DNA of 64,000 nt from Plectrocnemia conspersa (Eukaryota; Arthropoda; Insecta; Trichoptera; Polycentropodidae): contig VTFK01000288.1 in the NCBI GenBank assembly GCA_009617715.1, forward strand, positions 124,001 through 188,000, read 5' to 3'. The position numbers were made by a program, and so were the translations under genes. Below the pieces are notes generated by a model, which was not told where the DNA came from, made no database searches, and saw nothing but the letters and a program-made list of their open reading frames with translations. This document shows, piece by piece, positions 1 to 64,000 of this stretch. Each line of letters starts with the position of its first letter. Positions within the stretch are counted from its first letter, which is position 1.

Positions 1-320
1 TTTTCGATGTGGCAACACCCATGACTGGTTAGCTGGTGATTGATCGCCCAACGAAATATTGTCTGGAAGATATATGACCGCGGGGCGGGTGGCTTGGAAA
101 TGGATGTTTCCTCATTCGTAAATGCATTTTTACGACCACCGAAATAACCACTACACTAGCGTTATGATACTGTTTTATAACTTTACGGCGTCTCAACGCA
201 ATATATGCGAAAATAAATTAAATTATTGCGTTAATGGCATGCCCATACCACCGTGTGATGATCCTGCATCCTTGCGGTCGTGTAGTCAAGATCAGTCGAC
301 CGTAAGAAATGCAGACTGAG
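1..320. other. GC-richer block at the left edge
   Basis: This block is clearly less A+T-rich than the sequence after it and has no recognisable coding sequence. A 65-codon open frame at 122-319 shows no known domain and reads like chance. Such blocks recur through the window and may be conserved non-coding DNA, but that is inference from composition alone. The block is cut by the window edge. Confidence 0.3.
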
Positions 321-1245
321 GTGTTATGGTGCAATAACAATTATTTAGTATTATTTTTATGTTACAAACATTTTCTTATTTCTTAACACAAGATTAGGTT
401 TAGATAATGTACAATTTCCTATAGTTTACAAGTGTAAAAGATGTTCAAGTAAAATCAATTTGCAATATTTTTTTCTATAAATAAGACTCATTATATAATA
501 TTATGTATAAAAAAACTATACTGAAAAATTACATGTTATACTGTATTACAAAATAGTTATTTATAAGATAAAAACAGCAAAATTTGTTAGTAATATTTTG
601 CCCTTATCAAATGTACCTGTTTTTTAGTGGGATAAGATATTACCACCTAAGCCAGTAGCGACTATTTTAACATCAATGTAAAAAATATAAGGACCCTTCT
701 TATATTTTTTATGTAAATATAATAAAAAAACAAAACTATGCCATAACTAATATAAACTATTTTTTTAGTCTACAATATAATACAATAGGAATATAAATAT
801 AATAATTACAATATCTAGCAATAAACGATTATGCTAGATTAATTGTTTGTAAATATAGTAGTGTTACTAAGCTAAACTGAATTATAAATTTATTAGTAAT
901 AAAAATATTGAGCTACAAAGTAACGAGGAAATGTTTATTTAATACAGATTTAATCCCTCTCAACATTCTCTTAGCAATTTAGGATGGAAATAATTTAACA
1001 TTACTTTTCAATGAATACAAAGTAAACATTTTTATGTTTTACAGAAGAATGTCTAGTGTTCATTGTTTGAGCTTTTTAAAAGTAATAAAATATAATAATG
1101 GATCTTAAACGTATGATGATTTATCAGTATTAAATTACAAAATTAAAATATTCTATTTTAAAAGAAAATGACGGATAAATAACTTTTAAATTGCCATTTC
1201 ATGTAACTCAAATAATACAATATATAAAAAGCAAAAAAATTATTA
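321..1245. other. AT-rich spacer
   Basis: Very A+T-rich sequence with poly-A and poly-T runs. I see no gene, splice-site pair or repeat structure in it. It ends at the target-site duplication of the hAT element. Confidence 0.5.
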
Positions 1246-1253
1246 CATACAAT
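1246..1253. repeat. hAT target-site duplication, left copy
   Basis: The 8-bp sequence CATACAAT directly precedes the CAG end of the hAT element and is repeated exactly at 3443-3450. Confidence 0.93.
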
Positions 1254-3442
1254 CAGTGGCGTACGGTAAGTGTTAATATTGGGTGTGCTATAAAAAATAA
1301 AAAAAACGTACATTTTTTCATTTTTATTAGCCGAGGTTTTGGCATGCCTAAACTGCCTTACAGCTTTTTCCCATATATAAATAAATAAATAAACATCAAA
1401 CCTAATCTAAAATATTATTATATAAAAATATCTAATTTCCAATAAACATAAAATTATAATGATTTATATATAAAATCTAATCTTCTTTCTTTGATCATAA
1501 TTTTTTCTATCACGCTGTCATAAAAAGTGCTCTTCTTTTTAATATCCATAAGGATCCCTTTTTTTATTGAAATCAAGCTAAGGCTACATAGCCTTTCTTG
1601 GCCTTGGGTACTTCGATAACAATTATTAATTCGTTTCAGAGCAGAAAATTAACGTTCTGCTGAAGCAGTACTGCTTGGAAGAGTTAATATTAGTTTGCCA
1701 AATTTATCTATTTCCTGAAAACCTGACTCAAGATTATTTGTGATCATAAATTGTACAAGCTCATGAACAGATTTCTCTGCAAATTTAGGTAAATGATAAA
1801 GAACAGCAAGCTCATTTTTTAAACTTATATAATCAAATAATGCTCCATAGAATTGTTGCAGTTTGGTAAGTAATTCATTTGGAAGTTTTTCTTTATATTG
1901 CTCATATTTTTCTTTCTCCAGAAGGTGAAAATATTCCAATTTGGACATTGAAGAAAAACGGTTTTCAATTTGCTTACATATATTATCAACTATTGTATTA
2001 AATAGTTGGCTAAACGCGTGCTTTTCTTCAACAAGCAAATCATTACTCAGTCTTGGATAATTTTCTTCCGTTACATGAGAATCCCATAATGTTTCATAAT
2101 TATTTTCCTGTTCATGTCTGAGTTGTTGCAAAATTTCGGTAACTTTCTTACAGCAATATAATATGTCAAAAGATTTGGATTGTAAAATGTTGTATAAAAC
2201 ATCAGTTTTTCCAAAAAGGTTTGAAAATATGTGGAGAAGTTTTCTTGTTTCAAAATCTTCCAAAAAGCTAAGAAAACCTCGTGCTTTTATTACAGTGTCG
2301 GGGTCCCATAGTTCACAATTTTTCACGACGTCTCGAAAAAAGTCCGTAAATTCATTTCTGTATTTTTGCACTGTGTTACTTAACCGTGATGTATAATTCC
2401 ATCTTGTAGGTGTAACAGAAGGAAGTCTTCTAGCTACAAACTCTTGTAAAGCATTAATTCGTTTGGAAGATTTCGAAAATAATACAGACAATCCATTTAA
2501 AGTTTGAAAGAATGATTTGCACACTTTTATATTGGAAAGACCTTGTTGTAATGTTAAATTCAACATATGAACATAGCAGTGTGTAAAAATGGCCAGTGGA
2601 TAAACTTCGAGTACTTTGGCTTGCAAACCATTAATATGCCCACTCATTACACTCGCCCCATCATAAGTCTGTCCAACTAATTTTTCTTGAATTTGAAATT
2701 CTTCAATTATATTTACAACGTGGCAAAATAAGCCATCGGCTGTTTTATCAGAGCTAACGTCTGTAAAGCCAATAAACCGCTTTGTATATTCTCATTTATT
2801 GTCTTTATGCTTCATAAATAAATTGGGAAGAGGTGGACGTGGTTTGCCAATTTTGATGATCTTCAATTTAATTTCATAACTTCTTTTTGAAAATGGATTA
2901 TTCAAAATATCTTCAACAGTATTCTTCATCATTATTGGGGTAAATAAAAAAATATAATCTAGAATAGAAAATTAAGTATTGATCATATGTAAATAAGATA
3001 ATAAACTATTTTACGCCAAAATATAAAAAAATGAGTGACCTGTTATTGTGATATAATGTAATAAAAAAGCAGCGACGGACGCAAGAGTTTTTGAAGTACG
3101 TGCACCAAATTCGAGACCAATTTACTACTGAGCGCTGCCAGCCGACAGATCGACTTCAGCCGTTAAATCTCGGAACAGTTTACTTTAGTCGGCCGCCGCA
3201 CTCAAGGTCGGCGCGCCACATGAGTAATACATAGCGTGTCGGTCGCGCGGAAACTTTTAGAGCGACTGACAAATACCAATGCATACTATACACTGCATAT
3301 TAAAATTTGATAATTTTGCATACTACTGTATGCAAAATAATGTCGCTTTATGCCCTAAATTTTCTAAATTTCTAAATTTATATTTTAGATGGTTTTTCGG
3401 GTGTGCGCCGCACACCTAGCACACCCTGAATATACGCCTCTG
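1254..3442 (-). mobile_element. hAT DNA transposon, complete ends, non-functional
   Basis: Both ends are intact. The left end starts CAGTGGCGTA at 1254 and the right end, read on the minus strand from 3442, starts CAGAGGCGTA. A second shared stretch, GGGTGTGCTA, follows inside each end. The element is flanked by a perfect 8-bp direct repeat, CATACAAT, at 1246-1253 and 3443-3450, the target duplication length typical of hAT elements. The interior holds a broken transposase frame on the minus strand (1454-2932) and a GC-richer promoter-proximal segment (about 3060-3240). At 2189 bp it is shorter than autonomous elements of this type, consistent with the internal deletion in the coding region. 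The intact target duplication beside a dead transposase suggests the element was mobilised in trans, or decayed after insertion. Confidence 0.93.
1454..2932 (-). pseudogene. hAT transposase pseudogene (zinc finger MYM-type 1-like)
   Basis: One minus-strand frame runs from an ATG at 2932 to a stop at 1454-1456. It is broken by a TGA at 2792-2794 (codon 47) and a TAA at 1649-1651 (codon 428). The N-terminus (TPIMMKNTVEDILNNPF, starting just upstream of the ATG) resembles the leader of insect ZMYM1-like hAT proteins. After codon 47 the frame passes straight to the DUF4371-like segment (GFTDVSSDKTADGL, then GQTYDGASVMSG), so the usual zinc finger (TTF type) and the first part of the catalytic region are missing. 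This is an internal deletion close to the first stop. The C-terminal dimerisation region is recognisable (LPSSTASAER, then a stop, then FSALKRI). The second stop falls where a serine or cysteine is usual. In the family the protein cuts and rejoins DNA at the terminal repeats; this copy cannot make it. Confidence 0.88.
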
Positions 3443-3450
3443 CATACAAT
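3443..3450. repeat. hAT target-site duplication, right copy
   Basis: Exact second copy of CATACAAT, directly after the hAT element ends at 3442. Confidence 0.93.
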
Positions 3451-3870
3451 ATGACGTGACTCTTTAGAGTTGATTATCTATAGCGTGTGCCTTCGTCTGC
3501 CCGAGTGTCACAACTTTTCTACTGCTAGTTTGAGACAGCTCTGGCGAATAGCAGATGAAGATGTTGCTGGACCAATTGCATCGCTTATTGGACACACCCA
3601 CAAAATGTATTACGCCTTAAAAGTAAGACTTTTAACAAAGGGGTAAAAATAGCAATAGTCATTTTACGCAACGTACGACGGTTCCCGGATGCTCCCATCC
3701 ACTTCCTCAGGTCGTGTGTAAGCCGAGTTCAGGTCATTAGGTAACGCAGGGTAGAAAGCATTGTCTATCGCGCATCCTTTCCAAACAAAGAGTAGTGTTT
3801 CCAGTACAGGGTGAAAGCGACAGATTTGACAACAGGTAGTCTGGTAAATAATAACAATTAATAACATAAT
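3451..3870. other. Moderately GC-rich unique sequence next to the hAT element
   Basis: Mixed-composition DNA beyond the target duplication. The minus strand carries a 67-codon open frame (3664-3867) with no family I recognise. It could be a fragment of an old coding sequence or conserved non-coding DNA. Confidence 0.25.
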
Positions 3871-4520
3871 TGCTTAGTCCTGATATTTTTTATTATTATT
3901 TTGACTTATTTTCCAAAGAAATTGTTATTTTTATTCACTGATAAATCAGTTATAGCATTTGAATCAAATTTAGATTTTCATTGAAATTTTGGATTCTTAT
4001 TAATAGCTTAACGCCCCTTGTACTAAATCGATATCAACATCATGTTTGTGATGACAATTCTTATAATAGTGTTTTACTCGCAAAATATTTATTTTTACGG
4101 AAAACAGAACTTTGTGGAACTATCCGTTAAAATATGGGTCTGCCAGATTACCTTAAAAATATAAAGTTAAGACCCCTACAAATGAAACATACCAGAAAAG
4201 GTTAAATGCTCGAAAGCAAAAATTAAAAATTATATCTACCATAACAGCCAGATGAGAGATGCGGAAAACACAAACAGAACGACCAGCCTTACAATATATA
4301 ATATAAGCCTCGATGTATAATGTACTATAATAAATATATGAAAATTGTAGATCAGTACATAGTTACCTAATATTTAAAAAAAAAACAATGGAATGAATAA
4401 AAAATTTAGTTTTTTTGTTTATTTTCACGCGCATTGTTTAATTCGTTTAGTGTCTATCAAAATCTAAATCGTAACAGCAAAATTCAATTCAAAGATTTTA
4501 TTTTGCGTAAGGGTGAATGC
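3871..4520. other. AT-rich spacer
   Basis: No coding signal, repeat or RNA gene is visible. The block leads up to a possible initiator at 4525. Confidence 0.4.
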
Positions 4521-4527
4521 AGAATTC

Positions 4528-4781
4528 AGTGAAATCTATCGATTGCCTAAATCTTGCCGTCTAAAAAATCAATAAAAATAAAAAGTGGAGAAAATGTGTG
4601 AGAAAAAAAAATGTGCAATTCCTTTTCATATTGACGAGTGTTTTTATACGTAGCAAAAAATATTAAAATAGATAAAAAGTGTAAATAATAAAAATCAATA
4701 GTGATATAGTGTGGTTTATGTGTAATGAAAAAAAAAGTGTCCGTGACAGTTGTATGCAGAAAGAGGATGCTGAAAAATTTG
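4528..4781 (+). other. Candidate first exon with 5' UTR-like sequence and a strong donor
   Basis: A TTCAGT initiator-like motif lies at 4525-4530 (A+1 at 4528). It is followed by A-rich sequence with many AAAAGTG and GTG words, a texture common in insect 5' leaders. An ATG at 4725 opens a 19-codon frame (MKKKVSVTVVCRKRMLKNL) that stays open to a consensus donor, TTG|GTAAGTGC, at 4781|4782. No domain can be judged from so short a piece, and the frame could be an upstream ORF. If real, it is the first exon of another plus-strand gene or a distal alternative first exon of the gene starting near 28.6 kb. Without transcript data it remains a guess. Confidence 0.28.
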
Positions 4782-7700
4782 GTAAGTGCAAATTATATTA
4801 TATTATAAGCGGATATTCTGTATAAATCGTTTATACAAAAAAATATGGGAGCATTTAATCATACATATTATTAAATATTAAATAACTAGCTTGTTGCCAT
4901 TGCAACCATTTTCAATTTACACAAAATATTATAAATGAAAAATGCATATTTATTCGTTCATGATTTTATTCCTCAGAGATTCTTTTAAGCGCAATAATAT
5001 TATTTTTCTCAAATAAACTAATACGGCGATAATTTATCCGAATTGTAGCTTTTTCCCCTAGCTTACTAATCTTTAAATCATAGGTTTTCTAAATCGTGAG
5101 GAAATATCAAAATAACAAACACCCGGTAAAAATGTTTGTAAGTTAACAGATGCTATTTCTTGAAAGTTCTTTGATTATTGTCTTATCTAATTTATCTACA
5201 TATACCGTAACGGGTTTACTTTTAAATTTTGTAATAATGTATATAATTGTAAGTGGAAAAACTTGATGTGGTATTAACCGTGGATGTTTCGATTTATTTT
5301 GATTGATTTTATTTTTATAAAGCAAAACAGTTTTGATCCTGAAATTTATTTCTGTTCAAGGAGTACAATTTTAAAGATGAAATCAATGATTATGATTTAT
5401 ACATTTCATTTCTCTTTTAAGAATTTATTTTTTATTTTTTTTATTTGATATCATATAGAAATATAATAGTATCATCTTTCATTATCTTGTAGAAGCAAAC
5501 TTGATAGTATTCCAGTATTTTTTTATTATGGCCATTAAACAATGTTCTTTTAAGACTCATACACTATTCCACGGGCGTTAAACTGTTAATATCTGAATAC
5601 AAATTTAATAGATTGGGATCTTCCCCATCTCTTTAATTTGTTAGGCCTTACGTTCTAGACAAGGTGTATTTCTTTTTATTTGTTCGTTAGAATAACATCT
5701 AAATTGTTTTTTAATGATTTTAAAAATATCATATAGAAACTGAAATATATGTCATTTTTAATATAATGTAGGATACTCAATATATTAAACCGTTTTCTGT
5801 ACTTTATTTTTATAAATCTTCACAAAAAAAAATATTTTTTGGTGTTTTTTGATAAAACATAAAATACAGATCCATTTGATTTCTGAGTAATACTGGTTCA
5901 TTAAAAATATATTGTGAAGTTTTATAATTATATGTTTATTGCGTCTTATTTTTCACATTATTCGAATAAAATGAAGTTTAATAGATTAATATTAAAATTA
6001 AAATTCTCACTTCTATATTTTTTTTATTTTTGATATTTTTATAAATGATAAAAATATATGTAATATATAGTGAATATTTTTATAATATTAAGAAACAGAT
6101 TACAGAGCGTCAAGTTATAAAGGAATTTTAGGCTCCCGTATTTGATAATTGTGAATAATAGACTGTTGCTACTTTACATTTCCCATATTTCAAACAAGAT
6201 AAAGATTAAAAACCTATGTGCAATATTAAAAAAACTAGATTTAAATTCGTATACAGGCAAATTTTATGGCTTAAATCTATGGAAAGATACACCGCGGAGT
6301 GACTTTTTATTATATGATTATTAATCTAGTTCTTAGATTACAGACCCACCCTTTCTTATGCAATGGTATTTAGAAAAATATGTGGTTGTAAAATATCCGT
6401 GAAAATATATTTTTTAACAAAAAGAGGCTCTATGAATATTCTTTAGAAATCAGCAATTGTATCAAAGAATAATATTTCTGGATTAGCCATTATTTCAATA
6501 AATAGTTCTCAAAGGAAAAGAATCATATAAATTATTATAATACGATCATTTAAATTAATGCTTTAATGAGCTATAAAAATTATCTAAAAAGTAGATATTT
6601 AATTACTTCACAATATTTATAAAAAGCAAACACAAATTAAAATTTAATTGCTATCTATTTAATTTTTATTTTAAATGTTATTAAAATACTTGATACGATT
6701 TGTTTTAACGGTATTATTATGACAATTGAGTTACTTTTAACAAGTGTATTATGTCTAGATAACTATTTTTGTAAATCGATAGTGTTATCATAATTAATAA
6801 TGTCTGATACTATGTAACTAAGTAAATAATGGAGATGATTTATAATGCACCTATAAAGGGCACTTGATTTTATAATCGTTCAAGATTCATTGGTATATTA
6901 TGTTTAATTACTGTTGTAAGTTTTATTTCATATAATTCATCATTAGATGCAGTATAAATTATTCATATGAAGTTTGATTTATTATATTTTATAAATGATA
7001 TATTTATAACGTTCATAAAATATATTACTATAACTGTGATTTTTTAAATTGTATATGTAGATTGATAAATACGTTTTTGGAATTAATGCAGAATTTGCAG
7101 TATTGAAACAGTAAAAATAATAATTCATGTATTACACAAATCGTTGTCTTGTGCTTATAATTAATCGATTTTGTTTTATAGCAGACTTGCTTGAAGTTAT
7201 CACTTAATACATTAGTAGAAAATCTTTAAATAGAATATTATCTATAAGTATGTCCAAAAATAATAAAATCTAAAAAATAAATTACCTATATTTTAAATAT
7301 ATTTTATTACTATAGCTTTCATTTTTAAGTATATAGGTATATAAAGCAGCAACTGAGCTTACAATTTATTATTCACACAGAAGCTTATTTAACTAATTAA
7401 CCAGTCTATTCATTCAGTGCATAATTGCATCAATCGAGCGACACAACACTACATTGCCACCCACACCTAACCATACATTGACGTCACATTTCACCAATCC
7501 AAAAGACCCAGCCAGATTGATATCTCCCATAATTTAATAATGAGCTCAATTAGGTCTCATGTTAATTTTAACGGCCACACACACACATCAATCTACAAAA
7601 TACAATGGTTCAGAGGACACATTTGCATAGTACGTTCATTGGTATTGTCTTTTGAATAATGTATGACTATATCGTCATTTGAATGGATGAAAAATATGTT

Positions 7701-10599
7701 ACCATTTATTCATAATCTATTTCTATTGGGTGCATACACCTTGAACCTTTGAAATATACCGGCCCATAACTAAATATAGTTTAACTTTTAACGAGTGTCT
7801 ACTACTGGAAACCGTAAGCTCGCGTTGTTATGTTCATTTCAAGAATTCGACGTCAGTTATACGTAAACATTTAATTTACGACTAGAGCTTTATGTGTTAT
7901 GTGCGAAATCAAATTTATGCCGCTCTTCCTGTGATTCCAGCGGAGGATTATGTCTTTATACGATGCAGACATAAAATCAATGTTACTAGACAACATAAAT
8001 TATGAATGAATAAAATGAGAATAATTTACAAGTTTGTATAATTATATACATTAATACAAATTTTGTATATAATTCTTATAGTATATAAAGATTTTTAAAA
8101 TTTTTTTTGTATTATATTCAAAGGCCAAATTAGTGTTTTGAGATGATTTTTTTATGAATATTAAGCACCGTTCAGAAATAATAGAATTGAGAACAAGAGC
8201 AATGTCAACTAATGCAGTTACGTGATAATATGATTTTTTGCAATTTTTAAATGTTGATTTTCAAAGACTAAAGTCACGTAAAAGCTCTACAAACATGGAC
8301 TAGATTCTAAATATAATTATAATATAACGGTCTTGAACGGAAATATTTTCCTATAGTGCAAATACTTAACTCTTTCAAGACTATCTGTTCTTTTTTAATT
8401 GTTCGTTTAAACAAATATATCTTATAACGGGTTTAACAGTTATATGTATTTCTGTAGATAGAATAATTAATAAATTATAATATAATATGCTATTCAAATT
8501 TGGCAGTGATTACAATTAAATTTTAACTTTGTTACAATTCAATATTTTATCTGTTGCTGCCATTATTATTATATTTTTATTTTGGGTGGCGCATAATAGT
8601 AAAATATATTTAATATACTGATATCTATTATAGTATATTTTTAAGGATAAATTTAAATACACGTACATATCTAAAATAAGTTTATCTTATGATTTAATAA
8701 TCGTATTTATAAAATCGCTTCGTTTTTCTTGACCACTTTCTTAATACATTTATTTGCAAAAAATCACAAACAGACGTGTTAAGCAGAAAAAGTAGGTGTA
8801 TTAGTTTTCTGCACAATATAAAATGTGTTTTATAGTTTCTTGATGCCTTATTCGCCTAATTTTCTGGTGGGATTGTGGCAAGTAAACCTCTAAAGGATAA
8901 TGCATTTTTATTTAACGAAATCTCTTATACACAATAGCAATTTTATTTTAATGGATAAATAATTATTTACAGCAATTAATTGCTGCAATTAAAGTATTTT
9001 TTTATTTAATAGCAAACTAACTTTATACTTTAATTACCATGGCAAATTATTTGTTTCGATTCACTACCTTACACTCGAGAATCAAACCAAGGACCTTTAA
9101 GACGTTAATAAGGGCTTTTGCTTATTTATTTATATTATTTGCTCAATTAAATTATAAGGAAAATATCAAGATTTATTTCATAGGTAAACTAAAAATATCG
9201 TTAATTTTAAAATCTTATTGCTATATTTAAGTATCTCTTTACTAGCAAATATAAATTCTATATAATTTACATCTGATGGATATACGGTCGATTGCAACAA
9301 GAGACTATACTTTATTTATTAGAACATTTTTATTATCCTGTTATTACAAATACACTTTCATATTTCTCTATATATAATATCTTTAGTCTCATGTCTTTAC
9401 GTATTGCAGTAACATGCAATCAGTCGTCAGTAAATCGCTGCTTAATTTAAAAATAGTAGAATGATATGTGCAAATGTCCGTCGCTACCGTTCACCGTTTG
9501 AGAAAAGCTCTTGTGACAGACAAACATGTGAATTTTTTTGTTTGATAGTATAGGTAAAAAAACATATGATTACATTTGAAGACACATATTTTTTAATTCT
9601 AAACATATTTAATAACGGTGTCTATTTGTTAAAAATACTATGTTATTTACTTAGCTTTAAATGTGATGTGAAACAATTTAAATCTATGATTTCAAAGATA
9701 AAAATCACAATGACTTGATGTGTGAGTAGAACTTTAATAAATAATAATGTAGTGACTGTTTCGAACATTTTTTTAAAAATCTCTTTTTTTAAATTTAAAT
9801 TAAAAGTCCATAAGCTATTTGTGAGACACGCCTTTTTTTTCGTATCTTTTGTAATTATTGTTTTGTTGCCCATCTTGAAAGTACGCTTTCACTGAGGAAT
9901 GTGCTAAAGGCGGAATTAAACAAAAACGCAATTGGTTCTAAATTTATTTTCTGCTCAATTCATCCATGTTTAATCGAAAGATCAGTATAAAATATTTTAT
10001 TTGGGTACATATCAGAAGTTTCAGTGAAGAAAAACTCACCACTTTTTTTTCTTTATTTTTTTTGACTTGCTACGAAGAACCAGAGACTAGAGAGACTCAC
10101 ATTTTTAAAACTACGAGGTACTACGACTCTTTCTCACCAAACGATATATATATATTTTTGTGAAATAAACTGTATATCACATAATTTTTCCAGTATTCAA
10201 CTGGCTAAAACTCGTACTACTTGACCATAAATCTTGAAAACCTATTTTTAGTTAAGAGTTTAACATATTTTCACGCATAAAAAATGCGTTATGTGTACAA
10301 AAGTATCAGACAAATCAAACATATAAATTAAGTTGGTTTGCTATATATTTTTGTATTTATTTAGACATAGATACTAAACATACTATTCAATAATTCTAAA
10401 TTATATACATAATAGGCATTAAAGAACAATATTTTAAAAATATTATAAAATATTTTAATTAGTTGAATTTAATGCGATTAAAAAAATGTGGTTGTTCATA
10501 AGGTAATATGTTTCTTATATAGTGCACCTAATTAGACCAACCCTTTCACGACAAAATAAAAAAGAATGATTTTAGCATATGCATTTTTGGTTTAAGGTG
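4782..10599. other. Long AT-rich spacer
   Basis: Mostly very A+T-rich with no recognisable gene. A more complex, C-rich patch at about 7420-7530 and a neighbouring stretch to 7960 stand out as possible conserved non-coding sequence. The short open frames in this region show no domain and have spacer base composition. Confidence 0.45.
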
Positions 10600-11220
10600 G
10601 TTTAACTTCATTTGTTCATATCATCATGGCGGCGAATTAATTTTCAACGCTCAATACACGATCAAGAGTAGCTCCTTTGTAAAAGTCGCAAGTCAAGTGT
10701 CCGATTTAAAATATCATCGCCCCCCAATCAAAAGTTCACGGGGATCCTTTGAAAACAATTTCGTGCTTTGCTCTCGCGTCTTTGAAATTGGATTAAATAC
10801 GTACCACGCGCTTGTTGGCGAAATGTATGCAAAAATATTCCATTAAAACCAAACACCCGTCGCAGATAAAGCCGAAATTTTCAATACGGCCTTTTGTCGG
10901 AGGGATCGATCCACTGCGTTGTATAATTTCACGCGTGCACAAAAGCTTGCATCGCTGCAACAGCGGCGAGATTAATAAAAGCTCGTCGGTGATTCGGAGC
11001 TTTTGTGCTTTTTCGAGTTTCATCATGTATGGCCTCTGTTTTGTTATATTTCGCCACGTCAATATTAATTTTCTAAATCTGCCTGTCTTCCCCTTGACGT
11101 TTCGGCGGCGAGAGTACCTGTCGTTCTATATTAGGGTCGGTTCACATATCAACTCGTCTGCTGGTTTATTTTGTCTGCTCGTTTGAGGGGAGTTGCCATA
11201 TCGAATCTAATCAATATGTG
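10600..11220. promoter_or_regulatory. GC-richer block, possible cis-regulatory module
   Basis: About 600 bp of higher G+C with homeodomain-type cores (AATTAATTTT at 10636-10645, GATTAATAAAAG at 10970-10981) and a TCF-like CCTTTGAA at 10745-10752. Overlapping open frames exist on both strands but show no domain, which fits non-coding sequence. The regulatory role is inferred from composition and motif density only. Confidence 0.3.
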
Positions 11221-13580
11221 TGCTTTTTGCGAGATGGATTCGTCTGAGAGTAAGATAGTAATTTTATTAGTCATTTATGTTAATAATAAAAGGCAGATCC
11301 AAATATAAACGTCTATGTATATTTATTTGCTAATTAGAATTTAATATAATAATGTTTATTATTACATATTATAACAATTCGTTTTATTAAATAAATCTGT
11401 AATATATTAAGGATATATTATTTTATTTTTAGATCCACCTAATTTTAAACCAGGACTTGAAAAATATTTAATAGATTTGTTATCTGTGTGTTTTTAATGA
11501 GCTTTCTTAAACTATTTCATCAGTAACAGTAAATCAATTTATCTTGAACGTCAGTTCATTTCTTCGCCATTTTGTTACATGTTTTCTGTTTTGATGATAA
11601 ATTCAGCAACAGGTATTCTTATTTTTATAATAAAATAAGAGTTAAATACCATTTTAAACACAACTGAGGCTTAATAAATATTGCACGTTTTCTTTATTTT
11701 TGGAGGGTATTTTGTTTACCAAAATAATTGTGATACTTTTGACTAAGTTTTAATGCTACTAAAAACTATAGTCCTAAAAAAATAAAAGATATATCAGTGT
11801 ATTTATTTGTCCAATGATTTGTAATTAAAAATCGTTTAATCATTGGGTATGTCAATCAAATTTTCGTTCTTTAATATTGTAAAGTTCAGTTATAATACAA
11901 CAAATTTGCCTTCCTGCTATTTAAAAAACTTAATTTCAAATTTCGCGAAATTCAACAGAACCAGCAGATTTTTTGCTATTTATTGATTTATATCATTTCA
12001 TTTTTGGGCCCCTCTTATCGTCATTTCGAAAAAGAACCAATATCAGTGGTTTTATTAATTTCTATTATTTTTTATGACGACAGGAATGAATAAATATGAA
12101 TTCGTTCCTATTCAATAATAACATAAAATAACTATAATAGCCGTCAGATGAAGTGCCTAGCCGCGCGACATAGATCGCGTACTCTCTCAGTCTCTTAGCG
12201 ACTGCAAAAGAGGTGTACGGCATTTGATTAACAATACAGAATAAATAAATCACTAATTTATATGCAAGCGCTTGCCTTACATTAAATTCATATAATTAAA
12301 ATATTTTACATTTAAAAAAACATTTACACTCACATACATAAATAAAACTATGTATTTTATTCAGAACTCAACAAGCCAGTGCACCATTGCTCAAATGGCA
12401 AAATACACATTTATTCACAATTGCATACATATACTCATATATATACATACATACATTTTGCCAACCGAGTAAAAAAGTAAGCATTTTCATTTTCAATTTT
12501 TATTGATAAATATCTCTCGTATTATTTGAATGCAGTAGTGATAAGTATTTTTGTGTAGATATTGTTAGTTTTTTGTGGTTTTACATTGTTATATAAATAT
12601 TTCGATAAAGGGATTATTATTAATACTATTTTAGAATCCTTCATCTGATTTATATGTAAAATTATGTGCTGATTGCATGTTTGAATATATTTTAATTAAA
12701 TGATTTACAGCAGCTTCAATTTTGAAATCAAGTTGTAGTTTTATTATGCTGAATATACAGCTGAATTTAGAGCAGGTAGTAAAAATGGGACAGAGATTTA
12801 TGCTTGTCACACAGATAGCATTGTTTTACAATATATATTTAACAACTGACTCCAAGCTTACAAACAATTTTATGTAAGATACAATGTTTAGTTAATACAT
12901 GATAATATTATACAAAAAAATGCTTATTTTTGCATCAAATTTTGCTTTATACTATATTAAGTATTTTCATTAAATTTATTATTAGTAATATTGTAATTAT
13001 GTTTCATAAAATGTTAAATGGTCTATTAACAATTAAACAACTAAACAAACAATATACACAAAAGGTGAAACTTTGTAGTACAACACATTGTTTACAAAAG
13101 ATCATCGTATCATTGTTTAAATTTTATAAATATGAATATTTATTGAAAGAATTAATATTACATTGAGCTGGTATTTGAATGGCATTTTTAAAATATTAAA
13201 TGGTTACTCACAATACAAAATGATGGCGATTCATGGTTACTTAAATTGTGTGCTAAAGTTTTCTTGTACTCTTTCAAATAAATAAGTATTATGACCTATT
13301 TTAATAACTTTGATATGTCAAGTAATTATATTTAAAAGCAAAACATACAGTAAGGTTAATTAAACATTTCCTTTAATAACTGCTATATACAACAACCTCA
13401 ATATTATCGTCAATTAAATTTCTCTCATCTTCCAGATGGTATAATTAATATATGTATATATTATATAATTCCGAGAATTTTATTAGAATATGTAATCACT
13501 CAATCAATGTTGCGTTTATTTGAAGTACTATTTTATTATTAGTATTCTACTATAATTATTAAAAAAATATCAATATTTTT
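11221..13580. other. AT-rich spacer
   Basis: No gene is visible. A short GC-richer patch at about 12130-12230 and CATA-rich simple sequence near 12420-12470 are the only irregularities. Confidence 0.4.
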
Positions 13581-13589
13581 TTAGTCACA

Positions 13590-14190
13590 TTTCGTACAAT
13601 TTCCTCTAAACATGTGTAACGACGCATTTAGAGATTTACTGCTGCGACGTCTCAGGAGATTTGCTCCTGCTTGGTCTGGAACGTGAGCAGAAACTTCAAC
13701 GCCAAGTTCTGTACTATATGTACCTATACATATATCAAAGATTTTTATAGTTACAATATATTTTATGCACTCAAGCATTTCTGTTGCAGTAACTTTCTGA
13801 ACGTTGTTTATATTTTCTTTTAAATAATTGTATAATAAATAAAAATATATTTACATTTGTTTTTTTTTTTTTGAAAGTAACAGTTTGTCCTTTCAACCTT
13901 ATTCTAAATCGACTCTCATATCCGATATTCCTAATGTATGACGTCTGATACCGGCGCAATTTCGGATCCCCTCCGCAGTCCCCTATCGAGGCTTTGTGAT
14001 CGGGGAATTGATACTGTGGTACTTATTGGGAGCCGAATTGCACTACCGGGTGTTCAGTGAAGCGAAATCCAATTACCCAGCTGTCGGACACAGTGCTCCG
14101 TGTTTGTATTCTTCTTGATCACCGTGCGCTCAGTGGCGGCTCGTGGCTTAACCGTGAGTCAATAAATCGACTATCTTTCCAATCCGCGAG
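13590..14190. promoter_or_regulatory. GC-richer block, function unknown
   Basis: Two GC-richer stretches (13.59-13.73 and 13.91-14.19 kb) around a poly-T run. I find no convincing exon. A CAGTGGCGGCTC string at about 14131 resembles a hAT end, but no matching partner was found. Possible conserved non-coding DNA. Confidence 0.25.
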
Positions 14191-17100
14191 GGGACCATTC
14201 GGAAAACTTTCTAACACTTAGTTCGATTCTATGCCTGTACAACCATACATACATAGGTATCTGTATTTGCTTTGAAATGAATTAAAAATACATTCATATC
14301 TATTGTAGTATATACGCACAAACAAGAGATATTTGGGTAGAAAAAATACTTCTTCCTGCTTTAAATATTACATATACATATAATCATAATAAAATTGCTT
14401 TGTTTATTTGCGTTGCATGATTATAGAAGTTTTTATTTTTTTGGCAGATTTGGCAACCTTGCACTTGTTATTTCGCATTCCGTTTGTCAATAAAAATTTT
14501 TTTAAAGGAAAAAGATGCAGGTTAAAAATATTCGTAGTATATCGTTAAGAATCTATTATCTTTATGTATATAATGCACTTGTAGCGTGCTGATAAAATTA
14601 ATAGCGTTTTGTTTATTGCTCTTTTAACGCACACAGCGGTTTTTTACCGGTCAAAGGTCCGGTAAGTCGCCGGTGATTCTTACAATACTAAATCGACTGT
14701 TATCAAATTATACGTTTTGTATTATATAGCAAATAATTTAGTTTCGCTCAGTGCGTAAATAAATTCGTGATTTGGCTCATAATCTCACGCTTGTGCTATT
14801 TGTTACATCGCGATTTACGATTAAAACCATGCACTTTACACTCTTTACCTTGGTTATTGTAAGGCATATTAGTTTCTTAATGTTAATATTTTCTTGACTT
14901 TCTCGATAATTTTCGATTATTTTTAAAATGATGCAGCAGTATAAAAAATACAGCGGTTGTAAAATATTTGTACAAATTTAATTTTTACCAAAAAAGGATT
15001 CATAAAAATTCGTGTTATTCTTGAAAAATTCTCGAGAAGAAACATTTCTTATTTTTAATATTGTACTCATTTTCACTTAAATGATTTGTATTTTTTTTAT
15101 TTTAACTTTTTAAGAAAGTTTTAACAAATCAGAAATATTTATTTGATAAGAATTCTATTAAATTTAATTTAGAAGGTATTTTTAAAATTGCAAATCCAGA
15201 CTTTTTTTATCAAAAAATATTTTTAATTTTATGATCTGGCAACTGCATGTGTTTATTGAACAACAATCGATTTTTATGTTTTATACTTTATTATATACAA
15301 TAACTTCTATTGAGATTTTATTGCAAAATTCATTTTTTTTTCAAGTAAAAATAAATATCATTTAGTTTATTATAATACTTTTAATTAAAGTCGAGAAAAG
15401 TGTTTTTATTCTGGCAAGAAACTCATTAAAGCATAAAATCACCTTGGTGCATTCTCGATTAATACCTTTTGATCACGAGGAAAGCTTATGTTAAAAAGCT
15501 TGAAGTTTGGCATTCAGAATTTGGTACTTACTTTTCCACGAATAGAAGGATTCCATTAATTTATTTTATTAAAAAAAACGTCTGAAACAAACCAAATAAA
15601 TCTAAAATATCTGTTTATATCATTAATTAGCTTAACAAATATTTTTAACACCTTAACGGAAGAAATCTTGTGTACTTTGTAATATTATAGTGGAACTTAC
15701 ATAACGAAGTTACTTAATATTTTGAACGAACTAAATTAAAATAATTACATTTTATAAAAATACTTAAAATAAATATATAGTAAAAATACAATTATATATA
15801 TTTTACAAATTAATTTTAATTTTTATATTAAACAAACATTTATTGTATACATTAAAAAAATATTAATAAGCATAACTAACCTAATTTGAGCTATTTATAA
15901 GAGTAATATATCTTAACAGCAGATTTTAGACATTTACTTTTAGTAAATTATTTTAATACAATGTACTTTTGAAATATACATTGTATATCACGTAAAATAC
16001 TGTTTGAGAAACTTTAAAAGCGTTGAACAATAAAACACATAAAACAGTTTTCGCTATATTAGCATTTACATATTTATAGCATATTGTTAATAATTTAAAA
16101 TAATTGACTAAAACCAATATCAAAAGGGCTTTATTATTGACTATAATATTTTAGATCAATTAAATATTTATTCGTTTTAAAATAATACATATTTAATATA
16201 CCATCTTAAAAGTAGCTCATTGCCAATTCATACTAAAAAGTTTATGATTTTCTCTTCTATTCGTGATGCTAATGCAATTTACTGTATATTAATTCGTCAG
16301 TGAATATGAAATGTTAAGGTCTTTGATAATAAAGTCGTAAGTTCAACGAGGAAATATAAACATGTTCTTAAATTAATAACGTGAGCAATAGTTACATCTT
16401 AATTATTAAACGGCAGGAAAATAATCATTTTGTGCAATAATACTCAATTTCCTCATTTGAACCATTTAAATATTGCTTTAAATCATAGTTAATATATATT
16501 GATACTAATAAATCCAGAATGTAAATTCTTTAAATACAAACATCATTTATCACCGCACTTGTGTTTATTTATTATAATAAATAACTATAATTATAGGTTA
16601 CTTCATAGTAAAAAAAAATTCAATCTCAATATACATTGTATATGAAAAAATATTAAATTTGCGCAATATTGTAATGTTTGGTTTATAATAATATTTAGCC
16701 TTTCCTTTACTCATTGAACAGTTAGAATTGCAGAATTATTGTATGTGTGAATTTTGCTAAATTTTCACGGTGAATATGTTAAATTTATTCGATATTTGTA
16801 TTCAAGCCTCGAAAATCGTATAATCATTTTATTGTCATGATGCCTGAATTATCGAATAAAAGACAATGTATGTATGTATATACTAGTTTCATTGTCCTAA
16901 CAATAAAGCTCGCGAATTAATAGGTTTTAAATTGGTCATTTCAACCAAATTTAACGATTCTTTTATGGCGTGCATATGAATACCATTGAAATTTTATTTG
17001 ACATGTTTCAAGACAAATGGACAATGTTATTAGTTTGACCTAAACACATATACGTTAAGGCATTTTAATAATACATATTTACTTTTGTGAATGCATGTTT

Positions 17101-17780
17101 ATGGATTAACTTACTGGCGAAATCTGCTCTGAATTTAGCAAATTTAAAATTGCAGCAGTTGTAATGTTAAACTTGTTCTTTGAGTAATTTGGTTTAAATT
17201 ATTTACACAGAAAATTAATTTTTTTAGGTCGTTTTTAAATCTGAACTTTAAAAAATATTTTAAACAAAACAGTGATATTTAAAAAAACATTGATTTAACT
17301 GCCAAATTTTAAAATATGAATAACTAAATGGATTGTTAGATGAAATTTAATTAAAATGAAAATTTTGCGATATTACTAATTTCTTAATAAAGATGGCTGT
17401 GTTTGATTAGACATATATTTAAAAAAATTGTTGTAGTTATAATAAAATCGTTAAATCAAAAATATTTTTTAAACCCTAATATTTTAACTATTATTTTTTT
17501 GTTTATTTAATAATTTTTTAAACATTTTCTAGTCAACGTTTATCATACTTGTATCATTTTTAAGTTTAATCATTAAGTAAAGATAGTCATAAATAAACTT
17601 TCTTCACTTCACTGTTGATTGTTCTTTGCTTTTTAGCCCTTGAAACGCCGCAAACTATTAATACGGCCGTGCAATACAGGCCGGGAATTTCTTAGCAAAA
17701 ACAAAGTCTAGTAAAACTTTTATGACGACGTATAAAATAAATATATAATATTTCATTTTTACTATCATTTATATATTTTT
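14191..17780. other. AT-rich spacer
   Basis: About 3.6 kb of very A+T-rich DNA with no gene, no clear transposon and only short GC-richer words (about 14640-14690 and 17630-17690). Confidence 0.45.
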
Positions 17781-17792
17781 TCTTTTCAAACC

Positions 17793-18068
17793 AGGGTTGT
17801 CAGATTACAAAATATAAAAATAAAATAGGATTGTCATATAACTATTAGCAAAAATATAATAATAAAATTTCGTAAAAAAATATTTACATATTTGCAAATA
17901 TATGTATATGTATATACATATATTAAAAAAATCATATCAAGGTTGTCACATTAGTTTTAGAAAAAAAAAATATAGTTTAAAATATTAAAATTAAAAATTT
18001 AAAAAAAAACATTGTAATGCAATAAATATAGACATATATAAAAACATTAAGCGAGGGTTGTCACATAA
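17793..18068 (+). repeat. Four spaced copies of a GGTTGTCACATTA-like motif
   Basis: Near-identical 15-mers occur at 17793-17807 (AGGGTTGTCAGATTA), 17827-17841 (AGGATTGTCATATAA), 17939-17953 (AAGGTTGTCACATTA) and 18054-18068 (AGGGTTGTCACATAA). All are in one orientation, separated by 34, 112 and 115 bp of AT-rich filler. This looks like an eroded tandem repeat with a unit near 113 bp. Confidence 0.6.
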
Positions 18069-18140
18069 CTTATAAAAAGTAAAACTGTAGTACCATATAA
18101 TGTAAAAAAAAAATGTGAAATTTAAAATAATGTCAAATAC

Positions 18141-18426
18141 GCCCCAAGCGTGAGTTACAACTGTTATGGATTATTCTCGTTAATAATTGAAAAATCCCGC
18201 GGAGCACAGCCCTGAACAACAACTCTCAATGAATGTCAAACAATGCTTTGATTTAGATCTCTCTAATATCGATAATAATTGCAATTTATTGTTCATTTTT
18301 TCTTATTATCTTAAGATATGTCACTATGTGTTAAAACATTTTACGTCACACAAAACACTTGATATTGGCTAGTAAAATAGTACAAAGTGAAACGCGCTAA
18401 CACGCTTAAGGCACCGAAAGGGTTAA
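18141..18426. mobile_element. Possible small inverted-repeat element ending at TTAA
   Basis: GCCCCAAGCGTGAGTTA at 18141-18157 is mirrored by TAACACGCTTAAGGC at 18398-18412. The sequence continues outward to a TTAA at 18423-18426 preceded by CCGAAAGGG. Read inward from the right this is TTAACCCTTTCGGTGCC, the style of a piggyBac-like end. The left outer end is not convincing, so this could be a partial or coincidental structure. Confidence 0.22.
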
Positions 18427-19079
18427 AATAATTCATGAACTGATGACTCAATTGCCTATGTGCATTAGGCTTATTTATTGGCATATAACCTTTCTTAGTC
18501 AACTATTGTTCTTTGGACTCAATCACTTTGCATGATTTTAATTACACTTCAACAAAGCTAAACAATCCTTTCGAATTTGATAGCGTGTATGTTTAGTTTT
18601 CAATGTCAGCGTTTGTAGAACGGCAACTTTTAATAAGGTTCAAATTTATGTAGCTACTTGCGCCTGAAGTTACTGTTATTTATGCAATTTTAATTATGAA
18701 CCAATCAATACCATTTCATCAATATTTTGTGAAGTAATCTTCGATTGGCAATTTGCCTCTTTTAAATTCATCAGATCACTTTGCCACTGCGGCATAGACA
18801 GCAAAAGAGTTGCCGGATAAATTACAGATTTTTAAAAAGTAGATAATTATAATACTATTAAAAAATAAACATTAAATAAATGTTTATGATATGTTAATTT
18901 TGATATTTCATAAGAATAGCTATTTACTAATTGTATTTAAAAATATTTTAGCTCTTCACAACGCCATATATGTATATGTATATATTTTTTATGGAGACTT
19001 AAAACCCCTTTAAGTTAATATTTCTTTTTTAAATAATTTAAATTGTACGAATATATATTTTTTTGTATTATGTATTTTC

Positions 19080-20120
19080 TAAGATTCCAGATGCATTAGT
19101 ACTCGACACACAAGTTCGATCTCGTTTCACATTACTCAATGGTTTCGTTCTTTCAATGTCGGTTCACGGCCGTGCGCAATTTGCATATAAGGCGAGTTTA
19201 CTGGATTCGCTCGAATATAATCTTCTATATATAGAAAATCTACTCCCAATTCCGTCTCTCCGGTATGCAAGGCAGATAGTGCGGCGTATATGTTATAATG
19301 CACTTGGGTAGGTGCTCTGTGAGGTTTTTAATAAGGTAACGGGTTTCATAATCACTCGCTCGTCGACATCTCTCTCTCGCGAATAACCCAACTAGTAATT
19401 AGCATAAAATTGATCATTAGCGCCTCTGACATTTGACCATGACACTAAAGCGTTTGTCTTAATTAATGAATTAATCGTTATTCTGAGCTATGTGTGTGTT
19501 TGTGAATTTTCAGTCTTCAGTCTTCAACATCACGACGAGCATTCGATCCGCTCGGGTCATGTTGGGCTCGGACACTAGCTGACTGTCACGACCTGTCAGC
19601 GAGTAGTCATGTCTTGACATAACGCAAAATCGCTTAATGGAGAGCATTGTTGGTGTTCGTTTAACCTCATAAAAGAATATGTAAAACGGTATATATCGAA
19701 AGTACTGAATTAACTAGGATATTCAAATATATTTATAAAATTTCTGTATACCTATTATGCCTGTACTACACTCTCTGGAAGCTGGCCAAGGGAGAACGGG
19801 AGGTAAAGTGGGCCAGTGGGCAAAGAAGCCAGCTTCGAGCGCTTCCGAACATTGTCGGCAAAGGATCCAAAGTCGGAGCTGATCTTTCGAGCGCGAGCTG
19901 TGAGATACTTCCCCTTTCGCTCTCTCGCTTGTTAAGTGACGAGTGGGAGAGAGACAATGATATGGTTTTTCGCAAACTGAGATAGAACGAGTAACTTGGT
20001 TCAATTTCAGTATGCGCGTAGGCGTCCTATGATCAACACGCATGACGAGCACTGCATCGTGGTCACGTGGTAAAGTTATAATACCACATGCTTATCGGGG
20101 ACTTCAACAGACTCTTACTG
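19080..20120. promoter_or_regulatory. GC-richer block, strong candidate cis-regulatory region
   Basis: About 1 kb of higher-complexity sequence. A dense homeodomain-type cluster, TTAATTAATGAATTAATCG, lies at 19459-19477. GAGAG-type words occur near 19945, and a fold-back hairpin lies at about 19559-19620. Open frames of 82 codons (plus) and 109 codons (minus) occur but show no known domain or splice context. I interpret the block as non-coding regulatory DNA; unannotated exons cannot be excluded. Confidence 0.35.
19559..19620. other. Imperfect hairpin of roughly 26-bp stem
   Basis: GACACTAGCTGAC at 19571-19583 pairs with GTCAGCGAGTAGTC at 19595-19608 across an 11-nt loop. With G-U pairs, a looser stem extends outward to about 19559 and 19620. 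Size and loop would suit a small RNA precursor, but the outer stem has several mismatches. The sequence matches no microRNA I recognise. Confidence 0.25.
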
Positions 20121-20559
20121 CCATCTTTGAATATTTTAGGGTACCAAAAGGGATTAATTATATGTTTGATAGTATATTATTCTAACAGATATCGTCATTA
20201 TATTTTTTTTTCATATAAAATTAAATAATTAAAAAATAATTAGTGGTACTTGATTTTGTTTAAAAAATCGTTTCCTAGATCGGTTTATATAAATGTCACA
20301 CCATAACGAATTCTTATTTAGAATCGATGGCGACAAATTCTAGGATAGTCACAGATGTGGTGTTCGTATTCTGAAGTATCATTTTTATGCCTTATGGCAT
20401 TTAGCAAAAGCTGACAAAAATTATGCATAAATTGAATATTTACGACCGAAAAGTTTTTACTGATATTGTATTGGTGAGTGCCCACACAAACTTATATAAT
20501 TATCAGTAGCGTAATTTTAAAAATATGACAATTTAAAAATTGCGATTATTTGGCACATT

Positions 20560-20800
20560 TTTCGATCGCGCGCAAATATGCCAGCTGTACGTGATAGCAG
20601 CCGCCGTGCGGACGTCGTTCACGGCATATGAAATTTGGGGCAGTGTGGCCACTACTCAGAAGTCGGCGACCTCGGCCGACTTCAGTTAAACTTCGGTTCG
20701 GATGTGATGCTTTCAAGGAGGTTTTGAGACTCGACGACTCATCTCAACTCCTTGGGGAAGGTTTTAAGGCTTTGAGGCACTATTTTAATTAAATTCCAGG
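20560..20800. promoter_or_regulatory. Short GC-rich block
   Basis: CpG-containing sequence of about 240 bp bounded on both sides by AT-rich DNA. No consensus donor follows it and no domain-bearing frame is present. Possibly a regulatory element. Confidence 0.25.
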
Positions 20801-20868
20801 TAGCCACAGCTTTCAGGTTTATTGATATATATTTATTATCGCTATGAGCTAGCTGCTGTGTTTTGAAA

Positions 20869-20886
20869 GACCGTATGATACGAAAT
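20869..20886 (+). repeat. Dispersed motif GACCGTATGATACGAAAT, copy 1
   Basis: An 18-mer shared with 47523-47540 (one mismatch) and, over 16 bases, with 63679-63694. The flanks are different. It probably marks remnants of one dispersed repeat family. Confidence 0.5.
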
Positions 20887-22139
20887 GCTATAATAAACTT
20901 TTCTATTTGTAACGTTATGAGATATCGTCACACATTACATAACTTTGTAGTAGAAACTACGATGAGTGAGTTTCGAATTAGACCATATATGTAAAAGACA
21001 TAATAATAATACTAAAAAATATGATTTAACAGTTTTTTATTTGTTCTGGCACCATATTACAATACGTTCAAAATATTGGTTTACAATAATTATTAGTTCA
21101 AACTTTTTTTTTAAATCGTCACAATTTTTTTTCTCGATATAATATTTTTGTAGTTATATTGTATATATATAGTCAATTCTTAGTATCTTATCTTTGTGGC
21201 AAAGATTTTTAATTGTTGTAATATGATTGTATAGCATTGAAAATATTTCAAAACTGACTTTTTAATGTCGTTTATAGTCTTATATTTAAATTTGATTTTA
21301 TGTGCATTGTTTTTATAATTGTCTATCTTTTATATATTATAGCCATGAAAGTTGTTTTACTTTACAAATTTGTATGCATATTTTCTCTGGAAGTAAACTT
21401 ATATTTTTTGGCAAATAGATTCAGCAACCTAAGTAAAATTAAATTAAATCCTTTTGACACAGACCGCTAAATTATTGGATAAATCGCGAGCTATGAAATG
21501 CTAAATATTTTTATCGCATTTTATTGACAGTGTAAATATTGTATATATCTCGCCAATGGACTTGTTATTAATACATAAAACCATGTGCGGGTTACAAATA
21601 AGCAACCGGATGATAAGATTCCAGGATATAGCTTAAAATAAACATTACCATAACTGTTATATATACATTATTCATTGCAAAATCAATGTAGGTATTTCAT
21701 TTTCATTAAGAATAACATCATCAATATAAAATATTTTAATAGGACACACTGTATTTGGAATTAAGAAATTACTTATTTTATTTATATTTATATATAACGA
21801 AGGTTTGCTATAAGTGTCTTCTTTAATACGCTGATTCAATTCCGAACAAGTGCCGCGGAAGATAATCGATTTTATATAACATCACAAGTCTACTGTACAA
21901 GGATGTCCACTTTATGCGCCCTATCATCATTGAAAGATATTAGCAATAATATATATGTGTGATATAAAACTGGACTATAATGCTCAAAACGTTTTAATAG
22001 ATTGATAAAATAAAATCTTTATTATTATTTAGTGTAAAAAGTGGGCGAAAGCGAACCTTGGCCGGTTTAATTCAATCAGTTTTGATAAATAATCAAATTT
22101 CTATGTCGAAAAGTTTATGAATAATTTAGAAAATAAATC
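20887..22139. other. AT-rich spacer
   Basis: No gene, repeat array or clear regulatory cluster is visible. Confidence 0.4.
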
Positions 22140-23740
22140 TGTCACCATTTTAAATTGGCTCGGGCGTGACGCGTTAATTCGTTTCGTGTAACAGAACAGC
22201 GTGGCCAATCTAAAGGACCGGAAGGACAAGAACCTTGTTATATTTAAGTGAATGTATTTATATACATAGTATATAGTACATATATAAATATAAACAAAAT
22301 TAATTAATTTGTGAAAAGGAAATGAAACTTCTTCCCGCGACATCATTGATCGTTAAACTTTACAACATATTTTTTGTGGGCTTTATTAATATTTAATTAT
22401 ACATAATAAAAGTATAATTGATTTTGTTTCTAATAACATTTTAGATGTATCGTAAAATTATTGAAGTAATTTGCTCGAATGAATGGAAAATTTGATAACA
22501 GGAAAACGTATTATAAAGAATGACCTTACACACAAAAATGGGTTATTGTGACATAACTGTAATTGACGTGAATACATTGATAACTGTCAAAAATATTCGT
22601 AAAATATACGGAAAATTTAAGTGGTAATATATGTGTATAGCAGTGAAGCAAATTTTAAAAACGCCTTATACTGACCTAGTTGTCAGCGTGTTCATTTTTA
22701 TTTAAGGCAATGTTGTTTGTATTTTAAATTATTATCGTAGTAAATGTACAACAATATGTTCGTAAGCACCTGGGATTTTCAAAAATCAGTAGTATTCTAG
22801 ATTTTGGACTATATAGCTAGATAACGGTTAATGTCAAGTGGGAAGCGGCCGTTCCATTTGGTGCTAATTTGAATGAAGTTTAGTGTATTTGGTGAAGTTA
22901 TTGTACAAAGTGTGATGTTTGCGCTATGTAGGTATGTGCTTGTATACGCTTGGTCAAGATAGGTACGGTCGCTTTTCTTTGGCTTCTTTCGTCGCATGCA
23001 CCAATTGCGATTTGGGGGAGAGTAGTTTTGTATATTTTCATTGTATTTATTGAAATAATAATTGCGTAAGCATTAGAGATTAATCATGTAAAGATTTAGA
23101 AACAATGTATTTTATCTGCTGTTCATACATTTTTTATTTTTTGCAAAGTTTTCTCAATGCGTAATGGTGAGCATTATATAAAAAAATAATAATTCATTTT
23201 GCTAAAAATAATTCAAAAACAGTAACGGTGCATACCTAAAATAGATAAAAATCATTTCAAACTTTTTTAGCTCCTCATAGCTATCGTCGAAAACATCCTT
23301 TTTTGGTTAAGCTCGTTGTAAGGCTAAATAACTCTTGCAACATGAGCGTTCTCTAGCGCTGACATCCCGGCTGAAACAGACAAGAGTATGATACGTAATC
23401 GCGACTCTAAATCTCGCAGCCGAAAGTCAGTACTTAATTGATTAGACGCTATAGGTGCTTTATTGAATCCAAACGCTTCAGGTAAAAAAAAACCCAGATA
23501 CAACTCGTACTCCCTCTTAATTAGATATCTCAAAAAGTATTTTTTTTTCTCATTTATAACAAGAAGTACTACTCTTCTTCACTCGGTTTTCAGATAATTA
23601 AACCACATTCATTCAGATGCGAGTCGCTAATAAATTATTGATGGTACACGCGCTCCGCATAATGACGCAGAGCATCCTTGATGCCATATCGAAAATTTTG
23701 GTGATACAGATTTGATACTACCAGATTGTTTTAGTGTATT
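22140..23740. other. Mixed spacer with short GC-richer patches
   Basis: GC-richer patches at about 22.14-22.35, 22.82-23.02 and 23.32-23.70 kb sit between AT-rich stretches. Open frames of 60-80 codons cross them, but none carries a motif or splice context. Some patches may be conserved non-coding sequence. Confidence 0.25.
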
Positions 23741-26140
23741 TCGGAAACAATCTGTATAATAAAATACACCAACAAAACTAGCAATATCCATGCAGAGATT
23801 ATAATAGTCGCTTGTTTATAAATATAAGTATGTCCACTAATTTTCTATAATTTATATCATCGTGTTGAATTATGCTTCGGATTCTAATTTTAGTTTCCAG
23901 AATATTTTTTTCATTAATAATAAATTCAATAAGCACAATACGAAATTTAATCAAAATAGTGACACAAAAGCTATGAAAATAATTTACATTACAACTATTT
24001 ATAGTTATCTTAAAAATTCTATTATAAGTAACATACACATTGAATAACATTTTTATTCACACCAGAAAATCCTATAAAAATATTTCGCATATCCACACTA
24101 ATCAACAAAATGCCAAAGTGCATATTGCTTTATTAGCATACATTTCAATGGTTTTAAAACTTTAGCTAGTTATAATTTTAATCCAATTTTAAATATTAAA
24201 AACGATTTATAACATTTTTCCCCTTAATTTTATGTTATAAAGACATTGCAATTTTTAATGTATAAATAAATAAAAACCAATATATGTTATTGTTTATTAA
24301 GTACACGTATATTTCGTATCATATTTTATGTGAATAACTTTAGTTAGCAAAATAGTGTTTCATATCATAATTTAAATAAAAAAATTCCAGTTTGTAAAAT
24401 AGTCGTTAATATTATTACAAAAGTTGCACAGTAGAGTTGCAGTAATTATTATAAAAATCCATACTAGGGCTAAAAAATATTGAAGGTGATTGTGAATTTT
24501 TTAATGCAAATTATAAAAATAAAGATTAATGATATAAATAAGCTCAAAATATATTAGTAAATTATCAATATATAAATTGATGGTATATTCAAATTTCAAT
24601 CTATTACTTGTTTCAGCTTCAATGGAAGCTTAAATAAAATAATTAGGTAAAAATAGTATGCTACACTTAATCATGTACTAAATATTGTAATAAAAAATAA
24701 TACATCAATTTTTAAGGCCTGCGTCTATTTTCTCAGTTATTTTATTTTATTTTATTCAGCAATATAATTGAACAATTATTAGTTTTTTTATATGGAATAT
24801 TCGGTTAAATTTTGAAAGCTAGTTTATTATTGGATGCATCAAATTTACAAAAGTTTTTGGTGATGAGAAAAAAATACTGCAATATGTTATTAGTTGATAT
24901 AAATTTTAAGAAGGCGATTGTTAATTACATTGTAATATTTATTAAAAATAATAACATATTGAAATGTTTTTCTATAAAATAATAGTATTTTAAAACACAC
25001 AAAATATCATGACTGATCATAAGTCAAAAAGTTACTGGCTCCCTATAATTATTAACTGACTGTACATTAAAAACATTATTGACCATGTATCGTTAAAAAA
25101 TCTGACTGTTTAATTTTTGCGATTTTTTAATTCTAATTCTAAGACTTTTATGTTAAAATGCAACATATCTTTAAGATACAGAAATAATATACTAGTTATT
25201 CATTTGGACTTAAATGTATTTATCCATCTTTTCTTAATTCATTAAATGCGCTATTTGTTTTTATAAAAGTCTATCCTGAACCATATCCTTTGTAAAGTAA
25301 TCGTAACAATATATTTTTAAAATAAACCAAGGTTTCATTTTAATATACACCTAATCTGCAAAATTTTACTTTTTCTTGCGTCGATAACGACTTTAATTCG
25401 AGGATTAGCTCTAACTTTTGCTACTATAATTAAAGTAGAAGAAGGATACAAATGTTTATTCAAATTATTACTAGCATCAAATCAGTAAATATACCTAAAT
25501 ATAATTAAAAATAGTATTATTCCAAATAACGCAGCTACATTTTTAGGACTTAATATACAATTATGTATACTTTACCTTTTAAACACAATACATCTGAATT
25601 ATTCCTTGTATTTATTCTGGTATGAGTTTATCTGCATTTTTTTGTCATAATTATATTTTATAATTCCTGTCTTTAAAATACATGAATTACAAAATATAAT
25701 TATTATAAGAGAGTGTATAGAAACCTATACCAGTATGCTAAAAAATGTGGATGGAATTTTGATATTTAAGTGCATTTAAAAAATGACATACTTTTTAAAA
25801 CATTGCTAAAAATAAACTCTAAATGTAACATAAGTGAAGTCTTTTCGGCAGTACGAATAATTAAGATGAAATCTCGTGCTCACTATTTTTTAAATTAAAA
25901 TGAATTTTAGGAAATATCTATTTTTATATTAAAAATAGATAGATGAGTTATCTAGCATATTTTTATGGGTTGGGATTAGTTTTAAAAATAGTACATTTCA
26001 GTCCAAATTACTACTAGGTTGTTTCTACATATATATCTCAAAAACTAGATTATATTAATATTTCATTTCATTATCCGTTAGACTTTGTTTATTACATTTT
26101 TATCTTTTGTCAACTGAACAGTTTCAGGTATCTTAGGGAC
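23741..26140. other. AT-rich spacer
   Basis: Among the most A+T-rich parts of the window. The only structure is a short TTTTA run at about 24738-24757. No gene is visible. Confidence 0.45.
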
Positions 26141-26149
26141 TATTGTCTA

Positions 26150-26860
26150 CAATTTTCGAGCCGCTGTTTCGTGTGATTTTGCGCAATATGTGTTCAGAAC
26201 GGTTATCACCGGAAGGTTGAGGTTTCCATGTCATATTTGTATACTTTTTCCTAAATGTTTGCGAATATTTATGGCAATAAAATTTGTTCCTAATAAATAT
26301 TTTTTAATTGATTGCTTAAGAAAGACACTTTAAGTAAAGAGTCACATTCTTAATATTACCCATTCTGCAACGATCACAGTGATTTATCTGATATGATGGA
26401 AATGTGGTATATGCAAATCGGACATAATCGGTATGCTGGCGAAAGAAATGTGCCACTTTTCAAGACCACGACCGTGGCAAGTGAGGTAAGAGCATTCTCT
26501 CGTCTGTTATGTCAGCGGAGCTGGCTAGACGCGACCGACCGGTGAGACGGGGTCATTGACAGTGTACCGGTCGAGTCGAGGACCTTCCTGCGTCGCGTCT
26601 CGATGCCGAATGACACGGTCTCGCCGTGCGAAACCTCGGCACTTCCCTCCTCTGAGCCAGACGCACGCACACTCTCAAACCGGCATCTCTCCCTTAGACA
26701 TACATATATTCATAAGTATACGTATACACGTATATGAGGCGAATTCAGCGCGCACACTAATACAGACCGCAGTTTTGGCTTAGAAATCAGAAGTGGCCAA
26801 CCGTCGGATGTTTTCCCGGGCATGAATGAACGGATGAATGAATGAAGGGAGTTTCATTTT
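26150..26860 (+). promoter_or_regulatory. GC-rich block with a possible 5' splice site
   Basis: About 700 bp of CpG-rich sequence lying 2 kb upstream of the main promoter. A good donor, GTGAG|GTAAGA, occurs at 26485|26486. The block could therefore hold an alternative first exon, but no TATA box or clear initiator was found upstream. A 75-codon open frame at 26556-26783 is arginine- and serine-rich and looks like chance translation of GC-rich DNA. A proximal enhancer or alternative promoter are both possible. Confidence 0.3.
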
Positions 26861-28440
26861 TGCCTGCTATCAAGGAAAAAATAATACTTGAAATTCGTTT
26901 TTAATTATTTTTTTAGTAAGCAAGCGAATGACTCACGGAAAACAATGCGTTTCTTATGATCGATAAGGATAAATGCATTTGATCCTTGATTTTATTCTGA
27001 TGGGAAACCATGTACGTAAGTAATATTATTACAAGTTTCCTATTAAAATGATATGAGCAACCCACGCTCAACTTTAGATTGTATGTTCTGACACCATTAG
27101 ATGATACTTATATGCCCGCTAAATATTTCATTGATCTTTAGACATGTTACAATGTTAATATTTTCTGTAATGTATTATTTTGGTAGGAGCAATTTGTCTT
27201 TTAAAGTTAGTTCATATCTATCACAAAACCTCTCGCATACATTTTTGGGTTTGATATTAAACATATTTATCTGACCTTTAAATTTATAAACATAGGCTAA
27301 TGGTATAGCATTGGATCCTTTCATTTCATTTCAAAGAAAAATGTTATATTTTGATAATATTGCATTATCGTTACAATGCAAGTCGCTGATATTAAAATAT
27401 GCTTTAAAATAGGAATCGTCTATTTTGGTCGATTTGTAAAAAATGTTTCTTAGTTTTATTTTAAAGTTATGTACTTCAAAACTGATAATTTGTAATTTAA
27501 AAGAATTATAAATGGCTTTATTTGCAATTTTAAAATTATAGTTTAATTAATAAAGCCTTGTGAATGTATTCGTGAAATTAAAAAAAATTTATTCTTAGGT
27601 CAATTAGTAGCAAATATTCGTATATATTTATGCGATAAGGTATTTAGCTATATTTTTAGTATGACAGATCTGACCGTTCGTTCACACTAAGACGGTGACA
27701 ATGCGATTTTATTGCTTTTGGCGTCTGAGTTGAATTATTTATTACATTTATACATTTTTATTCAAATTTATTTAATTTTGCTTTTTAAATGTATTTATTT
27801 TAAATAAAAATATATATATATATTTTCTATAAGATTTTTATCTATACTTTTTGTATAACATATTGTAGCGTTCGTTCACACTACAACGGTGACGGTACGA
27901 TTTTATTGTTTCTTATGCGAATTTTCGACTCTTCAGAAGTGATAATTATTTTGTTCTGCTCTCTCTTCTATTATAATATTTTCTTAAATAATGTTTTCAT
28001 CCAATTTTAACTTCAAAGAAGTCGTAAGATAAATTTAAACATGTGTTTTAATGGTTGCATCCTTACGAGCGAGTAACATGTTATTATGAGCACTTGTGTG
28101 TCAATGACATATTTGTATTGAACTACAATGTATTTCATTGAATATTAGGCATTCAAAGTTTTACTTAGTTATTCTTATATTCTATAATAATATTTTATTT
28201 TAAATTTTGGAGTTTTTAAGATTCTGAAGCATTTTAGAGACACATTATTTACTGATACAATGTATTCAAAATATTGTTTATTAAATATTTAAGTCAGTCT
28301 CAGTGATTTTATAATCTGACCTTGAGACTATCAATAATTTATTATCCGTAGGTTTTGATCAAGATCGAAGATGATCTCAGTAGAAGTTGTCGAATTTCAA
28401 TTGACATAGATTTTTTCCTTGGAAGTTTAGTACAAAAAGC
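26861..28440. other. AT-rich spacer upstream of the promoter
   Basis: No gene is visible. It contains the direct repeat pair at 27675 and 27869, listed separately. Confidence 0.4.
27675..27912 (+). repeat. Pair of 45-bp direct repeats, 194 bp apart
   Basis: The segment CGTTCGTTCACACTA at 27675, with a GACGGTGACA stretch and CGATTTTATTG after it, is repeated from 27869 with few changes. The sequence between is a near-pure A+T filler. The copies stand out as the only GC-richer words in the area, suggesting a local tandem duplication or the remains of a short repeat element. Confidence 0.65.
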
Positions 28441-28565
28441 CTATTAAGGGTTGACCTCTCTGCCGTTTTCGGTCCCTCATAGATCCGCAGCATCTTCGTT
28501 CTCGACTCCTGCATCCGATCTCCGCTCAGCTACCCCCGAGGCGAAGGCGCTAGAGGGCCCTCTGG

Positions 28566-28640
28566 CCAATGGCACTCCCCTCCCGCCGCCGCCTCCCCGA
28601 GTATTTAAAGTGCGAGTGCATCGCCGACGCAGAGTTCACT
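28566..28640 (+). promoter_or_regulatory. Core promoter: CCAAT box, TATA-like box, initiator
   Basis: A CCAAT box (in TGGCCAATGG) lies at 28566-28570. A TATA-like TATTTAAAG lies at 28602-28610 and a TTCACT initiator at 28635-28640, with A+1 near 28638. The TATA-like box starts at -36, slightly further upstream than usual. The surroundings are CpG- and C-rich, unlike the flanking DNA. No matching downstream promoter element was found at +28. The order of elements and the leader and donor that follow support a plus-strand RNA polymerase II promoter. Confidence 0.55.
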
Positions 28641-29007
28641 CGCGGACGAAACCTCGACCATCTCGCACACCTCCGCCGCAGTGTGTGTGTGTGCTACGCG
28701 AAAATAATCATATTAACAAAAATAAAATTAAAATAGCAAAATCGATCGGACATGCATCGTGGAGTTAACTTGTGAAAAGAGTCTTGATTCGAATTTTTTT
28801 TTTTTTGATTTTTTTTATTTTGAAATTCGCTCTTCTTCTTCTCTGGGACTGTGGTTGACTGTGTAGTAGAGTGGCCGGGGCACTTGCGGGACCGCGAGCG
28901 AGGAGGCTGCCGTGGTCAGTCGGACCCCAACGACGGCCCTGGGTGGACGCGCACTTCTCGCAGTAGACACCCCTGGACTACGATTTTCCGGACATTTTCG
29001 CGTAACG
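28638..29007 (+). other. Candidate non-coding first exon (5' UTR)
   Basis: The exon would run from the initiator to a donor, AACG|GTAAGG, at 29007|29008, about 370 nt. It contains one ATG (28752), opening a 7-codon upstream ORF that stops at 28773-28775. No longer ATG-initiated frame follows before the donor, so the exon looks untranslated. A T-rich run at about 28793-28822 could allow an internal splicing variant. The gene body would lie to the right, beyond the window. The gene cannot be named, but long first introns after non-coding exons are typical of insect developmental regulators. Confidence 0.5.
28752..28775 (+). CDS. Short upstream ORF in the leader
   Basis: ATG CAT CGT GGA GTT AAC TTG TGA, seven codons plus a stop, is the only ATG-initiated frame seen in the candidate leader. 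It would be translated only if the exon model is right, and could dampen translation of a downstream start. Confidence 0.3.
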   Translation: MHRGVNL

Positions 29008-29522
29008 GTAAGGAATCGAATCGGCTAAATCACATGTGCTATTATAATAAATCACGATTAGTGAATCGCGTGAAAAATTTACGTAATCAGCGGAGATTTT
29101 CAGAAGTGTCTTTTATAGTGGAAGTGGCCGACATTGTCACTCCACTAATTGAGAATGTTTTAAGTGAAATAGGGTGGAATTAATATAATTGCAAATTTGC
29201 TTCATATTATTTTTTCAGATTTATTAATAAATCTGAAAAAATGTATTATCACAAAAGTTTCGGATTTTAATTGTTTTCACAGGTTACTTATACTAAATCG
29301 TATAACTAATAAACCTGAAATTGTAAAAATATAATATAGAAAAAACTAACCGTTATAGGCTAAAATATAATACATAAGGGCGCAAAATAAAAATTCTCAA
29401 ATTTAAATTGTGTTTCTAAACTATGCTAAATTAGAAGGAAAATTTTAATTTTAATAAGATTTACAATTGCACTTGTGGAGTGAAAATTAAACATATATAT
29501 AAAATATAATTTATGACTCCAG

Positions 29523-30747
29523 GATATTTTTTAGTGCGCCTCATATTATTTTTAAATATATTAAGTGAAAACAGCATTAAATATTGGATTATATACAGTA
29601 TTTTGGGGCTACTATTGAGCGCGCCTCATAATTGTACAACCATATAATATAGAAATGAATAATTAAGTGTTAATTTATATATATTTTCAACAATTCAGTA
29701 ATATAAAACTTATTGATAATTTTTAATAAAATAAAATAAAAATAGATTGGGGCTACTTTCAAGTGCACCCACATTTTATGCTAAAATATACAAGGAAAGC
29801 ACAAAAAAATACTGATGCTTAGTTAAGTTAAAAGTATGAAGTATTTTATTTTTTTTAACTCAATAATTTATTTTGTAAAAAATTTTTTAAATAAATACAG
29901 GCTACTTTTGAGTGCGTCTATTACATTACAAAATTAAAATATTTTTGTTAGGATTTATACATAATCAAATTTTCACTATAATTAAAAATAATTATCTCTG
30001 GGCTACTTTTAAGTGCGCTTTAATTTTATATTACAGTTTGAGAATATATAATTTATTTTAAATTCTTTAGAGTTGCTTCTAGCATGATAAATAAAATAAA
30101 AATATAAAGCATTTTTTTTGTTTAATTAAAAATATTTTATAATAATTACCAAATGGGCTACTCTTAACTGCGTTTCATAATTATTTTTCTGAAGTTCAAA
30201 CTGTTATTTGTATACATAACTATTTTTCACTACAATGAAAAAAAAACTAATCTCTGGGCTATTTTTAACTGCACTCGCATTTTCTTATGAGTGATTGAGT
30301 TTATTAAAAAAGCGAATAAAATAAATAATTCTAGGCTTAAAAATATATTATTTTATGTTACATTTACTTAAAATTATTTAGAGCTACTTTTAAAATGACC
30401 CATTTTATTAATTTACCATATTTTATTTTAAAGTAATTTTAATGGAATAGCTATTTTTTTATATTTATATACACATATTGTATATAATAAAAATCAGAGA
30501 ATATCTTAATATTAATAATAAAATTAATGAATAATTTTCACTAATATTAAAGTGTGCCCACATTTTGAGTGTTGTAAATGAACAAGGAAAGTAAATAAAA
30601 TATTCTGTCCTTAATTTCAGGTTTAATTCAAAGTATTTTGTACTATTTTTAACGTAACAAATTTTTTTTGTTGAACGTTAAGCTTTATTTTCTATATATT
30701 TAAAATATATATGAACAGCTACTTTCGAGCTACTTTTAAATGTGCAT

Positions 30748-30823
<76 letters not shown>

Positions 30824-30910
30824 GGCAGGAAAAAATAGTTCTAAAATAAAAATTGGATTTATAGCGTATTAAAAAAATAGTTTGAGCTATTTTTAGCAGC
30901 CCAATACTTG
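29523..30910 (+). repeat. Decayed tandem array carrying a GGGCTACTTTTAAGTGCGC-like motif
   Basis: The motif, in various states of decay, appears near 29530, 29604, 29748, 29899, 30001, 30153, 30256, 30383, 30545, 30717 and 30882, always on the plus strand. Spacings alternate near 150 and 102 bp from 29748 to 30256. The lead-in ATCTCTGGGCTA recurs exactly 256 bp apart (29995 and 30251), which points to a two-part higher-order unit. A CCCACATTTT word with ACAAGGAAAG about 30 bp on is shared by the units near 29770 and 30555. Between motifs the sequence is nearly pure A+T. No coding capacity is seen. Confidence 0.7.
30753..30820. repeat. TA dinucleotide microsatellite, about 34 units
   Basis: An uninterrupted run of alternating T and A, 68 bases long, inside the decayed tandem array. 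Confidence 0.97.
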
Positions 30911-31149
30911 TTTAATTTGAAGCATAAGTGACTTAAACTATTGATTTAATATTTATTTATATACATTAATAATAAAAAAATTGTGTTTGCGATTGTGTCA
31001 TAAGTATCTGACAGATTTTAATATTACTTTGCAATAAAATTGATCAGTCTATAAATATATAATAAATTAAAGCGCAAAAGCATTTTATAAATGAAATAAT
31101 AATTATATATTTTATTTTTCTAGTTGTTTTAAAACACGTTTTAAATTAT

Positions 31150-32440
31150 TTAAGTGCTTTTCAAACTATTATCAAATATTTTTATGTGTTGTGTAATTTC
31201 AACAAAATAATTTGTCTCATTGTCTGTACGTTCAAGCACTTCTACGTGGAAATCTCTCCGTCCGATTTCCCCGGATCGGGTCATATAACAGATGTTTAGC
31301 GACTGAATAATTCTGCGTACTCCTTTCGTTCGAATCGAATTTGTATGCAAGGTCCGATAATGGCCATTTCACTACGTGAATGGTTTTACGGTATCCGTGC
31401 GAACTGCTGCAACACTGTCGAACTCACGCTTCGTCCTGGCGTTAATTTTCACGTGATTGACTCTATAAATGGCTTTCGATAAAAATAAAATAAAAAAACA
31501 GTTTTTTTTATTCTGGCTCGAAACCCGCTGGGCGTCTATTAAATATAATTCTGCTCAGGTGCTAATTAAGATTGTAAATGTTCATATCCAATTATTACAC
31601 ACGATCGAAAAGTAATCAAGCGCGTCATTTGGCGTGTAATATATAAATTTGTAAACTCGTTGTTTAGCTAAAGGCAAAATTATTTCGCATTGAGACATTT
31701 ATAAAAATTTCTACGCGTTATTTATTATTCTATACATATTTATATATTAGAGATTTTAAAGTATTTTTTTTTTTTTAATATTTTTTGCTTACTTTATCTA
31801 TTTATATGATTAGTTCTGTTAATTTAACGTTGTAAGTAGTTTTAACAGTTTTTAAATGCACATTATTTTTTAATGTGATAGTCGAGAATAATTGGCAATG
31901 TTTGTCTGAACATTTCACTTAAGGCGGTGTTCCAAAAGCATGTATAGCACAATACGAAGAGCTTTTGAAAAATCAAAGTTTCAGAAATACGATTATTCAA
32001 TATTGTTTCGAGGAAGCCTGGAAGACTATCAATAATTCTCTCTCCGCGGGCGAGAAACGCTTTGTTCTCGACATACCTGCGGGAAAGAGAAGCAGCGCTG
32101 AGAACAAAGCTTTGTGTATATCGCAAAATCGCCGATAATAAACTCCCTTCTTCGTTCACAATAAGAAAATCAATAAATCCAGAATCCAATAATTATTTCA
32201 TCCGGTCGTGTGTCCGCGTGGGCGTCGCCCGTGAACTCGAATGCACCGATCGCTCTCATATTCGCATCGACGCCGCTTTAGAAAATTATCGGCGGTGTGC
32301 GATGGGAGTGTTGCCGAATGGGGATTTACTCTCGGACCATTGTAAGCGACCCTACAGATTCGCTTTTGAACCCTCTGCGCGAAATTCAGGATACACGAGG
32401 ATCAGAATTGAGAGTGCTGGCTTATTTATTTTTTTCTGAG
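31150..32440. promoter_or_regulatory. GC-richer blocks within the intron, possible enhancer
   Basis: Two higher-complexity stretches (about 31.18-31.64 and 31.88-32.43 kb) separated by AT-rich sequence. Open frames up to 125 codons (32062-32439) occur with no domain and no splice context, and frames on both strands overlap. I take them as chance frames in non-coding DNA. Confidence 0.3.
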
Positions 32441-33279
32441 AAAGTAGTAAAATAGTGACATTATATAAAAAATATTAATACAGCTTAAAATCAATAGATG
32501 CCACAAGGCTCAAATTATTTTTATTATTTATCAAGATGTTCATCCGTGAGATTAGAAAAATCATGGAAAACCAAATCTCTGATGATTAATCGGAAGCAAA
32601 ATTATATAATAATCACTAATTCTGATTTTCCAGACACGATAGAAATTTTAGAACACTTGATTCCATATAGGATTTGAACTCATATTTATTTGATATTTTA
32701 AATTAACCACACTATTTTATGTTTAACTATAAAAAAAATATTTCAGTTAATTTTTTTTATTTTTTAATGAAAAGTTTCATTCATATTGGGATAGTCATTC
32801 TTATCAAAATATAATATCAAAAAAAAACTGCAATTTTATTATATTTTTTAATAAATTCAATATTTGAACTATGTATGATAAAATATTTTTTATAATATCA
32901 TACAAGGATAAAAATGTTTGAGAGTCACTAGTATTGGCTGTATATGTATGTATGTGCCTAAGTGTTTCCACTTATCATTCAAGAGTCAGAGCAAAAGGAG
33001 ATAAGTGCCAATTTTCGTCAATCAAAAAGACAGAAATTTAATTTATTTTATTGCTCTTAAATCTATATTTTAGTTTTAAATTATTAATAAGCAAATAAGT
33101 TTGAAAATATTATATACAATATAACTTTATTTATGTGATATATAATATTTAAAATATAATCTCCAACTTTTTGGATATGCTTTTGTAATGCTATAAGCTG
33201 TAATAAATATATATAGTGTATAAAAAATATTTTAAGAATAGAAAAAATGTTATTTTTGCCTCCTTATAAATTAGTACCA

Positions 33280-33560
33280 GTGATGTAAATTATTGAATAA
33301 TATCTGAAATATCTATATGTGTCTGGGAGATCGGAATTTTTGATTATTATATAAATTTATTTCTAATCGAAAATCATATATTAAGTTTTCTTAGATTTTT
33401 CTAATCTCACATATGAATATCGTGATGAATAATTAAAATAATAACGAGCTTGGTCGTTCATAGTAACATACATACTTCACTGTTGTGTCTTTTTACTTAC
33501 TTAGTAGTTGTTTATTCAGTTCTAACGTATCATACGGATTAACGGAAGATTTGTATTAAA
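33280..33560 (+). repeat. Interspersed repeat family, copy A
   Basis: Shares the word ACTTAGTAGTTGTTT (33499-33513) and looser upstream similarity (CAGTGATGTAAATTATTGAA, CATAGTAACATA) with copies near 35.1, 39.7 and 50.7 kb. All four copies are in the same orientation. No terminal repeats or coding sequence are visible, so the class is unknown. The edges are approximate. Confidence 0.5.
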
Positions 33561-33799
33561 TAAATATTTTCCAAATAATTTTAAGCTGCATAAATGGTGT
33601 GGTATCAATACTATTGCATATAAAAATATTAAATTAATTTTCTATTGGATTTAAAATAGTTTTTATTGTTGCCTCTTTATAAGTGAGTTGCACGATATAT
33701 GCTTAAAAATATATTATTTGTATTTAAACATTTTATTCACGTTCACCCTATATTTGTATATACAGTAATTATAATTTATATATTGGGGCACTAACAAAC

Positions 33800-34730
33800 A
33801 CACAATTGGGGTGATTTTGCCAGAAGCGCAAAAAGCATACCATGAGGGAAACTGTAATTTAATTATCGAACAAATCAAATTAATCTGGCGTTACATGACA
33901 AATTCATCGGATTCGATATATGAAATGTATATCTGTGCATGTGTTTTTATTTCGTTCACTATCACGAATGAATTATTATTATGCAATATGCAACATATAC
34001 AGAATGCAACCCGCGTTCGTGATCTATTTTCGTACATATTTTATTGAATAGTGAAATTTAATGGCACGATACAAGAACATCGGCCATAAACTTCTCGTGT
34101 TGAGCTCGAGAGATCAGATCATAGAATTATTGCTGTCTATTTCCACCAAGTGGATGATGGTTGTCCATAGCCGGGATGCAGATGGTGTGGGTGGTTTTGG
34201 ATCGTTGAACCATTGGGAGAGATACATAGATATAATGGCATTAAAAAACGCTTTTAAGAACACTCGAGAAATGCACGCGTTCCATCTGTCGCTTAACCCC
34301 TCGTGCTTCTAAACAATGAACTTTCGCACTTTCATTGAATCTATTCAAAAGTCAATTTTATTGTTTATTTTGCCGTGATATCAGATTACGTTCTGTTCGA
34401 TTCGATTCTCTCTCGCTTTATTATGTTTGATTGATATCGCTGTGGGGCGATAGGGTCCTGGAATCTCATCTCGGCTCGACATCTCAAAAGGAGCAAAGAA
34501 AGCGAGAGTCCACTTTGCCTTTCTTTTGTCACAATATTTTTATTTTCATAACATCACTCGGAAACAATTCGAAGTATTCCCAGTAACATTATTCATCTTC
34601 GATTCATAGTCGAACAACCTGAGCGGATGAAGATTAATGGTTTGGATGTTAGTAATCGAAAAACGACCACGCACGATTTATTCCTAATTAATTTCTTCAC
34701 TTACGATTTCATTACAATGTTGTTTTACAG
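33800..34730. promoter_or_regulatory. GC-richer block within the intron, possible enhancer
   Basis: Higher-complexity sequence with homeodomain-type words (AATTTAATTATCG, AAATTAATCTGG). The 78- and 83-codon frames at 33811-34047 and 34061-34312 show no domain. Regulatory function is inferred from composition only. Confidence 0.3.
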
Positions 34731-35029
34731 TTAAAACGTTATTGTATATCACATGTGAGTTTTTTTAATTAAATAAAAATAGCAGTTCTATTCTATAAAT
34801 TTTAGATAATTTATTTAACTTCTCGTCTTTTTGATTTTATCATACTTTTACACAATATCATTTATTTTGTTGTGATTCTTACAAACATGTTTTTTGTCAC
34901 AAATGGACCATATATAACATTTAAAATATTTTTTCAATGCACGATAGATTTGGAAACGAATTGCATATGGATCGTACTATTTTTCAATTTCTGTGATGTC
35001 TGTAAGTAATTATTATATAATTACAGCTC

Positions 35030-35340
35030 CGATTGATCAAAACAGATTAATTCATTTTTTAATCTCACGATAGAAAATCGTGGTTAATAGTTAAAAATAA
35101 AATATTTCATAGTGACATATATTGACTGTTACTGTAATAATAATAAATAAATGTCACTGATTGCAGTTTGGTGTCTCACTATTAACCTAGTAGTTGTTGA
35201 TTGTTTCCACCTTCATTTAACGCATTGAGTTGTAAAGAAAGATTTAAAATAAATAACATGTTTTTTTTGTTATGGAATGAGTAGATCGTGTCATAACTTT
35301 GTCAGTTGATGCTGTAATGCCAAATAAAATGCTAACAATT
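35030..35340 (+). repeat. Interspersed repeat family, copy B
   Basis: Best match to copy D. Both carry a TTGACTGTTACTGTAATAATAA-like stretch, then GTCACTGATT, a CAGTYTGGTGT word, and ACCTAGTAGTTGTTGA (35185-35200). Downstream, ATGCCAAATAAAATGCT aligns with the part of copy D that lies beyond the inserted hAT element. Confidence 0.6.
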
Positions 35341-36640
35341 ACAGTTGCAGACTCTTATTATGAGAATATTTAATATTATATCAGTTATAAATATTAAAAA
35401 TATTTAAAACTGAATATTTAAAAAATATCTGTCTAGTGAAATATTTAAAAATAAATATTAAAAAAATATTTTACTAGAAAAAAAAAATTCTAGTGAAACA
35501 TTTAAAAAAACTGTCTTTTTGAGAAAACAATTTTTGATGAACCGCTAAAAACACAAAAAACTCACATTTTATTATTTTTTTATGAACCGCTGCATTATTT
35601 GCATCCCAATTTTTGATTTGAGATCTTTTTCAGCCATGTTAACAGCTATGGCCTTACAAATAATAACCGACAAATAAAATAATGAAGTAAGACAAACTTT
35701 TTAATTGCCGAAATTTCATAAATTACCCATATTTCCGAGTAAATATTGTATAGCTATTGACTTTCTCAATGGTTGATATTGAACTTTTTATCTCTGAAAA
35801 TAAGTACAAATTATGTTTTTTTAAGTCAGTCTTATTAATTTATTATGCTAATTTGTGCATACACACTTATTATATTTTCGGCATCAAGTATCATATAATT
35901 AAAATTATTCATACTGATTATTAGTATTATAACTTTTATTGTTTTAAAAATAATAATATTTTTTTATTGTTATTGTATGTGTATAAATCTGTATTCATTA
36001 TTTAAATGTATTTTTGAAATGTTCATATACTTACCAATATATTTTTATATTTTATCAGTAAATAACTAACGAATATTGGGAAAATTCGTTCCTCAAATAT
36101 GTATTATTTACGATTAAAAAACCAATAGAGAACCGACAATTTAAGCCATCTAAATGTTGACAATGAATAAATTTATGATTGCGAGATACTTTTACGTGCA
36201 CTAAACATATTTTTTTTATTATATATTCTCATACATAATATTGAGTTAAAGTATGATATATTAAAATATTCGATTGAATTGTATCATTAACTTTGCGAGT
36301 TATTTTATATTGTTTATTTTTTGTATGTCACGAAATTTTGTGTACGCATTTTTGCGAAAACAACTTGACCCATTTATTTAGAAATGATGTGTGATTTATG
36401 ATTGCAGCTACATTTTAGTTTATTGCTTTTTTTTATGTACGTACATATTTGTTTATAATTTCGCAAAAAAATATATATAGACTAATTTATTTATATTGGA
36501 GATGATGTGGGCTACTTTAAAATGCACTATTATTAAGCAATTTTTTTTATTTAAAAACACATAAGTGAATCATATTGTAAAGTTTATGTGCAACTTAATT
36601 TAATGAATTAGCATATCTATAAAATCATGCAGATTTGCAC
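35341..36640. other. AT-rich intronic spacer
   Basis: No gene is visible. A lone relative of the tandem-array motif, GTGGGCTACTTTAAAATGCAC, lies at about 36506-36526. Confidence 0.4.
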
Positions 36641-37270
36641 GTATGTTTTATAAAATTGTTGCGTTATTTGACCCAGCGTCGAATTCTTTCGCGATGAGAA
36701 TACAAAGCGAACAATTAAAGATGCTGTGCATCTTTCTGCGACCAAAATCGAGAAGTTGGCCCACACAATCTGTATTCTGATGCCGAATTTGAAGCCGCGT
36801 GTCGCCTTTCGAAAGTCTTTCTGGATTTGTGGGTCAAATGCGTCCTCACGTATGAGAGGGCCCATTGTCTCATGAACAGGTTGACCCCAGGCGAGACGCA
36901 ACCTGCGACGTAGGGCAGGTCGCGGAAGGTCTGTCGCTTTGTAAAAAGGCACCGCATTTGCATAATATCAACGCTGGTGATTTATGGTGATTGGCAAAGG
37001 TGTCGGTGGAGTTGCCGCAAAGTCACATCAGAGCCTTCGGCGAATAGCATGTCTTGTGGCTAGGTCTAATTGGCCGAAAACGGAAGAATTAACACCAGTT
37101 TATTGTGTGGGACCTCAGTGGTGCCGGTGATGCTTCTACGACTTTCAAAGTTTAACGACCGAGTCGTTGCACTCGGTTAACTCGATTTTTGACGAGTGCG
37201 TTAACACCGGTCAAATGTGTGCGGTGTCGGGATTCGCACAAAATTGCGTGCAAACGCGGCTAACGCATTG
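36640..37270. promoter_or_regulatory. GC-richer block with a Hox/Exd-like site
   Basis: TGATTTATGG at 36978-36987 matches the composite site bound by Extradenticle with central-class Hox proteins. A short stem (GCACTCG at 37169-37175 with CGAGTGC at 37193-37199) lies further on. Overlapping minus-strand frames (36617-36963) have no known domain. Candidate enhancer; a single site of this length can occur by chance. Confidence 0.33.
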
Positions 37271-37789
37271 ATAATATTTTTTAATATAAATAAAATCTTA
37301 CTTTAAAATTCTACTGATACATATATAGATTCGATCAACATATATTTTTTTATTTCGTATAAGATTATCATAATCGATTTGATTTGAAACAAAACTATTT
37401 TATTTAACGGTTAAGTTAAATGTAATTTATTTGTATTTTTACTCAATATTATTTATTAAAATTAGTGTTACAACCGCATGAAAAAAAAATACTCAACTTA
37501 AGAAAATAATTTATTTAGTACCGATAATAAATATTGTGATGAAGGCTTTTATTTAAAAATATTTATTTTTATAGTAATCATGACGATGATCATTTTTGGT
37601 TACAATAACATAAAATATAGTTTTAAAACCAGTTTGAAAAGGTAAATTACATAAAGTAAATCAAGCTTTCTATTAAAATAGATACTTCATAATATATTTT
37701 TTCTTATTATAAATAAAAATAAAAATGACTTTTTTAACACCCCATAAATGTTAAGCCCGTTATAAAAAATAAAAATCGACCGTCTTTCA
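37271..37789. other. AT-rich intronic spacer
   Basis: No gene, repeat or motif cluster is visible. Confidence 0.4.
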
Positions 37790-39540
37790 AGAGCAAAAGA
37801 CTACTTTGGTTGTCATACTGTGGCATATATCACAAGTTTTATTGTAAATTGCTCCGTTTTGCGGCCGTCGCGTCGCAGCACACGGCCTTTTCGACCACCC
37901 TGTATTTCCTTTTCTGCAATATAAGTCACACAAGGGTCAACGCCTTCGGCACGAAAATTGCAAATAAAATAAATAGAGCCTCGCAGAGAAACGCTCGCAT
38001 CTCCACAAAGGAGAGCAACAAATACATAATCCCACCATACACGATGAGATAATGTACATATAAAAGGTGAACTTAATAAAGAAGCGAAGACACGTCGCCA
38101 GATATTGCCAAGTAAAGGCACGCGGTCATAGGAACGTCTGCATATTTACACCAAGGACGTCATACGCATCTCTGTTTTGTTTAAATGGCCATTTAGTAAC
38201 CCACGGGGTGGGTATATCACTTTTGTGCTCGCCCACGTATGTAAATTATGCCCATTGTCACCCGAGATGCATTAAGCGATAAGTTCGATCTACTCTAACC
38301 CTTTGCTAACCCACGTCAATGCATGAGATGTGATTATAATCGATAAACAGCATTATTGATCGATCCACAGCCGAGACTTGTCATGTATTCTACATCCAAT
38401 ACATAGTAGTAAAAAAAACAGCTTTTCAGTAGCGAACATATGCAGAAGCTATTCAATTGTAGATGTTTAGCATTCATAAAAAACGTAGTTATTAGACGCT
38501 TAACGTCACGGTAACAATAACAAATGATTTCGCGTAATTCCAGACACGTCTACTGTGTATAATGCTATATTGACCTTCGGATAGCCTAATTCGCATATTT
38601 GCCATTAAATTAATGCCATTGACGTTATGCTCATTTATGAATAGTTTAAACATTAGTGGCACGTTATAAAGATATCAAATCTGCATTATCTTGCTCAACA
38701 ACAAATCGTGCCCCGGAGGAAATTATACGCTATACTCGATATTTTCCATTATGTATTTTTAAACTTTTATTTGATGCACACACAAGAATGTGAGTTTAAA
38801 TTGTATAGCAAATATTTGCACATACAATTCGGGATGTGCTTGTAAAAATCGAGTCACGTATGCACTCACAATGATGCAACCGATTCTTTGGCACCGGAAT
38901 ATTTTAGCTTTTTTCACATCAGAGTGCCAAAACGAATTCGAAAGTGTTGGCACTGGTATCGAAAAGTGAAAATGTGGCTATTTTATAAATAAAAAAAATA
39001 TGTATATGTACATACGGTTGCTGAAAGGCGGCGCAGCTTTTAAAAGCTCTCACGCTCAACGCAATCAGACACATGTCATAAAGTGACAGGACAATGGCTG
39101 TAAAATATATCAACCCTTAGCTGGTAAGCTAATTGTGCTTTAGATGTCGGTTTCCATGCAATCAGTAGCGTACATATTTAAATAAATATTTTATTATTCA
39201 TAAATATGTGACTCATTTAAAAATTATTATTGCTATGGACCAAATTTGTCAATGGGTTTTTTTTAAGGCCAACGACATTGCATATTGATATTTTCTTTCA
39301 AGATTCACGCCCACATTTGCAAACTTTTTGATGTGTCATATTGTAAGCAATATAAAAAATCGAGTGCACATGTTAACATTCGACGTTTGTTGCAAAATGT
39401 TGAGCAGAGACATTGCTCTGGTTGTACAACCGCTACCTTACCATGCTGGTATCATTACTTGACCTATCCATATTCTTCTTATGGCAATGTCACTAAATGG
39501 CCTTAACCATTGATTGCCAAGAATGGACATGGACAAGATG
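37790..39540. promoter_or_regulatory. Extended GC-richer region within the intron
   Basis: About 1.7 kb of higher-complexity sequence broken by a few AT-rich stretches. Open frames on both strands (for example 37810-38052 and 37813-38121) overlap one another and carry no domain. The size and texture would suit several adjacent regulatory modules. Confidence 0.3.
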
Positions 39541-39599
39541 GGTAAAAAATAATACTCAGTTTTTTCAATCACGCCTCTTATAGTGTTACATAATGGACA

Positions 39600-39910
39600 A
39601 ATAATCTTAAATCTATCATATTAGACAATAACGATATATAACAGACGTAAGGTATTGAAATCAATATATTTATTACTTTGAAATAGTATATGTTCATATT
39701 ATATCTTAAAATAACTAATTTATAATATATTTAAAATAGTAGCACATATTGTTAGTGAGCTAAAATTTTAAAATTATTTAAATATGTCACTAATTTAAAG
39801 ATTATTGATATCTCACTATTTACTTAGTAGTTATTGATTTATTGATTGTAGTATTTATGCTTGACATGTTGCAACGGAGGATTGACAATAAATAAAATAT
39901 CTTGATGAAC
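39600..39910 (+). repeat. Interspersed repeat family, copy C
   Basis: Carries ATGTCACTAATTTAAAG, ATATCTCACTATTTACTTAG and TAGTAGTTATTG (core at 39821-39836), then GGATTGACAATAAATAAA, matching copies B and D in order. The edges are approximate. Confidence 0.55.
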
Positions 39911-40719
39911 AATTTTTTTTTATATTTTAACAAATACTCGAAAATATTTTTTTATTTTAAATTTTAATATAAATATATTTATTTTAAACTTATTTTTATT
40001 TTTTGGTTTATTGTGTTTATTAATGTAACTTGTTTTTGCAGATATAATTAGATTTTTGTTATTGTTGTTCATATTTTTTTTCAAAAAGACTTGTGTATGA
40101 TACTATATTTAATGAAATGGCAAATATAAAAAAAATTAAAACGATACTTTCATTTTTATCAGTAAATTATGGCAGAAGAATGAAACCAAATTTAATACGA
40201 GTAAAAACTGTCATACATATGATTATGCATTAAGTTTTTACTTGTATTAATATAAAATATATTTATACTTATATACAAAACGAATGATGTATATATATAG
40301 TAGATAAAATAAATTTGTTAAATACAATAATAAATCATATTTTTTCATAAAAAAAAGTTAATTGTCAATTATATTGTTTTAAGTCAATTCGTGTGTATTA
40401 AATTGTATTATTGTAGAAAAAACCTGTTATGTATTGCAATAATTCAACTGCGTAATATTGAGTCAGGTTCATTATAATTACATTACTATATTTTATAGTT
40501 ATAAATTTAAAACTAACCTCTGGTATTAGATTATTGTATTTACAATACAAGATGCTGTTAATACTGAATTCAATTGCTAAAGTATATCAAAATATATACA
40601 ATAGTTTATATTGAAATGCATTGGTATTATATGATTAATATAATGACACAAATAGACTTCAACGAGCAATAAGCCGCCAAACCTTTAATTACTAAATACT
40701 AATAATTGTAAAACGCATT

Positions 40720-40756
40720 ACTAATAATGATTTTATTTTTTGTTGCAGGTAAGCTT
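40720..40756 (+). promoter_or_regulatory. Recursive splice site (ratchet point) 1
   Basis: A branch-point-like CTAAT at 40721-40725 is followed by a T-rich tract and TTGCAG ending at 40748, then immediately GTAAGC from 40749. A 3' splice site joined directly to a 5' splice site forms a zero-length exon. After the first splicing step the rebuilt donor is used again. The site lies 11.74 kb from the donor at 29008, on the same strand. Confidence 0.6.
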
Positions 40757-41029
40757 CATTGAATCCATCTGTCTACCATCCATCTTCAAACATCGTGATT
40801 GAGCCGTAAGGTTGGATAATTTTTGTATAAATTGAATGCGATGACACAAATATTTTAGCTTGTAAAGCTTCATAATCGCCTTAACAATTTTATCTATATT
40901 GTTGTATTAAAGTGATGTTTTGCAACAGTGGATGATGCAATGCTTAAACTTAATACGTTTATAATATTACAGAAGCTCATAATTTAACTGTACAAATGTA
41001 TGTGCGAATATTTTTTCTCCCCTATTTGC
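40757..41029. other. Intronic spacer after ratchet site 1
   Basis: No open frame continues from the acceptor: frames run into stops within short distances. This argues against a normal internal exon here. Confidence 0.35.
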
Positions 41030-43000
41030 AGATAATGTAGGAAAAGTCTGTGCTATCTTCCCACGCGCACTGTTTAGAAATAGATCTGGTTCATAACTTG
41101 TCGAGGATTATTAAATGCTTTTTCCATATTTGTAATACTAGGGGTTCACACGGACAGTTTTTCTCAACGTTATTGCGCAATGTTCGAAGTCGTTGACTTC
41201 CATAGAAACCTTTACCATTTTTATCAGTGTATATAAAACACATACACACAAGATGTCGTTCATCTAAAGACATTCATCAATCATCATTTAGCAACGGATG
41301 CAGGATGGCCTTCTAAAGTATTTTGATTGGCCTCATACATATACGTACATAGGTATTCTCGTAAAATATTAAGGTAATTGCCATATAACGTCATGATGTA
41401 CGCGCCGGCTCTATAAAAATGCTTAGATCACCATGTAATTGCGATATTAAATTAATACATATTTATTCATCAATAATAATATAACAAATATTCGTGTTAT
41501 TTTTTAATTATTTAATAACGTTAAAGCATTTTTTGCTATTATTTATATTAAGATTGTTACTTTACAAATGAGAAGCTTAATTACATTATATCTTAAAACT
41601 TATAACGCAGATTTATTTATTTATTTAATTTTTTTGTTGATTATTTTCGGTCATCTTTAGATTAGCTAACCTAATAAAAATCCAAGTATGGTTAGTTCAT
41701 GCTTTTATTAAAATATGGCGCTGAATTTTAAATCTTGCTCTCAAAATTTGGCAGTGCATCAACGTGCACGGTGCATCATATTTATATAGTGACCGCGCGC
41801 GAAATGTATGCCAAATGCATAATAAAGCCTTTGCGGTAGAATTTACAGTTTTGCATCGGTATGAAACTGGTTTTTGCAACGGATTAACGTCGTTAACATA
41901 ACTTTAAATCGAAACCGTATAGTTACATAAACGCGTTAAGAATATTTGAAGAACAGGGCAAAGAATGACGATCGTGTTCCTTACAATGTATCGTAAAAGT
42001 TAGCACCCGAGAGAAACTCAAACGGAATGAGCGAATGTGTCACGATGGAATTATGGCTAGCGACGCTTTGCCACGTTTTGTTTCCATTCATCATCGGACC
42101 ATTGAAAAATCCAAAGCTCGCCGAGAGCTTTCCGGCCATGAGCTCGACTATAAAACCGCGACATGGCGTGCTCAAATTTGACCTCGTAGAAACCCGCAAC
42201 GTATATACTGAAAATGAAAATAAATGGACAAAGCGATGTGTTTGACCTCACGCAGGTCGTTGTCGATAAACATCATGGATTGATTCTCATCCTTTTTTCT
42301 ATAAAAATTCATACAACATTCTCAGTGTCTTAATCAATTTTGTATAAGTGTCATAAAAATCTTTGTGCTTATAAATCAATTACTATTACTAATTTCAAGA
42401 ACAATTATTTACGCCCTTGACCGCAGCGGTTATGCAACTTTGAGCATGATCGCAACGCGATTACATACGTTTACGTTATATCGATAACAATGTATGAATT
42501 ACGATGCATTATTATTATAAAACATTTCCTAAGGGCACGATGCTCGGCAACACACCCACTCGAGATGCGAAAACGAGTGGGTCTCAGATTTCAATATCAC
42601 CCGAAGCGAGTATTCAAATTGAATATGTGGTCACTCTGCACATATCTTGCCCTACAACACCTGAGCCCTGCATGCTCCGGCGTAGCATTACGACAAGAGA
42701 GCAAACAAAGCGGGAGGCAATCCAATCCTTGACCATGCATGACATTAAAACGACTATCGTGATCTCTTCAAACACACAGCGTTCCGAAAGTCATAAAATG
42801 ATATGAAAGGGTATTTATTATACGTACATGTGCGTTAGAACTCCAGCGTTGTACACTTTCTGAGAAGCGTCGTTAAAAACGCACCGTTATGCTTAGAAGT
42901 ACACTTTGAAGAACGTTCATAAGTTGCTAATTTTATGCACATTTCTTGCTTAAATCGGCAATCTATTCGAGCTTTCTCTCTAAAGTTTGCTCGGCAGTAA
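41030..43000. promoter_or_regulatory. Extended GC-richer region within the intron
   Basis: About 2 kb of higher-complexity sequence. TATAAAA-type words occur at 41412-41418 and 42149-42155 with no convincing initiator and leader. Frames of 60-100 codons overlap on both strands without domains. Probable conserved regulatory DNA; an alternative promoter near 41.4 or 42.15 kb is a weaker possibility. Confidence 0.3.
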
Positions 43001-43928
43001 AGCAATAAATGGTATTTTTAAATGTAATGAAGTACCACAAAACTTTGCGAGAGATGGTAAAATTCATTTTATAGTTACAGTATAATATTTATTACTATGA
43101 AAGAGCTGCCATAATGCATAGCTTTTATTAGTGGTAAAGTTTATTAATATTTACTTTTCGCGAATGTATAATATAAGAACATGCAAATGCCAAAGCTTTC
43201 TTGAGAAACTAATTAAATTTTATAGTTTTTACAATTAATAGGTTAAAAATATTGTATAAAACCATCAGTTAAATGTTGCAATATGTTAAATATAAAGGTT
43301 AGTTCATCTTTATGACACACATATGCGATCAAGTTTTATATCAACGATATCAAAATAAGTATCACACTATATTATTTTAACTACAATGTAAATGTAATAG
43401 CAGAAAAAAATTTAAAAACGTATTTTGTAATAAAAATCAATTTTAATACAGATAATTTAACTTTTTCTACAAAATACAATATTTTAGTCTAATAAAATAT
43501 GTCTAGTCTTATTTTGCGCATTAATTACTTTAAAAATATTTTTTATCACTATTTTAATTTCATGCTTAAAAAAATTGATAATCGAAACAGTGATTATTTC
43601 ATTACCATTACATTGTTAGATTTCAGGAAAGTCTTCAAGCATAAGTATAATAACTTATATTTTTGTGTTGAATGCTTTACCATAAAAGTTTTAGTTAGGT
43701 TAGTGCTATAATAACAAATGTTTATTTACCTAATATTTATGATAAATAAAATAACATAGCTAAGACCGTTTTTCAGTTCATTTAAAACATAAATAAATTC
43801 TTTAATAATTAAAGCAATATTATATATAATAAAAAGTACAATTATTAGGTCTTATGTTTTACTTATTTTGAGATTTGAGGCAATTTCATTTTTTTATTAA
43901 ATAATTTTTCTAAAATGTATCTTTTAGT
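43001..43928. other. AT-rich intronic spacer
   Basis: No gene is visible. It ends where the left direct repeat flanking the LINE begins. Confidence 0.4.
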
Positions 43929-44010
43929 ATTAGTATGAAAAAAATCAAAATATTATGTTCAATGACATTGAATTACAAAATAATAAATAAAATATTTTTA
44001 AGATCCTATT
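43929..44010 (+). repeat. 82-bp direct repeat, left flank of the LINE
   Basis: Starts ATTAGTATGAAAAAAA and includes TATTATGTTCAATGACATTG and AATAATAAATAAAATATTTT. It is repeated at 45331-45415, directly after the A-rich 3' end of the LINE. The copies differ by roughly ten percent, mostly in A-run lengths. Confidence 0.8.
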
Positions 44011-44079
44011 TTTTTTCTAGTACATTTTTTAATGGAGTCACAATAATGTATATATTCCTAAAATGTATCTAACTATATT

Positions 44080-45330
44080 TTATTTGTCGTGTATACAGAT
44101 TTTGAAAAAGCCTTTGACAAAGTTTGTCATAGGTTATTATTAAAAAAATTGTCGAACCTCGGTTGCTCTGATAATTAACTCGGTTATTCTTGAGTTATTT
44201 AAGCAATCGTAGACAGTTTGTAGCCTATGTTGGCCGATTGTCAAAAGAATATTTTACCCCTTCGAGGGTTCCTCAAGGATCCAATCTGAGACCTCTGCTT
44301 TTTGTGTTATTTATTAATGACGTAAATACAGCAATTAAAAATTCAAGTTTTCTTCTGTACGCAGATGATTTAAAATTATATAAATGCATTCGATCTGTTG
44401 TGGACTCCTTCTCTCTACAAAGTGATTTAGACTCTCTGTGGAGATGGGCTTCCATTAACCGTCTGCACTTTAGTGGCGGAAAGTGCGATACTGTGTCATT
44501 TTCTCGATCCCGTTCGCCATCAGCTTATTTCTACCATCTCGGTGGTAACATTTTGATTAGAGAAACTTCCACTAAAGATCTCGGAATCACTTTCGAGAGC
44601 AAATGGAGGTTCTCTCTACACATACACGACGTCTGTGATAAATCTTACAAGATGCTCGGCTTTGTTATGAGAAATGCCTTTCACTTTGACGATCCGTCAG
44701 TTATTCGCATCCTCTATGACACCTTAGTTCGTAGCATTCTTGAATCGGGATCTATAATTTGGAATCCCCGAATAGCCAAATATTCCCTTTTAGTGTAAAA
44801 AATTCAAAAAAGGTATTTAAGATACCTTTACAAAAGGACATTTGGTTATTATCCGTACTTATATCCCAGCGCCTTTTTTTTAGGAGCGTTGGGATATGAT
44901 TCGCTGAGTTCTCGCAGAAAGCTGTATGTCGCTAAGCATTTTTTCAAATTACTAAAAGGTGCTGTCGACAATTCAGCTATTCTCGAGAAATTCCTGTTTT
45001 GGGTTCCGGAACATTTTCGAGAATCACGATCGCGATCTCTTTTGATGGCCGTTGGGGCTAGGACATCCGCACTTGCCGACTCGCCTATAGCTGTGGCCAT
45101 CCGGCTTCTTAATACGCTGGCATTACATATTGACTTATTTAATGTTAGCTACGAGGATCTGATACAGTTTGTAACATTTAATTTTGATATTTTATAATTT
45201 TTTGTTATGTTTAAGTATTGTTATATTTATGTATATATACGTTTTTTATGTTTTATAAATTTAAAATTTGTTTTCGACCATCGTGGCGCATTGGGGTAAC
45301 CTGTCTTAATTTAATCTAAAAAAAATAAAA
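44080..45330 (+). mobile_element. 5'-truncated LINE (Jockey superfamily)
   Basis: A non-LTR retrotransposon fragment on the plus strand. It starts inside the reverse transcriptase near 44080 and runs to an A-rich tail at about 45319-45330. After the coding part there is a short AT-rich 3' region with the word TGGCGCATTGGGGTAACCTG, also seen in altered form at the end of the second copy (about 55590). Direct repeats of 82-85 bp flank it. Truncation at the 5' end is the normal outcome of incomplete target-primed reverse transcription. Confidence 0.88.
44082..45197 (+). pseudogene. LINE reverse transcriptase pseudogene
   Basis: The palm motifs are clear: FEKAFDKV (from 44101), PQGSNLRPLLF (about 44268-44300) and the catalytic YADD (44358-44369). 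They are followed by the thumb and C-terminal region (KRTFGYYPYLYP, then GYDSLSSRRK). The first part is in another frame from the main open frame (44190-44798), with a stop at about 44178, so a small deletion lies between. A TAA at 44796-44798 breaks the frame again. The remainder (about 44799-45197) continues in the same frame to IQFVTFNFDIL and a final stop. The endonuclease domain and ORF1 are absent. Confidence 0.88.
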
Positions 45331-45415
45331 ATTAGTATGAAAAAAAAAAATTTAAATATTATGTTCAATGACATTGAATGATAAAATAATAAATAAAATA
45401 TTTTTTAGGCCTTAT
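45331..45415 (+). repeat. Direct repeat, right flank of the LINE
   Basis: Second copy of the sequence at 43929-44010. It begins right after the 3' A-rich tail of the LINE, the position expected for a target-site duplication, though it is unusually long for one. Confidence 0.8.
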
Positions 45416-45539
45416 TATTTTGCACTTATAAATATTTTTTTTATAAAATCAGTTTTACAAATTTTACTTTTACAATTAATTTAACAGATCTACTAGAATA
45501 AAGTCAACCAATTATATGGCGTCATTATAGTTAAAAGCT

Positions 45540-46010
45540 TGTCTTTCTATCATTGTAATATACTCGCATTAGATTCACTGCGCCGGCGATAGTGCGTACC
45601 CACCCGCCAAGACGGTCAATGCCGCGGCCTTCCCCTTAATAACAAATTTACGACGTGAGAGTGCCTCGGCGATAAATCCACCTTTGTTTTTGCTCGCAAT
45701 TAAATCATCCTTTATTGTTTTACAATCGGCACAGCGCGGTATAAATTTGCCGTTTCGTGTCGGTCATGCAGCAAGGGTGCCTCCTTTATCTCGATGGTGC
45801 TGCATCGCGTGTTGAGCGCCAATAACCTAGCATTCTTTCATCTCGTGACGTCCCCCTGGGGAGGAAGATGGAAACCCAATACCTGCAGTCACTGGACCCC
45901 ATGCGAGAGCGTGTCGCATAAAATGGTGTCGCCCAGCGTGACACCTGACATACTTCCCTACTGCAAGCCATTATTTTTCACTTTTGTCCAAAACTCCTTG
46001 TCGTAATTCA
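45540..46010. promoter_or_regulatory. GC-rich block within the intron
   Basis: CpG-containing sequence with homeodomain-type words such as CTTAATAACAAATTTACGAC. Overlapping open frames on opposite strands (45786-45971 and 45794-46006) have no domain. Candidate regulatory block. Confidence 0.3.
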
Positions 46011-47522
46011 GCTTCATCAGTTCTGGATTTAAAGATAAACTAATAAACTGCAACCTTATATTACCAAAAATAAAATATAATCTGATTTCACGCAGTACTT
46101 TTTAGTTTAGCACATACGATTCAAGTACATATATGTACATATGTGTTGATTTATTTTTTATTCATTTTATTCGTGACCGTGGAATTATCTATAAAACAGA
46201 TAAATTTATTTTATATATGCTCACTGTACATTCTGCGGACAGAGTGGCGCATTTAAATATTTAAATAGATGCTGATATCGTAAACATGAAGATGAAGGGC
46301 ATCTTGTATGTAGCATACTGTGCCTGTTGAAATGATACGACTGCACTTACTTACCTTTTTTAATATACGGACCATACGTTGAATTTATGCCAAAACACTG
46401 AATTGCAATGCTTTGTGTCATTCTACACAAAAAAGATATCCGTAATCATGATTCAGGTGGTTTTTTTTTAATTCTCAAACCAAACTTGCGGTTAAATCTT
46501 CACTTTAAAAAACAAGACGCATTAGTAATGATTTGTACAAGTGAAGTGGGTCGTGTGTGTTTATTTTGTGTAAGATTATAATAATTAGTCACGATAGAAA
46601 ATTTATCTAAAAAGTATGAGGTAAAAATATATCATATACAAATTACCTGGCTTTGACGATTTCTTACGTTTCCGCATTTTGACTATTGCACTCAAGTTGT
46701 AAATTATTTATGGTCGTGTTCTACGCTTTTTTTATTTTTATTTTGTATTCGCATTTTTGCGCGAATATAAAAGGATGGTTTTGTTATTTGGCGTTTCGTA
46801 TTACGTGTTATACATTTTTTTTGTATAAAAATGAGTCATGGTATTGTCGAGTTAAAAAAAAAAAGAATAAGAAAAAATCATTGATTGAATTTGACTATGA
46901 CGTTTCAGTTTTTTTTTTGTTGGAAGATGTAACACTTACCTTATAATTCTAACACGGTCATGATATGGAGATTTTCAATCGATTTGTTTAATATGGTATA
47001 ACGATAATAAAAACAAGTTTTACATATAATATTTATAATCTATACTGTAGCTTAAAACTACCTTGAAATAAATATATAGATATTATTTTTTTATTCTTTA
47101 GACGGTTTTTTATTAATTATTTTCTTGTAATGCTTTCTCTTGTAGCATACATTTTTTATTTAATAATAATTAATCTGTTTTTGAATAATCTTCTAAAATA
47201 AAAGATTTTATATTGTTAAGAATAATATTAAACAATAATGTTAATAAATATTTTTTTAATTATTATTTAATTTAAACAATGTTTCATAATAAACTAGTAT
47301 TGTTTTAGTTATAAATTGGTAGCTCACATACGTCACAAATTTTAGTTTGTTATTTTGCTTGTCTTTATTAAATCAGCTTTAAAGTTAAAAAAAGTTCACA
47401 TCGATTTGATCTTTTCTAATTAAATTCTAGTCAATTCTAGCTTCAAAGTGTATTGATAAACAAGAAGCTGTAGTTATTAAATATCGGCTTGAGTGAAGAT
47501 CGATATTAATAGTATCCTGACG

Positions 47523-47540
47523 GACCGTATGGTACGAAAT
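47523..47540 (+). repeat. Dispersed motif GACCGTATGGTACGAAAT, copy 2
   Basis: One mismatch from the copy at 20869-20886. About 85 bp on, TTATACGTAATGCTATATG resembles the continuation of copy 1 (GATACGAAATGCTATAATA), suggesting the region holds two eroded pieces of the same repeat. Confidence 0.5.
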
Positions 47541-47899
47541 ATTATATGACAATGCCCTGATTTATGGCAATATGTTAATTATAAAACCTGAAAAATCAAT
47601 GAAACGTCTTATACGTAATGCTATATGATAATATTTTCCCCTTGCTTTATTTCGTGAATGCGATGAAATTCGTGACCATGTCTGCAGCATCACAGATTAA
47701 AAATATAAATTGATAATATGCGTTTATAACGTTACTGTACGTTTATAATATTAATAAAATAGCAGACTATTTCTTTCTAGTCTCAAAATAGCTTATTTTT
47801 TATTGCCTTAAATACAAGTATTTATAAACAAAGAACTTTTTAAATGCTCTTGAACCCAAATTTTATTTGATTTATAAACAACAACAAATATATCTAATA

Positions 47900-47979
47900 A
47901 ATAAATTCAGCCACTACCATAAAATCAACAACAAAAATATGAAAATAAACCAATGAATAAATTTAGCCACTACCATAAA
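47900..47979 (+). repeat. Tandem duplication, 56-bp period
   Basis: The 24-mer containing CAGCCACTACCATAAA at 47900-47923 recurs at 47956-47979 with one change. Both are accompanied by a CAACAACAAATAT-like word. Confidence 0.75.
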
Positions 47980-48229
47980 TAAACTAGTTACTGTATGTAG
48001 ATGTTTTTATATATTTAGTAAAAAGTTACCTAGCGTTTATGTTATATCTACTGACCGCTTGTAATTATTAATACATTTGTATATTTCCCTCAAATCAATG
48101 ATGATGTGGATATCAAGGTTTATTGTAGTTGTATGCATTAATAAAAAAATATGGTACATAATTTTGGGGCTACTTATAAATGCGCCACTCTAAATTTATA
48201 TTAATTATTTTGACTCACCGTTGAGTATT

Positions 48230-48830
48230 TGGTCTATAATCTACTATTGAAACGATGATGTCATATTAACGTGCGTTTTTTCAGCCTTTTTTTCACTCAC
48301 CCATGACCCCTGTTGTTATTTTTTTCAAGTCTGACTAGTTTGCCGATCGAAATCGAATCTTCGATACATTCGGAAGTGTCCGATGATCCGGAGGTTCGTG
48401 ACCACCGCAGCCTTGGCGGGAGCATCTTCGTACGCGCGCCGTTTTTTCCTTATTTTTTTGGTTTTGGACGATCAAAGCACTTTCGGGTCGCAAACTTGAC
48501 ATTTGGGATTTGAGGTCGCACGCCCCGCCGCACGTCCTCGACCCTAGCCGTGGAGACCACCGGCTCATCGCGGAGCGTGATCATCAGGATTTTTTCATCC
48601 GGAGGTCTTCTTCGGCGTCATCGCCGGCTTGCGTCATCGCGCGGCCTTGCGAAAATCTCTCGCAAAAAAATGTGCAAGAAATAAGCATTTTTTTCTTTCG
48701 GTACAGCACCGAGGGTTCGCACCATGTCGGTTATGGCGATTCTCACGATGCCATCGGCGTGAATCACGGGTGTTTATCACTTAATGTGTTTTGATTTGGT
48801 GTAATGCGTTCGCGCGATTGGCGATTACTC
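48230..48830. promoter_or_regulatory. GC-rich block within the intron
   Basis: The most CpG-rich stretch of the right half. Frames of 66-94 codons cross it on both strands without recognisable domains, and no GTAAGT-type donor follows. A regulatory module or an unrecognised alternative exon are both possible. Confidence 0.3.
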
Positions 48831-49319
48831 ACATGAAACGCTGTAGTATTCTATACAAGTTTATGCATTCCTAATTGTGCAATACATACATGCATGCATG
48901 AATGCAATAGCATAAACGAATTATTTTTTTTAATCCGTCAAATCAACAAATCGGCGATTCGAATCACGTCATGCTTTAATGGATATTATACACATCATAA
49001 AAAAAAACAATAAAATGATCCAGTCTACACTTCTGTATTATCCTCGCTCAATATAAATCATAATTATTTTAATAGAAATATATTTTCAATTGCTTTACAT
49101 CTGCGTTCGATAACGTAAGCATTAAATTTATTAACAATTAGTGATACATACTAAGCTTTTTCAAAGATTAAAATATACTAGCAATAATTTAACAAAATTT
49201 GATGTAAATCAATCAAAAATTTTCTTGAGCTAACAATTTATTTATGATTCATAATTTTTTTATTAATATCATCGATCAATCCTTTTATGAATAATATATG
49301 ATAACTGTTATTTATTTCG

Positions 49320-50220
49320 TAGAGCGATTACTTTCAATGTCAGGAACAGAAAAACGAGAGCAGAAGTTGCCTCCGAAACGCATTTATCACCACTCTCACT
49401 TTCGTTAAATAGCATAAATATATTCATACATACAAAATATGTATAACAATACGTCCTTCGTTACATATTCGCGTGTTAATTCCAGACTTTCAATGTCAAA
49501 TTTTATATTATCTCACGTCAACGTTTATGAAATACGTTTTTGATGAGCGTTCCATACAAAAGGCATTAAAACGAGGACATATCTGGCATGTAAAATCATC
49601 ATTAAACATGATGTTTTAAAGGTATACATATATATATTATATATCACACATACCATTGACAGTGAACTTGCACACAAGATCATTAATAATCGGCTTTTTA
49701 AAGTGCGACATTGAGAGGCGAGCCGATCGTTTTGTGAATGGAGAATGCGTTTTCATTCATGACTTTTGGTGGAAAGCAAAGTCAGGCAAGTCCGTCGACC
49801 TTGAGAGCCGCACGCGAAATTTTATTGAAAATTTGCATACAATCCGCGGTTGTCCACAAAAAATACAATTTAATTCAAATAGCCGTTTTATCCTCACTTT
49901 TGTATAAAGATAAATCTTTCCTAATAACTTCATTGTTTTTAGTTAAATTATCCGGTTAATTTATTGTCGTCGCGGTTAACAAACGAGGTTTCGCATTGAG
50001 CACGATGAGCTGATCTTCTCCGCGTTTGAAGATTATAGCGTGTTGAGAAACAATGGTTCAATGCGGACGTTAGATAATTTTTTCAACTATATTATGAAGG
50101 CAATTTGCATCTGATTTTTTATGAATGAGCCGCGTCCGAGATGCAATATAGTAACCATCAATTTTAGAGTTAATTAATTAGAAGCGTGTGGAAAAAATGG
50201 CGTGATGCAACCGCAGTCAG
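49320..50220. promoter_or_regulatory. GC-richer region within the intron
   Basis: About 900 bp of higher-complexity sequence between AT-rich spacers. The 73- and 83-codon frames at 49656-49959 overlap each other and carry no domain. Candidate conserved non-coding DNA. Confidence 0.28.
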
Positions 50221-50949
50221 ATTTTATTGTTATACCATAAAATAGATGAACTATTTATGCTAAATCTTGTTTTATATACTGCAATTTTCTATATTAAATA
50301 ATTGTAGAGCATATTCAGAAATTTACATAAATTAAAAATGCTATTTACTAACTCTATATACATATATTTTTTGCACCTTGTAAGAAAATAATTACGACAA
50401 TGAATTCTCATCCATTTAAAATACAACATTATTATAAAATTGTGGTATAATATATAATAATCAAGATTTCATTATTTAATAAAATTATTAAAAAGTTAAA
50501 CTAGGATTAAATTATTCTTATCAAAAAAATTTTTTTTTACATAATTAAATAATATATTTTACTACCACGATTAAATGATTAATATCTAGAAGACTTGGGT
50601 TTGTATCTTATATGAATCCTAGTTTTTTTTTATTATCATCGTATATATGCAAATTAGTGACTATTATATTATTGTAATTATTAGTTTTTCCTTGATATTT
50701 TTAATATCGCCATGAATATTTTTTTTATATTGACATATTGATTGTTAGCTGTAATAATAAAAAATATGCCACTGATTTGCATAATTTGATTTCAGTCTGG
50801 TGTTCCACTACATACTTAGTAGTTGTAACGTATCAGATGATTTACAATAAATAAATTTGTTCGGAATGATTTCAAGCTTTATAAATTTATATTGAAATAT
50901 AAAAAAATATTATTTTAATTTTATCATACGTTTAAGAATAGATTTATAT

Positions 50950-50957
50950 ATTACAGT
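50950..50957. repeat. hAT target-site duplication, left copy
   Basis: ATTACAGT directly before the terminal repeat; identical to 51622-51629. Confidence 0.95.
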
Positions 50958-51621
50958 TAGGGATTCCAATCCCGGGCCAAAATTTTGATCCCGGGATTTC
51001 GGTATTGCAATTAGCCGATCCCGGGATCCCGGGACCAGTCCCGGGATAATTTTCATGTTATTTTATCGATAAAAATAATTTAAAATGAATAATACAATAT
51101 ATTTTTACATCTGTTTTTTATAACGTACAATGTATAAAGTACGTATAATTTTAGTCTTGGACTTAAAATAGAAAATAATATATTAAAAATAAAAAAGGGA
51201 AGGTCTTAAATATTTATTTAAGAAGAAGAAAATGAACTTTTGACAATGTATGTACATACTATGTACATTCATAGACACAATTAATTGAAAACATTATTTT
51301 GAATAAAGTTCACGAAGTAACATCAAAGCATCAAGTGTTTTATCATTTAGCTTTGATCTGATTTTGGTTCCTAAGCAGCCTGCTGCTGAAAAAGCACGTT
51401 CAGACTCACAGCCTCAAAGATTCACAGATGACATGTGCAACTCGCGCAAGTTTGTACACGAAATATAACGATGTTGTCAATAATAATTCGATTGTGCTTG
51501 ATAAATCAACCAATCCGAAAAATTCGGGATTATGTTTTATAATCCCGGGACTCATCGGGTATTGAAAATCGTCCGGGATCCCGGGATCCCGGGATTCGGG
51601 ATCCCGGGATTGGAATCCCTA
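50958..51621 (-). mobile_element. Non-autonomous hAT element with perfect ends
   Basis: Terminal inverted repeats TAGGGATTCCAATCCCGGG are perfect over 19 bp (50958-50976 and 51603-51621). The flanking 8-bp duplication ATTACAGT is exact (50950-50957 and 51622-51629). Both subterminal regions are packed with GATCCCGGGA units, probably transposase-binding repeats. At 664 bp the element keeps only the tail of a transposase on the minus strand. Perfect ends and target duplication indicate a fairly recent insertion. A different hAT lineage from the element at 1254, judged by its ends. Confidence 0.95.
51294..51416 (-). pseudogene. hAT transposase C-terminal remnant
   Basis: On the minus strand a frame reads SERAFSAAGCLGTKIRSKL and on through LMLLRELYSK to a TAA at 51294-51296. 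This is the hAT dimerisation region with its usual termination. An in-frame TGA just upstream (about 51414) and loss of everything before it show that only the last forty or so codons survive from a parent transposase. Confidence 0.88.
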
Positions 51622-51629
51622 ATTACAGT
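51622..51629. repeat. hAT target-site duplication, right copy
   Basis: ATTACAGT directly after the terminal repeat; identical to 50950-50957. Confidence 0.95.
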
Positions 51630-52670
51630 AAATAAATAAAATAAATTGATAGATTGAACTTTGTATATTGATGATTTAATGCCTGATAAAATGCTTTAGA
51701 AATACTTTTCTGCGAATTGCTACAATTTTATTGCCATTAAATGTGTTATGTGCGATAAAAAAATAGTCATGGCAACTGTGTTATATTGATGAAATAGTAC
51801 ACATTTTGGTAAAATTGATCAGGAAAAATCGCTTATTGTTTATTTATTTAAAAAGAAATATTATCTTTTTTTAGGAAAGATTTTTCCGACCTTGGCCCAT
51901 TACGGAAGCAATATTGCTTTTTATGGAGACGGCTAATTTTTATTCTATCATTCTTTCGCTGCTTTGATTAATCTAGTTGTAGTTAATCTATATATCATAG
52001 AGTCATTAGGATCAGCATCATAACGAGTCACGTTTCTGATCTTTGACACAACCTCTTTGACACAAATCTCATTGCTCAAAATATTTTAGAGAAAAAATCA
52101 TGCACTCTATTTTTTATTAAAACTTAATTTACCAATCAACCATTAATATATTAAAAATAATATATGATAGCACTTGATACGATGAATATTCTCAGTGTCT
52201 TATCTTCTATGTTTAAAATCAACTAACCACTTTTTACCATTTTTAATAAAAGATTATGTGTATAAAATATTTGTAATTTATCTTAGGAATTTGTTATGAT
52301 GTAAATTTTTTTTTGTGCATTTTGTGTTTACACTTTTATGAAATTCATTGAACTTTTTAATTCAGAAATATAAGAAAAATCACACATAAGCTTTCCATAT
52401 GTATAACCCCATGATTTTTCAGTGCTTCTTCTCTATCTAGAGTCTATTTTAATAAAAGGCAAAAATGATATTTGATGTACATATATTTAATATAAATTAT
52501 TTAATAGATGTTACAGATATTTAATGTAACATATCCAGGTTGCATATGCCATAAAATTAATGTTATAGATTGTTCATTTATATAAATCATATTATGCTTA
52601 ATTTTCAGTAGAGCTTTAATTGTATTTACTATGCAACAATAGGAAAATGTTACTGTGCAATCTTAATGTC
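51630..52670. other. AT-rich intronic spacer
   Basis: Beyond the tail of repeat copy D no gene or further repeat is visible. Confidence 0.4.
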
Positions 52671-52679
52671 ATCTAGATT

Positions 52680-53340
52680 TGGAAAACATCTTCAATTGTG
52701 CATAATGCGCTTTACAATCAGCCCGAGTCCCTACAGCGGCAAATGAGATTTCCGCTGATTACCTGAATGCAAAAAGGCTCACACAAAAGCCCTTCGGTCG
52801 AGGTTAGAGGTTAGCGACCGCGCTTCTTCAAAGATCCACCATCGTTCGGTTCTCATATTTTGCATTCTAAAAATATCATCCGCGGCCACAGCCACCGCAT
52901 TCCCGAGGCCGCACTGCGGGTTATCTCCATTAGCACATTATCTATGTGTAAGATCACGATGTTCCGGACAATGGCAGGATACTGGGGAGAGAGAGAGAAG
53001 CCCCAGGCTCCGGACCGCATGGATATCATGACTAAGATACAAGTCCTGCCGGGCTCTAAAATACGCCTTATCCCTCAATTAATACTCGGACGCGATCGTG
53101 CTATGTTTATTCCGATACATTGTCCATGCGAAACGGACAACATTTATCACGCGGCTCTATTGTTGTTATTAATAATATTTTTTAATAAATACAGGACTTG
53201 TGATGTTCTGAAATTTATCATGTCGGTGTTAGTTATCGATTGTGAGCTTTGCTTATTAAGAATTGACACATGAACGCGAATCGTGCGTTGAATATTAATC
53301 GACCGAAATTTTGTCTTTCGGCACTTTGAAGTTTAATAAA
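52680..53340. promoter_or_regulatory. GC-richer block within the intron
   Basis: Contains the longest non-transposon open frame of the window (137 codons, 52860-53273) with no domain. A short hydrophobic run at its end comes from T-rich DNA. No splice sites frame it and its start lacks a promoter, so I treat the block as non-coding. Confidence 0.3.
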
Positions 53341-53519
53341 ATGCAGTTATCGAAAATATAAAATACACTTTGTTAAAGGTTAAAATACTGGCTCTTATGT
53401 ATATTAAAGATTTATATTAAAAAAATATGTTTTAGAGTTCACTATAATTTATTTATAATTTAGTGGCGCTTAATAATATAATACCATTTCATATAAAATA
53501 TATAATTAATAACGTAATA

Positions 53520-54300
53520 CATTTTGTTACATATTAACGTGATACATACGAGGCACATTTAAGGTCAATGTCTTGCATTGTTATACACACACGTTGGAAT
53601 TTTTCTTCCACGAAATTATTACATAATGAATTGTTTACGTGAAAAGAGATTTCACGCTTGGCTACCGCGCATGCGCAGATTATACACGCGATTACCATTT
53701 TCATATTACGAGTCACTAACATCGCGATTTTCGTGAGATTTTCTCAATGAAATGATACATCTATTATATTAACACATATCCGATGAGTAATATCGATCTA
53801 TTTGATAATATTGGCATTTTTATCGAGTGTAAAACATTCGATCGCGAAAATATTTCTTTGCCGTACAGGTGGTGTTGTGCGTGAACTCGATGCCATTGTT
53901 TTGTGATGTAACAATGAAGTGTTTCCCACGTTTGTTTCACTTGTTCACGGAAGATGATGATGATGATGCACTATGAGCGAGTTTTTGCATGTAAAAGTAT
54001 GCGCGATCATTCGCCGTGACAATGGTTAAGCAAATTAATATGGACGATGTTGTTGCAAAAAAATCAACATTGCGCACACTTACACTATCGGGCGAGGTCT
54101 TATTTTTTTTTAATCTGTGCAGAATTACAGATGAAAAAATCAAGCAGGTATTCAGCGTAGAGAATCTCTCGATTTTATTATGTGCTGAACGCTCCGTAGC
54201 GCACGGAAATCTTGGATATTGTGAAAAAAGCAAAAATTATCATGTAATGCATGGGCATTTGTACTGAAGTGAACTTTATAAGTTTACATATACATATTCA
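53520..54300. promoter_or_regulatory. GC-richer block upstream of ratchet site 2
   Basis: Higher-complexity sequence with overlapping open frames on opposite strands (53937-54233 and 54016-54267) and no domain. It ends about 110 bp before the recursive splice site. Confidence 0.28.
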
Positions 54301-54390
54301 TGCGAGCTTGAGAGCAACACCCTAGAATTATATAATAATAAATATTATGCATGCGTAGTATTGTAATATGATACTTTATTTAATATTTAA

Positions 54391-54426
54391 TTAATGTATT
54401 TATTTTCATTTTTTGCAGGTGAGTTA
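54391..54426 (+). promoter_or_regulatory. Recursive splice site (ratchet point) 2
   Basis: A branch-point-like TTAAT at 54391-54395 leads into a T-rich tract and TTTTTTGCAG ending at 54418. GTGAGTTA follows at once from 54419. The arrangement repeats that of site 1 and lies 13.67 kb beyond it on the same strand. Confidence 0.6.
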
Positions 54427-54639
54427 TTCATACATGAATTAACTGTCAAACATATCGACTTTCATCAACGTACTCAATCAGTTTGGTAAGATTTATATCA
54501 TAGGTAAATATATATATAAAATTACTATTTACTTATGAGTAGTAAAGAGCTGAATTTTCGTTCTATTTTCGCGAGAGTTTTTTTGTCTTCCACACAATTG
54601 ATCTTTAGTACTGACTATCAAATATACAGCGTTGAGAAG

Positions 54640-55620
54640 TTAAAGACAGGTGTTCTTCTGAGCCTAATTCGACTTTTGATTTAATTTTAAAGGATTGCGA
54701 CGGCAGTCTCGCTGCTATTTTTGATCTGCTTTTCAATACATCAGCATTTCCTGATTTTTATTAATGCAGAAAAGTCACACTTATTCATACAAATAGTAAA
54801 GAACTATAGAAGCAAACGCTATTATGTCAGCTCCTGCTTAATTTTTCGAATTATTTTAAATCACTTTCGGCAAGTTTTAATGAACCAAAAGCATTGTTTA
54901 CGTCCTGTTTGTTCCACTGTTATTAATCTTCTGGCTTTCACCAACACAGTGACAACATCTTTTGATGCAGTAATTTGAGTAGATGTAGTAAATACATATT
55001 TTGAGAAGGCCTTTGACAAGGTTTGTCATGTTATATAAATAAAAAAAAATAACTTCAGCGATTATGGATAGTTTGCAACTCACTTCAAAAGTCCCTTTGC
55101 TCTTCGCGTTATTCAATATTGACATAAATACAGCAGTTACAAATTTAATTTGCTTCTGTATGTAGATGATTTAACATTGTTTAAATGCATTCGATATGTT
55201 GCGGTGATTTAAATAAATCGTCTGGCGGAAAGTGTCATTTTCTTATTTATATTCGCCATTCTCGTTGGAAAATTTTTGGCTTAATAAACTTCCACTAAAA
55301 ATCTAAAACCACTTTGAAGAGCTAGGGAAGGAATGCATTTCACTTTCATGGTCTTCTTTGATACTTTCTTAAATGTTCGCAGCATTCTTAAATCAGGATC
55401 TATAATTTGAAATCCATGAATAAGCAATCTTAATCGGAAAACTTTATACAGGTATATTTTATAATTATTCATTGCTGTATCCCAGCGCCTTTATTTTAGG
55501 AGATGTTTTTATCTTACTTGTATTATATTTTTTGTGTACTGTAATAATACTGTGAACTATTTTTTTATTATCGTGACGCGTTTAAGGTAACCTGTTAGTT
55601 GACAATAGACTCAATTGATT
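54640..55620 (+). pseudogene. Heavily decayed LINE fragment (Jockey superfamily), second copy
   Basis: The fragment begins upstream of the palm domain (KDCDGSLAAIFDLLF from about 54690), continues through STVINLLAFTNTV (about 54910) and FEKAFDKVCH (from 55003), and reaches a mutated active-site box, YVDD, at 55159-55170. Later words matching copy 1 include ILKSGSII and the end sequence with GGTAACCTGTTAG near 55590. Many frameshifts, stops and deletions separate these. It has the same orientation as copy 1 and starts further 5' in the protein, so it is a separate, older insertion. Confidence 0.78.
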
Positions 55621-56080
55621 TAAAATTTAATTGTGAATAATTTTAAATATCAATATCAAATTTAAATGGTTAAAATATTATTATTGCCAAAGTTAATTGT
55701 AAAAAGATAATGATGATATATTTTTTTGAGAAACATTGACTAAATTTATTGTATTAAAATAAATTATTTAAATTAAAATATTATTAATTATAAATAAATA
55801 TAAATAATTTTTAACATTAACTAATTTATTAAATAATATTATATTTTAATCTCAACGACTATTTAGAATGTTATGCTTGGTAATATATATTCCATATAAT
55901 AAGTACTAGCTGTAAATTTACTATGAAATATATGATTCAATTTTTTCTTGGTAACCTTATAGCACACATAAAAAATATATTGGCATAGATTTTATCATAC
56001 TGTTACATACATATCTTTTATTGTTTTCGTCAATCTTGTCAGTAAAATACCTACCAAGGCAGTCCGAGATACAGTTAGTT
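55621..56080. other. AT-rich intronic spacer
   Basis: No gene or repeat is visible. Confidence 0.4.
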
Positions 56081-56790
56081 ATTTAATCAAACGCTTGCAG
56101 ACTTCAACGTATCGAAGTGAGAGAGATAAAGTCTGAGCAGCGAAGGCAAACGCGCGGTCGACGAACCTTCTGTATAATATTTTTTATCTCATAACTTATT
56201 TACACACCGGATCGAATCAATTCAAGGGCCATTTTTGTTTGCGAGCCAATATCGACTCTCCAGCTGCAATTGTATAGTAGTGCAATCTCGTTTATGGTAA
56301 TAAGCCTTGTTGGAATCATCGTTTGCGGTCAAACATTTGCAATTCGCTCCGCTCTTTTTCATTTAATCTTATTGTCAATTTTTTAATACCGATCATCACG
56401 TCGCCAGTTGTCAATCACTGGCGCAAGCACGTTTCACCCGCTCGAGTGCCGTCATTGTCAGACTACCACGTAACGAAACTTAATTTGTGAATCACAATGA
56501 GCGAGAAAATTGCTTTATAGCGTATGTCATTCCCATTACTTTTTTGCTCGGCGTCCTCCTCGTTATTCCCCTTTTTATTGCCCCAGTACGGTGCAGGTGA
56601 TAAATTTTATATCCTCTCTTACTTCCGTGTGAGTGTGTATGTTTTTTTTTTCGTCCCTGTTTTTCCCCGTTTTCCTTTCGTGTCAGAGATGAATTCTGAA
56701 TCATGCCTTTGGGAACGTGTCCTAGTGGAACTTTCTCCTTTTTCTTCAACTGTATAAAGGTTAATGACACGCGAACAATAATATACAGGG
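56081..56790. promoter_or_regulatory. GC-richer block within the intron
   Basis: About 700 bp of higher-complexity DNA including CGCGGTCG and a pyrimidine-rich patch near 56530-56690. Overlapping frames on both strands lack domains. Confidence 0.28.
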
Positions 56791-57199
56791 CGAATACGGA
56801 ATATGCTGCAAATAACTAATGAGCTATTAAGGTCTATATATGTTTAGCAGTATTATCATTTATTATCAATTATATTCAATTTAATTTAAAATTTCGTTCG
56901 ATTAACTTTGATAAGCTTTTTCTTATATCATCAATATCAAGTTGAGCTTTTAAGAAATAAATATGATTTTTGTATTTATTTACTTTCAATAGTTTTAGTA
57001 CAAAGATCAAAGTTCTGCACATTTTATACAAAAATAAATGTATTTTAATTTAAGTTAAATACATGTAAATATATGAAAAAATAAACCATCAGCTTTATAT
57101 ATGATATAATAAAATATACAAAAATCGATTTTACATAAAACATAAATATAAAAGGAAGAAGATTTCATGTAGATCAGATTAAAAATTAATGCACGAATA
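56791..57199. other. AT-rich intronic spacer
   Basis: No gene or repeat is visible. Confidence 0.4.
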
Positions 57200-58780
57200 A
57201 GCATCTACAAGGTTAGCGTAAATCACTTTATTGAACCAACGTCAACAACCTCCTCTTTTTTGCATCTCGGAATTCGATCGGATAGTATAACGTAATACAA
57301 AAAAAACGCAATCGAACTATACCGATGATCGGCCGCAATCTACAAGAGGTAATTTCCTCTGATTTTTCTGTACAAGCAAATGTGCATTTCGATCGTACAG
57401 ATCCGTCAATCACGTGGTCGATCTTCGATTTTCAATAGATTCAACAACGTCAGATTATCCTGATAATGCCGATTCACCCTGACGTTTCATATGCAGAATA
57501 TCGTGATTGAAACTGAATTTTGGTTGAATCATCGCATGCGAAAATGTTTGACATCTTTATATTTATTGATTTATATTGATGAACCTTAAAAATGCGATGC
57601 GCTAATAAGACAACGTGATGGATGAAAATCGCCTTCGGCTGTTTGACTTGATTGATTTTTAGAAGCGTCGGTACACTTTGAAGGCTATGTACCGTTAATG
57701 TTGCTAAGGAAAAAATCTCACTTAACAGCAAATAGGATTAAGACAGGATACAAGACCATTGAGCGCTGATTATGTGGTTCGATATGCAAATATCTGCATA
57801 TTTTATACATTATACAAATGTCGTTCTATTGAAGAATTTTACATGCTCGATACACCTAACTTCCGCCATTATCTAAATTATTTTGATAAATCGTTTCTTC
57901 ATCTCGGCATTGAAGTAATCACGTTTATTTTTTATACTTCCGACCTTAGCGCATGTATACAACGACGGCTATTATCCCTAACAGTTTTAAAGCCATTTAG
58001 CCATACACTAATTTAGGCTAGTATCAATTTCAAACGAAAGTGTATAATTGCAGCTGTGGTTAATGTGCCGTGAAACTTTGGATGTAGTTGGCTCGTTTGT
58101 CTATTAATTAGATCCGGCGTGTCACCTTGATGCTGTGCAACTGAGGATTCATTTTATTATTATATTTTATAGACTAGTGTTTTAATTAATATTTTCCCAT
58201 AAACACTAATTACCTTAGCGGCATTTCTCCAGAGAAAGAGGAATCATTAATCTTAATTATAAAGGCGGGCGATAAATCACGTCCTTTTCATAATAGGGCT
58301 CCGTCGGGTTGAGCTTCACTGATTTCTGCGTTTCGTTTGGCGCCGCTGCATCCTGCAGTATCGAGAAAGCTCTGCTCGAACGGCCGTGCAAAATTGGGGG
58401 AGAGCTTTTTCGAGACCGAGGGGGTCGAGTTACCAAAAGCGTTGCGGCTTTTTCATAAGAAACTCTCCGGCGGTCTGGTAATCAACACAAGGCTTCGAGA
58501 AATATCTCGTCTCGGTGTCTTGCGAGTCTGCGGCTGTTCTGGGAATGCCTCATGCATAGCAGGTGAACAATTGTCGAAGAAGAAAAAATAATAGATATGT
58601 ACTACATGAGCACATTTCGACACGTATTCGTACGAACAAATTGCTTCTAATTCACGAATCACGATTTTCAACGAACGCCGTGATTTATTCAAAGTGTACA
58701 CAAACAATAACGCGAGCATCATGTGACTTTTAGTTAACATTGGAACATAATAAATAAAGCCTATATGTCGCTCATGATCA
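57200..58780. promoter_or_regulatory. Extended GC-richer region within the intron
   Basis: About 1.6 kb, densest at 58290-58560. Frames of 60-111 codons on both strands overlap and carry no domain. Its size and its place among similar blocks suggest an enhancer cluster. Confidence 0.3.
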
Positions 58781-59934
58781 TTAGTCACTATATATATATA
58801 TGATCAAATAAATTAGTCTTAGTGAAAATGTTTTAAGATTTGAATCGATAAGCAGGCATTTAAATTGTGAATTAACTCACTTTACTTTTTAATAGTATTT
58901 TGCTCACAGCTAAAAAATAGCAAGACAGTATAAAAAAGTATCTCAAGAAAATTATTAACCACATTCTCACTAAAAGGACTGAAAATTCTTAAAAATACAT
59001 TTAGTTTTAACTATATTATATTTTGATATCCATAGAAAAAAAATGTTTTTTTAAAATAATAGAGGCTAAAAAACATATGTTACTATTCCTTACATTAAAA
59101 TAGTTATACTAAGAAATGAAATTTGAATAGCATTAGATACTAGGTTCAGTCGTTAAATGTTCAGTTATTTTAGTTTGTGAGTCTATTTTTAAATTAAATG
59201 AATAAGTTATATTTTGACTGAATATTGGTATTTTAATACATAGCGATAATATGCATCGAAAAAATTATGGAACATAAAATGGCTCTTTAAAAATATGTTT
59301 AACAGACATTTGCTTAAATAAATAGCCAGTAACTAAAATAAATCAGTTTTTATACAGTCAGTTAGTAATGTAGGGTATTTCTAAAATTAAACAGTTAATT
59401 ATAATTTAACTAAATATTGGTATTTGAACACTGTACCAAGTATTAAATGTCATTGATTTCCAGACTTTTCAGTTTAAAAATTAGTGACATCTATATAATT
59501 AAGAATAAATTATTATTATGCGTAATATAAGTTATAAATAATAAATGTAACTTTGCAGCCGGGGCTATTTTTTTTAATAATAAAATTCTTAAACTTTTGA
59601 CTTGAAATAATATTCCTTATTCCAATCTTAGTGTTAAATAAATAGTAGCTTAGATTAATCGTCTATAGATTAATTAGCATTAGCAAAACGGTCAGATATT
59701 ATATTAAATGGTCAGTACTTTGAGTAATTATAATATAATCTGTTTTTTAATATCAAATGTTATGTTTTAAAATTAAATAATAAGACATATTTTGTACTAT
59801 TGTTAGTATTAGAACGAAAAACTAAGCTTTGTGTTGGTATAAATTATGCATTATGAAATGACTATGTATGACTAAAATGAAAAATATTATTTAATTTTTT
59901 TTCAACATAATTTTTTTATTTTTTTAAACTTAGG
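58781..59934. other. AT-rich intronic spacer with faint tandem repetition
   Basis: The words TTTTGACTGAATATTGGTAT (59213) and TTTAACTAAATATTGGTAT (59404) with related CAGT-rich lead-ins suggest a decayed unit of about 190 bp repeated two or three times between 59140 and 59800. No gene is visible. Confidence 0.3.
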
Positions 59935-60320
59935 TTTTCTCTCTCGATGTTTCGATAAAAATGTCTTTTGGTATCTGCAGAAAAAAATTTTGGAGCAGGT
60001 TTTTAATTATCATATAAATTAATAAAAACTGAATTGAACGCAAAAAAATCTAAAAAAAAATTAAAACAATAAACTGTAATAATTTACAATAATAATATGT
60101 ATATATCCGCATAAAAATAGTTGCTAAAGTTTGCTTGATTGAAATGAACTAATTAAATATATAATCAATTTTTGTGTGCAATATAATAATATATCCGCAT
60201 AAAAAGCTTTCTTGATTGAAATTAACTAACTCTATTTATACGGCAAATGAAAAAAATGCACTAAAATTATATTCCTGTGGATGTCGAAAGACATTTTTGG
60301 CGAAACGTCGAAAGAAAAAT
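59935..60320. mobile_element. MITE-like element with 36-bp inverted ends and an internal duplication
   Basis: The left end at 59935-59970, with GATGTTTCGATAAAAATGTC inside it, is mirrored at 60285-60320 by AAAGACATTTTT followed by CGAAACGTCGAAAG. About three quarters of the 36 positions match. Between them TATCCGCATAAAAA (60104 and 60192) and CTTGATTGAAAT-AACTAA (60134 and 60210) form a direct repeat of about 88-bp period. No coding sequence and no certain target duplication are visible, so the superfamily is unknown. Confidence 0.45.
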
Positions 60321-61080
60321 TCGTAAATATGAAAGTATGTTCATAAAAAATTTACATTTAATCCATTTATTTTATAAATTTAAATATGCATGCAATGGTA
60401 AAATAAATTAGTTTTAATATTATCGGTATGACGGTTAATAAATGCAATCGGAGTTTAACTGCAGTTTATGACTAAGTTACTGCCCATATATTAATAATAA
60501 TACTGACAGTTTTATTTAAAAGCTACTGGCTATTTCATCTTAAAATAACTTTGTTGCTATAAATAATAAGGAATGTAGGCAATCGTTTTTCAATGAAATA
60601 TTAAAGTAATAGTTTTACATTTAAATGACAATAAAGTCATTTTTATCTTATTTTAATATGTAAAATTAAAACGATAAACATTTTAAAATTTGTATAAATC
60701 AGGCAACTATCATTAAAAAAATATTTATTTCATTAAAACAATTTATCGTGTTTTTTTTTATATTAACGATTTTCTAAGAAAATAAAATTCTGTGCTACTT
60801 TTAAAAGCACTTGCAAGTTTATGACTATTTATCTAAAAAAAACACTTATTAATTTATTTTAAAATTGCTATTAAAAATTCTTTTGGGAAAATAAAAAAAT
60901 GTTATTTTATAAAATATTTATCGATATCTTAAAATGTTGAATCATGTATTTTTATATTATGTCAAAGCCTTAGACTTTTAGATCAGGGAGAGTCAAGCTT
61001 ATATAATAATAATATAAATTTTAGGATTAAATAAATATTTTATATTTTTATTATAGTATATTAATTTAAAATACTATATC
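60321..61080. other. AT-rich intronic spacer
   Basis: No gene is visible. A lone relative of the tandem-array motif, GTGCTACTTTTAAAAGCAC, lies at about 60793-60811. Confidence 0.4.
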
Positions 61081-61640
61081 CTGTTATGGGTGGCCAGAAT
61101 CATGAATACTGCATAAGAGTCTCTCTTAATTTGTTGCTTTTTTTTTTTCGTTTGCGGCAAACACCAAAGATTCCCATGAGCGTATGCGTTCAATTAATAA
61201 TTAGCGGGAAGATTCTAATGAACAGACTTGACAGGCAGACAGGAAGGGAGCGTCTGTTTCGGGTGGTTTGGCCCTTATAATTCAATACAACTCGCTGAAG
61301 TGGTCTATAGAATATATTTTTTGAAACACAATCTTATCTACATATGAATGAGATAATCGAACGGAAATATTATTAAAATAAAAAAGTTAATCCCGAATGC
61401 CCCTTCGCAGTTATTATGCTATATACTTAATCGTACACGTTGCGGTACAAAACCGGTCGTGGGACGTATAAAATACCAGCAAATTTGTATTTGATATTTA
61501 AATAAATTATCCGGTGTAAGTAATTTAACCCGTTGGCTACCGTTTATAGCTAAATACGTATAATAAATGAGGGAACGTTAACGCTGAGCGCCTCGGGACC
61601 GATATACGAGAACTTACTGTATTTTTTTATGTAATAATAT
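61080..61640. promoter_or_regulatory. GC-richer block within the intron
   Basis: Moderately GC-rich sequence with CpG-containing words at 61435-61470 and 61525-61610. The single 64-codon frame has no domain. Possible conserved non-coding DNA. Confidence 0.25.
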
Positions 61641-61999
61641 TTTTAAATTGTTATAACAGAATGTGACGTTGATTTTAAACACCTGTTGTATTTTTATGAT
61701 ACATAGAGACAGTACCGTAAATTAATCCGATGGAATGCACCGTGAATGAATTATTAAATTTGGGTTTCAATCAGATGGTTGATTAGGTTACGGTTACTTA
61801 ATAATCTATTTGATGTGGTTGATTATAAATAACGTTAATAATATATTGTAGAGTCGTGTTTTTATGCAGAATAGATGTAGTATGTCTGTGTTTATATGTA
61901 TGTATGTATGTATATGTTATATATAAATATTAATACGCACCCTTAAAAAAGTTCTATATAAGATTTAATTAGTCGTATTTTTATTGCTTAGTAATTAAA

Positions 62000-62490
62000 A
62001 CAAAGTTGTTATCACTAGATATTTTTTGGGTTGCTACAGTATTTTTCTAACGCTGCTGTTCCTATCAAAACTTCCTCGCTACACGGTGTTTTTCGCATAA
62101 GATCCCCTCTCCTAGTGTATAATATAGAACTGCGCCTCTGTAGTAGTAGATCTGGATTTTGTTCTCATGCTCTCACGAACAGATCGAAGAGTAAGGCAAA
62201 CACGGCTTATTATCGAACATACCTATATCAAACACAAGAGAGTCGAACATACACATACACGTATACCGCGGGGAGCACTTTAGAGACTGTTTGTATAGAA
62301 TAATTGTTCGCGCATGTACCCGAGTTATCCGAGATGAGTCTGTTGTGTGTGTGGTGGATAGTTGCATAACGTGCGTGCACTCCAGCATCCGCGTTGTGAA
62401 TGACGAAAGTGGCTTTTTTTGTGTTTGCATTCTCATTATACACCCGTTGTAGGTACTGACGTTTCGAATTTCGGTATATCGCAATATTTG
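62000..62490. promoter_or_regulatory. GC-richer block near the right edge
   Basis: Higher-complexity sequence crossed by overlapping frames on both strands (62031-62303 and 62173-62484) without domains. Candidate conserved non-coding sequence. Confidence 0.27.
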
Positions 62491-62496
62491 GACAGC

Positions 62497-63100
62497 GTGC
62501 TCGAGAGACGACTTGGAAACGCCTAACTGTAACGTGTTAAGTACGGAAGGACGTACCAGAGAAAAAATAATGATTTGCGATAAAAAAAAATGGGTGGTCG
62601 ATAGATAAGTGTATTTTACACAAATACTCGCTATGAAGTAATGCTGTAAAAGCTTTCACTGCACTTTAATAATATCAAATTTAACTAACGCGATATTGTG
62701 AATCAGTAATCTACCATTCTTGAGCATACACTTGAGCTTTAAAGCTCTAGACTCTGAGAATGTTAATGAAGAGATCATTGAGATAATCTAAAGTAGAAGT
62801 TTTAATTTAAATATATAAAAAAAACTATATTTGCAGAACATACGACTGAATATAATTGATTTATATGTAGTTAGGATTAAAAATATATGTATTATTATTT
62901 ATATTAAATTTATTACTTTTTTGATCATCGCAAATAGTGTGTTTTAAATATCTTTTTCACCCTAACCAATTTGTGCCTTCGAGAGGCTATTTGTAAACGC
63001 CTAGCTGTAACACACAGGAAGATTTTCCCGAGTATTTATAGAATAAAAAAATATGTAATGATCTGTTAAAAATTTAGACGTCCGATAGACACAATGGACA
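62497..63100 (+). repeat. Two diverged direct repeats of about 125 bp, 478 bp apart
   Basis: Unit 1 (about 62497-62620) and unit 2 (about 62973-63100) share, in order, GTGC..TCGAGAG, AAACGCCTARCTGTAAC (62517 and 62995), GGAAG, an A-rich stretch with TAATG, and a CGATAGA word (62599 and 63083). The copies are diverged but collinear, so this is a segmental tandem duplication or two fragments of one repeat. Confidence 0.6.
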
Positions 63101-64000
63101 CGCCGCGATGTGTGTTCTATATATTTTTTGCGGTACTTAACGGGACCCATTCTCGGACTATGCCGGTCGTTGCGTTTTGACATGGAGCCAATCGGAGTAA
63201 ATAAGATTTTTTTTATCCTTGGACGTGTACGCACGCCAAAATTGTAATTATTTGTTCCGTACGGTGTGCCAGTTGCGGGTCTTTACTGGACAAGGTGTAA
63301 TCTAAGGTACAAAAAAAGTACATAGGTATCTCACTAAGCATTCCGACGTAGAAAATGAATACGGTAAACCTAATTTGAGACATACGAATGTAATTATCAT
63401 ACAGTATAAACAATATTTAATAAATTTTAAGAGCATTGTAAAACATGCAGAAAATGAATCATGTATATATTACCTTAATCCCTATATATATTTTTTTAAA
63501 TGATTAGCTACAAATAAGTTGTGTTATTGTTGTTGTGAAGGCTGCAAGGAATATCTAGAAAATTTTGTGACACTCAACTCACGGTTTTTTTTAATTTCAA
63601 ATTAAACTTTCGGTAGCTCCAGCTTGTAGGTTTATGTGGAATGACATAAAATAATATTATATTATCAATGTCTTGATGGACCGTATGATACGAAGGTTTC
63701 AAAAAGGGCTTGTGATATTTTAAATAATATTTATATAGCTCCAGTTTTTTTTTAATTTATTGCTGATTATTTGACAAGATTTTTTTATTTAAAAACTGAC
63801 CATTATCACTTGACAGACTTCCATATCACATCCACATATTTATTTTCCGCTTCTTATACATAGCTACAACCAAAATTATTCTTGTGTTTAGCATAAGCAC
63901 TGACAGTGATTATGCTAATATTTTTTAAAGAATAAATGTTTTTATTTTTATATTTTACTTCCGATTTATTGTTGTTAGTAAAAATATATTTTTTATAGGC
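63101..64000. other. Right-edge intronic sequence
   Basis: A moderately complex stretch to about 63400 is followed by AT-rich DNA. The third copy of the dispersed motif, GACCGTATGATACGAA, is at 63679-63694. No gene is visible, and the region continues beyond the window. Confidence 0.35.

What the first reader, a model, noticed from the sequence alone, without database searches (positions are those of the whole stretch)
40720..54426. Two consecutive zero-length-exon (recursive) splice sites on the same strand
At 40748|40749 and 54418|54419 a 3' splice site with a branch-point-like motif about 24 nt upstream and a T-rich tract is fused directly to a consensus 5' splice site. No extendable open frame follows either one. 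With the donor at 29008 they divide the region into steps of 11.74 and 13.67 kb. Ratchet sites are established for long introns of Drosophila genes such as Ubx; assigning this function here is inference from sequence. If confirmed, the window lies inside a giant intron of a developmental gene.
Basis: partly seen in the sequence, partly recalled or inferred. Interest (0 to 1): 0.8.

Follow-up and report, generated by a model that had tools for sequence, protein, structure and literature searches.

The report
Stepping-stone splice sites in tenectin gene
Two sites that look like stepping stones for removing a 40,000-base intron in pieces sit in the first intron of an insect tenectin gene, and counts of the same motif across the genome suggest that many long introns there are removed in this way, as is known in fruit flies.

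Summary
At 40748|40749 and 54418|54419 a T-rich 3' splice site ending CAG abuts a consensus 5' splice site. They are the only YAGGTRAG sites in the 64 kb on either strand, and each matched only itself in the 393 Mb genome. The host gene reaches outside the window: a short 5'UTR exon ends at 29007; exon 2 (signal peptide, judged by eye) starts at window coordinate 68591; the protein has the make-up of Tenectin, an extracellular-matrix mucin. Intron 1 is 39,583 nt and the sites cut it into 11.7, 13.7 and 14.2 kb. Each site has a weaker donor 57 or 67 nt downstream, as in the cryptic RS-exons of fly ratchet points. Genome-wide, TTTGTTNCAGGTRAG (the form at 40748) occurs 220 times against 3 for its reversed control; listed hits form same-strand series tens of kb apart. 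Best reading: Drosophila-type intronic ratchet points in an insect placed next to Lepidoptera, probably a caddisfly. No RNA evidence was available and conservation could not be tested. New member of a known kind; the G at -7 is the possibly new detail.

The parts
28918..29007 (+). Predicted non-coding exon 1 of the tenectin orthologue, 90 nt if transcription starts at the A of the initiator; no ATG
   Evidence: Initiator TCAGTC at 28916 with DPE-like GGACG at +28 to +32; it is 1 of 3 such Inr+DPE pairs on the + strand of the window, with 3 more on the minus strand, so suggestive only. Inr and DPE consensus recalled. Spliced to exon 2, the first ATG is that of the signal peptide.
29008..29013 (+). 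5' splice site of intron 1, ACG|GTAAGG
29008..64000 (+). Part of predicted intron 1 inside the window; the intron runs on to window coordinate 68590 (39,583 nt in all)
   Evidence: exon 2 at L002:4591-4690
40721..40748 (+). Ratchet point 1, acceptor half: CTAAT branch-point-like motif, T-rich tract with G at -7, TTTGTTGCAG
   Evidence: only its own match in the genome
40749..40754 (+). Ratchet point 1, donor half GTAAGC
40749..40805 (+). Putative cryptic RS-exon 1, 57 nt, stops in all three frames, closed by weaker donor GCC|GTAAGG
   Evidence: rank p 0.055 against same-size windows of the locus, so not strong alone
54390..54418 (+). Ratchet point 2, acceptor half: TTAAT motif, then TTTATTTTCATTTTTTGCAG (T at -7)
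   Evidence: only its own match in the genome
54419..54424 (+). Ratchet point 2, donor half GTGAGT
54419..54485 (+). Putative cryptic RS-exon 2, 67 nt, closed by weaker donor TTG|GTAAGA (another at 54503, TAG|GTAAAT); holds an upstream ATG followed by AAT TAA
   Evidence: rank p 0.099; stops in two of three frames

Best explanation
The two sites are intronic ratchet points in the first, 5'UTR intron of a tenectin gene. Exon 1 is spliced to 40748|40749, removing 11.7 kb and re-making a donor at the junction; that donor is spliced to 54418|54419 (13.7 kb), and the re-made donor there to exon 2 at coordinate 68591 (14.2 kb), so nothing of the sites stays in the mRNA. By analogy with flies, each site is first recognised by exon definition with a weak donor 57 or 67 nt downstream, and the stronger donor at the junction then wins. 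Shown from sequence: positions, strand, predicted gene structure, spacing, downstream donors, genome-wide series of like motifs. Inferred: that the sites are used, and in this order.
For: Only two YAGGTRAG sites in 64 kb on both strands, both sense and both inside intron 1. Against the other DNA of the contig examined (2 strict sites in about 442 kb of strand, a few kb counted twice), 0.18 are expected in the sense intron; P of two or more = 0.014. Three near-equal segments; chance of the smallest being this large for two uniformly random points = 0.012. Segment sizes fall in the 9-15 kb typical of flies, and fly recursive introns are enriched among first introns (PMC6110457, passages). Junction donors score 12.6 and 14.5 bits against 5.6 and 6.4 for the downstream donors, as the fly splice-donor-competition model expects (PMC8605326, passages). 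In 30 genome loci of a stricter pattern (of 32 hits), donors 30-90 nt downstream are enriched (Fisher p 1.2e-5; 12 of 30 with rank p < 0.1), though some of these may be ordinary exons. Genome-wide TTTNTTNCAGGTRAG 310 vs 70 reversed control (pattern chosen to fit both sites), TTTGTTNCAGGTRAG 220 vs 3 (chosen after seeing the list); with an impaired donor, TTTNTTNCAGGTYAG, 50 vs 26. Adjacent hits within 100 kb: 27 same strand, 1 opposite (100 of 310 listed); 24 and 0 (100 of 220 listed). These two lists overlap.
Against: No RNA data. No relative's DNA was available, so conservation is untested. The downstream donors of the two sites are not significant singly (rank p 0.055, 0.099), and the bin profile of the same call shows no clear peak at 60-120 nt. 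The acceptors of the two sites (10.7, 12.8) are not clearly stronger than the gene's own five (3.4-12.3). A minus-strand site at 32076 scores above site 1. The control GTYAG hits also show 5 adjacent same-strand pairs within 100 kb and no opposite ones among 50 places (read from the list), so some same-strand clustering may have another cause such as tandem duplication. The strict Y8 pattern is only weakly enriched (32 vs 20). Site 2 does not have the G form that carries most of the genome-wide excess.
Confidence: 0.85

Rival explanations
1. The sites are 5' ends of ordinary alternative 5'UTR exons of 57 and 67 nt that happen to begin with GTAAGC and GTGAGT and are included in some mRNAs (expressed RS-exons).
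For: Each has a usable downstream donor; being in a 5'UTR, inclusion would not shift the reading frame (exon 1 has no ATG).
Against: The junction donors are far stronger than the downstream ones; RS-exon 2 would add an upstream ATG with a stop two codons on; that ordinary exons rarely begin with a full donor consensus is inference, not tested.
Confidence: 0.08
2. Chance: two AG|GT composites in AT-rich DNA that are not used; intron 1 is removed in one step.
For: The bare octamer is expected 0.8-1.8 times per 64-kb strand in Markov simulations; a comparable composite exists on the minus strand at 32076.
Against: Full-strength composites are expected at most about 0.016 per 64-kb strand at the score of site 1; both lie in the sense strand of one intron at near-equal thirds; the genome as a whole has 220 of the site-1 motif against 3 in the control, with listed hits in same-strand series.
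Confidence: 0.06
3. The motif family is a dispersed repeat or mobile element carrying splice-like ends.
For: 220 near-identical 15-mers in one genome.
Against: Both window sites match only themselves over 221 and 231 bases; among 32 held 3-kb loci four alignments were found and none covers a junction; listed hits keep one strand within a series.
Confidence: 0.01

Closest known systems
Drosophila intronic ratchet points (zero-nucleotide recursive splice sites; Ubx, kuz, Bx; Hatton 1998, Burnette 2005, Duff 2015, Joseph 2018 - these four papers not read: recalled and seen as cited by others)
   Same: Juxtaposed strong 3' and 5' splice sites, sense strand of a long first intron, 12-14 kb steps, weaker donor about 60 nt downstream.
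   Different: Different insect lineage (next to Lepidoptera); tenectin not shown here to be recursive in flies; use not shown by RNA; site 1 and 72 of the 100 listed genome hits carry a G at -7 in the T tract. Fly logos could not be seen, so whether flies share the G is unknown.
RP-sites predicted in large introns of bee, beetle, mosquito and sea urchin (PMC2773006; section 6 read whole, passages)
   Same: Computational evidence of sense-strand enrichment outside Drosophila (ratios 4.0 bee, 8.0 beetle, 8.2 sea urchin, >>10 mosquito, against 21.7 fruit fly).
   Different: The tables read list no caddisfly or moth, and the section read gives no individual gene architecture and no extended tract motif.
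Tenectin (Drosophila tnc; PMC6040883, passages)
   Same: Signal peptide (by eye), VWC domains, long repeats, one RGD; N-terminus up to 75% identical over 265 residues to lepidopteran homologues.
   Different: 3,761 residues up to the end of the DNA joined; the homologues listed are shorter, but the search could list only proteins of about 990-3,140 residues, so longer ones would have been missed.

Membership tests
Drosophila-type intronic ratchet point | Strong 3' splice site joined directly to a strong 5' splice site around AG|GT | tested here: met
Drosophila-type intronic ratchet point | Lies on the sense strand inside a long intron of a gene | tested here: met
   predicted 39,583-nt intron 1 between 29007 and coordinate 68591; that exon 1 and exon 2 are joined in mRNA is predicted, transcription not tested
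Drosophila-type intronic ratchet point | Divides the intron into segments of about 9-15 kb | tested here: met
   11,741 / 13,670 / 14,172 nt against PMC6110457
Drosophila-type intronic ratchet point | Cryptic RS-exon: weaker donor about 50 nt downstream | tested here: inconclusive
   present at 57 and 67 nt and weaker, but rank p 0.055 and 0.099 singly; 30 other genome loci taken together significant
Drosophila-type intronic ratchet point | 3' splice site stronger than ordinary ones | tested here: inconclusive
   10.7 and 12.8 against five acceptors of the same gene, 3.4-12.3; the recalled matrix penalises the G at -7
Drosophila-type intronic ratchet point | Conserved AG|GT core in related species | not testable with these tools
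   states that the genome has no relatives here
Drosophila-type intronic ratchet point | Recursive junction reads, sawtooth coverage, lariats | not testable with these tools
   no RNA data
Tenectin orthologue (host gene) | Secreted, several VWC domains, mucin-like repeats, RGD | tested here: met
   signal-peptide-like exon (by eye), four matches to a VWC-like Cys pattern and an RGD at residue 99. Weak points: Pfam VWC found for 2 of 3 pieces and below its curated cut-off; of 99 homologues, all those with a source name are insect or crustacean, but the names as printed say mucin, titin and the like, not tenectin; Drosophila melanogaster tnc itself was not compared

The most novel reading that the evidence does not exclude
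In this insect lineage ratchet points have their own extended code, UUUGUU-N-CAG|GURAG with a mostly fixed G at -7, used at a few hundred places to step through long introns; the G could be read by a factor that tells a ratchet acceptor from an ordinary one.
Probability: 0.3. Interest if true: 0.65.

Novelty: new member of a known kind. Interest (0 to 1): 0.45.

Why it matters
Intronic ratchet points are documented by the hundred in Drosophila; in mammals only nine fully suppressed ones were noted definitively (PMC8605326, passage), and for other insects I saw only computational enrichment (PMC2773006). A gene-level case with full architecture, plus hundreds of motif hits with same-strand series in one non-fly genome, would make the evolution of ratchet points in insects directly testable. 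If the -7 G proves specific to ratchet acceptors it would bear on the open question of how the spliceosome picks these sites.

Tried and rejected
Rfam and tRNA scans of the window gave nothing. Pfam on six window ORFs found only a reverse-transcriptase match, in one of the six. Repeat origin of the two sites was rejected. A signal-peptide scan of the window for exon 2 gave three weak candidates, which were dropped when exon 2 was found at L002:4591. Whether G at -7 is a feature of ratchet acceptors or of all strong acceptors of this genome was not settled: TTTGTTNCAG alone occurs 6,818 times against 4,678 for its reversed control, TTTTTTNCAG 24,601 against 24,797, so ordinary acceptors may share the G. 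A check of region 31960-32450 (minus-strand site) for copies, a homeobox search to tie series to genes and a count of TTTTTTNCAGGTRAG were sent and never answered. Burnette 2005 and Duff 2015 are not held, so fly logos could not be compared; a text search for recursive splicing together with the tract letters listed three papers, none of which holds the words recursive splicing.
Full report
Observation. The two junctions read as described. YAGGTRAG occurs exactly twice in the window, both on the + strand, at 40748 and 54418. Scored with recalled generic splice-site matrices, site 2 is the best composite of the window on either strand and site 1 the third; a minus-strand composite at 32076 ranks second. 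Simulated sequence of Markov order 1, 3 and 5 gives the bare octamer 0.8-1.8 times per 64-kb strand but a score as high as site 1 at most about 0.016 times, and as high as site 2 never in 4 Mb each.

The gene. The window is bases 124001-188000 of a 360,312-base contig of a 392.9 Mb genome. Reading on downstream, L002:4591-4690 is an exon with a T-rich acceptor, a start codon, a sequence that looks by eye like a signal peptide (MGTENARRSALALIALIFALAPLVLT) and a GTAAGT donor in phase 1. Exons 3, 4 and 5 (48, 207 and 264 nt, keeping phase 1) and a long exon 6 follow in L004. Joined, they give an open frame of 3,761 residues up to the end of the DNA joined, with four matches to a VWC-like cysteine pattern, an RGD at residue 99 and long repeats. 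A search with residues 1-140 of exon 6 found 99 homologues among 818 candidates; all those with a source name are insect or crustacean. Of 12 whose first 260 residues I printed, 11 show the block CYYN..GDRI.TNEPCLNCTCH..MLMCYLRVCPF or a close form of it, two Drosophila-group proteins among them. This is the architecture published for Tenectin: secreted, vWFC domains, mucin-type, one RGD (PMC6040883, passages). No source name as printed says tenectin, so the name rests on architecture and on recall of the family. Pfam VWC was found for 2 of 3 pieces, below its curated cut-off.

Lineage. The N-terminal 305 residues match lepidopteran proteins best, the top row at 75% over 265 residues; Anopheles rows follow closely by bit score at 65-66% (432 against 444 bits; 40 rows listed). 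A tree of 22 rows puts this gene beside the seven Lepidoptera with support 82/86, below the tree program's star threshold.

Architecture. Exon 1 ends at 29007. An initiator TCAGTC at 28916 and GGACG at +28 to +32 suggest a start at 28918, giving a 90-nt exon without ATG; two other Inr+DPE pairs lie on the same strand of the window and three on the other, so this is suggestive only. Intron 1 is 39,583 nt. The sites split it into 11,741, 13,670 and 14,172 nt; for two uniformly random points the smallest part would be this large with probability 0.012. The other DNA of the contig examined (172 kb on both strands, the window before exon 1 on both strands, and the antisense strand of the intron; a few kb counted twice) holds 2 strict octamers, giving 0.18 expected in the sense intron and P of two or more = 0.014. 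Those two have weaker acceptors (5.7 and 7.4) than the sites (10.7 and 12.8).

RS-exons. Site 1 has GCC|GTAAGG 57 nt on, site 2 TTG|GTAAGA 67 nt and TAG|GTAAAT 85 nt on. Scores of the 57 and 67 nt donors (5.6, 6.4) are well below those of the junction donors (12.6, 14.5). This is the fly arrangement in which an RS-exon is recognised and then discarded because the junction donor is stronger (PMC8605326, passages). Singly the downstream donors are weak evidence (rank p 0.055 and 0.099); over 30 other loci of the strict pattern, 12 have rank p below 0.1 and Fisher p is 1.2e-5 (the 30 are those given as loci of 32 hits, and some may be ordinary exons, which also end in a donor). In the same call a 60-nt bin profile shows no clear peak at 60-120 nt (6 of 32, other bins 0-8, leaving out the bin that holds the junction itself). 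RS-exon 1 has stops in three frames, RS-exon 2 in two; since the intron is in the 5'UTR, inclusion would not shift the coding frame, though RS-exon 2 would add an ATG. That differs from kuz and Ubx, where disrupting the junction donor brings in frame-changing RS-exons (PMC8605326, passage).

Genome-wide. The pattern common to both sites, TTTNTTNCAGGTRAG, occurs 310 times against 70 for the pattern read backwards. With Y in place of R at +3 the count is 50 against 26. Among the 100 of 310 places listed, the N is G in 72, T in 19, A in 8 and C in 1; in 236 kb of this contig without the donor requirement it is G in 3 of 24, the two sites included. TTTGTTNCAGGTRAG alone, a form chosen after seeing that list, occurs 220 times against 3, so all other letters together make 90 against 67. 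Adjacent listed hits within 100 kb share a strand in 27 of 28 pairs, and in 24 of 24 for the G form (100 of 220 places); the two lists overlap. 24 of the 32 strict-pattern hits (those on contigs up to C272) compared with listed G-form hits within 130 kb give 14 same-strand pairs and no opposite one. Examples are seven hits in 254 kb on C111 and five in 173 kb on C147. For two series of the strict pattern (three on C217, two on C522) flanks are held and gave no alignment to each other, so they are not recent tandem copies. Against: the GTYAG control also shows 5 same-strand neighbouring pairs within 100 kb and none opposite among its 50 places (read from the list), and the strict pattern YYYYYYYYNCAGGTRAGT is only 32 against 20. 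Site 1 has the G form, site 2 has T.

Is the G special to ratchet acceptors? Not settled. TTTGTTNCAG is followed by GTRAG in 220 of 6,818 cases (3.2%), its reversed control in 3 of 4,678. For TTTTTTNCAG the share is about 0.24%, an estimate from the 19 in 100 and the 24,601. But TTTGTTNCAG as a whole exceeds its reversed control by 46%, so ordinary acceptors may prefer it too.

Verdict. Both sites are very probably intronic ratchet points of the fly kind in a tenectin gene of a non-fly insect. What is shown is sequence architecture and genome-wide statistics; use in splicing is inference.

Noticed in passing
whole genome G000, 220 places (100 listed): TTTGTTNCAG|GTRAG is some seventyfold more frequent than its reversed control and its listed hits come in same-strand series, suggesting many long introns with ratchet points and a characteristic G at -7.
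   Followed up: partly
G000 C628 (1485475, 1519335, 1550479 minus), C617, C891, C935; TTTNTTNCAGGTYAG, meant as a control, also shows same-strand neighbours tens of kb apart; tandem gene copies or ratchet points with GTYAG donors are possible.
   Followed up: no
32076 (minus strand): A strong composite ccgcag|GTATGT on the opposite strand inside intron 1, in a GC-rich patch; chance, or part of an antisense transcript. Context read; the search for copies did not complete.
   Followed up: partly
44175-45197 (+): Reverse-transcriptase remnant: Pfam RVT_1 in the first of two adjoining open frames, within the second intron segment.
   Followed up: no
1649-2791 (-): A 380-residue open frame that resembles hAT-type transposase relatives from memory; no Pfam hit at 0.001.
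   Followed up: no
L006:8018-8545 (-): Open frame resembling a ubiquitin-conjugating enzyme (UBE2G2-like, recalled), downstream of the tenectin gene.
   Followed up: no
28401-29100: Local rise of GC to 0.44-0.57 around exon 1 in an otherwise about 30% GC window, consistent with a promoter region.
   Followed up: partly
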